The position numbers and the translations under genes were made by a program. The notes under the pieces are model-generated. The model did no database searches and had not been told where the DNA came from. It saw only the letters and a program-made list of their open reading frames with translations. From Rhodocyclales bacterium RIFCSPLOWO2_02_FULL_63_24 (GTDB lineage Bacteria > Pseudomonadota > Gammaproteobacteria > Burkholderiales > Rhodocyclaceae): a stretch of 57,598 nucleotides of DNA. Location of the stretch: the NCBI GenBank assembly GCA_001828935.1, contig MHZX01000065.1:1-57598 (forward strand), read 5' to 3'. Below are positions 1 to 57,598 of the stretch, piece after piece. Within the stretch, counting starts at the first letter, position 1. Each line of letters opens with the position of its first letter.

Positions 1-519
1 GGCCTGCAGCGGTTCCAGTACGCCGCCGATGCCGACGCCGCCCGACAGATGCACGTTCTTGCCGATCTGGGCGCAGGAGCCGACGGTGGCCCAGGCATCG
101 ACCATGGTGCCTTCATCAACGTAGGCGCCGATATTCACGAAGCTGGGCAGCAGCACCACGTTCTTGGCGATGAAGCTGCCGCGCCGGGCGACGGCCGGGG
201 GCACTACGCGGAAGCCGCCTTTCTGGAATGCGTGCGTGTCGTAGTGGGCGAATTTGGTCGGCACCTTGTCGAAGTAACGCATCGGACCGCCATCCATCAG
301 CACGTTGTCTTCGAGCCGGAAGGACAACAGCACGGCCTTCTTGATCCACTGGTGGGTGGTCCACCGGCCGTCGATTTTTTCCGCGACACGCAGGGTGCCA
401 GAGTCGAGTTCGCCCAGCACATGCGCGACGGCGTCGCCGATGCGCGCCGGCGCGGCGCCGGGACTCAGGTTGGCGCGGTCTTCCCAGGCCTGTTCAATGA
501 TCTGCTGCAGTTCGTGCAT
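1..519 (-). CDS. dapD: Tetrahydrodipicolinate N-succinyltransferase, DapD (C-terminus cut by window edge)
   Basis: Transfers succinyl from succinyl-CoA to tetrahydrodipicolinate in the succinylase branch of lysine/diaminopimelate synthesis in the cytoplasm. 173 residues are visible, starting [15 protein letters not shown]; the family is about 275 residues, so roughly the last 100 are outside the window. Recognisable DapD blocks are [10 protein letters not shown], the [16 protein letters not shown] stretch, and the start of the left-handed beta-helix with hexapeptide repeats ([20 protein letters not shown], then [18 protein letters not shown]). It starts 11 bp after the dapC stop on the same strand, which fits a dapC-dapD operon. 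Identification is firm; only the missing C-terminus limits it. Confidence 0.96.
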
Positions 520-530
520 GGCGGCTTCTT

Positions 531-1724
531 TCAGAGAGATAGACAAAAATCGTTGATGCGGCGCGCCGCTTCGAGGCATTTCTCGTGCGGCGCGACCAGG
601 GCAATGCGAATGAAGTTGGCGCCGGGGTTCACCCCGCCGGACTCGCGCGCGAGGTAGCTGCCCGGCAGCACCACCACATTCTTCTGGCGCAGCAGTTCGC
701 GGGCAAACTCGGTATCGGGCACCGGCGTCCTGGCCCAGAGATAGAAACCGGCATCCGGTATCCGGCAATCGAGGTGATGGGCGACCAGCGGCGTTACCTC
801 GTGAAACTTTTCGGCATACATGCGGCGGTTGTCGCGGACGTGCGCTTCGTCGTTCCAGGCGGCGATGCTGGCCGCCTGCACCGCCGGATTCATGGCGCTG
901 CCGTGGTAGGTGCGATAGAGCAGGAACTTCTTCAGAATCGCGGCGTTGCCGGCGACAAAGCCCGAGCGCAGCCCCGGTACGTTGGAACGCTTGGACAGGC
1001 TGGAGAAGCTCACCAGGTTCGGGTAGTCATGACGTCCCAACTGCGCGGCGGCGGTAAGGCCGCCCAGTGGAGGTTTGGCTTCGTCGAAGTAGATTTCCGA
1101 GTAGCACTCGTCGGAAGCAATGACAAAGTTGTAGCGGTCGGAAAGCTCGAACAGCGTCTTCCAGGAGTCGAGGCCCATGACCTTGCCGGTTGGGTTGGCC
1201 GGGGAGCAGACATACACCAGCTGCACGTCGCGCCAGGTGCTTTCCGGCAGCGCCGCCCAGTCCATCTCGAAACCGTGGTCGGGCAGCGTATTGAGATAGA
1301 CCGGTTCGGCGCCGGCCAATATCGCGGCGCCTTCGTAGATCTGGTAGAAAGGATTGGGGCAGACCACCTTGGCGCGGCCGCTGCTGCGGTCGATGACGGT
1401 CTGGGCGAAGGCGAACAGTGCCTCGCGCGAACCATTGACCGGGATTACCTGCGTCGCAGCATCGGGCGCCGGTACGCCGTAGCGGCGCCCGATCCAGTCC
1501 GCTATCGCCTGGCGCAAGGCATCCGAACCCTGGGTAGTTGGATAGTTGGCGAGGCCGGCGAGGTTGTCCGCAAGGGCACGCTGGATGAACGGTGGGGTTG
1601 CATGCTGCGGCTCGCCGATGGAAAGCTTGATCTCGCCAAGGGTCGGCGCTGGCGATACGCCGGCAAACAGGTGGCGCAGCTTTTCAAAGGGATAGGGCTG
1701 CAGACGGGAAAGATCGGGATTCAC
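531..1724 (-). CDS. dapC: Succinyldiaminopimelate transaminase, DapC
   Basis: PLP-dependent fold-type I aminotransferase making N-succinyl-diaminopimelate, the step after DapD. The 397-residue protein starts [17 protein letters not shown] on a GTG codon; this start matches the family N-terminus, although no strong ribosome site precedes it. Visible blocks are [26 protein letters not shown], the [12 protein letters not shown] stretch, [22 protein letters not shown] and the PLP-lysine block [18 protein letters not shown], where the lysine of SLSKRS is the expected Schiff-base residue. The neighbouring dapD supports DapC over a generic AspC-type enzyme. The reading frame extends much further upstream, but that extension has no homology-like character and is divergent to the next gene. 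Confidence 0.93.
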
Positions 1725-1835
1725 GGCATGCGGTTCGACGAGCGGAAAGAAAGCATTATAGGGCAGGGCTCCAGCGCGTCGATCGCCCTGGAATTCCGGT
1801 ACATTCCCACTTTTGTTGGCCCCGAGGAGACAGGC

Positions 1836-2507
1836 ATGGGACAAATGATCGAATTCAACCGGCCGGACGGCAGCGCGTGCCGCGGTTACCTTGCCGACGC
1901 CGCGCAGGATTGTCCGGGCGTGGTCGTAATTCAGGAGTGGTGGGGGCTCAACGATCAGATTTGCGGCGTCGCCGATCGCTTTGCCCGAGCCGGGTACAAC
2001 GCCTTGGCGCCCGATCTGTTCAAGGGCCGCGTGACGCAGAAGCCCGACGAGGCCAACCACCTGATGAACGGCCTGGATTTTCCCGGCGCCACGCACCAGG
2101 ACATTCGCGGCGCGGTCGATTACCTGAGCAATCTGCCGGGTGGCGGCAAGGTGGCCGCCGTGGGTTTCTGCATGGGCGGCGCGTTGACCATCGCCGCCGC
2201 CGTGCATGTGCCGAAGCTTTCCGCGGGCGTGTGCTTCTATGGCATTCCGCCCCAGGAGTTCGCCGATCCCGCCGAGATTCGCATACCTTTTCAAGGGCAC
2301 TTTGCGAGTAAGGACGACTGGTGCACGCCGGCTGCCGTTGACGCGCTGGAGGCAGCCATGCGCGCGAAAGGCGCGGCGCCGGAACTGTATCGCTACGATG
2401 CCGATCATGCCTTCTTCAACGAGCGGCGCGGTGAGGTCTACGATGCGGCCTGCGCCATTCAGGCGTGGGAGCGGACGCTGGGCTTTCTCGCACGGCACCT
2501 TGGCTGA
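1836..2507 (+). CDS. Dienelactone hydrolase family protein
   Basis: Alpha/beta hydrolase of the carboxymethylenebutenolidase family, 223 residues (family about 230). The start MGQMIEFNRPDG follows an AGGAGA ribosome site with 5 nt spacing. The nucleophile elbow GFCMGG carries the catalytic cysteine near residue 120, the aspartate sits in the segment HFASKDDWCTP, and the histidine in YDADHAFFNERRG near the C-terminus, so the Cys-Asp-His triad is complete. The VVVIQEWWGLNDQI motif is typical. No other aromatic-degradation genes are nearby, so the physiological substrate is open. It is divergent from dapC and probably co-transcribed with the ankyrin gene 9 bp downstream. Confidence 0.93.
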   Translation: MGQMIEFNRPDGSACRGYLADAAQDCPGVVVIQEWWGLNDQICGVADRFARAGYNALAPDLFKGRVTQKPDEANHLMNGLDFPGATHQDIRGAVDYLSNLPGGGKVAAVGFCMGGALTIAAAVHVPKLSAGVCFYGIPPQEFADPAEIRIPFQGHFASKDDWCTPAAVDALEAAMRAKGAAPELYRYDADHAFFNERRGEVYDAACAIQAWERTLGFLARHLG

Positions 2508-2515
2508 TACAGGCC

Positions 2516-2965
2516 ATGGACCTGAGCCCCGCCGACTGGGTCAATATCAGCCTTACCGAGGCGCTGCTCGCGCGCGAGGGGCCGCCGCTGTATGTGGCGG
2601 CCAAGCTGGGCTGCGTCGCTGCGGTGCGCGTCATGACCGAGGCCGGCACCAATCTCGAAGTGCTCGGCCCGAAGAAGGACCGCCCGCTGCACGCGGCGGC
2701 GGCCGGCGGCCACGCCAGCATTGCAGCGACCCTGGTGAGTGCCGGTTGTGAAATCGATGCCCAGGACGAGGATGGCAACACACCCTTGATTACGGCGGTG
2801 CTCCACGGCCAGGCCGGACCAGTGGAACTGCTGCTCGCGGTCGGCGCCGATATAGAAATCGCTAGGCTGGATGGCCTTACGGCGATACACATGGCGCAAT
2901 TGCCCGGAACACCGAAGGGCATACGGGAACTGATCCTGCTGGGACAGGATGAACCTAATTGTTGA
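2516..2965 (+). CDS. Ankyrin-repeat protein
   Basis: Small 149-residue protein with about three to four ankyrin repeats: PLYVAAKLGCVAAVRVM, PLHAAAAGGHASIAATLVSAG, TPLITAVLHGQAGPVELLLA and AIHMAQLPGTP. There is no signal peptide or membrane segment, so it is probably a cytoplasmic protein-interaction module. The start MDLSPADWVNISL was chosen because it lies just after the upstream hydrolase stop (9 bp). An in-frame extension back to 2465 would overlap that gene. Its partner is unknown; co-transcription with the hydrolase is the only clue. Confidence 0.85.
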   Translation: MDLSPADWVNISLTEALLAREGPPLYVAAKLGCVAAVRVMTEAGTNLEVLGPKKDRPLHAAAAGGHASIAATLVSAGCEIDAQDEDGNTPLITAVLHGQAGPVELLLAVGADIEIARLDGLTAIHMAQLPGTPKGIRELILLGQDEPNC

Positions 2966-3004
2966 AGGCCGGCGGCATTCAGCCGCCGCTATGAAAGCTG
3001 CATC

Positions 3005-3484
3005 ATGAAGCTCTACCTTGCCGGGCCGGACGTGTTTCGGCCGGATGCAATTCAATGGGCTGAACAGGTCCGTGCCCTGTGTCGCGAAGAGGGTCATGAA
3101 GCATTGATCCCGCTGGACGGCGACCAGGCCTCCGCGGTGGACATCTACCGCAGCAATCTCAGGTTGATCGGCGCGGCTGATCTCGTGCTGGCCAATCTCA
3201 ATCCGTTTCGCGGCGCGGAGCCGGATTCGGGAACCTGCGTCGAAATCGGCTATGCCCTGGCGCTCGGCAAGCCGGTGATCGGTTATGCCGATTCGCTGGT
3301 TCCGCTACGCCATCGAATGCATGCGGTAGGTCCAGATGCCGATGGTCTTTATCGCGACGCCAAGGGCTGGATCGTCGAAGATTTCGGACTGGCCCTGAAC
3401 CTCATGCTGTCGGTACCAGTGCAAATGGAGCAGGGGGGCATCGAAGCCGCCCTGCGCGTGTTGCGCCAGAGGCAGCGGGCATGA
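3005..3484 (+). CDS. Nucleoside 2-deoxyribosyltransferase-like protein
   Basis: 159 residues beginning MKLYLAGPDVFRPDA, the characteristic opening of the nucleoside 2-deoxyribosyltransferase superfamily (PF05014). The downstream block ADLVLANLNPFRGAEPDSGT followed by VEIGYALALGKPVIGY is the other family signature, containing the expected active-site acidic residue and the Asp of the ribose site. Members hydrolyse or transfer N-glycosidic bonds of deoxynucleosides or nucleotides in salvage; which activity applies here cannot be read from sequence. Its TGA overlaps the ATG of the next gene by 4 bp (ATGA), implying translational coupling. Confidence 0.88.
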   Translation: MKLYLAGPDVFRPDAIQWAEQVRALCREEGHEALIPLDGDQASAVDIYRSNLRLIGAADLVLANLNPFRGAEPDSGTCVEIGYALALGKPVIGYADSLVPLRHRMHAVGPDADGLYRDAKGWIVEDFGLALNLMLSVPVQMEQGGIEAALRVLRQRQRA

Positions 3485-4397
3485 GCATCAACTCGGTGGG
3501 TATCATCGGCGTGGGCAACATAGGCTTGCCGATGCTGAAGACCCTGCGTCGGGCCGGATTCGAAGTGATTGCCCGCGATCTGCGCGGCGATGCCGAAGCG
3601 GCGGCGCGCGACGCAGGTGCCCGGATCGCTGCCAGTGCCCGCGAGCTTGCAGCGCAAAGCGACTTGATTCTGATGGTGGTGGTCGACGCCGCCCAGATCG
3701 AGGATGCGTTGTTTCGCGAGACCGATCCCGCGGCTGCGGCCTGGCGACCCGGAACCATCGTCGCCTTGTGCAGCACCATTGGCCCGGACGATGCCGAACG
3801 CCTTGCCGCGCGCATTGCAGCAACGGGCGCAGCTCCGCTCGATGCGCCGATTTCAGGTGGGCCCCTGCGGGCGGGGGCGGGGCAGCTTTCGCTCATGCTG
3901 GCAGGAGCGGAAAATGTTATAGGCCGCGCGGAGCCGGTGCTTGCGGCACTCGGCGACAAGCGCTTTCGCATTTCGAGCCGGCCCGGCGACGGGGCGCGTA
4001 TGAAACTCGTGAACAATCTGCTGGCCGGCGTCAATCTCGCCGCCGGTGCCGAGGCGCTTGCCATGGGAGAACAGCTCGGAGACTGGATCCGCAACTCATG
4101 TTGGCGGTCCTCGGTGCCAGTTCGGGGCAAAGCTGGATTGTCGACGAGCGCATGCCTCGCGCTTTTGCGGGCGACTTCGCACCAAGGGCTCATGCGCGCA
4201 TCTTGCTGAAGGATGTGAGGCTCGCAGTGGGGATGGCCCAGGCTGCCGGTTGCGATGCGGCACTTGGCGAAGCCGCCTTGCAGCTGTTCCGGGAAACCGA
4301 TGAACGCGGGTGGGGCGCCGAAGATGATGCCGTGTTGCTCAGAACGGTGCGGGAGAGAAATGCAGCTCGGTTGAAGGCGTGTCGCGACGCGGAATGA
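3481..4397 (+). pseudogene. NAD(P)-dependent 3-hydroxyisobutyrate dehydrogenase-type oxidoreductase, frameshifted
   Basis: The N-terminal Rossmann domain (MSINSVGIIGVGNIGLPMLK) carries the GxGxxG dinucleotide site. Next come the substrate loop DAPISGGPLRAGAG and the catalytic-lysine region ARMKLVNNLLAGVNLAAGAE. Around 4070-4090 the frame breaks. The expected continuation (LDPQLMLAVLGASSGQSWI, then the C-terminal helical domain) is read in another forward frame and ends at 4397. Joined, the product would be about 304 residues, the normal family length, so nothing but one indel is wrong. Either the gene is inactivated or the base count is in error. It is coupled by ATGA overlap to the gene before it. 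Confidence 0.85.
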
Positions 4398-4430
4398 TTC
4401 CGGCCGGTCGCCGCGTCAATCGATGTCGTA

Positions 4431-4982
4431 CTAGCGGACGGGAGGCGCCAACCTGATTTCCGGCGCGATGCGTGTGCTTTCGCCGGCAACGATCAGCCAG
4501 AGTTCCGCTTCCTGTAGCGTGCATTGCAGTTGCATGCCACGTTCGGCCAGCGCGCTCAAAGCCCTGGATTCCTCTGCCGAAAGGTTGACGACCGTGAGGT
4601 TGTCCTGCCGTTGCAGGGCTGTCTGATTCTGCTGCCACCACATGTCCGCGACGCGACCGCCGTAAGTCAGGACCACGACCTGCCGTGCTCGCCCGCAGGC
4701 GCGTCGGATGCGTCGTTCCTCGGGGAGCCCCACCTCGATCCAGAGATCGATGGCACCGGTCATGTCTTTGCGCCACAGGTCGGGCTCATCGTCGGACGAC
4801 AACCCCTTGCCGAAGACCAGGGCCGGATCTGCATGCATGGCGAATGCCAGGACCCGTACCATCATTCGTTCGTCGGTTTCCGACGGATGTCGGGCGACGG
4901 TGAGGGCATGGGTCTGATAGTAGTTTCTATCCAGATCGGCGATCTGGAGTTCAACTTTGAATATGGTGGATTTGAGCGCCAT
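4431..4982 (-). CDS. yaeQ: YaeQ family protein
   Basis: 183 residues, full family length, opening MALKSTIFKVELQIADLDR as is typical of YaeQ. Further family blocks are the ARHPSETDERMMVRVLAFA stretch, WIEVGLPEERRIRRACGRA and VWWQQN-like (MWWQQNQTAL). YaeQ adopts a PD-(D/E)XK nuclease-like fold; its biochemical role is not settled, and the Salmonella homologue was first noted as suppressing an RfaH requirement. There is no signal peptide. It is convergent with the preceding oxidoreductase gene (33 bp gap, no clear terminator), and divergent from the arginase-type gene. Confidence 0.93.
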   Translation of the reverse strand: MALKSTIFKVELQIADLDRNYYQTHALTVARHPSETDERMMVRVLAFAMHADPALVFGKGLSSDDEPDLWRKDMTGAIDLWIEVGLPEERRIRRACGRARQVVVLTYGGRVADMWWQQNQTALQRQDNLTVVNLSAEESRALSALAERGMQLQCTLQEAELWLIVAGESTRIAPEIRLAPPVR

Positions 4983-5137
4983 GGTGCCAGGGAAAAATGC
5001 GTGACATTAGACTACAGCTTGGCAGTCGCGGCACCGGTCGTGGCCAGAATATTCCCTACGCCTCGCGCCGCGATAATCAGTATCCTGTGCAGCCATGAAT
5101 GAAAGGATAGTCACTCTTCAACATTGTCCTGCCATGG

Positions 5138-6024
5138 ATGTTCGGCAAAGTGGACGCACGTAGAACGGTTGTCGTCGGTGTTGCTTGCGGCTACGGCGCA
5201 GGCGATCCGGCGTGCCAGGACGGACCTGCGGTGCTGCGGGCACTGAGGTTTCTCTCCGACCTTGAACAATCCGGCGACGCTATCAAGTGGGACGAACCGG
5301 TTCGACTCGATAGTTTTCGCCCACGCGATCCGATAGAGGCCGTCGAGGGCATTGGCAGGCAACTGGCCGATCGGGTCGATCGGCATTTGCGGGATGGAAA
5401 TTTTCCTCTTGTCATCGGCGGCGATCACTCCTGTGCGATCGGCACTTGGTCTGGCGCAAGGCGTAGCCTTGGTGCGGAGGCTCGTCTCGGCCTGATCTGG
5501 ATAGACGCCCACATGGACAGCCACACATTCGGCAGCAGTCCGAGCGGGAACATTCATGGTATGCCGCTGGCGTGCTTGCTGGGTTACGGCGACAGGCGAC
5601 TGGCCGATATCGCTGGCGCGGGCGCCAAACTGTTGCCGGAGGATATCTGCCTGATCGGCGTACGCAGTTTCGAATCGGAAGAAGCCGCGCTATTGGGAAA
5701 ATCGGAGGTCCGCATCCAATGGAGGAAATTCGGCGACGCGGCCTGCCGGAGGTCTTCGTCGAAGCTCTTCGTTTGGTTCGCCGGCACACGGCGGGCTATG
5801 GCATCAGCATCGATCTGGACGTTCTCGACCCAGCGGAAGACGCAGGTGTCGGAACTCCCGTTCCCTGCGGCCTGTTAAGTGCCGATTTGGCCGGCGCACT
5901 GGTGCTGGCGCATGGCGACGACAAGCTTTTGATGCTGGAGATCGTCGAGTACAACCCATATCGGGATGCCCATTTTGTCACGGGTCGCGCGATTCACGAC
6001 TTGTGTCAGTCGCTTGTTCCGTGA
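5138..6024 (+). pseudogene. Arginase/agmatinase/formiminoglutamase family (ureohydrolase) gene, frameshifted
   Basis: Manganese ureohydrolase-type protein. The metal-binding signatures are GGDHSCAIGTW, WIDAHMDSHTF and, after the break, the SIDLDVLDPAEDAGVGTP block, together giving the expected His/Asp ligands. The first frame runs correctly to about KSEVRI near 5715. The rest (MEEIRRRGLPEVFVEAL to the end LCQSLVP) is in another forward frame ending at 6024. The joined length of about 294 is normal. The substrate (arginine, agmatine, formiminoglutamate or guanidine compounds) cannot be assigned. This is one of three indel-broken genes in the first 13 kb, so a base-calling error is as likely as real decay. 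Confidence 0.83.
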
Positions 6025-6078
6025 TCGCGATGCCGCCACCGGCACATTCGCAAGCCTTGGCGCCGGGGTTTGCTGCTG

Positions 6079-6213
6079 CTACTTTTTGATCGGTGTGGGA
6101 ATCGAGGATTTCCCTTGTGCACCGCCAAAAGGCAGTGCCGGAGCGGCTGGCTTGGTCTTGTCCTTTTTCGGCTTTTTCTGCTCGCGATTGCTGCGCATTT
6201 GTCCCTTGGCCAT
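6079..6213 (-). CDS. Small basic conserved-type protein, MAKGQMRSNRE family
   Basis: A 44-residue gene missed by length filters. It reads MAKGQMRSNREQKKPKKDK, followed by a KPAAPALPFGG segment and the end SIPTPIKK. A GGA ribosome motif lies 8 nt before the chosen ATG; another ATG two codons earlier is too close to it. I recognise the opening MAKGQ-RSNRE-KKPKK as a recurring small-protein pattern in proteobacteria, but I know of no function. The composition (about one third Lys/Arg) suggests nucleic acid or ribosome contact, which is inference only. It is convergent with the arginase-type gene. Confidence 0.7.
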   Translation of the reverse strand: MAKGQMRSNREQKKPKKDKTKPAAPALPFGGAQGKSSIPTPIKK

Positions 6214-6705
6214 TTGCATATTCCTTTGAGTGAGATTATCGGCTGCATGCGCGAATTGGTCTGCAATGCGGACGAGTCGGGGTCGAATATTGCTGTTCCA
6301 GTAGGATTGTGGACAGGCCGCGACACGCGACAGAGGGTACTCCTAATTGGCGCGGGGTGGGCTATGGTGTTCGCACGTACCGCCGCGACCGAATTGAATT
6401 TGACATTGCTTGCACCGAGGCATAGAGTGAAACTGCGTTCGACTTGAAGGCATTTGCGGGAGGAGCTTAGCGCTGAACAAACGTCCGCGATGTAGCGTTC
6501 TACCCTGTGACCAGGAGTCTTTCGGGCTCCAGCCCTGATGGGCAGCGCCGATTTGAGTTTCAGCTTGCGGGCGCACTACAAGTACAGCTAAAGCGGCAAG
6601 CGAAAAGCTCTTTTTGGCGGATATGCCGGAATGGGCTTTTCGCCGTTTACCGTTGAATACTTCCTCAGTGGAATTAATCTTGCGGCGTTGGCTGCAAGGT
6701 CTTTT
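6214..6705. other. Intergenic region with paired hairpins, no convincing gene
   Basis: About 490 bp between two minus-strand genes. Short open frames on both strands have no family character. Two adjacent hairpins are visible: 6514-6530 (GGAGTC stem, TTTCG-type loop, GGCTCC) and 6532-6543 (GCCC-TGAT-GGGC, a perfect tetraloop hairpin). A purine-rich GGGAGGAG lies near 6460. They may belong to a small RNA or leader, but I cannot match them to a known RNA class. The right end contains the inverted repeat listed separately. Confidence 0.4.
6600..6643 (-). repeat. Inverted repeat downstream of the GGDEF/EAL gene
   Basis: GCGAAAAGC at 6600-6608 and its complement GCTTTTCGC at 6635-6643 are separated by 26 nt. 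It lies about 60 bp after the stop of the minus-strand GGDEF/EAL gene, where a transcription end would be expected. The loop is long and no clean U-tract follows, so it is only a weak terminator candidate. Confidence 0.35.
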
Positions 6706-9700
6706 TTATTCCTGGCTAAACTGCGCGGCGCGAGTGCGATTGCGAAATTGCTCCGACTCCTGTGCGGGCCCGGGGCGACCGAACAGATAGCCTTGAAAAC
6801 TCTGACAACCGTTTGCGGCCAGAAAGTTCCGCTGCTCGCCGGTTTCTACACCTTCTGCGATGACCGCAAGCCCGAGGCTTTGCCCCAAGGCAATCACGGT
6901 ACGCGCAATGGCTGCATCGTTCTGGTCGGTGAGGATGTCGCGCACGAAGGATTGGTCTATCTTCAGTTGATCCAGCGGCAGCCGCTTGAGATAGGACAAC
7001 GAAGAATAGCCGGTGCCGAAGTCGTCAAGCGAAAAACTGACTCCGGTGGCCTTCAGACGGGCCATTTTGCCGATGGTCTCCTCGATATTGTCCACCAGCA
7101 GGCTTTCCGTCAGTTCCAGCTTGAGTCGCTTCGGGTCGGCGCCGGTGTGGTCCAGTATTGCGATCACCTGATCGACGAAGTCCTTGTGACGGAACTGGCG
7201 GGCGCTGACGTTTACCGCCACGCTGATGTCGGCCATGTCGTCAAGTTTTGCCCAAGCTACCAGTTGCAGGCAGGCGGCTTCCAATACCCAGTGACCCAGG
7301 GGCAGGATCAGCCCCGTGCTTTCGGCAAGCGGAATGAACTCGGCCGGCGATACCAGACCGCGCTGCGGTTGCGACCAACGCACCAAGGCCTCGACGCCCT
7401 TCAGGCGGCCTTCGTTGTCCACTTGGGGCTGGTAATACAGGAGGAATTCGTTGTTGCGCAAACCCTGACGCAGGTCCGCTTCCAGGTTCGCGCGCGCACT
7501 GACCACGGCCTGCATGTCGGGGTCGAAGAAGCGCAGGGTATTGCGACCGGCTGCTTTGGCCTGATACATGGCAAGGTCCGCTCGCTTGAGCAATTCCTCG
7601 ACTGTGTCGCGTTGGTTGCCAAACAAGGTGACGCCGATACTTGGAGTGCTATGGTGCTCGCCACCGGCAAGTCGGTAGATGTGATTCAGTGAGTTGAGTA
7701 TCTTCTCGCCCACGGTTTCCGCCTGAATCGCAGCTTCTTGCGGGTTCTCGCTCAGATCTTCCAGCATCAACACGAATTCGTCGCCGCCCAATCGGGCTAC
7801 CGTGTCTCCTTCGCGGATACAGGTTACAAGGCGTTGCGCGACCTCCTGCAGCAGGAGGTCGCCGATGTCATGACCGAGAGTATCGTTGAGCGTCTTGAAG
7901 TCGTCCAGATCGATAAACAACAACGCGCCTTCGTGTCCACTGCGCGTGCATGTGGCCAGAGCCTGCTGCAGACGGTCCAGCAACAACCGTCGATTGGGCA
8001 ACTGAGTCAGCGGATCGTAGAAAGCCAGGTGCTGTATTTGCTCCTCGGCTTCCTTGCGCTTGGTAATGTCGGTCAAGGTGCCGACATAGTGAGTCACATC
8101 GCCTTCGCCTTCCTTTACCGCTGTAATGGTGAGCCACTCCAGATATATCTCGCCATTCTTGCGCCGATTCCAGATTTCGCCCTGCCATCCTCCTGTACGA
8201 CGGATGTCCCGCCACATCGCCGCATAGAAATCGGCATCGTGGCGGCCGGACTGGAGCAGGCGTGGTGTTTGTCCAATGGATTCCTCCGCGGAGTAGCCGG
8301 TAATGTCGGTAAATGCGCGATTGACCCGCAAGATCTTTGCGTCGGCATCGGTGACAACCATACCTTCCTGCGATTCGAAGGCAGTGGCGGCAATGCGCAG
8401 GCTTGCTTCGCTTCGTCTGCGTTCGGTGACGTCGCGAATCGTGCCGCTGACGAATCGCCCCTCGGCAATTTCCCATTTGGCCAATGAAAGCTCCATGGGA
8501 AACTCGCTTCCGTCTTTGCGCAAGCCTTCCAATTCGACTGTTTTGCCCAGCAGTCGTGCATCCTCTCCAGAACGCAGGCGATTCATGCCCGCGAGATGCC
8601 GCTCCCGATATCTTTCGGGCATGAGCATAGTCAGGGGCCGCAGAATGACTTCGGCCGCGGTGTAGCCGAAGGTAATTTCAGCGCGGCGATTCCAGCCCAC
8701 GATTTTGCCGGCGCTGTCGGCGGTGACGATGGCGTCGTTGGCCGATTGGGTGACCGCGTGGTAACGCGCCGCGTTCTCCTGCAGCGCGATTTCCGCCCAC
8801 TTGCTGCGCGTGATGTCCACCATGACGCCGCGCAGCCAGCGCGGCTTGCCATCTTCTGCGACCACAGCAACGATGTTGCGCAACCAGACCGTATGGCCGT
8901 CCTTGGCGATGGAGCGGGACTCAAAGTCATGAGGCTCCAGGCGCCCGGCGCACGCCGCAGAATAGGCTGGCGCCCATTCCTGGTCTCCGGGATGCAAGTG
9001 CTCTGCCCAGAAGCCCGGCTTGAGCCATTCTTCGACCGGGTAGCCAAGCAGGCGCTCTGCCTGCTTGCTAATGAAGGTAAACGTGAAGCTCGACGCTTCT
9101 GCTTCCCACACGATCCCATCCGTTGTATTGACCATATCCCGAAAGCGCTGCTCCGAGGCCTTGAAGGCCTCTTCCGCTTGTTTGCGCGCTGTTATCTCCC
9201 GTGACAGGACGATAAATCGGGATGCCGATACGCGAGCGACTCCCTTGCGGGAAACGGAGAGTTCGAACCATCGTTTGGCACGTGAAAGTTCGAGTTCAAA
9301 CTGCATTCCGTGTGATTGTCCCGTTTCGTCGGCCTCGCGCAGTGCCGACATCACTTTCTCCGCAGCAGCAGGCGGGAGGGTATCGGCCACTGTCTTGCCA
9401 ATCAGGCTACGGACAGATGCGGCCCGCGGATTGGTGCTTGGTGCATGGCAGTCATGGTAGCGGCCGCTCAGGTCGAGTTCGAACAGCATGTCGGGAATGG
9501 CGTCGAGGGTGGCTCGCAGCTGACTTTGCGTGGCGAGTATTTCGCGGGTGCGCTCGCCAATCAGCGTTTCGAGCCCCTGCTGGTGAGCTTTCAGCTGCAG
9601 CAGCAGCCTGGCAAGGAAGGACAGCAGCAGGCTGAAGAACAGTCCGAGCGCAACTTTGATTGACAGTCCGAGAGGATCTCCCCAGCCATTGACGGGCGCT

Positions 9701-10452
9701 ACATTGAATGTCCACGTGGCGTTGGGCACCTGCAGAACCATTTCTACCGGATCAATCAGAGCCTGTGGTGTCGAAGCCGCAATGACCTGCTTGTTGCCGG
9801 TATCGGGATGAATACGCCAAAGCTCGTAGGCAAAGCCCTGCGCCGCAAGGTGAGTCAATTGGACGCCTTCAAGCACGTCCGGAAACTTGATCAGGACGGT
9901 GATGAACCCCCAGAAGCTTCGTCTCCCCTTGGCGTCGTCCAGAAACACGGGCAGGCGACCTGCGGCGCCTTGCCCGCCCTGAATCAGGTTGAATGGTCCG
10001 GCTAACGTGAGCTTTCCGGTGTCGCGAGCGAGGAAGGCTTCCTTGGTGCGCAGTGGATCTTGCAACAGGTCGTGGCCAATGGCCTTCTCATTTCCGACCA
10101 GAGGGACGCTCTTCCGGATCACGCCACCCGGGGCCAGCTGCAACGCAGCAACTCCGGGATAGTACGGAAGCATCTGGCTGGCGACGTCGTCGAAGTCGGC
10201 AATGACGCCTTTCTGGCTGCGAACCAAGGCTGCCAAGGCATACGTAGCAGACAGGGCATGCTCGATATTGCGCTGGAGTTCATGGGCGTGTTCCGCCATG
10301 GCCGTCACGCGAGCGCGCTCGACCGCGAGGCGATGCTTTTCCGTGTACGCGATCAAGCTTCCCGCAAGAAGAGAGGCAAGTGCAAAGACTATAAGGGCCG
10401 CCAGCCGTGATCGAATCTGAAGACTGGTACGAGACAAAAACATCGCTTTCAT
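6706..10452 (-). CDS. Membrane CHASE-PAS-GGDEF-EAL c-di-GMP signalling protein
   Basis: 1248-residue hybrid cyclase/phosphodiesterase. In order: a membrane helix near 20-38, a periplasmic CHASE-type domain (about 45-275), a second helix (about 280-300), four PAS modules (about 310-800), GGDEF (about 806-985) and EAL (from about 990). The cyclase motif is intact (RLGGDEF) with an inhibitory RxxD site (REGD) five residues before it. The EAL domain keeps EALVRW, ELTESLL and the DDFGTGYSSLSYLK loop, so both activities look possible. CHASE domains sense small periplasmic ligands, unidentified here. It is monocistronic by appearance and divergent from nothing; the upstream neighbour is a dihaem cytochrome. 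Confidence 0.94.
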   Translation of the reverse strand: MKAMFLSRTSLQIRSRLAALIVFALASLLAGSLIAYTEKHRLAVERARVTAMAEHAHELQRNIEHALSATYALAALVRSQKGVIADFDDVASQMLPYYPGVAALQLAPGGVIRKSVPLVGNEKAIGHDLLQDPLRTKEAFLARDTGKLTLAGPFNLIQGGQGAAGRLPVFLDDAKGRRSFWGFITVLIKFPDVLEGVQLTHLAAQGFAYELWRIHPDTGNKQVIAASTPQALIDPVEMVLQVPNATWTFNVAPVNGWGDPLGLSIKVALGLFFSLLLSFLARLLLQLKAHQQGLETLIGERTREILATQSQLRATLDAIPDMLFELDLSGRYHDCHAPSTNPRAASVRSLIGKTVADTLPPAAAEKVMSALREADETGQSHGMQFELELSRAKRWFELSVSRKGVARVSASRFIVLSREITARKQAEEAFKASEQRFRDMVNTTDGIVWEAEASSFTFTFISKQAERLLGYPVEEWLKPGFWAEHLHPGDQEWAPAYSAACAGRLEPHDFESRSIAKDGHTVWLRNIVAVVAEDGKPRWLRGVMVDITRSKWAEIALQENAARYHAVTQSANDAIVTADSAGKIVGWNRRAEITFGYTAAEVILRPLTMLMPERYRERHLAGMNRLRSGEDARLLGKTVELEGLRKDGSEFPMELSLAKWEIAEGRFVSGTIRDVTERRRSEASLRIAATAFESQEGMVVTDADAKILRVNRAFTDITGYSAEESIGQTPRLLQSGRHDADFYAAMWRDIRRTGGWQGEIWNRRKNGEIYLEWLTITAVKEGEGDVTHYVGTLTDITKRKEAEEQIQHLAFYDPLTQLPNRRLLLDRLQQALATCTRSGHEGALLFIDLDDFKTLNDTLGHDIGDLLLQEVAQRLVTCIREGDTVARLGGDEFVLMLEDLSENPQEAAIQAETVGEKILNSLNHIYRLAGGEHHSTPSIGVTLFGNQRDTVEELLKRADLAMYQAKAAGRNTLRFFDPDMQAVVSARANLEADLRQGLRNNEFLLYYQPQVDNEGRLKGVEALVRWSQPQRGLVSPAEFIPLAESTGLILPLGHWVLEAACLQLVAWAKLDDMADISVAVNVSARQFRHKDFVDQVIAILDHTGADPKRLKLELTESLLVDNIEETIGKMARLKATGVSFSLDDFGTGYSSLSYLKRLPLDQLKIDQSFVRDILTDQNDAAIARTVIALGQSLGLAVIAEGVETGEQRNFLAANGCQSFQGYLFGRPGPAQESEQFRNRTRAAQFSQE

Positions 10453-10633
10453 CCCGAATTGATCAAACCGGGGTGGCGGTTTTGCGCGTCAAGCACAAGG
10501 CCCGCGGGCCGGAGCAACGTGTGTGCGCAATGCGGGGCGCGGAGATCGGTGCCAGCCGAACAAATCACGCTATGGCGCCTCTGGAGCAAAGCGCCCAGAA
10601 CATATCGCACTATCCTTGTCAGGACAACGTAGG

Positions 10634-11236
10634 TCATTGCCGCTTGCGCCGCTTCTTTTTTTCTCCTGCGGATCCGAATTGGTCCTGCGCCGCGAAGTAT
10701 TCGGCAACGGCGGCAAGATCTTCGTTCGAAAGACCTCGATAGGAGTCGTCCATCATGAAGGGAAACTTGCGCACCCCGGACTTGAACAACAATGCTTGCG
10801 TGGTCATGAATTCCTTATCCTGCGCAGCGACCAGGGGCGCGTCTTTGTCAGAGTCGCGGCCATCATCGATATGGCAGTCGGCGCATCGATTGCCGTATAT
10901 TTTTTCGCCTTTGGCCAGGATGGTCCGATCGGCGTCCTGTTTTGGCCGCGCTACATCCTTTTGTTCGCCGTAGAACTGTGCCATGGCCTCGACCTCACTG
11001 AGAGGGAACGTTTTGTGCTGTTCGACTGCCGTCGGGCGGCTGCCGTTCGCGTAGGCCTTCATAGCATCGCGCAGGAACGCGGGCAACTGGCCGTTGAGAT
11101 GTGGCGTTCCAGATTCGCTGGCGATACCGTTGGTACCGTGGCAGGTGCTGCAACTCTGGATAGAGGCAGGAGGTTCCGCCCGACAAGCAAAACTCGCCAG
11201 TAGCGCGAGCACAAGCGCGCCACTTCGGTGATTCAT
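10634..11236 (-). CDS. Dihaem cytochrome c (c4 / flavocytochrome c subunit type)
   Basis: 200 residues starting MNHRSGALVLALLASFACRA (signal peptide), preceded by a GAGGT ribosome motif 6 nt away. The first domain has CSTCHGTNG and the second CADCHIDDGRDSD, one haem each. Spacing and the HLNGQLPAFLRDAMKAYANG motif match the cytochrome c4/FccA family and closely resemble the 35414-36037 protein. It is periplasmic. The last eight residues are the highly basic KKKRRKRQ, unusual for a soluble c4. No flavoprotein partner is adjacent; it faces the divergent cytochrome c' gene. Confidence 0.9.
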   Translation of the reverse strand: MNHRSGALVLALLASFACRAEPPASIQSCSTCHGTNGIASESGTPHLNGQLPAFLRDAMKAYANGSRPTAVEQHKTFPLSEVEAMAQFYGEQKDVARPKQDADRTILAKGEKIYGNRCADCHIDDGRDSDKDAPLVAAQDKEFMTTQALLFKSGVRKFPFMMDDSYRGLSNEDLAAVAEYFAAQDQFGSAGEKKKRRKRQ

Positions 11237-11294
11237 GGCAGACCTCGTGTGTTTGCCTGCAACCACAGACTTTTTGTCGAGGGAGTAATCGTGT

Positions 11295-11747
11295 ATGAGT
11301 CGCAGGATAGCTGTAGCAATTGGTCTCCTCATCAATATCCACTCGTTTTCAGCTTCTGCCCAGACGCCGCGGACGGAAGACGCAATCCGCTACAGAAGGG
11401 CGGCGATGGTCATGGTGAAATGGCATTTTGATCGCTTGTCGGAATTGACGAAAGGCAAAGTTCCATTTACTCGCGAAGAAGCAGAGCGTAACGCTGCTTG
11501 GCTCGATGCCTTGAGCAAGAATGCTGCCGAAGGTTTCGTTCCCGGGTCCCACGAAGGCGATACCCGAGCGCTGGCAGCGGTTTGGAGTGATCGATCGAAA
11601 TTTCGCAACCTTGTCGAGCGATTCCAAAGCGATGCGTCCAAGTTGCGCGAATCAGCTCGTATTGGCGATGCCGCGGCGATCAAATCCCAACTCGACAACA
11701 TGGCGCACACCTGCAAGTCATGTCACGACGATTTCAAGAAATCCTGA
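11295..11747 (+). CDS. Cytochrome c' family protein
   Basis: 150 residues with an N-terminal signal peptide (MSRRIAVAIGLLINIHSFSA) and a single haem motif CKSCH near the C-terminus, followed by DDFKKS. This layout, together with the all-helical sequence (RRAAMVMVKWHFDRL early, KSQLDNMAHTCKSCHDDF late), is diagnostic of the four-helix-bundle cytochrome c'/c556 family. High-spin cytochromes c' bind NO and CO and protect against nitrosative stress; low-spin c556 members do electron transfer, and which applies depends on a distal ligand I cannot assign. It is divergent from the dihaem cytochrome gene. Confidence 0.9.
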   Translation: MSRRIAVAIGLLINIHSFSASAQTPRTEDAIRYRRAAMVMVKWHFDRLSELTKGKVPFTREEAERNAAWLDALSKNAAEGFVPGSHEGDTRALAAVWSDRSKFRNLVERFQSDASKLRESARIGDAAAIKSQLDNMAHTCKSCHDDFKKS

Positions 11748-11894
11748 ATGAAATTCCCGATATCAGGAAGTTTCGATTGATGCTAGTCCGGAAATCGAGA
11801 ACTGATTGCTACAGCTAGCATTTAAAAGGTGATGCGCCAGCCTTTCGTTGTTGGTCGAGCAATCAATATCCGAAATTTGGAGGTTGCGATTGGC

Positions 11895-11924
11895 AAAAAA
11901 GAAAAGAGCGCCGAAGCGCTCTTT
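11895..11924 (-). terminator. Rho-independent terminator of the HiPIP gene
   Basis: On the minus strand, AAAGAGCGC-TTCG-GCGCTCTTT is a perfect stem with a stable UUCG loop, followed by a T-rich tract (TTTCTTTTTT). It begins about 18 bp after the HiPIP stop. The stem is symmetric, so it may also stop transcription from the convergent cytochrome c' gene. Confidence 0.9.
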
Positions 11925-11942
11925 GTCCTGCCGTGGTCGCGA

Positions 11943-12206
11943 TCAGGCCTTCTTCGACCAGGCAACGCAGTAGCCCTTGGGGGATACTTCCGTATCGCCG
12001 GGGAACAACTTGCAGCCGCCCAGATCCGCTGCGGTCTTGCCAGGAACAAACTGCAGGCAGTTTGAGCAATTCTTCTCACCCTCGGGGGAGTCCTTGTATT
12101 TCATCGAGCTGCGCATGGCGTCGTTTTTCGCGGCGAACGCGACTACGGGAATTGCGGCCAAGGCGATGCCACCAAGCTTGAGCATGTTGCGACGGGACTG
12201 ATTCAT
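11943..12206 (-). CDS. High-potential iron-sulfur protein (HiPIP)
   Basis: 87-residue precursor with a twin-arginine signal (MNQSRRNMLKLGGIALAAIP), as expected for a cofactor folded before Tat export. The mature part has four cysteines in HiPIP spacing: CSNC, then GGCKLFPGD, then KGYCVAW, holding one [4Fe-4S]3+/2+ cluster. It serves as a soluble periplasmic electron carrier, typically between a bc1 complex and oxidases, reductases or reaction centres. A GGAGAAG ribosome site precedes the ATG. A strong terminator follows, and an upstream hairpin lies in its leader. Co-location with cytochromes c4-type and c' suggests a periplasmic electron-carrier island. Confidence 0.95.
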   Translation of the reverse strand: MNQSRRNMLKLGGIALAAIPVVAFAAKNDAMRSSMKYKDSPEGEKNCSNCLQFVPGKTAADLGGCKLFPGDTEVSPKGYCVAWSKKA

Positions 12207-12225
12207 ATTTTCTTCTCCAATGAAG

Positions 12226-12241
12226 CCCCTATCCTTAGGGG
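12226..12241 (-). promoter_or_regulatory. Leader hairpin upstream of the HiPIP gene
   Basis: CCCCTA-AGGA-TAGGGG on the minus strand is a perfect 6-bp stem with a 4-nt loop ending about 20 bp before the HiPIP start and just before its GGAGAAG ribosome site. It could affect mRNA stability or translation; no protein-binding assignment is possible. The remaining approximately 240 bp to the HD-domain gene are AT-richer and probably hold divergent promoters, none with convincing consensus boxes. Confidence 0.45.
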
Positions 12242-12484
12242 TGGGCTCTCGCTCACGCAATTTGCACGCCATCGCAATGGGTCTTGGTAGCAATGTGCAA
12301 CAGTATGATATTAAACGGCAAAATATTAATGAATGGCGATGGGAGATGGGTTCTTGAAATTGGGAAAGGCTGATGCGTTGCTGATCATCAGGCAGTGTCC
12401 CTTTGTTGTCGAAGGTCCGCACTGCAACCCCCGATTTCAGTATTTACCGACATCAATCAAAGCGACGTTACTGGTACCGTCAAT

Positions 12485-13380
12485 ATGGTAAATCCAAAGG
12501 CTGTTGCGGATGCCGTATGTGCCATCCTGGCCAAGCGCTATGGCAGCGACCTCGATAGTTTGGTGCATCAAGCCTTTGTCGATATCGAAGATGCCTTCTG
12601 GGGCCGTTATCCGGGGTTGCTTTCTTGCGATACGCCCTATCACGACTTGCGCCACTCTCTTGGAACGGCTTTGCTCATGGCCCGTATGGTGGATGGCTAC
12701 GAGGCAACCCACGGCGTGGATTTGCCTGCGCTTGGGCGCGACAAGGGCACTCTTGCAGTGCTCCTGGCTTTGTTTCACGACATCGGCTTCCTCCGCAGGT
12801 ACGATGAGCGCACTTGAACGGCGCATGCCTGATCCGAGATCACGAGCAGCGCGGCGTGGAATTTATGCGCGTTTATCTGGCTCGCGGGTTCTTCGCTCGC
12901 TTTGCGGAGCAGGCAGTGCTGATCCATTCCACCAATTTTGCACGGCCGATCGTCGATACCCTGAATGGCTTGCCCCATGAGCTATTCATCATAGGCCAGA
13001 TGCTGGGCACGGCCGATCTGGTAAGCCAGATCGCCGGTCGCTATTACCTTGAGCGTTGCCGGGATTTTCTGTTCCGCGAGTTTGTCGCGGCAGGTGTGGA
13101 TCGAAGCATTTCACCCACCGGCGACATCATCGTGCTTTACGACACAGCGGAAGATCTCTTGCGCAAGACACCAGACTTCTATGAGCATCTCGTGAAACGA
13201 CGTCTCGACGAAGATTTCGGACAAGTTTTTCGTTATGTCGCTCCCCATTTTGGCGGCGAAGATCCGTATGCATTGTCTATGCAGCGCAACCTGAACTATT
13301 TGCGCGAAATGATTCGACGAGACGATTTTTCCAGTCTGCGCCGGAAACCTGTTCCCTTGATGCCGCTGCCGTTGGCTTAG
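12485..13380 (+). pseudogene. HD-domain phosphohydrolase-like gene, frameshifted
   Basis: The first frame has the HD signature: YHDLRHSLGTALLMARMVDG, then ALFHDIGFLRRYDER, giving H, HD and the supporting residues for metal binding. It stops at 12817. The next frame continues the same domain without loss (LNGACLIRDHEQRGVEFM) to 13380. A single missing T in CACTTGAAC near 12811-12817 would restore one protein of about 298 residues. HD-domain proteins are metal-dependent phosphohydrolases, often acting on nucleotides or cyclic dinucleotides; there is no GYP motif, so it is not a classical HD-GYP. The C-terminal half is helical with a FFARFAEQ segment. Broken gene or sequencing error. Confidence 0.82.
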
Positions 13381-13387
13381 CCAGGTA

Positions 13388-14152
13388 CTACTTGCCCAGT
13401 CTGGTATAGAGGGTAACCAGTTTTTCGAGGTTGGCAAGCATGGATTCACTGCTGTCGGCAACCAGCAATCGATAGGAGAAGGCACCTTCCAGTTCTAGGG
13501 CCGTCTGGAACCAGGCCCATTGGGATACTATCAAGTCGAGTTCGTGGCGGATTTCGGGAGTGTTCTCGGATGCTTGGGCCAGCAGCTGCAGTGCTGCGGA
13601 AAACTCCAGCCGCGAAGATTCCAGCTCTTCGCCTAGCTGCGGCGAGTCGACGCCCCAAGCGCGCAGCATATACGCCTTGGCAAGCCTCTGGGAAAGCATG
13701 CGCTGGCGTCCGGCCACGTTAACCAGGCGTCCAATCGCTAGGCCGGCGTCATTTTCGATAAGTCCCGCCAGTCGATGACAAAGAGTCTGTAACTCGTTGG
13801 CTCGCTCCTGTAGCGCGGGCGCCAACTCACGACTTGCCGTTTTGGATGCCAGGCCTTGCACATCAGGCCAGAGACGCTCAATCTCCATTAAGACGAGCTT
13901 TTGTTCGGGCTTGGTGATGATTGCGCGCAACTGCGCCAATTGGCTTGAAAACTGGTCAACCGAATCGCCAAGTATCTGTCGCGATTGGTCGGGCGCAACT
14001 TTGGTGCCCACTTGTACATATGCTTTGACAATGCGCTGGGACAACATCCGCTGACGTCCCGAGAGGTTGACGAGGTCTGCAGAAGTCAATGGAGCCGCCT
14101 CAACCCCCAATGCGCAGACTAGTAGAAACAGATATCCCATACCGCGAATCAT
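13388..14152 (-). CDS. Secreted PilJ/NarX-type P-box sensor-domain protein without a kinase
   Basis: 254 residues with a signal peptide (MIRGMGYLFLLVCALGVEA). Two tandem four-helix type IV pilus methyl-accepting-like (PilJ, PF13675) modules follow, each with the NarX/NarQ P-box pattern: LVNLSGRQRMLSQRIVKAY and LVNVAGRQRMLSQRLAKAY. In NarX this motif binds nitrate or nitrite. There is no transmembrane helix after the signal and no kinase or MCP domain, so it is a free periplasmic binding module. It starts 12 bp after the preceding gene with a GGGAG ribosome site and probably shares its operon. Ligand is unknown; nitrate-type anions are a reasoned guess. Confidence 0.85.
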   Translation of the reverse strand: MIRGMGYLFLLVCALGVEAAPLTSADLVNLSGRQRMLSQRIVKAYVQVGTKVAPDQSRQILGDSVDQFSSQLAQLRAIITKPEQKLVLMEIERLWPDVQGLASKTASRELAPALQERANELQTLCHRLAGLIENDAGLAIGRLVNVAGRQRMLSQRLAKAYMLRAWGVDSPQLGEELESSRLEFSAALQLLAQASENTPEIRHELDLIVSQWAWFQTALELEGAFSYRLLVADSSESMLANLEKLVTLYTRLGK

Positions 14153-14164
14153 GCGAGTTGCTCC

Positions 14165-15043
14165 CTAATAGACTGGCACGCCCATGATTTGGAGGGCACG
14201 ATTGAGTTGCGCGGTGGCTTTTTCCATGACCGCCACGGCGCCTTTGTAGTCGCCGCCGTGGGCTTGATCGGCCGCCAGGCCGAGCAGTTGCTTTCCTTCG
14301 CGGACGAAGCCATCCACCATGTTGCGACGATCCCCTTCGCCTCTACCTTCGCCGATCATCATGTCGACAAGTATTTCGCTGCTCTGGAAACGCTTGCGTT
14401 CGTAGTCATACTCGTCGGCCGGCGTATCGAACTTCAGGCTCATGGTTACCGTCTGTCCCGCTCGCAACCTGCTTATAGACTCGACCGCCAGTTTGTAGGC
14501 ATCTGCCAGTTTGCGATTCGCGTCTCCAATCTTTCCGATCTCCGCCATTTTCAGCGCTTCGACCTGCAGCAAATTGATGCGAGCCGATACGGACTTGGCT
14601 TCGCCATCTCCTTGCTTCGCCAAGTTTTCAATGCCGGTACGGTAGGTCGCAACTTGTTCCGAAAGATTTTTGTAGTTGCTCTGTTGAACACTATTGCTCA
14701 GCACACCGCGTTTATTTGACAGGCGGGCGGAAGCTCGCGTGGCACTGCGCAAGGCTTCGTCCAAGGTGGATGTTGCCTCGTCGAATCTATTCGCCGTCAG
14801 TGCGTCGCGAACGCGGTCGAGCAATTTGCGGCCGTTAAGTACCAATGCAAACGTTTCAGTTTCGCTCCCATCGGTGGATGCCTGTGCCGCAGGCGAATTC
14901 ACCAGAGACTCAACCAAGCGCAACTTTTGCTCGATCAAGCGTCTGCGTTGTTCGATCGACGTGCCGCCATCCCCTCCTTGCGCAAGCGCTACCGACGAAA
15001 GCATTCCCAATGCAAAAATCTGGACAACGGCCCAACGCGCCAT
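14165..15043 (-). CDS. Periplasmic helical protein of unknown function (paralogue of the 51603-52499 gene)
   Basis: 292 residues starting MARWAVVQIFALGMLSSVALA (signal peptide), with an AGGAG ribosome site 6 nt upstream. It is almost entirely helical, with coiled-coil-like stretches; no cysteine haem motif and no known domain that I recognise. Its C-terminal half aligns by eye with the protein at 51603-52499: SISRLRAGQTVTMSLKFDTP versus GISGLRSGDTLVRSLNFASK, then a shared VxGF, GGDYKGAV/GKDYTTGV and terminal GVPVY/GIYIPG pattern. Occurrence in both cytochrome modules suggests a role tied to them, for example a scaffold or assembly factor. That is inference. Confidence 0.75.
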   Translation of the reverse strand: MARWAVVQIFALGMLSSVALAQGGDGGTSIEQRRRLIEQKLRLVESLVNSPAAQASTDGSETETFALVLNGRKLLDRVRDALTANRFDEATSTLDEALRSATRASARLSNKRGVLSNSVQQSNYKNLSEQVATYRTGIENLAKQGDGEAKSVSARINLLQVEALKMAEIGKIGDANRKLADAYKLAVESISRLRAGQTVTMSLKFDTPADEYDYERKRFQSSEILVDMMIGEGRGEGDRRNMVDGFVREGKQLLGLAADQAHGGDYKGAVAVMEKATAQLNRALQIMGVPVY

Positions 15044-15158
15044 GGATATCTCCTGCTCCGTATGCATTTGTGTTGCGTTTGTCTGCAAAAGTCCGGCCTC
15101 TTTTCGTTTTCTCGTTTCCTTGCAGCGCGTTTACTCGCGACAATGGTTTGTCGAACTA

Positions 15159-17027
15159 TCAGTAGTCCTTTTTGTTCTCTTCCCAGAGTGCCTTGGTGAA
15201 GCGTACGACTTTATTGCGCCCGGTTTCCTTGGCGTTGTACAGGGCGACGTCGGCAAACTTGACCGCCTGCCAGAAGGTGTCGCTGTCTTCCGGGAAGCTC
15301 GCAATGCCGATCGAGATGGTCTTCTGCAACATGCCTCCCGACGTCTGGACTTTCAGTTCGGCAACAGCGGCGCGAATCTTCTCGGCGACCTCGTTGGCTG
15401 TAGCGGCATTGGTCTCCTGCAGCAGGATAAGAAACTCCTCGCCGCCATAGCGAATGACAAAATCGGAAGCGCGCACCGACTGCTTCAAGAGTTTTGCCAG
15501 CGCCTTCAGCACTGCGTCGCCGGCATCATGGCCATAGGTGTCATTGACCATCTTGAAGTAGTCGAGATCGAGCATCATGAACGCAATCGAGCACTTGCGC
15601 CGCTGCGCCTGACCAATCAGGGTATCGACCGACTCTTCGAGGAAGCGGCGGTTGTGCAGGCCTGTCATCGGATCGCGTAGTGTCGATTCGCGCAACGTCT
15701 CCATGAGGCGCTTGGCTTCAAGTACCGGCGCCGATTCGCGCAAGTAGACGCCGATGTGTGGCACCCTTGCCGCAACGTGCTCCTGCTGATCGGGCGGAAC
15801 CACGATTTGCAGCACGCTGCCGACCGCCCCCGATTGCATGATTGGGAAGCAGATATGGCGGTAGTCCCCTTTGTCGGGGGGCGGTGCAAACGCGAAGCAG
15901 ATGCCTGGGGTGGTCATGCCGTCTACGATGTGGCCGGTGCGGCGGGCACGGCAGGTCTCGTTGCGTACCAGTATTTGCGGATCGCACCAGCGGCAGGCGG
16001 CCTGCGGCTCGCCGTCGACGATCATCGGCAACATCTGGTTGCGCGTTGGAAGCACTTCGTAGATCGAATAGTGACGGATGCCGAAGACGTGTTCCATCGA
16101 TACCGCCAGTCGCAAATAGATTTCAGCCTTGGTCTCGTCCTCCTCGATCGCCTGCTTGAAGTGAGCAGCTTGCGAGAGGGTCTCGACCATCTCAATCGTG
16201 GTATTTAACAGGTTGCCGCCGTCCAGGCTGCGGTTGTGGTTGGTCAGGTGCGCGACCAGTCCGCCAATGCGATTGAGACCTTCGTTGAGATAGGTCAGCA
16301 GGCGATTCATATCGGCACCGATTTTTCCGATTTCATCGCCGGTTTTGACTTCGACGCGCGAAGTGAAATCGCCATCAATGGCGCGCCGCACAGCGCGCTC
16401 GACCTCAACCGCGGTAGACACGATCGGATTTGTCAGACGTCGCAACACCAGCAGCGTTACCAAGGAAAACAAGGCGACGGCACCGATCATCATCGACAGT
16501 GTCACCATCGCGTTACGCTTGAGATGCTGGATCGACATCGTGATTGTCACCGCGCCCAATACCGAGCCGTCGACCACTTGGTGGCATTGCAGGCAGTTTG
16601 GATTGCCACGTGTGGTGGCGACAAAGGGAATGGTTCCGCGAAAAGTGGCATCAGTATCGTCGTCGAGCAGTTCGAACGCGGCTTCGCCGTCGCCCAAGAC
16701 TTGACGTTCAAGCGCGTCAGCCACTTGTTCGCGCACCAGTCCCTTGCCGAACTGCTGCTCGACTTGGGGGCCGCGTACGACGCGCACTGATTTCAGTCCC
16801 GGGACTTCGACCAGCCGTTGCAGCAGGTTTTCGCGCTTGTCGATGACGCCGTTGATCATGGCTTCGGTGAGATTGACGCGAATTATCTCGGCGGCCGAGC
16901 GGATATGTTCGGTGGCCGTTCGGATCGAATATTCGCGAAATGAATACAGGCCTATCGCCAGCACGGCTGCAACCAGGCAAATCACCAGGATGGCAAAAAA
17001 GGCGCTGAGCTTGGTCTGGAGAGTCAT
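15159..17027 (-). CDS. Diguanylate cyclase with periplasmic c-type haem motif and cysteine-rich cytoplasmic sensor region
   Basis: 622 residues. Membrane helix about 8-30, periplasmic domain about 31-172 containing a single haem-attachment motif CLQCH (145-149) just before the second helix (about 173-197), then HAMP and a GAF-like region with five cysteines (345, 348, 359, 377, 393; CRWCD first). The C-terminal GGDEF is active-looking (YGGEEF, 528-532) with an RxxD inhibitory site (RASD). Single-haem periplasmic sensors of this layout are known to detect redox state or gas ligands. The start MTLQTKLSAFF was chosen because the helix begins directly after it; an in-frame extension to 17087 exists. 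It probably converts periplasmic redox state into c-di-GMP. Confidence 0.9.
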   Translation of the reverse strand: MTLQTKLSAFFAILVICLVAAVLAIGLYSFREYSIRTATEHIRSAAEIIRVNLTEAMINGVIDKRENLLQRLVEVPGLKSVRVVRGPQVEQQFGKGLVREQVADALERQVLGDGEAAFELLDDDTDATFRGTIPFVATTRGNPNCLQCHQVVDGSVLGAVTITMSIQHLKRNAMVTLSMMIGAVALFSLVTLLVLRRLTNPIVSTAVEVERAVRRAIDGDFTSRVEVKTGDEIGKIGADMNRLLTYLNEGLNRIGGLVAHLTNHNRSLDGGNLLNTTIEMVETLSQAAHFKQAIEEDETKAEIYLRLAVSMEHVFGIRHYSIYEVLPTRNQMLPMIVDGEPQAACRWCDPQILVRNETCRARRTGHIVDGMTTPGICFAFAPPPDKGDYRHICFPIMQSGAVGSVLQIVVPPDQQEHVAARVPHIGVYLRESAPVLEAKRLMETLRESTLRDPMTGLHNRRFLEESVDTLIGQAQRRKCSIAFMMLDLDYFKMVNDTYGHDAGDAVLKALAKLLKQSVRASDFVIRYGGEEFLILLQETNAATANEVAEKIRAAVAELKVQTSGGMLQKTISIGIASFPEDSDTFWQAVKFADVALYNAKETGRNKVVRFTKALWEENKKDY

Positions 17028-17113
17028 TGCGCTGATCGCTTTACGGCTGAATGAGGGGGCAGGGTCAAGTCTGCAATTCCGCGGCAACTCGTGCGTCTGC
17101 GGCCCGCTTTGCG

Positions 17114-18835
17114 TTAGCTTCTATGTTTCGCCCGGTACATGGCTTTATCTGCGGCGTCGATCAGCTCATCGACGGTGCGGCCATCCTCCGGATAAAGGCT
17201 GATGCCGATGCTGGCTGATATCCGAACATCGACGGTACCCACCTTTGCCTGAATCGGAAAAACACCCAGCAACTTTTGTGCGACGCGATGTGCGTCCTGA
17301 ATATTGTCTGCGCGCTCAACCAGCACGATGAACTCGTCGCCGCCGAAGCGTGCCACCGTATCCTCGCCACGCAAGACATTGCGCAGTTGGACGGCTGTTT
17401 CGCGCAGCACACGGTCGCCGATCTTATGGCCGAGCAGATCGTTGACCGGTTTGAAATTGTCGAGGTCGATGAACAGGATGGCGAGCTTGCTATCTTCGCG
17501 GACGCAGCGTTCGAGGCTGTGCTGCGCACGGGCACCAAACAGCAGTCGATTGGGCAGGCCGGTCAGCGCGTCATGGTGCGCGAGGTGCATCAGTTGTCGG
17601 CGCGACGATTGTTGCGAGGCGACGTCGTTGAAGACGCCGACCATGCGCGTAATCTTTCCGTCGTCGTCACGAATGGTCGTGATTGAAAGCCACACCGGGA
17701 ATAGTTCGCCATTGGCGCGGCGATTGACGATTTCACCTTCCCAGTTGCCTTCAGAGAGCACTTTTTGCCACATCGCCTTGTGAAAGTCGTCGTCATGAAA
17801 GCCTGAGCGCAGCAGGCTGGCGGGTTGGCCGATGGCCGACGCCGACGGGTAGCCAGTCATCCTGGTAAATGCAGGGTTGACGGCCTCGATGCGACCGCTC
17901 GCATCGGTAATCATGATGGCGTCGGTGGCGTGTTCGAACACTGTGGCCGAGACGCGAAGGTTGTCTTCCGCATTCTGGCGTTCGGTGATGTCGAACAAAG
18001 TGCACAGATAGCCAAGGAGGTCGCCCGCATCATCAAAGAACGGATGGCCGAAATGGTGTATCCAGCGCCAGTTACCAGTCGCATCGAGCAGACGGTAGTC
18101 CGTTGCAAAGGGTGCTTTTTTTTCGAAGTTGCGGCGCCAGCCGTCGACGAAAGAAGTTCGGTCGTCTGGATGCAGGACCTTGACCCAACCGTCGACGCGG
18201 GCGTCTTCGAGCTTGAGGCCGGTCAACTTCAGCCAGGTGTGGTTGAACCAGTCGAAATGGCCGTGTGCGTCGGCACGCAACAGCGGAGTCGGAAAGTCCT
18301 TGAGCAAGGTAAGGTAGTAATCGCGGGCCTCGGCGATGCGCTCATGATGCTGATTCAGCAATTCGACCATGCGTTTGAAGGTCTGTAGCGCAGGGGTGAC
18401 CGGTGGTGAAGCCCTTTCATCGCCATTGGTGGCGGCTGTGACAAAACAGAAGCGGTCTTCGTCGAGAAGGTCGACCAGCAGGCAGTGCGAAATTTCGGCA
18501 AGTACAGCCGACGAATGCTCGTGGGGATCGTTCGTCAGTTGTTGGCCCAGGGCTTCCAGCATTTGGAGCGACTCGGCGTGGTGAATGCCATGGGCCTTAA
18601 GGATATCCGGCGGCGTGCCGAGGCGGCGCAGGGCACTCTCCTCGAACGTAAAGTGGTTGCGCAGGGCCTGCTTGAAAGAGTCGAATTGCGCAATGTCGGA
18701 GCCTTCTCCGCTTTGTATTTCGGCAGCAAAGCGGTTGAGCAGCGCTACCAACTCCTGGTGCTGGGCGTCGATCTGGGCATGCCCGGTATTGAAGCGGGCA
18801 TTCCAAGTGATCAGCGGTGAAGGGCTCTGCTTCAT
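17114..18835 (-). CDS. Hemerythrin-PAS-PAS-GGDEF diguanylate cyclase
   Basis: 573 residues, no membrane helix. The N-terminal hemerythrin domain (about 1-130) keeps the di-iron pattern: HAQIDAQHQEL, NHFTFEE, a HGIHHAES helix and SHCLLVDLLDED (H-x4-D). Two PAS modules follow (about 180-290 and 300-415), then GGDEF with intact RFGGDEF and an RxxD inhibitory site (RGED). Bacterial hemerythrin-GGDEF proteins respond to O2 or to the oxidation state of the di-iron centre, raising or lowering c-di-GMP. It lies 24 bp downstream of a stand-alone bacteriohemerythrin on the same strand, so both probably form one O2-handling operon. The start is supported by domain position more than by a strong ribosome site. 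Confidence 0.93.
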   Translation of the reverse strand: MKQSPSPLITWNARFNTGHAQIDAQHQELVALLNRFAAEIQSGEGSDIAQFDSFKQALRNHFTFEESALRRLGTPPDILKAHGIHHAESLQMLEALGQQLTNDPHEHSSAVLAEISHCLLVDLLDEDRFCFVTAATNGDERASPPVTPALQTFKRMVELLNQHHERIAEARDYYLTLLKDFPTPLLRADAHGHFDWFNHTWLKLTGLKLEDARVDGWVKVLHPDDRTSFVDGWRRNFEKKAPFATDYRLLDATGNWRWIHHFGHPFFDDAGDLLGYLCTLFDITERQNAEDNLRVSATVFEHATDAIMITDASGRIEAVNPAFTRMTGYPSASAIGQPASLLRSGFHDDDFHKAMWQKVLSEGNWEGEIVNRRANGELFPVWLSITTIRDDDGKITRMVGVFNDVASQQSSRRQLMHLAHHDALTGLPNRLLFGARAQHSLERCVREDSKLAILFIDLDNFKPVNDLLGHKIGDRVLRETAVQLRNVLRGEDTVARFGGDEFIVLVERADNIQDAHRVAQKLLGVFPIQAKVGTVDVRISASIGISLYPEDGRTVDELIDAADKAMYRAKHRS

Positions 18836-18859
18836 TTCATCATCTTTTCGATGACGCGC

Positions 18860-19306
18860 CTATTCGGTGCCGCCGGTCGGCCTCGCGATGAAGGTCTTGG
18901 TGTTGGAGAAATAGCGGCCGTATTCTTTGTCGCTGACGGCAATGTGGTCCTGCAACCAGTTGCGCAGGAACTCGACGATCTCGTTCTCCGTGATGTCGTT
19001 GTGGGTAATCGAGCGGCGCTCCAGCTCAGAAAGGAAATTGACGAACCGGGCGTGTTCCTGAACATGGTTGGCACGCCCCGGATAGCCGAGTATTTCCATC
19101 AAACATTCCTCGATCGAAAAATGAATTCGAGTGTAATCGCGCAATTGCACGATTGCGTAATGAATGGCCGACCAGCGTTGCCTGTCATCCGGGTTTTCGA
19201 CCGAGTTTTCGAGATCGGCGATATAGCCGAAGAGGGTCTTGTGTTGCGCATCGATTTGCTCGATGCCTACGGAGAAACCGTTATTCCATTTTGTCTCGCT
19301 CATCAT
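18860..19306 (-). CDS. Bacteriohemerythrin
   Basis: 148 residues, single domain with all iron ligands visible: VGIEQIDAQHKTLF (His), HYAIVQLRDYTRIHFSIEE (His and HxxxE), NHVQEHARF (His-x3-His) and WLQDHIAVSDKEY (His-x4-Asp). It binds O2 at a non-haem di-iron site in the cytoplasm for storage, delivery or sensing. The start at 19306 follows GGAGG by 8 nt; an ATG further upstream at 19321 would sit inside that ribosome site. The 177 bp before it, up to the trihaem gene end, show no additional gene. Confidence 0.93.
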   Translation of the reverse strand: MMSETKWNNGFSVGIEQIDAQHKTLFGYIADLENSVENPDDRQRWSAIHYAIVQLRDYTRIHFSIEECLMEILGYPGRANHVQEHARFVNFLSELERRSITHNDITENEIVEFLRNWLQDHIAVSDKEYGRYFSNTKTFIARPTGGTE

Positions 19307-19498
19307 GCTGGTTTCCTCCATTGTTCTCTTTTTTGAGTTCGCAGGCTGTCATTCGGCGAATTTCGGTGGAACTCCTCCAAGCGATCAGCAAGGTTCATGC
19401 CGATTTGTGAGAATCGTAAGTTTCGTCAATGCCGAATGCTCACGTTTGCTTGGTGCCGTGTCGTCAGCGCCGACTTTGCGTCGAAGCAGCACCCCATG

Positions 19499-20125
19499 CT
19501 ACTGGGGCAGGGCGATTCCGCCTGGCTGAGGAACGCTGTGGCAACGCTGGCACGAGAAAAAAGTGATGAAGGCGACTCGGTCGTGACACATGCCGCAGTA
19601 TTTGCCGCGAAAGACGTCGGCCATCGTGATCGAGGTGGATCCGGACTTGGCATCGAAGGGCACGGGATGACAGTTACTGCAGTCGAGCCAGAGCGTATGC
19701 GCGTAGTGCGGAAAACGAACGAAGGGCATTTCCTTGGTGTTCTTCATGATGACATCCAGATCGAGGATGTTCATCGTGGCGTTGGGCTGCAGCCCGGCTC
19801 GTGGCTGTATGGTCGAGTCACGCAGGGCGCGCATCCAGTCGGGGAATCCGTTCGCGTCCACCGGCAACTTGGCCACTGCTTCGTCGTAGTTCTGTAATTG
19901 CTTGAGGTCGGGATTCTTCGGGTCGTAGAAATCGCTTTTCTCTAGAGACTGGCGTGCCGTATGTTCAGGTGCGTGGGGCGGTGAAGGTGTGCGCTCCTCG
20001 CCTTTATTGACCTGAGGCACGGCACGAAAGAAGGCCAACTGCTGGGCAGGTTGCGTGGCGCCGACACAGAATCCGGCTAGCGTCGGCAGCGCCAGCAAGA
20101 TTCTGCGCCATGCTCCACGGTTCAT
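19499..20125 (-). CDS. Periplasmic trihaem cytochrome (c7/c3-type domain)
   Basis: 208 residues starting MNRGAWRRILLALPTLAG (signal peptide). Three haem motifs lie in the C-terminal third: CSNCH, CGMCH and CQRCH. They are preceded by the distal-histidine segment FPHYAHTLWLD, giving a compact class III (c7-like) trihaem fold. The N-terminal approximately 110 residues include WMRALRDSTIQPRAGLQPNA and an NILDLDVIMKNTKEMPFV motif. The same architecture recurs at 51035-51667 and in the C-terminal half of 52510-53496. Its ATG overlaps the stop of the preceding propeller gene by ATGA, so expression is coupled. It probably relays electrons in the periplasm. Confidence 0.9.
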   Translation of the reverse strand: MNRGAWRRILLALPTLAGFCVGATQPAQQLAFFRAVPQVNKGEERTPSPPHAPEHTARQSLEKSDFYDPKNPDLKQLQNYDEAVAKLPVDANGFPDWMRALRDSTIQPRAGLQPNATMNILDLDVIMKNTKEMPFVRFPHYAHTLWLDCSNCHPVPFDAKSGSTSITMADVFRGKYCGMCHDRVAFITFFSCQRCHSVPQPGGIALPQ

Positions 20126-21303
20126 TTTTTCGAGCGTAGGAATGCCACTCCTCCAAAGCTGCCCACCCAGAGATCCCCCCCTGTTGCGGTCGCCATGGCG
20201 AAGACGTTGTTGGCAAACAGGCCGTCTTCGACGGTCAGAGGTTTGGAAAACTTGCCATCCAGCCACCTTACGAGGCCATTATTGGTGCCGATCCAGAGTT
20301 GTCCCCGGCGATCTTCGTGCAGCATGAAGATGTGGTTTCCCGGCAGACCTTCCACGGTCGTGTAGCTGGTCCAGCGTTTGCCGTCATAGGAGGACAGGCC
20401 GCCGCCCCAGGTACCGGCCCATACACGGCCCTTGCGATCCACCTTGAGCGAAATCACGTAGTTCGGGTTGTAGGCGACATCGACCCCGGTAAGGCCCATT
20501 TCCTCCTTCTGCTTGGCATGGTGCGTGGAGGCGCGCCCGGGATCATTCTTGAAGGCAATGTTGCTTTTGACCTTTTCGTACGGAGCGCCAAGTCCCCTGG
20601 CGTGGTTCCAGTTTTCCCAGCGGCCACCGCTGAAACGCGCCATACCTCCTTCGGTGGCGAGCCAGATGTCGCCGTTCTTGCCTTCGGCAAGGCCATAGAC
20701 CCAGTCGTTCGGCAGCCCGCCTTTGGTATTTTCGACCGTGAACAGGTCCCACTTGCTGCGATCGTCCAGATTGCCACCCCGGATGCGGTTGGCGCCCGAC
20801 CATGTGGCGATCCAGATGTCGCCGTTGGCGGCGGTAAGGACGCCATAGACAAATGCGTCACCCAGGCCTTCCGGAATGTTATAGGTCTTCCACTTGCCGC
20901 TGGTCTCGTCCAGCAAAGAGAGGCCTCCGCCGTAGGTGCCGACCGCCAACTGGCCCTTGAGGCGACCGACATAGAAGATGCCATTCGAGAGCAGACCGCT
21001 CTTGACGTCGAACAACTTGTAACTGTCGTCGCGCGTGTCGTAGCGCACGACGCCACCCGAGGTACCGACCCAGACCAGCTTGTCGTCGACGAATATCGAC
21101 TTGACGTTCTTGTTGCCGACGCGGAAATGGGTGAACTTGGCCGTCGGGTCCACGGTGACCTTGCCCTCGCGCTGCTGTTGTAGCGGTTTGGCTCCCTGTG
21201 GCAGGGCGTGTGGCGCCGGCGCTTGCGCCATGGCGAGAATGGAGAAGAGAGTGCCGCCGACTGCGGCCAATTTCCGGGAGATGCTGCGTGGTTCGATTGT
21301 CAC
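20122..21303 (-). CDS. Secreted stand-alone beta-propeller (two-component-regulator-propeller type), copy 1
   Basis: 393 residues from a GTG start (MTIEPRSISRKLAAVGG, with signal peptide ending near MAQA) placed 5 bp after the upstream stop, with GAGG 8 nt before it. The mature protein is built of repeated blades of the reg_prop type (VWVGTSGGVVRYD, DIWIATWSGANRI, DIWLATEGGMARF, VWAGTWGGGLSSYD, LWIGTNNGLVRW, LWVGSFGGVAFL). In hybrid two-component sensors such propellers form the periplasmic ligand domain. Here there is no transmembrane helix, kinase or regulator attached. It is translationally coupled at both ends and may bind a ligand or a cytochrome partner. Confidence 0.88.
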   Translation of the reverse strand: MTIEPRSISRKLAAVGGTLFSILAMAQAPAPHALPQGAKPLQQQREGKVTVDPTAKFTHFRVGNKNVKSIFVDDKLVWVGTSGGVVRYDTRDDSYKLFDVKSGLLSNGIFYVGRLKGQLAVGTYGGGLSLLDETSGKWKTYNIPEGLGDAFVYGVLTAANGDIWIATWSGANRIRGGNLDDRSKWDLFTVENTKGGLPNDWVYGLAEGKNGDIWLATEGGMARFSGGRWENWNHARGLGAPYEKVKSNIAFKNDPGRASTHHAKQKEEMGLTGVDVAYNPNYVISLKVDRKGRVWAGTWGGGLSSYDGKRWTSYTTVEGLPGNHIFMLHEDRRGQLWIGTNNGLVRWLDGKFSKPLTVEDGLFANNVFAMATATGGDLWVGSFGGVAFLRSKK

Positions 21304-21308
21304 TTGGC

Positions 21309-22379
21309 TTACCTCGTCTGCGGTTCGACGCCGATGCGAACCACACCTTTCTTTGTTCCGGCCCATACATCGCCGTTGGGGGTGATCGCCACCGCATACA
21401 CGTGGTTATCCAGCAAGCCGTCGTGGCGGCCAAAATTTTTCCACGATTTGCCGTCATAGCGCGACACGCCATTGTCGGTGCCAAACCAGAACACGCCTGT
21501 CGCCTCACGGGCGATGGCGTAGACGATGTTTCCAGCCAGTCCATCCTTGGTGGTGAGGTTGCTCCAGGATTTGCCGTCATAACGGCTGACGCCTGCACCC
21601 CAGGTGCCGACCCAGATGCTCTTGTCCGGGGCTGCCAGGACCGAAAATACGTAGTTCGGGTTGTAGCTGTTCATGCCGGCGACCTCGGTGGTCAGGTCGT
21701 GGCGCGAACGCGTGCCAAGTCCGGTATTCGGGCTCACCGGAAGGGCAGAAACATTGGCGGCCCCGACGCCATCCTTGTGGCTCCATGACTTCCAGCGCTT
21801 GCCGTCGTACATCGAGACACCGCCTTCGGTGCCGAACCAGACTCGCCCGTCTGCGTCGACAGCCAGACCATAGACCCACTCGTTGATGAGTTCCTTGACG
21901 TAGGTTTTGAATTTTCCGGTCTTCACATTGAAGAGGTTGGCACCAGCCCAGGTGCCGATCCACAGGTTGCCGTCACGATCGTTGGCAAACGCATAGATCC
22001 AGTAGTCGGCAAGACCATGCATTGGAAAGTAGGTCTTCCACTTGCCGTTCTTGAAGCGCGATGCGCCGCCGGCGTTGGTGCCGAACCACTTGTAGCCCTG
22101 GCTGTCGATGCCGACTGCAAACACATACTCGTTGGCCAGGCCGTGCTCGCGCGTATAGGTTTTGCGCAGCTTGCGGGTCTGGAGGTCGATTTCCATTACT
22201 CCGGTCGAGGTGCCTACCCACAGGGCGCCGCCAGCAGGATCGACGGTGAGGGCGCGAGCAAAAACGTTGCTGCCTACTTCGAATGATTCGAGCACGCGTT
22301 CGCCGCCTCCCGGGGCGGCGCTGGCCAGCATCGGCAGGACGATCAGCAGGGCTGTCAGGAATTTTGATTTCATAGGCAT
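21309..22379 (-). CDS. Secreted stand-alone beta-propeller (two-component-regulator-propeller type), copy 2
   Basis: 356 residues, signal peptide MPMKSKFLTALLIVLPMLASA. Blades repeat W(V/I/F)GT patterns: LWVGTSTGVMEID, KWFGTNAGGASRF, LWIGTWAGANLF, VWFGTEGGVSMYD, IWVGTWGAGVSRYD, FWFGTDNGVSRYD and VWAGTKKGVVRI. It resembles copy 1 strongly, including the segment SYNPNYVFSV/AYNPNYVISL, so the pair arose by tandem duplication. The ATG overlaps the upstream cytochrome stop (TGATG). As in copy 1 no signalling domain is fused. Function is unknown; a paired propeller scaffold or substrate sensor for the neighbouring cytochromes is inference. Confidence 0.88.
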   Translation of the reverse strand: MPMKSKFLTALLIVLPMLASAAPGGGERVLESFEVGSNVFARALTVDPAGGALWVGTSTGVMEIDLQTRKLRKTYTREHGLANEYVFAVGIDSQGYKWFGTNAGGASRFKNGKWKTYFPMHGLADYWIYAFANDRDGNLWIGTWAGANLFNVKTGKFKTYVKELINEWVYGLAVDADGRVWFGTEGGVSMYDGKRWKSWSHKDGVGAANVSALPVSPNTGLGTRSRHDLTTEVAGMNSYNPNYVFSVLAAPDKSIWVGTWGAGVSRYDGKSWSNLTTKDGLAGNIVYAIAREATGVFWFGTDNGVSRYDGKSWKNFGRHDGLLDNHVYAVAITPNGDVWAGTKKGVVRIGVEPQTR

Positions 22380-22684
22380 CAGCGCAGGGTGCGGGTGTAT
22401 TGGATGACGTCCAGGAGTTCCTGGTCATTGAGGCGGCCGAAGAAGGGGGGTTTGTTCTTCTTTCCCATTTTCAGCGATTGCATGATGACCACGTCCGGCT
22501 GGCTCATACCCTCGCGCATCGAGAGATTGGGCGTTTCCGGCATGATCGGTATCCCTGTGATGCCGTGGCATGAGGCGCAGTGCAGGTTGTACAGTCGCTG
22601 GCCGCGTGCCAGGTCGGCGGCCAAGGCAGGGTAAGCACCGGCAAGCAAGAGCACGGTTGCCGCAGTACGGATAAACATGGTCAT
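22379..22684 (-). CDS. Small monohaem cytochrome c
   Basis: 101 residues with signal peptide MTMFIRTAATVLLLAGAYPALA, one haem motif (CASCHGITG near residue 37) and a likely axial methionine in the KMGKKNKPPFFGRLNDQEL region, the usual class I layout. It ends DVIQYTRTLR. A GGAG ribosome site lies 9 nt before the ATG. It sits between a Sel1 protein and the propeller pair in a chain of overlapping genes, so it is probably the soluble electron shuttle of this module. Confidence 0.88.
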   Translation of the reverse strand: MTMFIRTAATVLLLAGAYPALAADLARGQRLYNLHCASCHGITGIPIMPETPNLSMREGMSQPDVVIMQSLKMGKKNKPPFFGRLNDQELLDVIQYTRTLR

Positions 22685-22690
22685 TGCTGA

Positions 22691-23344
22691 TTACTCCTTT
22701 TTGGCGCGGCGTTTCTTCGGGGCGCCGCGTATCTTGCGGATCTTTTCGACCCACTGGTCGGCCGCCTTGATATCGATCCCCAGGCCCAGATCTCCGGTGC
22801 GGTAGGCAGCAGCCAATTTATCCATGGCTGTCAGGTAGCCGTTGTCTGCCGCGGCGCGAATCCAGCGCAGCGCTTCGGCACTCTGCCGCTTATCGTCGGG
22901 AATGTCCAGGCCACCTATGATGTAGGCTTGTGCCAGTTCGTTGATTGCTATTTTGTGCCCCTGTTCGGCCGCCAGCACGATCCATTTGCGTGCCCCGGCG
23001 AGGTCTTTCGGGGCCCCTTCACCGACCGCCAGCATCGTGGCGAGTCCGAACTGGCCGTCGGCATTACCCTGAGTGGCCGACTTGCGGAAATATTCGATGG
23101 CCTCGGGATCCGAATCGGCGTGATCGAGAATTTCACCCATTGCCGCCTGAGCCGCGGCGTGGCCGGCATCTGCGGCGCGGCGCAGCAGCGGCATGGCCGC
23201 AATAAGATCGCCAACGGCATAACGCTGCTTGGTACCCTCGGCATAGTCCTCGGCCGGTCCGGCTTGGGCTGGCGCGGCATGGAGAGCGGCGAGGAAGGAA
23301 ATCAGGCTGATGCCCGATGTCAACGAGTAGCGTATATATTTCAT
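22691..23344 (-). CDS. Periplasmic Sel1-like repeat protein with basic C-terminal tail
   Basis: 217 residues, signal peptide MKYIRYSLTSGISLISFLAA to about residue 27. Several Sel1-type TPR units follow (AMPLLRRAADAGHAAAQAAM, AIEYFRKSATQGNADGQFGL, ARKWIVLAAEQGHKIAINEL, ALRWIRAAADNGYLTAMDKL). The protein ends KKRRAKKE. Sel1 repeats are protein-protein scaffolds. Being in the same operon as cytochromes and propellers, it may help assemble them. No clear ribosome site precedes the start; reading could extend upstream only into the regulator gene, so this start is preferred. Confidence 0.82.
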   Translation of the reverse strand: MKYIRYSLTSGISLISFLAALHAAPAQAGPAEDYAEGTKQRYAVGDLIAAMPLLRRAADAGHAAAQAAMGEILDHADSDPEAIEYFRKSATQGNADGQFGLATMLAVGEGAPKDLAGARKWIVLAAEQGHKIAINELAQAYIIGGLDIPDDKRQSAEALRWIRAAADNGYLTAMDKLAAAYRTGDLGLGIDIKAADQWVEKIRKIRGAPKKRRAKKE

Positions 23345-23363
23345 CGTAGGTATGCCCTTGTCG

Positions 23364-24737
23364 TTAATTGCGAATTGGGGTGATTCCCAACGCGCTGAAT
23401 TCCTCAAGTTTCCTGTAAAGGCTGGATAGCCCAATTTCAAGTCGCTGTGCCGCCAATCGGCGGTCGTCGTTGCATTCCTCCAGCGCTCGGAAAATCACAT
23501 CAGCCTCAATGCGGCGCATCTGGTCGCGCAAGCTGCCGCCAGGGATGCGGACGCTGCCACCGTTATCTTGGGCGGGAGCCTGGCGGGCGATGTCGGGCGG
23601 CAAGTCGGACAGTGTAATACGGCCTCCATCGGCCAAAATGTAAGCCCGGTTAATTACGTTTTCCAACTCACGCACGTTGCCTGGCCAGGGATATTCAGAG
23701 AGTATTTCCTCGGCGACTGGGTCAATTCCCAGAGGTGTTTTCCCTGCGCCGGCAATGTTCTGCATGACATAGCGAATCAGGCGCGGGATATCTTCTTGCC
23801 GCTCGCGCAGCGGCGGGATGGCGATTACGAACTTGGACAGTCGGAAATACAAATCTTCACGGAACGTCCCCTGCCTGATCATGTCGAGCAGGTCGCGGTT
23901 GGTGGCGGCGACGATACGTGTGTCAATGCGCCGCGCTTGCTCGCCGCCTACCGGGCGTACCTCCTTGTCCTCAATGACGTGAAGAATCTTCGCTTGCATG
24001 TGCAACGGCATTTCGCCGATCTCGTCAAGGAAAAGAGTGCCGCGGTCGGCCTGGGTGAACAGTCCCTTGCGTGCACGGTCAGCGCCAGAAAAAGCCCCTT
24101 TGGTGTGGCCGAAGAGTTCACTTTCGAGCAGGTTCTCTGGGATCGCACTGCAGTTGATGGGGATGAAGGGGGCTTCCGACCGCGGGCTTTGCTCGTGGAT
24201 GGAGCGAGCTATGACTCCCTTGCCGGTGCCGCTCTCGCCGGTAATCAGGACCGTGCTGTCGGTCACCGCGACGCGGGCGACCAGGCGCTCCACATCTGCC
24301 ATTTTGGGTGCGTCGAAGCGGAATACGCCTTGTTCGCCGCCGACGAGACGACGCAGAGCGCGATTCTCCGCTTTCAGGCCGCGCAACGCATCGATGTTGG
24401 CGAGTCGATGCAACAGATCTTCCTTGTTGACCGGTTTCACCATGTAGTCGGTCGCGCCGGCACGCAGCGCCTCGACCGCAGTTTCCATCGAAGCGAAGGC
24501 GGTCACCATGAGGAACTGGGTATCGATACCGGCTGCGCGCATGCTGCGCACCAATTCGACACCGTCTCCATCCGGCATCCGGATGTCGCACAGTGCCACG
24601 TCGACATCGCCACGTACCAGCTTCCCGGCTGCATCGCGCACACAATCAGCGGTATCGGCCGTGTAGCCGGCGCGCGTCACGATGGTGACCAGTATCTGGC
24701 GCAGTGCGGCTTCGTCGTCGATGATCAGGACATGCAT
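23364..24737 (-). CDS. Sigma-54-dependent response regulator (NtrC/AtoC type)
   Basis: 457 residues. The receiver domain (about 1-120) has the acidic pocket LIIDDE and phospho-acceptor LCDIRMPDGDG plus MVKPVN lysine. The AAA+ domain has Walker A GESGTGKG, the sigma-54-contact loop GAFSGAD (GAFTGA variant) and GTLFLDEIGEMP. A C-terminal Fis-type helix-turn-helix follows (RRLAAQRLEIGLSSLYRKLEE). It activates sigma-54 promoters when phosphorylated by the kinase whose gene overlaps its start by 13 bp. Obvious candidate targets are the downstream cytochrome/propeller genes, but I found no convincing TGGCAC-N5-TTGC element nearby. The end of the gene lies 19 bp before the Sel1 gene start. Confidence 0.95.
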   Translation of the reverse strand: MHVLIIDDEAALRQILVTIVTRAGYTADTADCVRDAAGKLVRGDVDVALCDIRMPDGDGVELVRSMRAAGIDTQFLMVTAFASMETAVEALRAGATDYMVKPVNKEDLLHRLANIDALRGLKAENRALRRLVGGEQGVFRFDAPKMADVERLVARVAVTDSTVLITGESGTGKGVIARSIHEQSPRSEAPFIPINCSAIPENLLESELFGHTKGAFSGADRARKGLFTQADRGTLFLDEIGEMPLHMQAKILHVIEDKEVRPVGGEQARRIDTRIVAATNRDLLDMIRQGTFREDLYFRLSKFVIAIPPLRERQEDIPRLIRYVMQNIAGAGKTPLGIDPVAEEILSEYPWPGNVRELENVINRAYILADGGRITLSDLPPDIARQAPAQDNGGSVRIPGGSLRDQMRRIEADVIFRALEECNDDRRLAAQRLEIGLSSLYRKLEEFSALGITPIRN

Positions 24738-26317
24738 TGTTGTTCCTCTCCCGTTACTCCGTTACTGTTGCCACCAAGCAATGGCTGTGGCAGGGTAATT
24801 TCGACGGTCGTTCCTTTGCCGACGTGTGAATCGATCTTGATGTCGCCGCCGGCGCTGCAGATCAGCGAGCGGCACAGCGCCAAGCCGAGTCCGGAGCCAC
24901 GCCCCGGGGCCTTGGTTGTGAAATGTTCGATGAACACCTTGTCCATGTTCTCTGGCGTAATGCCGCAGCCGTTGTCGCTTACTGCAATTCGTACTGCGCC
25001 ATCGCGCATCTGTGTCGTGACCGTGATCAGGGGTTGTCGATCCAGATAGTTCTCGAGGGAGTCGGCGGCATTGATCAGGAGGTTCATCAGTACCTGCACG
25101 ACGTGGTCGGCTACGGCATGCACCGCTGGCAGATTGTGATCGAGCTGTTGCACGAGTTCCAGGCGGCGGAAGCGGCGGTCGAATCCGACAAAGTTGCAGG
25201 TGCTGCGTACCAAGCCGTTTATGTCGATAAGTTCTGGCTCCGGCGACTGCGGAACGGAAAATTCTCCGATCTGACGCGTAATCTGCATCACCCGTCCGGC
25301 CTGTTCCATTATCAGTTTCGGATGGCAGCCCTGCCTGCCGCAGCCGGGTTCGCATTCGCCATCGATCATGGCTTGCGCCACCCCAACAATGGCCGACAGC
25401 GGATTATTGATTTCGTGGGCTACGGCGGCGGCCAGGGAGCCGACCGCCGCCATCTTGTCTTTATGGAACTTTTGCTGGCGGCCTAACTCGATCTGCGTTT
25501 CGCGTTTACGTAGTTCGTCCTGCATGTTGTTTACGGCATCGATGAGGTTGCCCAATTCGTCGTGACGCGTGACGGATAGAGGGGTGCCGCGGTAGCCGCG
25601 TACGATTTCGGTGGCCCGTTCCTGCGCGCGCAGGATATCCGCGGCGAGGCGGCGAAAAAACCACATCATCAATCCACTCAGAAAGCCAAGGCCGATTACG
25701 ACGCATAGGATCCACTCGACGGTCAGGCGATTGTGGGTGTTTTCGTAATCCTCGAGCAACCATTGCTTACGGCTGCGGATGTCGCTGGTGATGGCATCAA
25801 GATCTATGACGATGCGGTGGAAAATACCACGGATGTCAGCAACAACCGTTCGGTTGGGGCGCTCAAGCAACTGCGTCATGCTCTTCTTCAGGAGCGAAGC
25901 ATGTTCGGCAATCGGCGCGTAATGCTGTTCTAGTTTGCTCAAACCACTCAGTACCGCCTCGATTTCCAGGCCCAGAATTTTCGAGGAGACGTCGACATTG
26001 GGCGAAAAGTAGTTCTCGTTGACCGTCAAGATAGCGCGGGCCACCAGTATATTGAGTGCGACTACGCGTTCCTCTCGCTGATGAATTTCGTTGAGTAACT
26101 GGACCGAGTCGATCAAGGAATGCCGCTCGTAGGCAACCACGATTGATACCAGAACAAAATAAACTACCATAACCGCCAGGGTCACCAAACCTTTATAGGC
26201 GAGGGAAGTCCTTGACTTGCGCGGGCTTAAGGCCCGCGCCATTGACCATTTTTCGAGGCCTGCTTTTTGCTCTATGCCTTCGGCCATACTTGCAAATTCC
26301 TGCATTGGAGTCATCAT
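24725..26317 (-). CDS. Membrane histidine kinase with a cysteine-rich insert after the H-box
   Basis: About 530 residues. Helix near 42-62, periplasmic helical domain to about 200, second helix near 202-221, HAMP, coiled linker, DHp domain with VAHEINNPLSAIVG (His about 301), then the HATPase domain with NLLINAADSLENY, SDNGCGI and GRGSGLGLALCRSL. Directly after the H-box helix is GECEPGCGRQGCHP, three cysteines and a histidine that ordinary kinases lack, suggesting a metal or redox site in the helical bundle. The start is uncertain: ATGs at 26317, 26314, 26305 and 26287 are possible, and AGG precedes the first two. It is the partner of the sigma-54 regulator. Confidence 0.92.
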   Translation of the reverse strand: MMTPMQEFASMAEGIEQKAGLEKWSMARALSPRKSRTSLAYKGLVTLAVMVVYFVLVSIVVAYERHSLIDSVQLLNEIHQREERVVALNILVARAILTVNENYFSPNVDVSSKILGLEIEAVLSGLSKLEQHYAPIAEHASLLKKSMTQLLERPNRTVVADIRGIFHRIVIDLDAITSDIRSRKQWLLEDYENTHNRLTVEWILCVVIGLGFLSGLMMWFFRRLAADILRAQERATEIVRGYRGTPLSVTRHDELGNLIDAVNNMQDELRKRETQIELGRQQKFHKDKMAAVGSLAAAVAHEINNPLSAIVGVAQAMIDGECEPGCGRQGCHPKLIMEQAGRVMQITRQIGEFSVPQSPEPELIDINGLVRSTCNFVGFDRRFRRLELVQQLDHNLPAVHAVADHVVQVLMNLLINAADSLENYLDRQPLITVTTQMRDGAVRIAVSDNGCGITPENMDKVFIEHFTTKAPGRGSGLGLALCRSLICSAGGDIKIDSHVGKGTTVEITLPQPLLGGNSNGVTGEEQQCMS

Positions 26318-26363
26318 AGTGCCTGAACAGCTACGGAGCCTAAACAAGGAATCCTTTCATACA

Positions 26364-26891
26364 ATGTTTCAGCTTCTCCTTTTGGCCGGCCTATTGGCGT
26401 TTGCGCATCCTGCACTTGCCGATGCTCTTGGCGACGGAATGCAGGCATACGAGTCTGGACGGTACGGCCAGGCAATTCAATTACTCACACCGCTCGCAAA
26501 TCAAAGCAATTCCCAAGCCCAATTTCATTTGGGAATGATGCATTATCATGGGCAGGGTTTTCCCGAAGACGAGAAACTGGCAGTCTATTGGCTTCGAAAA
26601 GCAGCTTTGCAAGGTCATGCCAAGGCAATGTTCGAGTTGGGCAATGCCTATTTGTTGGGTCACGAGGCGGCAAAACTCGTTCCCGATCCTGATCGGGAGG
26701 CGGCCCTTTGGTACTTCCAGGCAGCGAGCGCCGGTCATGCCGAAGCTCAATATCATCTCGGCCTGCTTTTTCTTGCGGGAAAAGGCGTTATTGAGAGCCG
26801 CAAGGAGGCTATGAACTGGTTCAGGAAGGCTGCCGCGCAAGGCCATCCAGAAGCGAAACGAGCTGTAGGTCGCGTCGATAGCGGCAAGTAG
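26364..26891 (+). CDS. Secreted Sel1-like repeat protein
   Basis: 175 residues, signal peptide MFQLLLLAGLLAFAHPALA, then four Sel1/TPR units: AIQLLTPLANQSNSQAQFHL, AVYWLRKAALQGHAKAMFEL, ALWYFQAASAGHAEAQYHLG and AMNWFRKAAAQGHPEAKRAV. It ends VDSGK. It is divergent from the histidine kinase gene, and its stop abuts (no gap) the stop of the convergent TlpA-like gene. Probably a periplasmic scaffold, a second member of the same type as the 22691 gene. No enzymatic motif is seen. Confidence 0.85.
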   Translation: MFQLLLLAGLLAFAHPALADALGDGMQAYESGRYGQAIQLLTPLANQSNSQAQFHLGMMHYHGQGFPEDEKLAVYWLRKAALQGHAKAMFELGNAYLLGHEAAKLVPDPDREAALWYFQAASAGHAEAQYHLGLLFLAGKGVIESRKEAMNWFRKAAAQGHPEAKRAVGRVDSGK

Positions 26892-27497
26892 TCAGTATTT
26901 GAGGCCCACGCTGGATGCGATTGCGCTCTGTAACGCCGGGTCAGTCCAGGCGCGTGGACCCACCCAAGCTTCGCGAATGACGCCGTCGCCACCGACCAGG
27001 TATGTCGTCGGAAATCCTGGTAACTGGAGAGCCGTTGCTGACCATTGCTGGGCGTCATCGATTAGCACAGTGAAGCTAAGCCGTTCATGCAGCAGGTATT
27101 CCCTGACTAGATTTCGATCCGTATCGACGCTGATGGCCAATAGTTCGAGTCCCTTTGGCCCGAGTTTTCCATAGAGAGCGTTGAGGTCCCCCATTTCCTT
27201 GCGACAGGGCGGGCACCAGGTCGCCCAGAAGTTTATCAGCAGCGGCAGCCCCAGATACTGGTCGATGTCATGCACTACGCCGTCAAGAGTGGGCAGCGCA
27301 AACTTAGGGAAGAGTGAACCTTTCCAGGGGCGATCAGGTTCTTGGCTGCAGCCGTTCAACCAAAGCGCTGAGTGACAGGCGCATGCGGCGATTGTTCCGA
27401 CTACGCGTCGTCGCGACCGGGACCGCAGTTCTGAGCGGCTAGTTGATGGGGACTGCATCCCGGATTTGGTCGGCGACGTAGTCGGCTGCCTTGTCAT
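26892..27497 (-). CDS. TlpA/ResA-like thioredoxin lipoprotein
   Basis: 201 residues. Start MTRQPTTSPTKSG follows AGGA by 8 nt. A basic N-region with SRSRRRVVGTIAACACH precedes a lipobox-like LNGC, so it is probably a membrane-anchored periplasmic lipoprotein. The thioredoxin fold has NFWATWCPPCRKEMGDL with active-site CPPC and the cis-proline region GFPTTYLVGGDG. TlpA/ResA proteins keep apocytochrome cysteines reduced for haem attachment or deliver electrons in copper-site assembly; proximity to the ccm genes favours the first. It is convergent with and abuts the Sel1 gene. Confidence 0.87.
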   Translation of the reverse strand: MTRQPTTSPTKSGMQSPSTSRSELRSRSRRRVVGTIAACACHSALWLNGCSQEPDRPWKGSLFPKFALPTLDGVVHDIDQYLGLPLLINFWATWCPPCRKEMGDLNALYGKLGPKGLELLAISVDTDRNLVREYLLHERLSFTVLIDDAQQWSATALQLPGFPTTYLVGGDGVIREAWVGPRAWTDPALQSAIASSVGLKY

Positions 27498-27876
27498 TGG
27501 GATATTCCTGGGCGAGCATGGTCTACGAGGGCTGACATAGGAGGTGGCTGAAGCTAGTCGCGAATCTCAAGCGAAGCGGTATGGGTCTTCGTGCGGTCGA
27601 TGTGGCGTCCCGTTGGCAATTGTGTCGCATCAGAGTACTTCAAGTCGGCAACTTTCTCGCCCTTGGAAAAATTTTCTCAAAATAAAGAATAACTCATTCT
27701 TCCCAAGCATCGGTCTCTCCGATTGCGCGGCAGTGGGGATTGGTGGTCACTTCCATTTACCGTTAACCCGCCGACTTCGGCTGTGTTTGCGGCAGAACCG
27801 GAGAGGCAACCATGAAGATGAATCCAAGCAGGTTGTCCTCAATGCTTCGCATCGGGCTCCCCCTGACCCGCCGCAG
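27498..27876. other. Intergenic region with hairpin and a possible short reading frame
   Basis: About 380 bp. An AT-rich stretch (27660-27700) could hold a promoter. A palindromic GCCGA-CT-TCGGC hairpin follows near 27771-27782. A well-formed ribosome site GGAGAGG precedes ATG 27812, which opens a 43-codon frame (MKMNPSRLSSMLRIGLPLTR) running antisense into the end of ccmI and stopping at 27943. No family resemblance is seen, so I do not call it a gene. Confidence 0.4.
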
Positions 27877-29100
27877 TCATCGCACAGGCTTGGAGATGGT
27901 CACTCGAACGGCATCGCTGCCAGTTGATACCTGCTCGACGTAGCCTTCCAAGTCGCCCTTGCTCGGCGTCGCGCTGCCGCTTTTCGATATCCGAGCACCG
28001 ACGGTCACCTGGGCGTGGTCCGTGAGCTTGGGGCCGCCGGCCATGCCCATGCTGTCATCCAGCGTGAAGCGTGCAGGCAGATCGCCGACAGTCATGCGCT
28101 GGATTGCGAGCGGCATGCGTGGTCCAGACACGGCACGTGCGAAAACGAAGACGGTATCTGTATTTGCCACTTGGCCACGCAAGACTGAATCCAGGGACAC
28201 GATGCCTCGAATCGACTTGGCCGACACCACGGAGTTGGTTTGGACTGGGGTTTGCCCCGACCGGGCTTCGGCATCGGCAATGCTGTTCTTAATGCGCGTC
28301 GCGACGGTTGAATCGGCAGGCACCACTGTCAATACCTTGCGCCATTCGCCTATGGCACCAGCGTAGTCCTGGCGCTCGAAGGCTGATGAGCCGGAAAGCG
28401 CCAATGCCTTTATGTTGCGCGGATCCGCCGCGAGTGCGCGCTTGATGATTTTCTCGGGTTCGCCCTGCAGGCTGCGCCCCTGGGCCATCGCCAAGGTGTC
28501 GGCATAGTCCGACAACAGTTGGGCATCCTCCGGCAGCAGGCTCGTGGCACGCCCGAATGCGGCTGATGCTTCTGGGAAACGGCCCAGTGCTCCGTAGGAT
28601 CGTGCCAGCATCAGCCAACCCTCGCCATCTGCCGGGTTTTCCTGCAGGCGTTCGGCGAGCTTCGCCGCCATCGCCTCGATCTGCTGTGGGGTCACGGCGT
28701 GGGTGTTGGATTGCTGCGCGCTTTGGATCGAGGTCGACTGCAGGACTGCCGGTGCGCCGAGCACCAAGTACAGCCCGGCAGACAAGGCGACGACTGCCGT
28801 GCCAACTGTTGCTGCAAGCCGCACGGGGCGCTTGTCGACCGGGGTATGGAGATCAGTCGGGCGGCCGTCTTCTATGGCGCGGCGTTCGATTTCGGCTCGC
28901 TCTGTTTCATACTGGGCGGGATCCAGTGTTCCGGCGCGACGTTCACTATCCAGTTCCAATAGTTGCTCGCGCAACACTTGCAGGCTTAGCGTCGAGGAGT
29001 CCGTAGCGCCGGAATTCCTAGAGGGTTTCAGGAGTGGCAGCAGCACGGCCGCAAGAGCCGCGGCGACGAGAAGTGCTGCCAGGATCAGGAAGGTAGTCAT
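27877..29100 (-). CDS. ccmI: Cytochrome c maturation protein CcmI
   Basis: 407 residues. Two N-terminal transmembrane segments (MTTFLILAALLVAAALAAVLL and about 95-115) flank a cytoplasmic loop with LREQLLELDSERRAGTLDPAQ, the leucine-zipper-like segment of CcmI-1. The periplasmic CcmI-2 part has TPR-like repeats (GEGWLMLARSYGALGRFPEA, DYAGAIGEWRKVLTVVP), and a C-terminal VFVFARAVSGPRMPLAI domain. It captures the C-terminus of apocytochromes c and presents them to CcmF/H haem lyase. It overlaps ccmH by 4 bp, closing the ccmF-G-H-I operon. Confidence 0.95.
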   Translation of the reverse strand: MTTFLILAALLVAAALAAVLLPLLKPSRNSGATDSSTLSLQVLREQLLELDSERRAGTLDPAQYETERAEIERRAIEDGRPTDLHTPVDKRPVRLAATVGTAVVALSAGLYLVLGAPAVLQSTSIQSAQQSNTHAVTPQQIEAMAAKLAERLQENPADGEGWLMLARSYGALGRFPEASAAFGRATSLLPEDAQLLSDYADTLAMAQGRSLQGEPEKIIKRALAADPRNIKALALSGSSAFERQDYAGAIGEWRKVLTVVPADSTVATRIKNSIADAEARSGQTPVQTNSVVSAKSIRGIVSLDSVLRGQVANTDTVFVFARAVSGPRMPLAIQRMTVGDLPARFTLDDSMGMAGGPKLTDHAQVTVGARISKSGSATPSKGDLEGYVEQVSTGSDAVRVTISKPVR

Positions 29101-29558
29101 TGCTGTATTCCTTCGCCGCGCAGCAGGGCTGCGGCAGCCGCATGCTCGGCTGCCGTCAGCGGCGCATTCGGTGGCCTTCGGCGCAGTTTGATGACAAAAG
29201 CCGCGAGAGCGGCGACCAACAACAGAAAAGGCCCAGCCCAGAGCAGCCAGGTGGTGTTTTTCACAGGCGGCCGATAGAGGACGAAATCGCCATAGCGCTG
29301 AACGAGGAAATCGACTACCTGCTTGTCGCTCATGCCCTGTTTGAGCATTTCACGTACTTGGTTTTTGAGGTCGATGGCCAGTTCCGCATGGGAATCGGCG
29401 ATGCTCTGGTTTTGGCAGACGAGACAGCGCAATTCTTCGGCAAGCTTGTTGACGCGTGCCTCCAGTACGGGGTCGGCGGCGGCGGGGGCTGCTTCGCTGC
29501 CGATCGCGGCGGCCATCCAGCAGCAGGTCGCGATGAATGCAATCAGGACGTTACGCAC
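29097..29558 (-). CDS. ccmH: Cytochrome c maturation protein CcmH
   Basis: 153 residues. Signal peptide followed by the CcmH signature LRCLVCQNQSIADSHAELA with the redox-active CxxC that reduces the apocytochrome haem-binding cysteines. The MLKQGMSDKQVVDFLVQRYGDF-type block follows, and one C-terminal membrane helix (WLLWAGPFLLLVAALAAFVI). It is part of the System I haem lyase with CcmF and CcmI. It overlaps ccmG by 8 bp and ccmI by 4 bp, indicating strong coupling. CcmABCDE are not in the window and must lie beyond or elsewhere. Confidence 0.95.
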   Translation of the reverse strand: MRNVLIAFIATCCWMAAAIGSEAAPAAADPVLEARVNKLAEELRCLVCQNQSIADSHAELAIDLKNQVREMLKQGMSDKQVVDFLVQRYGDFVLYRPPVKNTTWLLWAGPFLLLVAALAAFVIKLRRRPPNAPLTAAEHAAAAALLRGEGIQQ

Positions 29559-30078
29559 CGTTGAGATCCTTTGCCATGGGCAGGATTTTTTCGTCCAGGA
29601 CTTTCGGTGTCAGCGGGCCGATGTGTTTGTAGCGGATCGCACCGTTCTTGTCGATGAGAAACGATTCGGGTACGCCATAAACGCCGTAATCGATGCCGAC
29701 TCGGCCGTCTCGATCATACGCCGACAGCATGTAGGGGTCGCCGTGTTCGCGTAGCCATGCGATGCCGGCTTCGCGATCATCCTTGTAGTCGAGTCCGATG
29801 ACCGGCAAAGTTCCCCGTTTGGCGAGATCGAGCAGCACTGGATGTTCTTGGCGGCAGGAGACGCACCACGACGCCCAGACGTTGAACAGCCAGACCTTAC
29901 CCTTCATGTCTGTGGGGTTGATGCTTGCCTGTATGGCATGGAGTTGAGGCAGGTTGAACGCAGGCGCAGGCTTGTTGATCAGCGGTGAAGGGACTTCGCG
30001 CGGATTGAGCCGCAGACCGGCGGCGAGAAAGCCGACGAGGACTAGAAAAACCGCCAGTGGCCAAATAAAGCGTCGCAT
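29551..30078 (-). CDS. ccmG: Thiol:disulfide interchange protein CcmG (DsbE)
   Basis: 175 residues, N-terminal membrane anchor (WPLAVFLVLVGFLAAGLRL) and periplasmic thioredoxin fold with active site WASWCVSCRQEHPVL and the family acidic/insert region GLDYKDDREAGIAWL. The cis-proline loop is GVPESFLIDKNG. It reduces CcmH/apocytochrome disulfides with electrons from DsbD/CcdA. The CVSC dipeptide differs from the common CPTC but such variation is known in the family. Placed between ccmF (13 bp upstream) and ccmH (8 bp overlap). Confidence 0.95.
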   Translation of the reverse strand: MRRFIWPLAVFLVLVGFLAAGLRLNPREVPSPLINKPAPAFNLPQLHAIQASINPTDMKGKVWLFNVWASWCVSCRQEHPVLLDLAKRGTLPVIGLDYKDDREAGIAWLREHGDPYMLSAYDRDGRVGIDYGVYGVPESFLIDKNGAIRYKHIGPLTPKVLDEKILPMAKDLNGA

Positions 30079-30091
30079 TTTGTTCTATTCC

Positions 30092-32053
30092 TCAGGCTGG
30101 CATGGCGACGATTGTTGGCGCCTTGCGTTCGGCAAGGCGGTAGCGGCGATCGCTGGCGGCGACAAGGCCGCCTAAGGCCATCATCAGGCACCCGATCCAA
30201 ACCCATGCAATCAAAGGCTTGTGCTGGACACGCACGATCCAGGTTTGCTGGTCGACCGCTTCGCCCAGCGACACATAGATGTCGCGGAATAGCCCGGCGT
30301 CGATCGCCGCTTCGGTCATTGGCATGCGTTGGACCATGTAGAGTCGCTTTTCCGGCAGCATGGTAGCGAGTATGCGTCCGTCGCGGCTGACTTCCATTCG
30401 CGCGCGCGCGGCCATGTAGTTCGGGCCGCGCATTTCCTCGACATCGAGCAGCTTGAAGCCATATCCGGCCACGCTGGTGGTGTCGCCAGGGGCCATGCGC
30501 ACTTCGTTGGAACTTTCGTAGCCCTTCACTAACGTTACGCCGATGATGAAGATGCCGATACCGGCATGGGCGAGTGCCATGCCCCAATGGGCACGCGGCA
30601 CCGCGGCGATTTGGGCGCCAAGACCATCGCCGTTCCGGAGGCGGAAGGCGATGTGGACCGCGCTCGCTCCGATTGCCCAGCCGCCCAGTGATAGCCCGAG
30701 CATTACGAACAGCGACCAGCGCCCAAATAGGAAGGGGGTGGCGGCAGCCAGCACAAGGACGGCAAGCCCTACCCACTTCAGTCGCGACACGAGATCGAGA
30801 AATCGAGTGCGTTTCCACCGTGCGAAAGGACCCACGCCCAGTAACAGGATCACCGGAACCATCAGCGGCACAAATACGGCCTCGAAGTAGGGCGGGCCGA
30901 CGGAAATCTTGCCCAGGCCCAGCGCGTCAAGAAATAGCGGGTACAGCGTCCCGAGCAGGATTGCGCCGGCAACGACGACCAGCAGGATGTTGTTGACCAG
31001 TAGCAGCGATTCGCGCGAAACGAGCTCGAAATCGCCACCCAAGCCCACCTTCGGGGCACGCCACGCATACAGCGTCAGGGAGATTCCGACGGTCAGGGCT
31101 AAGAAAGCGAGCACGAAGACGCCTCGCTTGGGGTCTGTAGCAAACGCGTGGACCGAAGTCAGCACGCCGGAACGGACCAGAAAGGTTCCCATCAGCGACA
31201 GCGAAAAGGTAAGGATCGCCAGCAGTACTGTCCAGTTCTTGAAGCTGCCTCGTTTTTCGGTTACCGCAAGAGAATGCATCAGCGCCGTACCTACGAGCCA
31301 AGGCATGAAGGAGGCGTTCTCGACGGGATCCCAGAACCACCATCCTCCCCAGCCCAGTTCGTAATACGCCCACCAGGATCCGAGCGCGATGCCCAGCGTT
31401 AGAAACATCCAGGCTACCGTCGTCCAAGGTCGCGACCAACGTGCCCAAGCGGCGTCGAGGCGGCCCCGGATCAATGCCGCTATGGCGAAGGCGAAGGCCA
31501 CCGAAAATCCCACGTAACCCATATAAAGCATCGGCGGATGGATCGCCATGCCCGGGTCTTGCAGCAGGGGGTTCAGATCGTGCCCATCTTGGGCCGCTGG
31601 CAGCAGCCGCTCGAAAGGGTTGGAGGTCAGCAACAGGAACAACAGGAAACCGACGTTGACCAGTCCCATCACGCCCAATACCGACGCGACCATGTCTTTG
31701 GGTAAGCGTCTGCTGAAGGTGGTCACCGCCATCGACCACAATGCCAGGATCAGCACCCACAGCAACATCGAACCCTCGTGGCCGCCCCAGACCGCTGTTA
31801 CCTTGTAGAACATCGGCAGCAGCGTATTCGAATGGCCGGCTACATAGCGCACGGAGAAATCATTGCTGACAAAAGCTTGGGTCAGGCAGCCGTATGCGAC
31901 GATGACCAGAATGGAGCCGACCGCCGCCGTCGGCCTTGCCAGGGCAATCAATCGCCGGTCGTCGCGGACTGCGCCGGCAATCGAGCCGAAACCCTGAATC
32001 ACGGCTAGTGCAAGAGCGAGAATCAGGGCGAAATGACCAATTTCAGGAATCAT
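30092..32053 (-). CDS. ccmF: Cytochrome c haem lyase subunit CcmF
   Basis: 653 residues, full length, about 14-15 transmembrane segments. The tryptophan-rich haem-binding WWD region is GWGGWWFWDPVENASFMPWL. Conserved histidines flank it (GHSNTLLPMFYKVTAVWGGHEGS split across segments; MHSLAVTEKRGSFKNW). It transfers haem from CcmE to apocytochromes in the periplasmic face of the inner membrane. It heads the ccmFGHI operon. The approximately 105 bp to the next gene upstream contain an imperfect GGGTT...AACCC inverted repeat but no good terminator. Confidence 0.96.
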   Translation of the reverse strand: MIPEIGHFALILALALAVIQGFGSIAGAVRDDRRLIALARPTAAVGSILVIVAYGCLTQAFVSNDFSVRYVAGHSNTLLPMFYKVTAVWGGHEGSMLLWVLILALWSMAVTTFSRRLPKDMVASVLGVMGLVNVGFLLFLLLTSNPFERLLPAAQDGHDLNPLLQDPGMAIHPPMLYMGYVGFSVAFAFAIAALIRGRLDAAWARWSRPWTTVAWMFLTLGIALGSWWAYYELGWGGWWFWDPVENASFMPWLVGTALMHSLAVTEKRGSFKNWTVLLAILTFSLSLMGTFLVRSGVLTSVHAFATDPKRGVFVLAFLALTVGISLTLYAWRAPKVGLGGDFELVSRESLLLVNNILLVVVAGAILLGTLYPLFLDALGLGKISVGPPYFEAVFVPLMVPVILLLGVGPFARWKRTRFLDLVSRLKWVGLAVLVLAAATPFLFGRWSLFVMLGLSLGGWAIGASAVHIAFRLRNGDGLGAQIAAVPRAHWGMALAHAGIGIFIIGVTLVKGYESSNEVRMAPGDTTSVAGYGFKLLDVEEMRGPNYMAARARMEVSRDGRILATMLPEKRLYMVQRMPMTEAAIDAGLFRDIYVSLGEAVDQQTWIVRVQHKPLIAWVWIGCLMMALGGLVAASDRRYRLAERKAPTIVAMPA

Positions 32054-32158
32054 TCCTATCTCCGGGAAAAATTATGGGCTTTCCGAACCGGATACAAGAA
32101 TCAGGCCAGCTCGCATTGCTTCGTGGTGGGGTTCCGTTCGAAACGCAACCCGACGTGC

Positions 32159-32566
32159 TCAGTATTTGCGAACGACAGTGACGCCGTTGGGTGGGTTGCT
32201 GCTGATGTAGCCCACCGCGCCCGGTGTCCGGCGTACGAACTCGATGACGTCGTTGTTGCCGGACTTCACGGTCGGAGGAATTATGCCTTCGCGAAAGGAT
32301 TTCTTAGTCCAGATCGTGTTGTAGCGGGGAGCGTCCATGCGGAGCGCAGTGTCGAGGAAGGCCTCCTGCACCGGGCCGTTGTCCACCGGAACCAGCTTGA
32401 CTGAACCGGCTATCTGTTTTTCCCCCGTGAATATTTCCTTGATTTCACTGGCGGTGATCTGCGTGGCGGGGTTAGCAATGACGAATAGATCGGCGTGAGC
32501 GACGGCACTGCCAGCAAGGCCGATAGTAGCGGCCAGTATCCGCAGCGAAAATTTCTGGTAACGCAT
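32159..32566 (-). CDS. Small periplasmic phosphate-binding-like (PstS-type) protein
   Basis: 135 residues with signal peptide (MRYQKFSLRILAATIGLAGS). Single PBP-like domain with features of the short phosphate ABC transporter substrate-binding-like family: ITASEIKEIFTGEKQ, KLVPVDNGPVQEAFLDT, ALRMDAPRYNTIW and a C-terminal GAVGYISSNPPNGVTVV. Full PstS proteins are over twice this size, so it covers only one lobe. No pst permease genes are nearby. Linked to the downstream-lying porin gene (27 bp), such pairs occur commonly in proteobacteria, suggesting a role in anion uptake or sensing. Function uncertain. Confidence 0.8.
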   Translation of the reverse strand: MRYQKFSLRILAATIGLAGSAVAHADLFVIANPATQITASEIKEIFTGEKQIAGSVKLVPVDNGPVQEAFLDTALRMDAPRYNTIWTKKSFREGIIPPTVKSGNNDVIEFVRRTPGAVGYISSNPPNGVTVVRKY

Positions 32567-32593
32567 TATTCTTATCCTTCCCTTGTCCGCAGA

Positions 32594-33991
32594 TCAGAAA
32601 TGGATCGCGTACTGGATACGCAGCTCGGGGAATCTGTCGGTCAGACCAGGGCCGAGATCTTCCTTGCGCGTGCTGTTGAACTCGACCTTTAGCGCCGCCT
32701 TGGGATCGACGTCATAGCGTAGGCCGGCAGCTATTCGTTGATAGGAGCGGCCGCTCGCCTGGACGCCGAAGTAATTGTCGGTCTGGTCGAGACGGCTGCG
32801 CTCGACCCGGGCGAAGGGTGTCCATCTGCGCATGTTGTAGCCGATTTGCGCATAAGCGGCCCAACTGCCATGTGTGCCGGTGGCGCCGCTACGGTCATTG
32901 TTGCGGAAGCGGTAGTACTCTCCCATTGCTTCCCAAGGATCGCTCATGTACGCCAAATAGCCGCCAAGCATCTGCACCAGGGTTTGGTTGGTAACCGGCG
33001 CATTGTCGACGATCTCGGCACGCAGGCCATGCAGTCCGCCACGCAGACCGTGCACTGCGGTTGGCTCAAACCATGCATTGAATCCGATCGAGGTACGCTG
33101 TGTCGTACCCCCGGCGTGAAGGGGGTCGAGTCGGCCCGAACCGGCATAGGTGCCGGCATTCACCGCAGGGCTGAAGCCGGTACGGTTGGCTGCCGCCAGA
33201 TTTGATCCCGCCGCGACGCGGGTGATCTGCGGAGCATTGCCGGCGAATACGTCATAGCCAATCCTGCCGCGATCGATGCCCTGAGTGCCCGTCAGCCAGA
33301 TGCCCGTGGTATGGGCGGGCAGAATGCCGCCGTCGTGTTCGAAGTCGAGAAAGCGTGGCCGCAGAATAGAAGTCTGGAGTTGGGCGCCGTGATGGAAGGC
33401 CGTGTTCCAGTAGCCGTAGGGGGTATGGAAACGGCCGAGCCACCCAGTGGCGGCGTCGCTGAAGATATAGCCGACTTGCAGGCGTTCCAAATCGGCCGCG
33501 GTTCCGCCGTTCTCTTCGGCTTCGAAAACCAATTCGATCAGAGCCTTCACGCGGTCGCCGAAGCGCGGTGTCAGGTAGAGGTCCAAGGCGCCGAGGGATG
33601 TGCCTAGCACGGCGCCCTTGCGGCCTTTGAAGCTCGGGTTGTCCTCTCTGCTCATGACGAGGCCGACATCGGCAAATCCGTGGATCGGCAAGCCGCTCTC
33701 CTCGGCGCGACGCGACAGGCTGCCACCGATTTCGGAAACATGTTTTTCGATCGCCTCAATCTTTTCTGCGTGTTGCGCAGTCTTTGTCTGGGCGTCGCGG
33801 TTATTGGCACTGGCTTGCTCGATCTTGCGTATTTTTTCCGACAACTGATTGATCAGTTCGAGGCTGCGTTCAAGCTTCTTTTCCAATTCGCTGATCTTCG
33901 CGGCATCCGACGACTGGGCATACGCCGGGGGCGCCAGAGCGACCGCTAGCGCGATGACACCAGCTGGGATTATTCGGCGTGTCAGATTCAT
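32594..33991 (-). CDS. Outer-membrane porin with N-terminal coiled coil
   Basis: 465 residues. Start MNLTRRIIPAGVIALAVALA with AGGA 8 nt upstream; signal peptide cut near AYAQS. A coiled-coil (about residues 28-95: ISELEKKLERSLELINQLS and following) precedes an approximately 16-stranded barrel ending RIQYAIHF with the terminal phenylalanine required for Bam insertion. The start of the barrel is PIHGFADVGLVMSRED. Resembles porins with periplasmic trimerising stalks. Substrate unknown; phosphate or other anions are plausible given the PstS-like neighbour. An FNR/DNR-type palindrome lies about 100 bp upstream. Confidence 0.85.
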   Translation of the reverse strand: MNLTRRIIPAGVIALAVALAPPAYAQSSDAAKISELEKKLERSLELINQLSEKIRKIEQASANNRDAQTKTAQHAEKIEAIEKHVSEIGGSLSRRAEESGLPIHGFADVGLVMSREDNPSFKGRKGAVLGTSLGALDLYLTPRFGDRVKALIELVFEAEENGGTAADLERLQVGYIFSDAATGWLGRFHTPYGYWNTAFHHGAQLQTSILRPRFLDFEHDGGILPAHTTGIWLTGTQGIDRGRIGYDVFAGNAPQITRVAAGSNLAAANRTGFSPAVNAGTYAGSGRLDPLHAGGTTQRTSIGFNAWFEPTAVHGLRGGLHGLRAEIVDNAPVTNQTLVQMLGGYLAYMSDPWEAMGEYYRFRNNDRSGATGTHGSWAAYAQIGYNMRRWTPFARVERSRLDQTDNYFGVQASGRSYQRIAAGLRYDVDPKAALKVEFNSTRKEDLGPGLTDRFPELRIQYAIHF

Positions 33992-34086
33992 GGCCAGATT
34001 CCTTTGAATTAACAATAGATTTTTGTTTCCGATTAAAGCAATTCCCATACCTTAATAATGGGATCTATGCTTCAAATTGAGCGTAG

Positions 34087-34100
34087 TTGATCCGTGTCAA
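34087..34100 (-). promoter_or_regulatory. FNR/DNR-type operator upstream of the porin gene
   Basis: TTGAC-ACGG-ATCAA on the minus strand (TTGAT-CCGT-GTCAA on plus) differs by one base from the FNR consensus TTGAT-N4-ATCAA and fits the Anr/Dnr variant. Its centre is about 102 bp before the porin ATG. A -10-like CATAGAT at 34063-34069 is spaced so that the box would centre near -41.5, the class II activation position. This predicts anaerobic or NO-dependent activation of the porin/PstS-like pair. Confidence 0.55.
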
Positions 34101-34145
34101 GAAGGTGCCAGCCGCTACCTTGGTCTTTTTCACGGGTGCCAAGCA

Positions 34146-35417
34146 TTACGACGACATCTCGGCCAGGATGCTGCCGAGCCAAGCACGCGCGTAGATGCCT
34201 TCGAGTTCCGACCATTCGCTCGACACGCCACCGCCTTTGTCCACGCGGACTGACTTGCGGCCCTCACTGCGATAGAACGTGACCGCTGAAGCGCCGTGTT
34301 TATCGTCGAGCAGGCTGTACAACACGTTCGAATAAAAATGCGGTTGATGTCCCCGCTGCGCAATTGCCCCGGCAATATGCATGGCACACGCCTTACCTTG
34401 CGCGTTGGCCGCGGATGCCGACTTTTGCTGGTCGTCGCCGAGGCAGGCGTCTCCGAGGACGTAAATACCGCCGGCTACCGTGGATTCGTAACTACTGTGA
34501 TCGACGGCGCACCAGTGATTGTCTTCGCCGATCAGGCCTGATCTGTGGGCAAGCGTGCCGGCCATTTGTGGTGGAATAAGGTTGACAACATCAGCTGTGA
34601 GCGTCTCGCTGGTTGTTCGGAGCGACGACCGGGGCGCGTCGATTTGTAAGACCTGCTGACTGCTGCGGTATTCGATCATATCGCCGTAGCTTCGGCGCCA
34701 GCCGGTGAGGAAAAGATCCGCCAGATCACTGCTGCTCTTGCTTGCATCGAGAACCAGGATTTTCGAACGTGGCTTGGCTTGCTTGAGGTAATAGGCAATC
34801 TGACTGACGCGCTCGTAAGCCGCTTGTGGGCAGCGATAAGGCGGAGTCGGCAGGGAGACCACGACAAGGCCGCCGTTCTTCATTTCCTCGATGCGTCGTT
34901 TCAGCACAACGATTTCCTCACCGCTGGTCCAGGCATGCGGGAACAGGTCCGGTGTTTCCGCTGCGGCATATCCTTCGATTTCGTCAACGCGGAAGCCTAT
35001 GCCTGGCGCCACGATGGCAAAGTCGTAGCTAAGCGTTCCTGCTTCAAGCACTACTGTCTTTGCGGCAGCGTCAACAACCTGCGCTTCGCCGTAAATCAAC
35101 CTGACGCCATGGTTTCCTTCGAGTCGGTCATAGGTCAGGCGGTTTTCACCGATGCGACGGCTACCGCCAATCGTCCAATTTGCGCCCGGCAGTGCGGAAT
35201 AGGAGCGGTTGCGTTCGATAAGAATAACTTCAATCTTTGGGTTGATCAGACGCAGGGTTTTTGCCGCAATCGCGCCGCCGAAGCCTCCGCCGACCACTAC
35301 AACACGAGTTCCTGTTCGCGGCAGCAGTTCCGTCGCGCGCACAAGCGGGGTAAGCAGCGGAAGGCCTGCCACGCCACATGCTATTTTTAGAAAGCCTCGG
35401 CGGGTGGAAGAATTCAA
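34146..35417 (-). CDS. Flavocytochrome c sulfide dehydrogenase-like flavoprotein (FccB/SoxF type)
   Basis: 423 residues with Tat signal MNSSTRRGFLKIACGVAGL. The FAD-binding Rossmann motif is VVVVGGGFGGAIAAKTLR. The two redox-disulfide cysteines of FCSD appear present: PPYRCPQAAYERV (about 194) and GDACLGDDQQKSAS (about 330). The C-terminal domain has HFYSNVLYSLLDDKHGASAV. FCSD oxidises sulfide (or acts as a polysulfide/other thiol oxidoreductase) and passes electrons to its dihaem partner, here the gene just upstream whose stop overlaps by ATGA. Substrate is inferred from family only; related proteins of other specificity exist. Confidence 0.85.
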   Translation of the reverse strand: MNSSTRRGFLKIACGVAGLPLLTPLVRATELLPRTGTRVVVVGGGFGGAIAAKTLRLINPKIEVILIERNRSYSALPGANWTIGGSRRIGENRLTYDRLEGNHGVRLIYGEAQVVDAAAKTVVLEAGTLSYDFAIVAPGIGFRVDEIEGYAAAETPDLFPHAWTSGEEIVVLKRRIEEMKNGGLVVVSLPTPPYRCPQAAYERVSQIAYYLKQAKPRSKILVLDASKSSSDLADLFLTGWRRSYGDMIEYRSSQQVLQIDAPRSSLRTTSETLTADVVNLIPPQMAGTLAHRSGLIGEDNHWCAVDHSSYESTVAGGIYVLGDACLGDDQQKSASAANAQGKACAMHIAGAIAQRGHQPHFYSNVLYSLLDDKHGASAVTFYRSEGRKSVRVDKGGGVSSEWSELEGIYARAWLGSILAEMSS

Positions 35418-36037
35418 TGCAACTCTCCGTGCTGGGCCGCGTAGAAATGCAATGTCGCTTCGACTTCCTCGCGCGTGATTTCCCTTAGCGCCGCATCCAT
35501 TTTGATCTCGACGGAACGCTTGCCGGTGAGGATTTCCTCCATGTTGCGCCGGAGATACTGGAGTTTCTGCCCGGCCAGCAGCGGGCTGTCGGTGTCGATG
35601 GCGTCCCGGCCGTTATGCAGATGGCACTTCTTGCATTTCCTGGCGTGAACGGATTGGCCGCGCGTCACCTTTTCCGGGTCGGTCTCCTGCAATGGCCGCA
35701 GGAAGGGTTGGGTCGAGAAGTAAGCGGCAAGAGCTTCGATTTCCTTCGTCGAATAGCCCTTGGCAATCCGTTCCATGATCGTCGAAGGCCGCGTGCCATC
35801 GCGGTAGGCCTTCATGCTGAGACTGATGAAAACGTCGTTTTGTCCGCCAATGATGGGGATTGCCTGCTCGGTACTGGCGCCGCGCGTGCCGTGACAGGCC
35901 ATGCATGACTGCCCGAGAGCCTCTCCCAGTTCAATGCTCCTGGCCTTCTTGTCGCTCCTCTGCGCCCAAGCTGTGGCAGCCACCGTCAAGGTCAGCGTGA
36001 TACAGCCGATCATTCTCCAGCAGCGAAGCATCGACAT
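35414..36037 (-). CDS. Dihaem cytochrome c, partner of the FCSD-like flavoprotein (FccA/c4 type)
   Basis: 207 residues, signal peptide MSMLRCWRMIGCITLTLTVA. Two haem motifs: CMACHGTRG in the first c4-type domain and CKKCHLHNGRDAID in the second. Motifs such as IIGGQNDVFISLSMKAYRDG and KGYSTKEIEALAAYF mark the cytochrome c4/FccA family. The second domain shares CxxCHxxxGRD with the 10634-11236 cytochrome, so these are paralogues. Overlap ATGA with the flavoprotein gene means they are made together as one flavocytochrome complex in the periplasm. An alternative start is the ATG two codons later at 36031. Confidence 0.88.
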   Translation of the reverse strand: MSMLRCWRMIGCITLTLTVAATAWAQRSDKKARSIELGEALGQSCMACHGTRGASTEQAIPIIGGQNDVFISLSMKAYRDGTRPSTIMERIAKGYSTKEIEALAAYFSTQPFLRPLQETDPEKVTRGQSVHARKCKKCHLHNGRDAIDTDSPLLAGQKLQYLRRNMEEILTGKRSVEIKMDAALREITREEVEATLHFYAAQHGELH

Positions 36038-36176
36038 TGCCCGTGTATCCAATGCATGTATCTTGCTATTGTAACGATGTGGGCTGGCGACGAGCAAAAG
36101 GGTAGAATTTACTCGCGGCAAATCGCGGCGGAGTTGGGCATCATCCGCCGCTCCAACAGGAGCTGGGAGGCCAAGC

Positions 36177-36683
36177 GTGCTACATTTTCGCGGAATTGTT
36201 GTTCCGCTCGCCATGTTGTTTGGATCCATGCTGGCGGGGTGTTCGCCAGTAGTGTCGGAACTCAAGGCGGCTCGCAACCCTCATGTCGAGGCACTCCACG
36301 AGCAGATTTCGCAATCGATCCATTCATTTGGCTTCAGTCATGGTATCCGCAGTGTGCGTGAAGACAATCGCACCATCGATACGATCTTGGTATCCATCCC
36401 GCTCGACAGCCTCAAGCGCCAGCACATCACTCTGCATCACATGCTGTTCAATGTCGCGCGGATTTGCGCACGACCCGAATATTCCAGGACGTCGATCCAG
36501 ATCGAGCTGAACGCAGGCGACGAATCCGATCGCGCCTATATGCGTGGCATCGTCGAGCCAATCGTTGCCGAGGCTCGAAATGTGAAAGTGGTATCGCAAC
36601 GTGATGCCACCAACGACTTTGTGATAACTCTGTCATACGATCCGGTGAAGCCGGCAACGAGTGGAACGGGAGTTGCACGCTAG
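36177..36683 (+). CDS. Lipoprotein of unknown function
   Basis: 168 residues from a GTG start (MLHFRGIVVPLAMLFGS) with GGGAGG 6 nt upstream. Signal peptide ends in a lipobox MLAGC near residue 22, so it should be lipid-anchored. The mature part is a compact alpha/beta domain (RTIDTILVSIPLDSLKRQHI, SRTSIQIELNAGDESDRAYM, NDFVITLSYDP). I do not recognise the family. It is 2 bp upstream of the SCO1 gene and divergent from the flavocytochrome genes. A TAGAAT -10-like element lies near 36103. Confidence 0.75.
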   Translation: MLHFRGIVVPLAMLFGSMLAGCSPVVSELKAARNPHVEALHEQISQSIHSFGFSHGIRSVREDNRTIDTILVSIPLDSLKRQHITLHHMLFNVARICARPEYSRTSIQIELNAGDESDRAYMRGIVEPIVAEARNVKVVSQRDATNDFVITLSYDPVKPATSGTGVAR

Positions 36684-36685
36684 CC

Positions 36686-37243
36686 ATGACGCCGGGTCAT
36701 TGGGCGGGGCGCCGGCGGACTTTCTTGCGGCTTTTCGGCATTCATTCGCTGTTGATCTGGACGGCGGCGCTGCATGCCGAAGCGTTCAGCGTTTACCAGA
36801 TCAGGATGCCATTTACGGATGACCGCGGTCGCAAGGTCTCGTTGCGGGATTGGTCGGGTCGGCCCGCCATCGTGACCATGGAATATGCCAATTGTCGGTT
36901 CATCTGCTCGATTACCTTGCAGCGCCTCAAGGATGTGCAAGCGGCTGCCGATCGCGCCAAGCGACACTTTGAATTCATTGTGCTGAGCCTTGACCCAAAG
37001 AACGACACGCCTGAGGCGTGGACGCGCTATCGCAAGACGCGCGAACTCGATCGCGAGAACTGGCGTTTCCTGACTGCGTCGGTGAGCGATACGCCGGGCC
37101 TTGCGCGGCAGCTTGGCGTGCGCTATTGGCTATATGACGAACACATTATGCACGACTTTCGGCTATTGCGACTCAACGAGGAAGGTCAAATCGTCAAGGT
37201 GATGGATACCTACGATGCCGACCTGAGCACGTTCGTTCGCTGA
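36686..37243 (+). CDS. SCO1/SenC family copper-site assembly protein
   Basis: 185 residues with an N-terminal membrane anchor or signal (RTFLRLFGIHSLLIWTAALH). Thioredoxin-like fold with the SCO copper motif C-x3-C (NCRFICSITLQ) and the histidine in the DEHIMHDFRLLRL block. FEFIVLSLDPKNDTPEAW is typical. SCO proteins load copper into the CuA site of terminal oxidases or nitrous-oxide reductase, or act in thiol redox homeostasis. No oxidase genes flank it, so its client is unknown. Co-transcribed with the lipoprotein (stop to start 2 bp). Confidence 0.9.
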   Translation: MTPGHWAGRRRTFLRLFGIHSLLIWTAALHAEAFSVYQIRMPFTDDRGRKVSLRDWSGRPAIVTMEYANCRFICSITLQRLKDVQAAADRAKRHFEFIVLSLDPKNDTPEAWTRYRKTRELDRENWRFLTASVSDTPGLARQLGVRYWLYDEHIMHDFRLLRLNEEGQIVKVMDTYDADLSTFVR

Positions 37244-37363
37244 TCTTGGTCGGCGCAATGGAAACTAGCCTATGAACCGCGGCGTGCTCAGTTGGTCCGG
37301 TAGGGAAATTCCTGCCGGGTATGCAGGTTGCTGCAAAGCAATGTGCTTGTCGTCGAACGCGGC

Positions 37364-38575
37364 ATGACGGCACCGTTGGCGCGCTATGTTTTTTGGTTTG
37401 CCGTAACGATTGCATTGCTCTATGCAGCCGTGATCGCGGTAATCCATCTTGACGGTCGCCGCGATGCGTTACGCGGCGGCACGCCGCTGTATACCGACTT
37501 CACGACCTTCTATGCCGCAGCCCTGCAACTGCGTCACGAGCCAGCCGAAAATTTGTACATTCCCGAACGAATGCATCAGGCCGAGCTGGCTGCGGCACGC
37601 GCCGCCAGCGACGTGCCGTTGAGCGAAGCGCAGACGCGCGCCATAGGTTACGCCGCCTGGATGTATCCGCCGATTGCGATCTTGCTGGCTGCACCGTTCG
37701 GTTTTCTGGGCTACTTATGGGCCTATTTCGGTTGGCTGGCGGCCACGCTGGCGGTCTACCTGGCGGCCATGGGACAGGTGCTCGTTCGTCGCGAGGCATG
37801 GGTCTATGCGCTGGCGGCTCCGCCCGTGTTCTACAACGCGATGTATGGTCAAACCGGGTTCCTGACGGCTGGGTTGCTGGGCCTTGGGCTCGCCAATGTG
37901 GCGTATCGGCCGACGCTGGCGGGCATCTGCATCGGCTTGGCGAGTTTCAAGCCACATTTTGGCATTCTGATTCCGCTCGCCTTGGTGGCCGGCGGCCACT
38001 GGAAACCGTTTGGCGTAGCGACGATCACTGTCGTCGGTGCCGTTGTCGCCAGCATTGCCGTGTATGGCGCCGATCCTTGGTACGCCTATATCGGCACTCT
38101 CGGCCATCATTTCGGCGGCTTCGAGGCGGGCGCTTTCGAGTGGCGGGCGATGGTCAGCATCCTTGCGGCACTTCAGATGAGCGGGATCGCGCTGGAGCAG
38201 GCGTGGACGCTTCAGTATCTTGCGGCTGCTGCGGCCGCACTGGCGACGGTTTGGGCTTGGCACGGCGCTGTCACTGATGACGACTGCCGTTTGGCCGCTG
38301 CCGTCGTGTGCGCGGCGACCTTGCTTGCCGTTCCGCTCGCCTATACCTACGATTTGGTGCTGGCGGTGCCGGCAGCCGGATGGATTTGGCGCGATTTGCG
38401 CGAACGAGGCGGAGCCTCGGCCGAGTATGCTTTACTGGGAGTCACCGCGGTGCTGGCACTTGTGCTCAAGCCCCTCTCCTACAAACTCGGACTCCAACTG
38501 GGACCCTGCATTTCCTTGGTTCTTCTAGGCCTGGCAATTTGGCGGCTCGGCCGGCGCCGGCGCCTCGCGGTCTGA
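37364..38575 (+). CDS. Membrane glycosyltransferase, GT87/DUF2029 family
   Basis: 403 residues, about 10-11 transmembrane segments. Features of the GT87 (polyprenyl-phosphate-sugar-dependent) family: TPLYTDFTTFYAAALQL with the early acidic residue near residue 50, PPIAILLAAPFGFL, and NAMYGQTGFLTAGLLGLGL followed by FKPHFGILIPLALVAGGHW. It transfers sugar from a lipid-phosphate donor on the outer face of the inner membrane. Start MTAPLARYVFWF chosen because the membrane segment follows; the frame is open 12 codons earlier. Its 3' end overlaps the convergent radical SAM gene by 51 bp. Confidence 0.87.
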   Translation: MTAPLARYVFWFAVTIALLYAAVIAVIHLDGRRDALRGGTPLYTDFTTFYAAALQLRHEPAENLYIPERMHQAELAAARAASDVPLSEAQTRAIGYAAWMYPPIAILLAAPFGFLGYLWAYFGWLAATLAVYLAAMGQVLVRREAWVYALAAPPVFYNAMYGQTGFLTAGLLGLGLANVAYRPTLAGICIGLASFKPHFGILIPLALVAGGHWKPFGVATITVVGAVVASIAVYGADPWYAYIGTLGHHFGGFEAGAFEWRAMVSILAALQMSGIALEQAWTLQYLAAAAAALATVWAWHGAVTDDDCRLAAAVVCAATLLAVPLAYTYDLVLAVPAAGWIWRDLRERGGASAEYALLGVTAVLALVLKPLSYKLGLQLGPCISLVLLGLAIWRLGRRRRLAV

Positions 38576-39997
38576 TACCGCCTTGCGCAGCAGAAATGAG
38601 ACGTGCGCTGCGCTTTGCAAGAGAGCCTGCGGAGTCAGGTAGTGACGCCAGGATCGCGCCAGGTGGCGGGCGAAGTAGGCGGAGTCAAGATAGAAACGGC
38701 GATAAAACGCGCCTTGCATTTTCGGTAAGTCGGCGGCGGCGATACGGCTCGGCGACTCGGAGCGAATGCCATAGTGATAAGTCCCGCTACCGTTGCGTTG
38801 CGCAGGGCTCAACTCGGCCCAAATCGCCGTGTCCGGGTAGGGCGTGTAGATCTGCACTTGGACATAGTCGGGGCGCAGCCGCCGTGCCAGCTTGATCGAG
38901 GCCTCGACATCCGTTGCCTGTTCGTCGGGTAGCCCGACCATGAACAGCGCGACCGAGCCAATGTTCGCCTCATCGAGGTAGCCGAACGCGTTCTCGGCAG
39001 CGGCGATCCAGGCAAGGCCGTCGCGTGCCTTGGCGATGCGTTCAATCAGGCGTGGTGCCGCGCAATCGACGCCGACCTTGAACAATGCCGCGCCGCTGGC
39101 CGCAGCTGCCGCGACTCGTTCGCGATCCAGTTCGTCCGGTCGGGCGTTGGCGATCCAGGGCAGCGTCAAGCGCCGCCTTATCAGTGCATCGCACAGACCG
39201 AGAAAGCGGCGCCGGTCGATGCATAGCGAATCGTCTTCGAACAGTATTCCCTGCGCGCCTTGGTCGGCGAGCCGTGCAACTTCGTCGACGACGAGTTCGA
39301 TCGAGCGGGCGCGCAGCGTTGCCGTCGCCGACTTGCGCACGACGACGGAGCAGTGACGGCAAGCGCGAGGGCAGCCCCAGGCGGTGAGGACATAGCCCCA
39401 GTGGTGCACGGGGCGACGCCGCAAAGGAAAGGGGAAAGGATAGGCGGCAAGTTCGCTGGTGTCGAAATGCGGTATCGGCAGGCTATCTGGATCGTCGATC
39501 TCCAACAGGCGTCCCGTCGCCATGCGCTCGGTGTAGCTGGCAGCCAGCGCCGCAGGCTTTTCTCCGGACAGCAGGCGCGTCACCAGACGCGGCGCTTCGG
39601 CTTCGGCATCGCCAGGCAAAGCGATATCGTAGGCGTCCTGCCAGCCGGTGACCGGACTGCGTGCAGCATGGAGCACTTGCTGGCCTACGGCAATGGTGAC
39701 AACCCCCGCTGCACGCAGGCGGCGGGCGCAGCGGATTGCCGTGTCGAGGTTCCAGCTCTGCGCCTTGACGATGGCGATGCGTGGGCGGCAGGCAAGCACC
39801 CGGTCGGCGAGCTGCTCCGCTGACAATCCTGAGGCGAGCGTGTGGTCGATCAGCGGCGGCAGGAAACCGTTACGGTCGCGGACCGCCGACTGGATGTACT
39901 TGAGGTCAAGCGCCGGATGGCGATGGCGCGGATGCGTGTTCGCCGCTAGGGAGTCGGCGTCTACCCGCAGCAGCGCCAGTGGCGACGTCAGCGGCAT
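38525..39997 (-). CDS. B12-binding-type radical SAM protein
   Basis: 490 residues. N-terminal half resembles a B12-binding domain (GLSAEQLADRVLACRPRIAI, DTAIRCARRLRAAGVVTIA). The radical SAM centre is TAWGCPRACRHCSVVV with the [4Fe-4S] CxxxCxxC. The TIM-barrel features include ILFEDDSLCIDRRRFLGLCD and PWIANARPDELDRE, then DYVQVQIYTPYPDTAIW. Such proteins make or modify lipids, cell-wall polymers or natural products; the substrate is unknown. The ATG lies 10 bp inside the end of the preceding aminotransferase gene, so expression is coupled. It could act on a surface glycan precursor made by the neighbours. Confidence 0.88.
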   Translation of the reverse strand: MPLTSPLALLRVDADSLAANTHPRHRHPALDLKYIQSAVRDRNGFLPPLIDHTLASGLSAEQLADRVLACRPRIAIVKAQSWNLDTAIRCARRLRAAGVVTIAVGQQVLHAARSPVTGWQDAYDIALPGDAEAEAPRLVTRLLSGEKPAALAASYTERMATGRLLEIDDPDSLPIPHFDTSELAAYPFPFPLRRRPVHHWGYVLTAWGCPRACRHCSVVVRKSATATLRARSIELVVDEVARLADQGAQGILFEDDSLCIDRRRFLGLCDALIRRRLTLPWIANARPDELDRERVAAAAASGAALFKVGVDCAAPRLIERIAKARDGLAWIAAAENAFGYLDEANIGSVALFMVGLPDEQATDVEASIKLARRLRPDYVQVQIYTPYPDTAIWAELSPAQRNGSGTYHYGIRSESPSRIAAADLPKMQGAFYRRFYLDSAYFARHLARSWRHYLTPQALLQSAAHVSFLLRKAVSDREAPAPAEPPNCQA

Positions 39998-41190
39998 TGG
40001 CAGGCCGCCGCGGCGAGTTTTTTTGCAACGCGGCGCGGGCCGTCCGCCCCAAGTCCGTCGTGCAGCGGCACCTGCACGATTTTGGCATAGGCGGCGGCGG
40101 CTTCCGGGCAATCGGCCTGGCCGAGCAAGACGGCGCAGTCGTCCATCACTTCGCCACGAATGGCGAGGTCGAGTCCCTGAGTTTGCGCCGCGCGTCGCAG
40201 GCGGACAATGTCGCCGTCGTAGCGGGCAGCAAAGTTATAGAAGGCCGGGCTGCCGTGACGGTCGCGCAACGGTGCCGCGAAGCCCGGCGGCAGATCGTCT
40301 GCCAGTTCCAGCCACATGGCATTGAAGCGGCGATTGCGTTCATCAAGCGCGCCGAGCCGACGCAAACCGATACGCGCCTGCATGCCGCTATAGCCAACCG
40401 AGGGCTGGCGCAGTTGGTCATGGGCACGACGGTAGGCGCGCTCGAAACCGTTGCCGCGGCCGCCGAACATCAGGCGCGCCGCCAGGGCATAGAGCGGGCT
40501 GCGCACCGCCATTTCCTCGACGTACTTGAGAGCCGCCTTGCGCACGGCCGGGCCCGGGTGGCGCAGTCGGTCGGCGACGGCCTGCCTGGCGTGTTCGGCG
40601 ATCTGCCGGTTCGACGTGGTCAGCATGCCGCCGCCAAAGGTGGCGACGCCTTTGCTGACTTCGAGGCTGAACAGCGCGGCGTCGCCAAAGCTGCCGACCG
40701 GTTTGCCGTCTGCATAAGCGCCGACGGCATGGGCGCAGTCTTCTATCAGCGGCAAGCCGTGGCGTGCCGCGAGTTGCATCAGGGCGCCGATCTCGCAGGG
40801 AGCGCCGAACAGGTGGTCGACGAGGATGGCGCGGGTTTTCGGCGTGATGCGGGCGCCGACTCTTGCGGCCGTGACGTTCAGCGTCGCGGGATCGATGTCG
40901 GCTGCGACACAGCGTATGCCCCGCGCCGCGATCAGCGGCAGCAGTTCGCCCAGCGTATAGGCGGGCACAATCATTTCGTCGCCGGGACCGAGGCGCAAGG
41001 CGTCGACGATCAGCAGCAGGGCTTCGCGACCGCTGGCCGTGGCGACCGCATAGGCACAGCCGACGCGCTGACGGAAGGCTTCCTCAAACGCCGCTATGTC
41101 GGCGGCGTCCTGGGTCCGAGGCACAAACGGGGCGGTGAATACGTCGCGCAGGTCGCGGCCGGCAATCGGGATGCGGCGGCGCGGGATCAT
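39988..41190 (-). CDS. DegT/DnrJ/EryC1-type sugar aminotransferase
   Basis: 400 residues, fold-type I PLP enzyme. Blocks: VATASGREALLLIVDALRLG, GDEMIVPAYTLGELLPLIA, LPLIEDCAHAVGAYADGKP and the PLP-lysine segment FSLEVSKGVATFGGGML. The family aminates nucleotide-linked keto-sugars for O-antigen, glycan or antibiotic sugars; some members are dehydratases. Start MIPRRRIPIAGRDLR overlaps the upstream GT9 stop by ATGA. Lack of sugar-nucleotide dehydratase genes in the window leaves its substrate open. Confidence 0.9.
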   Translation of the reverse strand: MIPRRRIPIAGRDLRDVFTAPFVPRTQDAADIAAFEEAFRQRVGCAYAVATASGREALLLIVDALRLGPGDEMIVPAYTLGELLPLIAARGIRCVAADIDPATLNVTAARVGARITPKTRAILVDHLFGAPCEIGALMQLAARHGLPLIEDCAHAVGAYADGKPVGSFGDAALFSLEVSKGVATFGGGMLTTSNRQIAEHARQAVADRLRHPGPAVRKAALKYVEEMAVRSPLYALAARLMFGGRGNGFERAYRRAHDQLRQPSVGYSGMQARIGLRRLGALDERNRRFNAMWLELADDLPPGFAAPLRDRHGSPAFYNFAARYDGDIVRLRRAAQTQGLDLAIRGEVMDDCAVLLGQADCPEAAAAYAKIVQVPLHDGLGADGPRRVAKKLAAAACQCR

Positions 41191-42455
41191 GCGGTCGCTG
41201 CCCGTTCTGCCGGCGCCAGCGCGTCGCGCATCGCGCCGAGCACTGTCTCGACCTCGATCGCCTGCATGCAGCGTGGATCGCGGCAACTGCTTGCGCGCTG
41301 GTTGTGCGCCGACAGACACGGCGAGCAAGGCAGGCCGGCATAGAGCGTCACCGTGGCGCCGAGTGGCCGATAGCGCTGCGGTGTTTCCGGACCGAACAGC
41401 GCCACGACCGGCAAACCGGCATGGGCGGCGAAATGCGCGGGTCCGGAATCGCTGCTGACCAGTATGGTTGCCAAGGCAAACAGCGTCGGTAGTTCACCGA
41501 TCGAAAACAAGCCGGCAACGCTTCCGCAGCGGGAATCGTCGATCTCGGCGCAAAGTGCGGTGGCGGCGTTTTCTTCGGCCGCGGCGCCGATAAGCAGGAC
41601 AAAGATGTCTGGCCATTCGGCGAGCATCCGTTGGCACAGCTCGATATAGCGCTGTTGCGGCCAGCGCCGTTGTGGCACGGGATCGCTGCGATTGGCGTGG
41701 ATCAGGACGATGCGTCGCCGGCCGGGGTCGCAGTACGGAATTCTCTGACGCAGCCGATGTAGAACGCTGCCGGATTCGGCAGTCTGCGTCGATGCAGCCG
41801 CTGGAATAAACAGATCGACGACGGTTGTCGTGCTACTTTCAATTTCGCTGAACGGCGCCTCTACCAGGGCGGCGAAGTTCTCGCTCATGTGCCTTCCGAG
41901 CGGACAATCGACCGTGTGCGTGTACAGGCTGCCGCGGTAGGGTTGAGCCATACCCTCAAAGCCGCTTCGCCGCCGAGCGCCGGATAGTAAGGTGACGAGG
42001 GCGGAAAAACGCGATCCCGGATCGAGATCGACGGCGACGGCGATGCCGCCGCGGCGCATGCGCCGGCAGAACGACCAGAGATCGGCGCACAACGCAGTGA
42101 GGCTGGTGGTGCGCAGGACACAAACCTCGCGGTTGAACTCACCGCCGAGGAAATCGAAGACCCCACGGGTTTGCGCCAAGGTCACGAAGGTCGGCATCAC
42201 CCCATGCGTTCGAGCGCATTGCCGAATGGCCGGGGCCGCCAGAACAATGCTGCCCATCTCCGCCAGTGCAACGTACAGCACCCTGCGGGGGGGCGCGAAG
42301 GTCCGCTGTGGAACAAGGCCGGATAGCCGAAGCGCCAGGCTGGCGAGAACACAGAGGGGCAAGCCGATCCAGCGGTCAAGGCGCCGCATGGTCCGCGGGC
42401 TGAGGGTTCCGCCGCGCCGCCGCTCCGTGGTGCCGGTGTGTTCAGGGCTTGTCAC
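41187..42455 (-). CDS. Glycosyltransferase family 9 (heptosyltransferase-like)
   Basis: 422 residues. GT9 features: RRVLYVALAEMGSIVLAAPA at the N-terminal Rossmann domain and a C-terminal domain with SDSGPAHFAAHAGLPVVALFG and PLGATVTLYAGLPCSPC. Homologues are ADP-heptose:LPS heptosyltransferases, but specificity cannot be assigned. The extra hydrophobic stretch IGLPLCVLASLALRLSGLV near 29-47 may bind the inner membrane. The ATG is 14 bp inside the end of the haem-copper-like gene, and the stop overlaps the DegT gene, tying the glycan genes to the cytochrome operon. CxxxCx... cysteines near the C-terminus (CSPCLSAHNQRASSCRDPRC) are typical of one GT9 subgroup. Confidence 0.88.
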   Translation of the reverse strand: MTSPEHTGTTERRRGGTLSPRTMRRLDRWIGLPLCVLASLALRLSGLVPQRTFAPPRRVLYVALAEMGSIVLAAPAIRQCARTHGVMPTFVTLAQTRGVFDFLGGEFNREVCVLRTTSLTALCADLWSFCRRMRRGGIAVAVDLDPGSRFSALVTLLSGARRRSGFEGMAQPYRGSLYTHTVDCPLGRHMSENFAALVEAPFSEIESSTTTVVDLFIPAAASTQTAESGSVLHRLRQRIPYCDPGRRRIVLIHANRSDPVPQRRWPQQRYIELCQRMLAEWPDIFVLLIGAAAEENAATALCAEIDDSRCGSVAGLFSIGELPTLFALATILVSSDSGPAHFAAHAGLPVVALFGPETPQRYRPLGATVTLYAGLPCSPCLSAHNQRASSCRDPRCMQAIEVETVLGAMRDALAPAERAATA

Positions 42456-44286
42456 GCAGCGCCTCGCGCCATTCCCAAATCGCTGCTTCCGCCTTGCGCC
42501 GGTAGGGATCGTCGGCCTTGGTCAGATGCAGGTAGGTTTCCATTGCGGCTATCGCGGCAGGCAACTCGTGCATGCCTTCCAGTGCGATGGCGAGTCCGTA
42601 ATAGGCATTGACCTGTCGTACGCGCAGGGCGGTTGCTCCCTCGAAGAAATCGTGCGCTTCGCGGAAGCGCTTCATGCCTATCAGCGCGAAACCGGCATTC
42701 ACGTAGGCCTCGGGCATGGCTGGAGACAACTGCAGGACACGGTGAAATGCGGTGAGGGCATGGTCGTACTGTCGGGCGTGGAGCATGACCAGCCCCTGCT
42801 GGAAACGAGTATTGATTTCTTTGAGCTTCATTTCCTGGACATGGGCTTCGGTGGCGAGCTTCTCGTTGTTACCGCCAGGCATGCGGTCGAGCAGGAGTCC
42901 GCCGCCGATGACCAGGGTCAGGGCCAGGACGATTGCCGGCAGGCGCAGGTCGCGCCGCGCTCCGGGTTTGCGCGGGCTCAGTGCTTCGAGCAGGCCGGCG
43001 GCGGTCAGCACCGCGTAGCCGGCGACCGCGACAAGGGCGAGGAAGCCGCCTATGCCGGCGGCACCCATGGTGGCGAAGTAGGCGGTGCTGTCCACGCCGA
43101 GGTCAGCATGGGTGGCTTTGCGTGGTACGCCCAGTTCGCCGGCAACGGCCAGTCCGGCGACCAGGCAGATTATGCCCAGACCATAGATGGAGGGAAGGCG
43201 CAAGCTGCGTGCGTCGGATGCAACGCCGAGGTCGACGCCAATGCGCCGCAGCCACAGCATATAGGCGAGCGTGATGGCGCCAACGGTACCGTGGTAATGG
43301 GCCGGCACGGCGAGCGATTCGCCACGGATATTGGCGCCCAGCAGACAGCCGGCCGCAAACAGGAACAGCGACAGCGCAAGGCCCAGTTCGTCGGCGTTCA
43401 GCCGACGATGGCGACCGACCCGCAGCAGACCGATCGCGAGGCCCGCCGCAAAGAGGAGCGGTGCCGGCCAGGAACCCCAGCGCATCAATTCCGTAAAGCC
43501 GTTGCGGTATTCGACCGTCCCGGGCCCATGCATCATTGCCAGTAAGGCACCGCCGGCAGCGGGCAGCAGCGTGCCGAGGATCAGCCAGGGCAGCAAGCGG
43601 CGCAGCCGCGGCGTGGTCTCCAGGGCCGCTTCGCCGAGCGCCGTCCAGGCTCCCATCAGCAGCAGCACATGCACGAACTGCAGGCTATGGCCGACGCCCC
43701 AGAGACGGTCATCGATGCCGATCTGGACGCCCGTGGGTGTCGCTGTTCCCGCCATGAAGCCCGTCACCAGTACGACAGCAGCAACGGCAAGGGCCATCAT
43801 GGCCGCACCAGCGGCAAGATGCAGCGTCGTCGGTGGCCGTCGGTGCCAGACCGCCAGTCCGGCTGCCGCGGCGATTCCGATGCCGAGCGCGAATGAAGCC
43901 AGCCCGGCCATGAACAATTCGTGGTCAAGCAGCGGTACGTAGTTGGCGAGCAGCGGCAGCGCCTGCTGCGAAAACCCGGATGCCACCATCGCCGCGCTGC
44001 CCAGGGCTGCCAGCCAGAAGGCCGGCCATCCAACATTGCCCCGGATGTCCCCGGAAAGTATCCAGATCGCCGCCGCCATCGATAGGAACCAGACCAGTAC
44101 CGCCAGGTTCACATGCAATACGAGGGCGGTACGGAACAAGCCGGCGCCCTGGCCGAGGAAAGGAGTACGCGCGACGACCAGGATCACCGCGAACATCGCG
44201 GACAACCCGAGGGCGGTCAGCCCGAGCGAGAACCAAGCCAATGCCAGGCGGCGGGTAACAGTCGGCGCTGGCAGCACGGCGCTCAT
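42442..44286 (-). CDS. Haem-copper-oxidase subunit I-like membrane protein fused to TPR domain
   Basis: 614 residues, about 12 transmembrane segments then, after about residue 475, a soluble TPR part (FQQGLVMLHARQYDHALTAF, NAGFALIGMKRFREAHDFFE). Histidine-bearing helices resemble cbb3/NorB-like subunit I: LHVNLAVLVWFLS, GVGHSLQFVHVLLLMGAW and AHYHGTVGAITLAYMLW. I cannot see the His-His pair expected for CuB in helix VII, so it may bind haem b without being an oxidase. Start MSAVLPAPTVTRRLALAWF overlaps the CcsA stop by ATGA. The position after ResB/CcsA in a cytochrome operon suggests a quinol/haem membrane subunit or a haem-export partner. Speculative beyond the family-level call. Confidence 0.75.
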   Translation of the reverse strand: MSAVLPAPTVTRRLALAWFSLGLTALGLSAMFAVILVVARTPFLGQGAGLFRTALVLHVNLAVLVWFLSMAAAIWILSGDIRGNVGWPAFWLAALGSAAMVASGFSQQALPLLANYVPLLDHELFMAGLASFALGIGIAAAAGLAVWHRRPPTTLHLAAGAAMMALAVAAVVLVTGFMAGTATPTGVQIGIDDRLWGVGHSLQFVHVLLLMGAWTALGEAALETTPRLRRLLPWLILGTLLPAAGGALLAMMHGPGTVEYRNGFTELMRWGSWPAPLLFAAGLAIGLLRVGRHRRLNADELGLALSLFLFAAGCLLGANIRGESLAVPAHYHGTVGAITLAYMLWLRRIGVDLGVASDARSLRLPSIYGLGIICLVAGLAVAGELGVPRKATHADLGVDSTAYFATMGAAGIGGFLALVAVAGYAVLTAAGLLEALSPRKPGARRDLRLPAIVLALTLVIGGGLLLDRMPGGNNEKLATEAHVQEMKLKEINTRFQQGLVMLHARQYDHALTAFHRVLQLSPAMPEAYVNAGFALIGMKRFREAHDFFEGATALRVRQVNAYYGLAIALEGMHELPAAIAAMETYLHLTKADDPYRRKAEAAIWEWREALRDKP

Positions 44287-45092
44287 ACGGCACCTTTGTG
44301 CGGCGTCGTCGAAATGAAAGGCACGCCGAAGAACGTCAGGAAGGCGACGATGAAAACTCCGACCACCAGCATGGCGCCGGTGCGCGGCGAGAGCTTGTAG
44401 GTCACGCGCGCATGCAGGGCGATGCCGAGTACCAGCCAGGTCAGGAACGCCCAGGTTTCCAGCGGGTCCCAGGCCCAGTAGCGACCCCATGCGTCCTGGG
44501 CCCAAATGGCGCCGGCGACCAGCATCAGCGACTCGAAGATGAAGCCGATCGCCATGCAGCGGTAAGCGAGATCGTCCAGACGCACATCCTCAGGCAGTCT
44601 TTCAAACCATCTCAGCCCGAGCGCAGTTCGCCGCGACAGTATGACGCCGGCGAGTCCGACGGCGACCAGTGTAGCGCCGAGGAACACTTTGCCGAAACCG
44701 ATATGGATGAAGAGCCAGACCGTGTGATAGCTGGAGGGCAGGCTGCCGTCGCCGGGGTCGGCCATCATGATCCAGCCCATCATGATGAACAGGATGGGCA
44801 TCACTACCGCGGCGCTACCGCGTATCGCCGGCAAGCGCCAGAAGGCGATGGCGAAGGCCAGCATCAGGCTCCAGATATTGCTGGAAAGAATCTCGAACAT
44901 CGTCACGTAGGGGCCGTGACCGAGGCGTTCCCAGCGTGTGGCGATGGACGCCGTGTGCAGCGCGAGGCCCGCTGCCATCAGCGTGAGCACCAGGCGTTCC
45001 GGCCGGCGGCGCCAGACCACCGAGAAGATCGCGGCAGAGCCGGCGACGACGTAAAGCACCAGGGCCGTCCAGAGCAGTTGCAGTTCAATCAT
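44283..45092 (-). CDS. ccsA: System II cytochrome c biogenesis protein CcsA/ResC
   Basis: 269 residues, about 8 transmembrane segments, with the tryptophan-rich haem-handling motif WAQDAWGRYWAWDPLETWAF and flanking histidines (RLGHGPYVTMFEILSSNIW; SYHTVWLFIHIGFGKVFLG). CcsA with CcsB/ResB moves haem across the inner membrane and attaches it to CXXCH motifs. It follows resB by 6 bp. A second, dedicated haem-attachment machinery beside System I genes (27877-32053) suggests it serves the large multihaem cytochromes of this operon. Confidence 0.92.
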   Translation of the reverse strand: MIELQLLWTALVLYVVAGSAAIFSVVWRRRPERLVLTLMAAGLALHTASIATRWERLGHGPYVTMFEILSSNIWSLMLAFAIAFWRLPAIRGSAAVVMPILFIMMGWIMMADPGDGSLPSSYHTVWLFIHIGFGKVFLGATLVAVGLAGVILSRRTALGLRWFERLPEDVRLDDLAYRCMAIGFIFESLMLVAGAIWAQDAWGRYWAWDPLETWAFLTWLVLGIALHARVTYKLSPRTGAMLVVGVFIVAFLTFFGVPFISTTPHKGAV

Positions 45093-45098
45093 CTTGGT

Positions 45099-46088
45099 CT
45101 ATGCATTCCAGGGTTTGTTCGCGAATTTGCTCCAAAAGTGCGCTCCGAGTGCCCCGATGGCGACAAGACAGGCGGCCAGCAGCCAGGGTATGGTCCAGTC
45201 GTAGAACACCGTGTAGCCCATCCAGCCACGCAGTCCCCGATATTCGAGACGGCCTTCGGGCAGATCGACAATGCCACCCGGCACCAGTTCCCAGCGCTGC
45301 GCGCCGATACGCAGCACGATCCTATGCTCCTTGGGCGGTCGAAATTCCGACCACCGGTCGGGGGCGAGGATGGTCTCCTTAAATTCCAGCATTGTCCAGA
45401 TGCGCAGCGCGGTTCCCGGTGGCGTCCACTCACGCGCCTGGCCGTGTTCATGCAAGGGGTAGGAAGGCAGGTGCACCGTGCCGATGCGTGCCTCGCCGCC
45501 ACCGGTCGGCTGCCAATTGAAAGACGGTGCAAAGCCTTTATTGCCTGTCGGATAGAAGCGATAGCCGGAAAGTATCAGTGGCTTTTGGTCGGTGATCTCT
45601 ATGCGGTGTGGCACTGCGCCGGGTCCGCGGATTTCGATCTGGTTGCGGATGCCCTGGCGCAATGGACCTGGCGCGTAGTCGATGCGAAAGCCAAGGTTGC
45701 CGAAGCGCAAGGCCCGCAATGTGTCGATCGGGTGGAAAGGCCCAGCGTCGGATTCCAGCAGCGTTCCGGTGAATTCCTCGCCTTCCGTGAGCTCCAGGCT
45801 GCCTTTTAAATAGCTGAGTCGGCTGGCGGCCAGCAGCAGGACCAGCGTCAGCAAGGCGAGATGAAAGACCAGCAACGCCGCCTGTCGGCGGAAACTGCGA
45901 TTGCCGAGAATCGCGGCCAGCAGATTGGCTGACAGCAGTCCCAAGGGCGCTGCGAGCAGGGCACTCGGCAGATCGTCGCGGACATAGATAAGGACGACCA
46001 GGGCCGCGAACAGGACCAGTGCGACCAGGGTCAGCTTGAGCGAAGCCAGCGACTCCAATAGCGACGTCAGTTGCTCGGGTTGCTGCAC
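45099..46088 (-). CDS. System II cytochrome c biogenesis protein ResB (short form)
   Basis: 329 residues, shorter than most ResB/CcsB proteins (450-700). Membrane segments near 17-36, 44-62 and 70-88, a periplasmic beta-rich domain with DQKPLILSGYRFYPTGNKGF and LRALRFGNLGFRIDYAPG, and a last helix WTIPWLLAACLVAIGALGAHFW. Short ResB/CcsA pairs accompany multihaem-cytochrome clusters in metal-reducing bacteria. Start overlaps the end of the 11-haem cytochrome gene by 22 bp, so it is translationally linked to its likely client. Confidence 0.85.
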   Translation of the reverse strand: MQQPEQLTSLLESLASLKLTLVALVLFAALVVLIYVRDDLPSALLAAPLGLLSANLLAAILGNRSFRRQAALLVFHLALLTLVLLLAASRLSYLKGSLELTEGEEFTGTLLESDAGPFHPIDTLRALRFGNLGFRIDYAPGPLRQGIRNQIEIRGPGAVPHRIEITDQKPLILSGYRFYPTGNKGFAPSFNWQPTGGGEARIGTVHLPSYPLHEHGQAREWTPPGTALRIWTMLEFKETILAPDRWSEFRPPKEHRIVLRIGAQRWELVPGGIVDLPEGRLEYRGLRGWMGYTVFYDWTIPWLLAACLVAIGALGAHFWSKFANKPWNA

Positions 46089-48673
46089 GTGTTGGTCATC
46101 CAGTTCTTGCCGGTGCCCGTCGTGTTCGAACCCGAGGCTCCGTCGGTACTGGTGATCAGGTTGGCGCCCGTCTTGCTACGCGAGCCGCAACTGGTGTCCG
46201 ACCAACCACCGCTGGTGGCGAAGGACGAAATCTTGTTCTTGGCATAGAGGTAGTAGGGCGGTTTGAGGTAGTGCGCGGCGTTGCCGTTGGTGGCGACTTC
46301 CTTGCTACTGCCGGCCCCGTGCCCGGCCTCCTCGCCGACGTCGTTCAGGTTGACCAGCAACGAACGGTTCTTCCAGCCGTGGGGAACGGCGACATGGCAC
46401 CAGACGCAGTTGATCTTGCCGATGCGGTCGATGTGGTAGGCATGCAGGTTGCCTTTGCCGCCGCCGGAAAAACCGGAACTGCTGGTCGGGTTGTGACACT
46501 TGAGACAGAGCAGGTTGGCGGTGCCTGTATTCATGCCGGCACCCCAGACGCCTTTGAGAATGAACGGGTTCCCCGAGCCGTGCGGACCCCAGGCCTTGCC
46601 AGTTTCAGGAATGACGTTGTTTGCGGACGTGGTGACGGCGGAACCGTGGCAATCGCTGCAATACATGGTCTGGGTACCGACCGCATTGCTCCACGGCAAC
46701 TTGAATGCGTTGGTGGCCGTGATATTGCGTTTCGTGGCCGTGCGGCCGGTGGGACCCATGACCGGATGCCAGGAACGGTGGTTCTTGTTGTTGGCGTTGG
46801 CATCGACCGCGCCGCCGTCGGCGCCCATGTTGAAGGTGGACGATTCGTCGGCATGGGAGGCAGGCGCCTGGAATTCCTTGGCCTGGTCGGTGTACTGGGT
46901 CAGCGCATTGGTGCCCGACGGCGTGAGGCCCTTGGTGTTGTTGGCGTCGAGGTTGGGCGGGGTGCTGCCGTAGCCGTAGCCCGAATGGCATTTCAAGCAG
47001 ACCTGATACTCGCGCGTGACGTAGGTTTTGGTATCGGCATTGGAGTCGTTGGGTACGCTGTCGGTACCCGGATCGCCGCGCCGCACGGTGTAACTGGTCG
47101 CGGCCGTGTGGAACGAACAGCACGTGTAGCCGGGCTCGACGCCCCAGCTGCCGCGCAGCGCGCCCGAGGCGACGTTGGTGTGGGTATAGCCCGAGGCGTT
47201 GGTGTGCTTGTGCGCGGCCGAGGCGTCCGGCGTTCCGCTGATGCTGCCGGCGTTGCCGTAGAACAGCTGGAACTTCGCCACCCGGTGCGGGTTGTGGCAA
47301 TCCGAGCATTCGACGTGGCGGTTGTTGGCATTGCCATTACCGAGTTGCGTACGGCTTTCAATCAGGTCGGCGCCGCACTTGTTGGCGGCGCCGGTGCAGT
47401 CGTTGTAGGTGTCGTTGAAGTTGCCGCCAACATCGTGTACTTCAGTGCCGCCGGCCGGCTGGTCCACGTTGCGGATGCGCATGCGGTAGGTCAGTGCGAA
47501 ATCCTGTTTGACGTTCGGCGGGTTGCTGGATGCGGAGTTGAGGATGCTGTTGGTCGTGTCGTTGTGACACTGGTAGCAGGTCTCTTCCAGCGCCGCGGAG
47601 CCGCCGGCCTTGAAGCCGCCCAGGTAGAGCGAGGTTGCCGGGCTGGCATCAGTACCTTCGCGCAGCAGCCGGCGCGAACCCGAGACTGTATGGGTGTCGT
47701 GGCAGTTGAGACAGGCGGCCTGCCACACGGCGATACCGCTAGGGAATTCGCGCGTGTCGGCAGCCGCGGTCTTGTAGGTCTGGGTCGCGACGTTCGAGTT
47801 GGCGTGCGCGGAATAGGCCCACGAGTTGCCGCCCACCCCTTGCATGCCCTTGTCGTGGCAGGACAGGCAAACGATGTCGTTGCCGGCGACGTAGGTGCTG
47901 GTCGGTTGCGCCTTCTGGACGCGATTGCCGCGCAGGAACTTGATGTTGCGTTCGGCTGTGAGATCGGTCTCGCGGATGTGCGGGTCATGGCAGGTCGTGC
48001 ATTGAACCTGTCCGGCACTGCCTGAGCCTGTCGGTTCCAGCGGCAGCAATGGCTTGTAGGAGTCCTGAGCGGAGCGCACACCGAACACCGTGCCCCATCG
48101 GTTGAGCGGACTGGCGCTCGGTCGACGCAACTCGCCGTCGCGGTCGGACAAGGCCTGGTCGAAGGTGACCGAGATCGGGTGGTCGTTGGTAAGGTCGGTG
48201 CCCAGCAAACGCGTATAGCCGGTACTTGAGCCGCTGCCCGCCGGCATGGTGACCTGGGTGCCGCCGCCTATGGTGACGTTCTGCTGTCCCTGCAACACGC
48301 GAACGCTGCCTAGCGCCATGACGCCGTCGTGGCAGGACAGGCAAAGCTTGGAACTGCCCAGCGGTTGACCGGCCGAGACCCCCTGGATGGTGGCGGCATC
48401 GAGCGAGGACGACGTATAGGCCGTATAGGTGGTATTGGCGAGCGTTTTGTTCCACAGCGGCGCGCTTTGCGAAGTATCCGAGCCGTGCGGCGTGTGGCAA
48501 AAGACGCAAATTTGACTCTCGGTGGTCGAATGGGTCGTACCGGTGCCCGAAGATGAGAGGTTGTGCTTGGTTGCGCTGATCCTGGATTCGCGTGCGGCCT
48601 GGCTCTCGCTCGCCAGCAGCATCGCCATCAGCATCAGCGAAGCGCCAAGGAGCCTACCAGTCTTCATTGTCAT
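46067..48673 (-). CDS. Secreted 11-haem c-type cytochrome
   Basis: 868 residues with signal peptide MTMKTGRLLGASLMLMAMLL. Eleven CXXCH motifs: CVFCH, CLSCH, CTTCH, CLSCH, CLNCH, CYQCH, CSDCH, CLKCH, CSDCH, CLKCH and CVWCH. A twelfth site appears degenerate (CCSFH, DNA 47108-47122), where the second cysteine is phenylalanine. Long low-complexity Ser/Thr/Gly/Asn-rich linkers separate haem sites, typical of exposed surface cytochromes. The start follows GGGAGG by 5 nt. It overlaps the NHL lipoprotein gene by 20 bp and resB by 22 bp. Predicted to be the extracellular terminus of the conduit. No known omc/mtr orthologue is assignable by eye. Confidence 0.92.
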   Translation of the reverse strand: MTMKTGRLLGASLMLMAMLLASESQAARESRISATKHNLSSSGTGTTHSTTESQICVFCHTPHGSDTSQSAPLWNKTLANTTYTAYTSSSLDAATIQGVSAGQPLGSSKLCLSCHDGVMALGSVRVLQGQQNVTIGGGTQVTMPAGSGSSTGYTRLLGTDLTNDHPISVTFDQALSDRDGELRRPSASPLNRWGTVFGVRSAQDSYKPLLPLEPTGSGSAGQVQCTTCHDPHIRETDLTAERNIKFLRGNRVQKAQPTSTYVAGNDIVCLSCHDKGMQGVGGNSWAYSAHANSNVATQTYKTAAADTREFPSGIAVWQAACLNCHDTHTVSGSRRLLREGTDASPATSLYLGGFKAGGSAALEETCYQCHNDTTNSILNSASSNPPNVKQDFALTYRMRIRNVDQPAGGTEVHDVGGNFNDTYNDCTGAANKCGADLIESRTQLGNGNANNRHVECSDCHNPHRVAKFQLFYGNAGSISGTPDASAAHKHTNASGYTHTNVASGALRGSWGVEPGYTCCSFHTAATSYTVRRGDPGTDSVPNDSNADTKTYVTREYQVCLKCHSGYGYGSTPPNLDANNTKGLTPSGTNALTQYTDQAKEFQAPASHADESSTFNMGADGGAVDANANNKNHRSWHPVMGPTGRTATKRNITATNAFKLPWSNAVGTQTMYCSDCHGSAVTTSANNVIPETGKAWGPHGSGNPFILKGVWGAGMNTGTANLLCLKCHNPTSSSGFSGGGKGNLHAYHIDRIGKINCVWCHVAVPHGWKNRSLLVNLNDVGEEAGHGAGSSKEVATNGNAAHYLKPPYYLYAKNKISSFATSGGWSDTSCGSRSKTGANLITSTDGASGSNTTGTGKNWMTNTCSNPSN

Positions 48674-49754
48674 TGTCCCCTCCCAGGAACTGGAATACCG
48701 CGACGCGTCCGTTCAGCATGTCCGCCACGAATACGCGGTTGCGTGCATCCACCCAGATGCCGGCAGGCAGGTGAAAGTTCCCCGCACCTTGGCCGACTCC
48801 TCCGATGGGGAGCAGAAACTCGCCTCTACGGTTATATACGAGCAGATAGTCATGATAGGACTCGATCACGTAGACATTGTGCTCGCTGTCCGTGGCGACC
48901 CCCTTGGGACGCACCAGATTGCCCATTTGCAGCCCGCGCTTGCCGAGCGAGCCGAGATAGCGTCCGGTCGGCGTCGACATCACTTGGACCCTTGCGTTGA
49001 GCGTATCGCTGACATAGAGTTTTTCATGGCGCACGGCGATATGGGTGGGATAGTTGAATTGTCCCGGTCCTTCACCCTGTTCGCCCAGTGTTGAAAGCAA
49101 TTTTCCTTCCAGATCGAATATCTTGATCTGGTGTGCCTGTGTGTCGGCGACGAACAGGCGCTTGGTTTTTGGCTCATAGGCCAGTCCGGTTGGCCGCCGC
49201 AACATCCCTTTGCCAATGGGTTCCTTGGTGTTGCCATCTCGGTCGAAATGGGCAATCAGGGCAAGTTCGGCATCGGCGACGAAAACATGTCCCTCGGGAC
49301 CGATGGCGATTCCGACCGGGGCAATTAAGTCGATGGTCCCGGTTGCCTTGCGCCAAACTGATAGTGTTCCTTGCTTTTCGTCGAAGGCAAAGACGCCGGC
49401 ATTTCCCATGTCGGTGACCAGAATACGGCCCGACTCGTCTACGGCACCTGCCTGCGGCCTGTCCAGCAGCATGGGGCGTTCTTCGCCAATGATGATGTCG
49501 AAGAAGCGGGCAATGATGCTTTTCGCCGCGTCGGATTTGCGCTCGGGCCTGACGAAGTTGTTTTCTCCCGTGAGTTCGCCAACGTAGAAGTAGCGGGGTA
49601 TCTCACCATCTTTCTCTGGCGGCCACATCAGGCGCTTGCTCTCGGTGCTGCGATCAAGCCCGAGTCGGAAAACAGCTCTTTCCGGCTCCCCGGCACAGCC
49701 GCCGAGCACCAGAACGAGCGACAACACGACCGCGAGACGGCTGCTTCGGCTCAC
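48654..49754 (-). CDS. NHL-repeat beta-propeller lipoprotein, copy 1
   Basis: 366 residues; lipobox LVLGGCAGEP near residue 20. Six-bladed NHL propeller with repeats such as GRILVTDMGNAGVFAFDE, HVFVADAELALIAHFDRDG, RLFVADTQAHQIKIFDLEG, LYVSDTLNARVQVMSTPTG, NVYVIESYHDYLLVYNRRG and RVFVADMLNGRVAVFQFLGG. NHL proteins accompany multihaem cytochromes in Geobacter-type outer-membrane clusters, with unproven roles in assembly or protein contact. The ATG overlaps the end of the next NHL gene (ATGA) and the stop overlaps the 11-haem cytochrome. Probably outer-membrane anchored in the periplasm or surface. Confidence 0.92.
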   Translation of the reverse strand: MSRSSRLAVVLSLVLVLGGCAGEPERAVFRLGLDRSTESKRLMWPPEKDGEIPRYFYVGELTGENNFVRPERKSDAAKSIIARFFDIIIGEERPMLLDRPQAGAVDESGRILVTDMGNAGVFAFDEKQGTLSVWRKATGTIDLIAPVGIAIGPEGHVFVADAELALIAHFDRDGNTKEPIGKGMLRRPTGLAYEPKTKRLFVADTQAHQIKIFDLEGKLLSTLGEQGEGPGQFNYPTHIAVRHEKLYVSDTLNARVQVMSTPTGRYLGSLGKRGLQMGNLVRPKGVATDSEHNVYVIESYHDYLLVYNRRGEFLLPIGGVGQGAGNFHLPAGIWVDARNRVFVADMLNGRVAVFQFLGGDNDNEDW

Positions 49755-50692
49755 CGCGCTCGCCTCGATTTGACTCGGAATGCTGAGACCCGATGTCCGG
49801 CTCCGTCGGCGATCAGGATCATGCCGCCTGTTGCCGCAAGGCTTTCTGGCGTCACCATACCCAATGCGGCGGCGGACATCGCTTCGATACCTTCCTCATG
49901 GACGAGCGCAATGCTGCGGTCGAATCCGTCCAGCACGAAGACGTTCGGTCCGTCGACGCCAAGCGAAAGCGGCTGGCGCAGCTTGCCGGAGCCAAAGCGC
50001 CGCCCCTGGCGGCCTTGTATCCATTCGACGACGCAGCCGCAACGGGTGCTGGCGACGAATAGCCCTCGGCCGTCGGTGGCAATCGGGCCAGCTTCGTCCA
50101 GACGCATGAAATCTATGGCAAATTGGCCCAAGGGCTGAATCTCGTCGATCACAAGGTGGGCAGAGTCTACCGCGTAGCCCTTGCCGGTCAAGGAATCGAC
50201 TGTGAAGTTGTCGTAACGGCTGGTCGCTTGGCGCGGACGCACCGCGGGCAGTTGTTTGCCGCTACGTGCGTAGCGGCGAATTTCCGAGGCGAACGGATCG
50301 AGGACGTAGATCGAACCATCGGGGCCGACTTGCAGCTTGGTGGCTCGGCTGATGTTGGCTACCGGCATCACGGCCATGGCGTCCAGGGTGCGGTCGTAGC
50401 GATAAAGGCGCGAGGTGCCGGCGTCAGCGATATAGATGTCGTTGAAGCTCGCCGCTACGGCAACCGGAAATACCAGCGGGACATAGGCGCCGATGGCGTC
50501 CGCTGTAGACCCACCGGCGATGTCCACGCGTGTGACAAGACGTGCGCCGGCAATGCTGAACAGCGGTTCGAGGATGGATTCACGACGACGCTCGGCCCCT
50601 GTCGCGCAGCCCGCACACAGGGCTACGAGCAGGCAGACGGCGGCCTTTAGCAGGCCGCGCCGGCTACCAGCGCCCAGGGCCACTCGTCTCAT
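49751..50692 (-). CDS. NHL-like beta-propeller lipoprotein, copy 2
   Basis: 313 residues. Start MRRVALGAGSRRGLLKAAVC overlaps the upstream c7 gene by 29 bp; lipobox VALCAGCATG. Blades are degenerate NHL type: NDIYIADAGTSRLYRYDRT, GSIYVLDPFASEIRRYARSG, LFVASTRCGCVVEWIQG, NVFVLDGFDRSIALVHEEG and MILIADGAGHRVSAFRVKSR. The CGC cysteines in the middle blade are unusual and could be a disulfide or metal site. ATGA overlap with the following NHL gene. Together with copy 1 this gives two tandem propellers, matching the two propellers in the other cytochrome module. Confidence 0.82.
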   Translation of the reverse strand: MRRVALGAGSRRGLLKAAVCLLVALCAGCATGAERRRESILEPLFSIAGARLVTRVDIAGGSTADAIGAYVPLVFPVAVAASFNDIYIADAGTSRLYRYDRTLDAMAVMPVANISRATKLQVGPDGSIYVLDPFASEIRRYARSGKQLPAVRPRQATSRYDNFTVDSLTGKGYAVDSAHLVIDEIQPLGQFAIDFMRLDEAGPIATDGRGLFVASTRCGCVVEWIQGRQGRRFGSGKLRQPLSLGVDGPNVFVLDGFDRSIALVHEEGIEAMSAAALGMVTPESLAATGGMILIADGAGHRVSAFRVKSRRAR

Positions 50693-51038
50693 GACCGCCG
50701 ACAATGCCGGTCGGCAAGCCTGGCTTGCCAGAGTGGCAGAGGTCGCAACGGTCGGGACTCCAGGCGATATCGCCATTGTGGCAGGCACCGCAGAATTTTC
50801 CGTCGGCGATATCGTTCATGGTGACGTCGTTCGATCCTACGCGCATTTTGAAACCCAGTTCGGCGTGACAGACGCGGCACTGGAAGCGGATGCGATGGAA
50901 CCAGTGCGGGAAGACCACCGGCCGCATGCCTTCTTTTTCCGCTCGCCGATTTAGCACGACATCGGCATACTCGGCTGCGGCCGGTACCGCGGTGAAGACC
51001 ACGGCAATAGCGCAGAGCATACCGATGGAAAATTTCAT
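50664..51038 (-). CDS. Small periplasmic trihaem cytochrome c7-like, copy 1
   Basis: 124 residues. Signal peptide MKFSIGMLCAIAVVFTAVPA; mature domain with three CXXCH: CRVCH, CGACH and CDLCH. Distal-histidine segment FPHWFHRIRFQ. Very similar to the 53507-53932 protein (PHWFHR-RF-C-VCH, GKFCGACHNGDIAWS-type blocks), so the two are duplicates. The c7 fold makes a compact periplasmic electron shuttle; in Geobacter, PpcA-type c7 carries electrons to outer-membrane conduits. ATGA overlap with the trihaem gene before it. Confidence 0.92.
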   Translation of the reverse strand: MKFSIGMLCAIAVVFTAVPAAAEYADVVLNRRAEKEGMRPVVFPHWFHRIRFQCRVCHAELGFKMRVGSNDVTMNDIADGKFCGACHNGDIAWSPDRCDLCHSGKPGLPTGIVGGHETSGPGRW

Positions 51039-51667
51039 TTTGTTTCCGGAATCCCATGCGCCGGAGGCATTCCGGGCGGAATCACAGGCTTGGCCTGGCC
51101 TGGCCGCATGACGCTATGGCAACGGCCGCACTCCGTCAGCGGGAAGGATACCGCGCCGTGGCAAATTCCGCATTGTTCGCCGGCCAGAATCTGGAACATG
51201 GACAGCTTTGTTGCTCCGGTCCGCTTTTCGAACACGCCATCGTGGCAGTTCGAGCAATCAAGCCATTCAGTATGTCGTTTGTGCGGGAACAGGACGATGG
51301 GCATGCTGCCCTTGAGGTCGAGAAGAATGTCCTGGTCGAGAATGTTTGGCTGCACGCCCGGCTTTAGGCTGGGGCGGGGCTTGATTATTCCGGTTTGAAT
51401 GGCCTCGATCCAACGCACCATATTGCCGGTCGTGTCGCGCGGCAGTTTGGAGAGCGCCTCCCGTGGCTCCTGAAGCTGTTTGATGGCCGGCCCCTTGCGG
51501 TCGTGGATGCCATCCTTGCGCAATGTGCTCCATTCGGCCTGGGCAAACGCAACGCCGGCACAGCAGAGCAGCGCGGCCAGCGCTGCCAAGCCATGCCGAA
51601 ACTTAGCCAGGAATGTAAATCCCTGCGCCCCGAATTGCACGTACCAGTGCAGTAGTCGATTCCTCAA
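51035..51667 (-). CDS. Periplasmic trihaem cytochrome with N-terminal extension
   Basis: Up to 210 residues. C-terminal trihaem domain: CSNCH, CGICH, CGRCH, preceded by FPHKRHTEWLD. The central segment MVRWIEAIQTGIIKPRPSLK and NILDQDILLDLKGSMPIVL parallels the 19499-20125 protein. The start is unclear: the frame is open to 51667 (TTG), overlapping the previous gene by 65 bp, with possible non-ATG starts at 51640 (GTG) and 51589 (TTG); no good ATG exists. The hydrophobic HGLAALAALLCCAGVAFA is the likely signal core. Stop overlaps the next c7 by ATGA. Confidence 0.85.
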   Translation of the reverse strand: MRNRLLHWYVQFGAQGFTFLAKFRHGLAALAALLCCAGVAFAQAEWSTLRKDGIHDRKGPAIKQLQEPREALSKLPRDTTGNMVRWIEAIQTGIIKPRPSLKPGVQPNILDQDILLDLKGSMPIVLFPHKRHTEWLDCSNCHDGVFEKRTGATKLSMFQILAGEQCGICHGAVSFPLTECGRCHSVMRPGQAKPVIPPGMPPAHGIPETK

Positions 51668-52499
51668 GCAGCTTCACCCCGGTCGTGTAGTCCTTGCCAT
51701 TGGCCGCAGCCTCGGCTTGGGCGCGCAACTCCTTGGCCTTGGCGATGAATCCCTGCACCATGCTATCCGCCCGTTTCTCGGACAGTAGCACTTCGATCAA
51801 CATCTGGTGGGTATTGTTGCGGTCGATCTCATACTGATACTCCTCTTCCTTGCTGGCGAAGTTGAGCGAGCGTACCAGAGTGTCGCCGCTGCGCAGGCCA
51901 CTTATGCCGGCTTTGGCGACCAGATAGGCGCGATCAAGTGCGCTGCGACCTTCCTTGTAGCGGCCTGTCTGGGCGAGACTCGCACCTTCTGCGACGCCTT
52001 TCTCGATCTGGGCGACTGTTTCGCTCACTCCTCTGGCGGCAGTGCCTTTTTCGTTGGCAACTCGCTTGTACGCGCCGAGCAGGGCATTTACGCTGTCGAG
52101 GCGAGCGCGGTAGTCATTCTCCAGCTTCTTTGCCGTGACTTCCTCCGGGGCAGCCAGACGTACTGCGTCGAAGAACATCGCGCGGACGTCGGTAAGCAGT
52201 TGCGAGGCCTTTGGCAAATCGCCGGCGGTAAGCGCCGCCTGGGCAGACTTGTAGAGTTCACGCGCCTTCTGGCGCTTGTCCTGCGCTTCAGGAGCCTTGC
52301 TCGAATCGATCTGGCGCGCCGCTGAGGAGGTCTCGATCAACTTGCCAACCGACTCCATGTTGAAGCTCAGCGATTCCTTGTCGATTTTCGCTGCCTGCAA
52401 GCGGGTAGCCGCACTGCTTTGTTCGCCCTGTGGCACCTGAGCCTGTGCGGAGTTGCCGATGGCGACGATGGCGGCGGCTATCAATACATTCCTGAACAT
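51603..52499 (-). CDS. Periplasmic helical protein of unknown function (paralogue of the 14165-15043 gene)
   Basis: 298 residues, signal peptide MFRNVLIAAAIVAIGNSAQA, AAGGA ribosome site 7 nt upstream. Helical throughout; no haem motif or enzyme signature. Segments GISGLRSGDTLVRSLNFAS, YQYEIDRNNTHQMLIEVLLS and DYTTGVKLLEESTTALVRAI match those in the first copy. The family is unknown to me. Its position between two cytochrome genes inside the operon implies a role specific to this electron-transfer module, such as haem-protein scaffold or chaperone. The end overlaps the open frame of the next trihaem gene. Confidence 0.8.
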   Translation of the reverse strand: MFRNVLIAAAIVAIGNSAQAQVPQGEQSSAATRLQAAKIDKESLSFNMESVGKLIETSSAARQIDSSKAPEAQDKRQKARELYKSAQAALTAGDLPKASQLLTDVRAMFFDAVRLAAPEEVTAKKLENDYRARLDSVNALLGAYKRVANEKGTAARGVSETVAQIEKGVAEGASLAQTGRYKEGRSALDRAYLVAKAGISGLRSGDTLVRSLNFASKEEEYQYEIDRNNTHQMLIEVLLSEKRADSMVQGFIAKAKELRAQAEAAANGKDYTTGVKLLEESTTALVRAIRGAGIYIPG

Positions 52500-52509
52500 A
52501 GTTGTTTCC

Positions 52510-53496
52510 TTACTTGGCCACACTGGCCGCAGCTTGTGCCGGGCGAGCGAGATCCTTTTTCTTGGAATGGCACAACCGGCATTCCGAAACCGGGAACGCG
52601 ACTTTGCCGTGACAGACGCCGCATTTCTCGCCGAGCAGAATTGCGGCCATGCTGATCGCGTTGGCGCCTTTCTGGGGCACAAAGATGGCCGGATGGCAGT
52701 TCGAGCAGTCGAGCCATTCGGTGTGCTGTTTGTGCGGATAGACCACGTCAGGCATGGAGCCCTTCACTTCGCGCACGATGTTGAGGTCCATGACCACCGG
52801 CTCGGCTTTCGGGTCGGTTCGGTCCCAGCGAGGATTGATTTTCTTCGTGCCAATCGCCTCGACCCAGTTCACACGATTGCCGGCGAGACTCTTGGGCAAT
52901 CCGGCATAGGCGGTGAGGGGGGGCAGCAAAGCGTGCGTGCCATCGTTGGCGGGGTCATGAATGCCATCCTCGGGCGGCGGCGGGTTGCGTTTGCCCAATG
53001 GCTTGAGGAGCCGGTTGAAAGCGTTTACGTCGCCAACTGGCACGGCTTCCGCCATGGCGGCCGCCGCCGTTGGCGTCGGTTCCGCCTTGTCGACCTTGGG
53101 CGTGGACGTTGCAACCTTGGGCTCAGGCTTCGGCTCTTCCTTGGCTACGGGATTTTGTGGCGGAGTGGCGGTCGGCTTGGCTGCGGTCTTTACGGCGGCA
53201 AGCATGTAGTCCACCGCTGCTTTGACCTCGGCGTCGGAGTAGCTTGGATTTCCGCCTTTGGCCGGCATGCCCTTGGGTGTGCCTTTAAGCGCACTGCCGT
53301 AGAGGCGGCCGGTACCGCCAGCGATGCGTGGGCTCCAGTCGCCGGCATTGCCGTATTTGGGTGCGCCGGCGATACCGGTAGCGTGGCAGACGGCGCAGGT
53401 CTTGCCATAAACATCCTTGCCCGACTTTTGCGCCAAGGCCGGAGTCACGAGTACCGATACGGCGAGCGACAGGGTAATGAGGCTATGCAGTTTCAT
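52510..53496 (-). CDS. Tetrahaem fusion: cytochrome c5-type domain plus trihaem c7 domain
   Basis: 328 residues, signal peptide MKLHSLITLSLAVSVLVTPA and GGAGG ribosome site 5 nt upstream. N-terminal class I domain: CAVCHATGIAG and a GMPAKGGNPSYSDAEVKAAV region with the axial Met, cytochrome c5 style. A proline/lysine/threonine-rich linker follows (about residues 115-165). The C-terminal domain has the same trihaem architecture as 19499-20125 and 51035-51667: YPHKQHTEWLDCSNCHP, CGVCH, CRLCH. Linking an electron-acceptor class I domain to a c7 domain would wire soluble donors to the conduit. The 13 bp to the next helical gene suggest coupling. Confidence 0.9.
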   Translation of the reverse strand: MKLHSLITLSLAVSVLVTPALAQKSGKDVYGKTCAVCHATGIAGAPKYGNAGDWSPRIAGGTGRLYGSALKGTPKGMPAKGGNPSYSDAEVKAAVDYMLAAVKTAAKPTATPPQNPVAKEEPKPEPKVATSTPKVDKAEPTPTAAAAMAEAVPVGDVNAFNRLLKPLGKRNPPPPEDGIHDPANDGTHALLPPLTAYAGLPKSLAGNRVNWVEAIGTKKINPRWDRTDPKAEPVVMDLNIVREVKGSMPDVVYPHKQHTEWLDCSNCHPAIFVPQKGANAISMAAILLGEKCGVCHGKVAFPVSECRLCHSKKKDLARPAQAAASVAK

Positions 53497-53506
53497 GTCG
53501 GCCTCC

Positions 53507-53932
53507 TCACTTATTCGCCGGCGTGGTTGCCGGTCGCGCAAGTTTCTGGATCGTGCTCTCATGTACCTGGGTCTTGGTACCGGGCTTGGCTGAGTGGCAC
53601 AAGTTGCAATTCTCGACCGACCACGCTATCTCGCCGTTGTGGCAGGCGCCACAATATTGGCCGTCGATGATTTTCACCATGTTGATCTCGTTTCCGCCGG
53701 CCTGGAACTTGAAGCCGATATCGGCGTGGCAGACTTTGCAACGGAAGCGGACGCGATGAAACCAGTGCGGGAAGATCACAGGGCGCATGCCGGCGCCGTC
53801 GGAGTAGTTGTTGATTACGACGTCGCCGTACTCAGCGTGTGCTTCAGGCAGGTCAACAAAAAGCATGGCCAAGACAGCCATCAGGCAGGCCATCAAGCGG
53901 CCGCCTTTCCTCATTCCGTAGAGTTTTTCCAT
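53507..53932 (-). CDS. Small periplasmic trihaem cytochrome c7-like, copy 2
   Basis: 141 residues, start MEKLYGMRKGGRLMACLMAV with AGGA 7 nt upstream. Signal peptide, then three CXXCH: CKVCH, CGACH and CNLCH, with distal-histidine segment FPHWFHRVRFR. Nearly the same scaffold as 50664-51038 (INMVKIIDGQYCGACHNGEI versus VTMNDIADGKFCGACHNGDI). It lies 58 bp after the barrel gene, so it is the first cytochrome of the operon and a candidate for the periplasmic cytochrome that docks on the barrel. A longer open frame upstream overlaps the barrel gene and is less likely. Confidence 0.92.
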   Translation of the reverse strand: MEKLYGMRKGGRLMACLMAVLAMLFVDLPEAHAEYGDVVINNYSDGAGMRPVIFPHWFHRVRFRCKVCHADIGFKFQAGGNEINMVKIIDGQYCGACHNGEIAWSVENCNLCHSAKPGTKTQVHESTIQKLARPATTPANK

Positions 53933-53990
53933 TACCGGTTCCTTGAAGGGGCAAATTTGCCGTGGAGTCGTGGCTTCATATGCTGCTCGA

Positions 53991-56393
53991 TCAGAAGTCG
54001 CCAAGCTCGCGGCCCATTGTAAAAAACAATGAAGCATTTTCCTTGCCATTCTGCGTCGCAAACGAGCCGGTGCCTCTGAATATCAGCCGTCCCAGTCGAT
54101 AATCTATGTTTTGCTGCAGAACATTGCCCGTTTGCCAAGCCAGCGCATTCGGGTCGCCGCTAATCAGCCTGAGGTTGGTCTGGCTAGCGTTGGCTTGAAA
54201 AGTGGCAGTGTAAATCAGGTTGGCAATGTCAAAGGGACTGCGGTGCACATAGCTCACCTGGCCCGATCCGCTCAGCGTACTGCTACCGTTGCCGGTGGTC
54301 TCGCCGGCCACTGGACTGGCTGACTGCGGTGCCTGCGGAGTCGCCAGTTGTTGGCTATAGACCACATTCACGCTGGCCGTCAGCGCTGAGCGGCGGCCGA
54401 GTTGAGTTTGCAGATTACCTTGGGTCGACAGGCTGCGGAAATGGCTGGAGAAGCTGCCGGTACTCAGCGAGTCGGATGCTGTGGCGCTCAATGTGCCCAA
54501 TGTGCGTTCGCCCAGGCCAAGGCGCCATGAGGCCCCTCCAGTATGGGTAAGAACCCCGTTTTGCCCTGACGAACTGTTGTTGGAAAGCGAGAAGCTTTGT
54601 CCTGCCGTGAGAGTGAGCGCATTGATGTCGCTAAACGTAATGTTGCGCAGCAGCGAGTGGTTGGCTTGCCCGGAGATGCTGCGGTTCGCTGCACCGCCGC
54701 TTATGACTTGATTGGTAATCCCGCCGCCAGTCCCCCAGTTATAGGAATAATCACCAAAAATGAGAGGGTTTCCCAAATACGAGACAGATGCGTTTTGTGT
54801 GGACGATATCTGGCTTGTACCGCTGTTTGCGCTTTGGGTCAGGGTCAGGCCAGCCAGTCCCGTGAGGTTTTGGGAGAAGCGGTAACTGGCATTGGCGTGG
54901 CCGTTAAGGTTGGTCAGGTCGGCTTTGGCTGTCTCGGTCGTCGTGTTCGAGTGCAGGAATGAGCCGCCGCCGACGATGGTCAGCGGCAAATCCTCATCCG
55001 GTATCCAGGTGGCCGACGAAGTGGCCTGCATGACCTGATTGTTGTTCATGGAGAGGCCGCCTCCAGTCTGCAGGCGAATCTGGTTGTTCGAGTAGGTGAC
55101 CGACGACGCCACGGACAGTTCTTCATCGGCGCGCCATGTGTGCGCGGCGTTCAGACTGAACAGGTTTGATCCTTGTCCGCCAATGTCGCCGAGATTGCGC
55201 GAATAACGGGCATTTGCGCTGAGTCCGTGATCGGCAATGGTGGTCGAGAAGTTTCCCTGGAACGCATCGACGACACTTCGGAGAGTTTTGGTGGTGACAA
55301 TGCTGCGGTCTGCGCTGCCCGAATAATTTTCCCGTCCGACCTCTGGACGATAGCTCTGCCGGGCGCCCATGCGCAGTGAGGTGTTCTGCTCGCTCTGGGC
55401 GTTGGCGCTGGCGCGACTGTCGCTGGTCTGGATGTAGGCCTGGAAAGGGAAGCGGCTCTGGGGAAACAGGCTGAGGTTGCCGCCATAGGTCATCGAGGTA
55501 CTGCGTCCTGCGCTGGTGCTGGAGTCGCCGCCGCTTTGCTTCGATGTCCCGGTGAGCAGGCCGATATCGCCGGACACCTGTGCGTACCAGGGCTGGTAGA
55601 TGTAGCTTGAGGCACGCAGAGTTAAAGTCTGGGTTTCGCTGAAGGTGCTGTTGCCTCCCGGACTGCCGTTCCAGTTGTAGTTGCTGGTGGTGCTGCCGCC
55701 CCAGCGAATCGGTGGAATCGTCCAACCGCCGATGACCGATGTCAGGTCGGGCAGGGTCTCCGGCACCGATGCCGCCGTCTTGGATCCGGTGGGCGCAGGG
55801 CCGGGGCGTACGGCTTCGAAAGCGACGGGCGCCTCGGGTTGCGCGCGTCCTGGCGTTTCCGGTGCTGGCGCTGCGGGTCGTGCGCCTGTCCCCACGGTGG
55901 AAAAAGTTACCGGTTCTTCGGGGCCTTCGATCCTTTGCCGGGCCGGTGTCGTTGGTGTCGGGCGCGAGGGCCGCTTGTTTGGCTGTGGCTCATCGTTGGT
56001 TGCCACGGACAAGCGGGAAGTCATGCGCAGGCGGGAAGATTCCTCGGCAAGTCTGGATTGAGCCGTGCGTCCGCGCGGACGCGGTTTGGGCTTTGACAAC
56101 GATCGAGCGGGACGCAACAGTGGGGGAGGCAAGTCGTCGGTTGCGGCCACGCTTGACAATTCCCGAGTCAGGCCGCGCAATTCCGCTTTGGACGCTGATT
56201 TCGCGGGGCGTTTCTTGGGGGCGGACAAGAACTGCGCAGGGCGCAAGATGCTTGGTACAACATCGCTGTTCGGGGGGTGGCCACCTTCCTCGCGCGCAAG
56301 CGCGATTTCGGCGGCGCAGGCCGTCCCGATCAACAGCGTAAGGCGGCGAAACTTCCTGTCCTGCAGGCGGCGGGGGTATTCAAAATACCTCAT
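53991..56393 (-). CDS. Outer-membrane beta-barrel of MtrB-like/porin-cytochrome type with duplicated basic N-terminal region
   Basis: 800 residues. Signal peptide MRYFEYPRRLQDRKFRRLTL to about residue 33. Residues about 45-135 contain two imperfect copies of a basic proline/arginine-rich unit (ILRPAQFLSAPKKRPAKSAS and LLRPARSLSKPKPRPRGRTA), followed by a low-complexity Pro/Ala stretch to about 220. From about 225 the sequence is all alternating beta-strands with Asn/Ser/Thr-rich turns (YYN-type NYNWNGSPGG, YGGNLSLFPQSRFPFQ, GASWRLGLGERTLGTL) to a terminal phenylalanine (MGRELGDF). No haem motifs. This fits the barrel of a porin-cytochrome conduit that insulates a cytochrome across the outer membrane. 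Clear orthology to MtrB/OmbB is not provable by eye. Confidence 0.82.
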   Translation of the reverse strand: MRYFEYPRRLQDRKFRRLTLLIGTACAAEIALAREEGGHPPNSDVVPSILRPAQFLSAPKKRPAKSASKAELRGLTRELSSVAATDDLPPPLLRPARSLSKPKPRPRGRTAQSRLAEESSRLRMTSRLSVATNDEPQPNKRPSRPTPTTPARQRIEGPEEPVTFSTVGTGARPAAPAPETPGRAQPEAPVAFEAVRPGPAPTGSKTAASVPETLPDLTSVIGGWTIPPIRWGGSTTSNYNWNGSPGGNSTFSETQTLTLRASSYIYQPWYAQVSGDIGLLTGTSKQSGGDSSTSAGRSTSMTYGGNLSLFPQSRFPFQAYIQTSDSRASANAQSEQNTSLRMGARQSYRPEVGRENYSGSADRSIVTTKTLRSVVDAFQGNFSTTIADHGLSANARYSRNLGDIGGQGSNLFSLNAAHTWRADEELSVASSVTYSNNQIRLQTGGGLSMNNNQVMQATSSATWIPDEDLPLTIVGGGSFLHSNTTTETAKADLTNLNGHANASYRFSQNLTGLAGLTLTQSANSGTSQISSTQNASVSYLGNPLIFGDYSYNWGTGGGITNQVISGGAANRSISGQANHSLLRNITFSDINALTLTAGQSFSLSNNSSSGQNGVLTHTGGASWRLGLGERTLGTLSATASDSLSTGSFSSHFRSLSTQGNLQTQLGRRSALTASVNVVYSQQLATPQAPQSASPVAGETTGNGSSTLSGSGQVSYVHRSPFDIANLIYTATFQANASQTNLRLISGDPNALAWQTGNVLQQNIDYRLGRLIFRGTGSFATQNGKENASLFFTMGRELGDF

Positions 56394-56528
56394 GCCGGAT
56401 CGGTACAGGGCTCATGATTTCCGGAGGTCTTCGCCTTTATCATACCTGCCGTTATAGCCCGCCGAAGGCTTCGGCGAAGTGAGGAACAGAACTCGATTCT
56501 GGGGGTTCCTAAAACCTGAGACCTGTCC
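56394..56528. other. Intergenic gap with hairpins between PPIase and barrel genes
   Basis: 135 bp. On the minus strand an AGGAA-CCCC-CAGAA-TCGAG-TTCTG-TTCCT bulged hairpin is followed by a GCCGAAG-GC-TTCGGC-type hairpin and a -10-like TATGAT near 56443. They could be an internal promoter or processing signals separating PPIase from the cytochrome genes. No clear terminator U-tract is present. Confidence 0.4.
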
Positions 56529-57530
56529 TCATTTGGTGGCTGCGGCTGGGGCCGGCGGAACTTGTTCGACCAGCTTGATTACGGCGGTCTTGCGCAGGCC
56601 GGAGAGGAAGCTTTGCCAAGCCTGATTGCTGAGGTCGCGCTTGAGCAGTTCGCGTGCGCGCGTTGCCACATCTTGATAGGCCATTACCTGAGGTGGGACG
56701 CGCTCGTCGAGGCGAAAAATGGCCACGCCTTCCAGGACGTCGATCGCATCGCCGACGGCGCCGAGCGGGCGCTGATCGAGCTGGGCCTGGACGGGTTCGG
56801 GAATCATGCCGCGATGCAGGTAGCCCATATCGCCGCCTTGCTCGGCACTGCGGTCATGCGAGTGCAAGCGGGCCAGTTCCTCGAATTTGCCTCCGTCGGC
56901 GCGCAAGTTGGTGACGATACGGGCGGCTTCCGCACGAGCCGCGTCGCGCACGGTTTTCGGTGCCGACGGGTCGACTTTGAGCAGAATGGTGTGCAGGCGC
57001 AGCTTTTCCGGCTGGGTGAAAAGCTCGATGCGTGTCTTATAGAACTCGCGTACGGCTTCGTCGCCGGGTTCGGCAATCGTATGGCCGATCGCTTCCATCT
57101 GGCGCAGCAGATCCTGTTCCGTAAGCTGCTGCTTGAGCCCCGGCAGCATGGCTTCGCGGCTCTTCTGCCACGCTGCGCTCGTAGCGTAGCGCGCTTCGTA
57201 TTCGGCGATGGTCTGGGCAATGCGCGGCTCATCGGCGGCAAGCCCGCGCCGTTTGGCTTCGTCGAGCAGGAGCACGCGGTCCACCAGACGGTCGCTGACT
57301 TCCTTCTTGGCTGGGGCGAGTTGATCGTCGGGAATTTGTCCATGGTAGAACTTCTGTCGCAGGTAGCCGTTGTAGGCACCGTAAAATTCCTTTTGAGTGA
57401 TCGGCTTGCCATTGACCGTGGCGTAAAGTGGTTCGGGTGCGCTCGTTGGCGTGCCTTCGGCGCCGGCTGCCAAGGTCGGGACGAGGAAGCCCGAGATGGC
57501 TGAAACGAGGACAACGATGGTCTTGTTCAT
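56529..57530 (-). CDS. Parvulin-type peptidyl-prolyl cis-trans isomerase (PpiC/SurA-like)
   Basis: 333 residues. Start MNKTIVVLVSAISGFLVP with GGAG 9 nt upstream; signal peptide ends near AAGAEG. Helical chaperone N-domain (PITQKEFYGAYNGYLRQKFY, KKEVSDRLVDRVLLLDEAKR) and a PpiC domain with LRLHTILLKVDPSAPKTV, FEELARLHSHDRSAEQGGD, MGYLHRGMIPEPVQAQL. It helps fold periplasmic or outer-membrane proteins; PPIases recur in metal-reduction cytochrome clusters. It leads the operon, immediately before the barrel gene. The rest of the window (57531-57598) shows only its upstream region. Confidence 0.92.
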   Translation of the reverse strand: MNKTIVVLVSAISGFLVPTLAAGAEGTPTSAPEPLYATVNGKPITQKEFYGAYNGYLRQKFYHGQIPDDQLAPAKKEVSDRLVDRVLLLDEAKRRGLAADEPRIAQTIAEYEARYATSAAWQKSREAMLPGLKQQLTEQDLLRQMEAIGHTIAEPGDEAVREFYKTRIELFTQPEKLRLHTILLKVDPSAPKTVRDAARAEAARIVTNLRADGGKFEELARLHSHDRSAEQGGDMGYLHRGMIPEPVQAQLDQRPLGAVGDAIDVLEGVAIFRLDERVPPQVMAYQDVATRARELLKRDLSNQAWQSFLSGLRKTAVIKLVEQVPPAPAAATK

Positions 57531-57598
57531 GGTAGCTGGCTCCAGGATGGTGGTGCGGTGCAGACTTAAAAGCGAAAAACGGGCCAGATGCAAAGCAT

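Follow-up and report, generated by a model that had tools for sequence, protein, structure and literature searches.

A probable Uet-type porin-cytochrome gene cluster in a Rhodocyclales bacterium and the sequence relation of its UetA family to OmcE

Introduction

The undecaheme electron transfer (Uet) cluster, uetABCDEFGHIJ, was reportedly described by Eddie et al. in 2022. In the portions of the literature available to us, a Uet complex is attributed to Tenderiales and Gallionella and comprises the undecaheme cytochrome UetJ, the extracellular tetrahaem cytochrome UetA and three predicted periplasmic trihaem cytochromes, UetDEG, together with the PPIase UetB, the barrel UetC and the NHL proteins UetHI (PMC10734462). 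The gene string uetABCDEFGHIJ is given in an accessible part of PMC12575090, and UetJ and its porin are noted for the Sphaerotilus-Leptothrix group in a part of PMC13386937. For Tenderia growing on a cathode, the excerpts of one study indicate that three trihaem genes were among the most highly expressed and apparently co-transcribed with a gene annotated as TPR, that the changes in trihaem expression were not significant and that the undecaheme gene exhibited no differential expression between two electrode potentials (PMC5371394). Judging by the locus tags given there, the Tenderia genes of interest fall in the range Tel_16515-Tel_16545.

The passage of electrons across the outer membrane in neutrophilic iron oxidisers and cathode bacteria has been poorly tested, and in the same partial sources Uet is put forward as predicted from genomic and expression data. 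In this study, a cluster of cytochrome genes was analysed in a 57,598-nucleotide stretch of DNA from Rhodocyclales bacterium RIFCSPLOWO2_02_FULL_63_24 (the window). An earlier note on this DNA had proposed an undescribed porin-cytochrome operon with an unrecognised architecture. A porin-cytochrome type was the best reading of the cluster, but the claim that it was undescribed was not upheld, since gene content and order correspond to Uet.

Results

Analysis of the ORFs and of the family matches agreed with the chain of minus-strand genes proposed earlier, which runs from a PPIase through a barrel, cytochromes and NHL proteins to an 11-haem cytochrome and ResB/CcsA (Table 1). In the ORF listing, the genes of the chain extended from 57593 down to 42442 and were closely spaced or overlapping. 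The ResB and CcsA genes (44283-46088) were located just downstream of uetJ and reached below the coordinate at which the earlier note had started the cluster. A recount of haem motifs reproduced the 24 CXXCH motifs claimed for five cytochromes, distributed as 11 + 3 + 3 + 4 + 3 over five minus-strand ORFs. The absence of a decahaem cytochrome of the MtrA/OmaB type, with several small trihaem cytochromes instead, was likewise borne out for the cluster.

Table 1. Features of the cluster in the window, in minus-strand order
Feature	Position	Strand	Remarks
UetB-like periplasmic PPIase	56529..57530	-	SurA_N and PPIC-type rotamase; likely start 57530
UetC-like outer-membrane beta-barrel, 800 aa, without haem motif	53991..56393	-	AlphaFold2 model of residues 205-800, ~28 strands
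UetD-like trihaem c7 cytochrome (D)	53507..53932	-	G2 paralogue
UetE-like cytochrome (E), 4 CXXCH	52510..53496	-	N-terminal class-I (c5/cbb3-like) monohaem domain and trihaem c7 domain
UetF-like all-helical protein (F)	51603..52499	-	without Pfam match
UetG-like trihaem cytochrome (G1)	51035..51667	-	start uncertain; E paralogue
Second c7 trihaem cytochrome (G2)	50664..51038	-	D paralogue
UetH/I-like NHL-type protein, probable lipoprotein	49751..50692	-	lipobox read by eye
UetH/I-like NHL beta-propeller, probable lipoprotein	48654..49754	-	lipobox read by eye
UetJ, 868 aa, 11 CXXCH	46067..48673	-	signal-peptide-like start; N-terminal ~220 residues match OmcE (7tfs)
ResB-like cytochrome c maturation protein (System II)	45099..46088	-	family match above cut-off
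CcsA-like cytochrome c assembly protein (System II)	44283..45092	-	family match above cut-off
Membrane protein with C-terminal TPR	42442..44286	-	in about half of relatives

Family searches backed the gene labels with the exception of the barrel and helical protein F, for which there was no relevant family match. Cytochrome_C7 and nanowire_3heme were above the cut-off in all four small cytochromes, and TIGR04257 produced four matches above the cut-off in the cluster. The class-I domain in the N terminus of E was detected with PF13442, both the SurA_N and rotamase domains were found in the PPIase, and NHL was above the cut-off in both NHL proteins (25.6 versus 20 bits for the weaker one). A scan of the cluster detected terminator-like sites at a level not above that of shuffled sequences (12 versus a mean of 14.0) and promoter-like sites at a level below it (2 versus a mean of 3.7).

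Comparison with the published descriptions indicated that, as judged by gene content and order, this is very probably a Uet-type porin-cytochrome cluster for extracellular electron transfer. The proposal of an architecture not previously recognised was rejected, as content and order match the Uet cluster of "Ca. Tenderia electrophaga", for which Gallionella and members of the Leptothrix group are also on record, in so far as the accessible parts of the sources set it out (PMC10734462, PMC12575090).

The window covers positions 1-57598 of a contig of 95,972 bases (C65), and the cluster continues past its edge. A search of the same genome with the tetrahaem protein of locus L031, where it is encoded upstream of the PPIase gene, detected a match on the same strand at C65:57626-58414 with 58% identity. 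The corresponding uetA ORF (C65:57569-58555) had three visible CXXCH motifs, with a run of N at the 3' end where the fourth would fall. A second tetrahaem protein was detected by own-genome search upstream of uetA at C65:59905-60603, and the window end was followed by a run of N, then by uetA, a gene for an NHL protein and that for the second tetrahaem cytochrome. The apparent absence of an outer cytochrome was due to the window ending just before uetA, and a cluster lacking an outer tetrahaem partner was rejected, as UetA and the second tetrahaem cytochrome sit further along the same contig.

On the other strand beyond uetA were two ORFs with three CXXCH motifs each, which on sequence reading appear to encode class I proteins, followed by a protein labelled in the same way as of PAS/GGDEF/EAL type. 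The divergent pair corresponds to L114 4724-6934 (+), and an opposite-strand ORF with three CXXCH motifs occurred within the first 5 kb in 34 of 47 complete loci. The second tetrahaem protein corresponds to L114 3905-4939 (-) and had 28 related loci.

The earlier note had proposed a survey of gene neighbourhoods. Scanning genome contigs with protein D yielded 155 relatives, of which 80 loci were retained, many of them cut by contig ends. Over all 80 loci, the barrel was present in 72, the PPIase in 61, F in 73 and UetJ in 52. Complete loci (n = 47) were those with at least 7.5 kb before and at least 9.5 kb after D; in both sets of counts, an ORF took the label of the window protein that it matched best in BLAST, and genes diverged beyond the 1e-4 limit were counted as absent. 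The barrel, F and the first NHL protein were each detected in 45 of these 47 loci, the PPIase, G1 and G2 in 44, the tetrahaem protein in 42, ResB in 37, CcsA in 35, the second NHL protein in 32 and the TPR protein in 23. E had four CXXCH motifs in 33 loci, and UetJ was present in 42, each time with exactly 11 CXXCH. The order PPIase-barrel-D-E-NHL-UetJ was kept in 41 of the 42 loci having all six genes (the exception being L088), and this recurrence indicated that the chain is not due to chance. Barrel matches were found in 29 of 369 sampled genomes of the same class, including the genome of the window itself.

Five complete loci had no UetJ in the DNA examined (L061, L062, L068, L075 and L103). 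Genome searches detected a homologue in the genomes of L061, L068 and L075 (in several pieces in the last), and L062 and L103 were different neighbourhoods without a barrel. An apparent lack of UetJ in the Aromatoleum/Azoarcus loci (L061, L067-L069 and L073) was rejected, as all five genomes (L118-L122, L125-L128) carry a homologue outside the loci examined; four of the five carry two, on one or two contigs. In L061, L067, L068 and L073, D-E-F was placed after ResB/CcsA rather than after the barrel, and L069 was cut after D. L091, from a Gallionellaceae MAG, had two UetJ-like ORFs of 11 CXXCH, at 14735 and 17876, the sole such case among the 47 complete loci. The UetJ of L075 (Piscinibacter, G375:C1:151486-154039) was in several pieces, one with an internal stop, and looks broken or mis-sequenced. 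L062 (15788 onwards) had homologues of D and E and an open frame of 1,532 aa with 30 CXXCH motifs; barrel and NHL genes were undetected there.

Among the named carriers were several Aromatoleum strains (L067-L069 and L073) as well as Dechloromonas hankyongensis XY25 (L040). An undecaheme cytochrome of Ca. Dechloromonas occultata, a manganese reducer, is said to have been reported by Szeinbaum in 2020. The full Uet gene order was present in Rhodocyclales bacterium GT-UBC (L032), which we take to be this organism. The undecaheme cytochrome of Ca. D. occultata is cited alongside that of Tenderiales in an available part of PMC13264449.

The haem-free barrel of 800 residues described earlier contained no CXXCH and produced a confident barrel model. 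AlphaFold2 prediction for residues 205-800 with 86 sequences had a mean pLDDT of 91.9 and a pTM of 0.71, and 28 long strands were counted from the listed strands. The alignment (A1) comprised the window barrel and 85 of 90 non-window barrels, with L010, L015, L051, L074 and L078 left out. Family profiles for MtrB, which the earlier note had suggested as a check of the barrel, were not matched: the window barrel had no relevant Pfam or NCBIfam match, either to PF11854 or to TIGR03509, and PF11854 was unmatched in 10 scanned relatives of the 85 aligned, with one sub-threshold OMP_b-brl match. An MtrB-family barrel was rejected on the basis of these searches of the window barrel and 10 relatives. 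A barrel profile detected only weak, generic matches among PDB sequences (best E, 0.011). Foldseek searches of the PDB detected generic barrels, with 6r2q_B of the Mtr complex, presumably MtrB, at rank 7 by E-value, behind transporters of vitamin B12 and similar. The 6r2q_B TM-scores were the highest among the 50 matches listed, at 0.40/0.38, but are too low for the same fold.

The lack of a relevant family match, including the lack of one to MtrB in the relatives scanned, and the higher Foldseek ranking of vitamin B12 and other TonB-dependent transporters would be expected of an unrelated outer-membrane porin that merely sits among cytochrome genes and has no interface with haem proteins. We consider this very unlikely. 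The barrel stays between the PPIase and the trihaem genes (45 of 47 loci, with the order kept in 41 of 42), a TonB plug domain was unmatched in the Pfam search of the window barrel, and 6r2q_B had the top TM-scores among the 50 matches listed, low as these are.

Identity between D and G2 was 54% (114 columns), that between E and G1 was 48% (147 columns), and these values indicated that the order D-E-F-G1-G2 consists of two paralogous pairs around F. F itself was predicted to be all-helical (AlphaFold2 pLDDT, 88.8) and had no PDB structure match at E <= 0.001 and no Pfam match. Its alignment comprised the window protein and 64 of 97 listed sequences, after removal of second copies with low scores and of some nearly identical sequences. 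The Tenderia counterpart of F is annotated as TPR in the accessible part of PMC5371394; this label was not confirmed for F by either a Pfam or a PDB match. Elsewhere in the window (14165-15088 and 19499-22379), another F-like helical protein, 28% identical to F, was detected less than 5 kb from another trihaem protein of E/G1 type, which had 44% identity to G1. This proximity suggests that F perhaps serves trihaem cytochromes, and the two may also occur as a set in settings other than Uet. The second trihaem protein adjoins two Reg_prop beta-propeller proteins.

A profile of the UetA family was compared with PDB sequences and matched 7tfs (OmcE) at an E-value of 1.2e-40 and 9yuq, an entry with 16 chains of one 218-aa cytochrome, at 3.3e-39. 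Matches to OmcS (0.0075) and MtrA (6r2q_A, 0.0095) were marginal, and a single UetA relative matched 7tfs at 1.3e-31. On these profile matches, members of the UetA family are homologues of OmcE, which is a subunit of Geobacter nanowires. In the UetA alignment (A4; 45 of 55 UetA ORFs and that of the window genome), exactly four non-CXXCH histidines, one per haem, were invariant (positions 40, 66, 170 and 247), and all four align with OmcE histidines. These are candidate distal haem ligands, one of which may cross a subunit boundary; in OmcE, the ligand of haem 2 is supplied by the neighbouring subunit, as described in the available part of PMC12203936. A motif count over the 55 UetA ORFs detected the N-terminal histidine in 55, HTPH in 55 and DHP in 54.

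The second tetrahaem protein was also related to OmcE (2e-25) but had only three invariant non-CXXCH histidines for its four haems (alignment A5, 21 of 28 sequences). HTPH was absent in all 28 sequences, DHP was present in 26, and the N-terminal pattern was present in 27, the 28th differing after the histidine. Counts for both tetrahaem proteins refer to ORFs from L030-L109 passing length, spacing and haem filters. The N-terminal ~220 residues of UetJ represent the same domain, with a match to 7tfs at 1.7e-23, and of 51 UetJ relatives all had the N-terminal histidine and 50 had HTPH. No published link between UetA and OmcE was found in the literature joining OmcE with undecaheme, Tenderia or Dechloromonas, which was covered through parts of PMC13264449, PMC12203936, PMC12575090, PMC5566968 and PMC12806980; the original description of Uet was outside this scope, and a printed link may exist.

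It is possible, if somewhat improbable, that UetA polymerises as an OmcE-type filament and that UetJ starts or ends the wire, with the PPIase chaperoning UetA, the barrel secreting or anchoring it and the NHL propellers shaping it. Such an arrangement would follow the logic of the Geobacter osc operon, in which OscH is a prolyl isomerase, OscEFG a channel and OscD a beta-propeller protein. For the OmcS wires of that operon, the accessible text proposes that OscH contributes to folding, OscEFG to secretion and OscD to morphology (PMC13194489). Consistent with a filament are these roles, the strong matches of the UetA profile to 7tfs and 9yuq, the four invariant histidines for four haems, the OmcE-like N terminus of UetJ and the ligation of OmcE haem 2 from a neighbouring subunit. 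Against it, being homologous to OmcE is no proof that UetA polymerises, sequence models fail to identify authentic nanowires across genera according to a partial source (PMC12977616), and a role of porin complexes in cytochrome secretion is called speculative in the available part of a review (PMC12307469).

Discussion

The cluster was read as a porin-cytochrome conduit because its parts match those published, uetA lies just past the window edge, the six-gene order recurs in nearly all testable relatives and the barrel model is confident; the MtrB/PioB-family barrel with its DmsE-type partner and the RuBisCO gene elsewhere in the genome also fit this reading. Less favourable to it are the count of four trihaem proteins where three are listed, and the undecaheme gene of Tenderia that was not differentially expressed between electrode potentials, together with the non-significant trihaem changes there. 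From the gene identities and conservation observed, we infer the following locations, contacts and flow of electrons. Three outer cytochromes, namely, UetA, UetJ and the second OmcE-like tetrahaem protein, would exchange electrons with a mineral, an electrode or a partner outside the cell, and the large UetC barrel would bring haem proteins from the two sides of the outer membrane into contact. D, E, G1 and G2 may form a periplasmic relay organised by helical protein F, and electrons would then pass between the outside substrate and the inner membrane by way of UetA/second tetrahaem protein/UetJ, the barrel and the trihaem relay. The PPIase may aid folding of the barrel or cytochromes, the NHL proteins may hold the surface assembly, and ResB/CcsA would attach haem.

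The direction of electron flow is a separate matter. A contig of the same genome (C58; locus L116) carries in a row an MtrB/PioB-family barrel (458.6 bits versus PF11854), a 10-haem cytochrome of DmsE/MtrA type and a monohaem cytochrome, and a gene for the RuBisCO large subunit is also present in the genome. RuBisCO and the MtrAB-type pair fit electron uptake, whereas the undecaheme relative in a manganese reducer may point the other way.

The conduit and wire readings are compatible. A broader proposal, which we regard as tentative and rather unlikely as a whole, is that Uet clusters in many Beta- and Gammaproteobacteria are self-contained nanowire systems, with a UetA filament, UetJ as cap or base, a channel of ~28 strands, a chaperone, surface propellers and a trihaem relay; the second tetrahaem protein, with three of the four distal histidines, would be the wire end or a substrate-facing subunit. 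With the link to OmcE, a loosely defined conduit gains a definite prediction, namely, that iron oxidisers and Rhodocyclales form conducting filaments, and the cultured carriers D. hankyongensis XY25 and the Aromatoleum strains make this prediction testable.

A barrel and multihaem cytochromes are common to MtrCAB/MtoAB, PCC3, PCC4 and this cluster. Family searches indicated that the cluster differs from MtrCAB/MtoAB in having neither an MtrA-type decahaem cytochrome nor an MtrB-family barrel. The cytochromes of PCC3 are very rich in haem, and those of PCC4, with 4, 5 and 10 haems, are periplasmic, none being extracellular, as stated in the part of PMC5566968 available. The likeness of the Geobacter osc operon to Uet is one of published roles, not of sequences, and its wire protein OmcS is hexahaem and, in the accessible part of PMC12203936, phylogenetically unrelated to OmcE, whereas UetA is tetrahaem and OmcE-like. 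Haem positions and candidate distal histidine positions are shared between the sequences of OmcE (7tfs) and the UetA family, but UetA exceeds OmcE in length and carries an insertion between haems 2 and 3, and filament formation, known for OmcE, would be a prediction for UetA. In the case of Ca. D. occultata, the undecaheme cytochrome comes from a manganese reducer, and the physiological direction may be opposite.

The 11-haem UetJ, the trihaem cytochromes UetDEG (predicted to be periplasmic), the PPIase UetB, the barrel UetC, the NHL proteins UetHI and the tetrahaem UetA (predicted to be extracellular) are common to this cluster and to Uet, a likeness to the Tenderia genes as judged by content and order as published. 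The cluster is a further member of an already described kind and not a new architecture; in its own right it is an ordinary one, to which the relation of UetA to OmcE, the predicted barrel fold and the paralogous trihaem pairs are useful additions. Compared with Uet as set out in the accessible sources, it has four trihaem proteins rather than three, an extra class-I haem domain in E and a second OmcE-like tetrahaem gene upstream of uetA.
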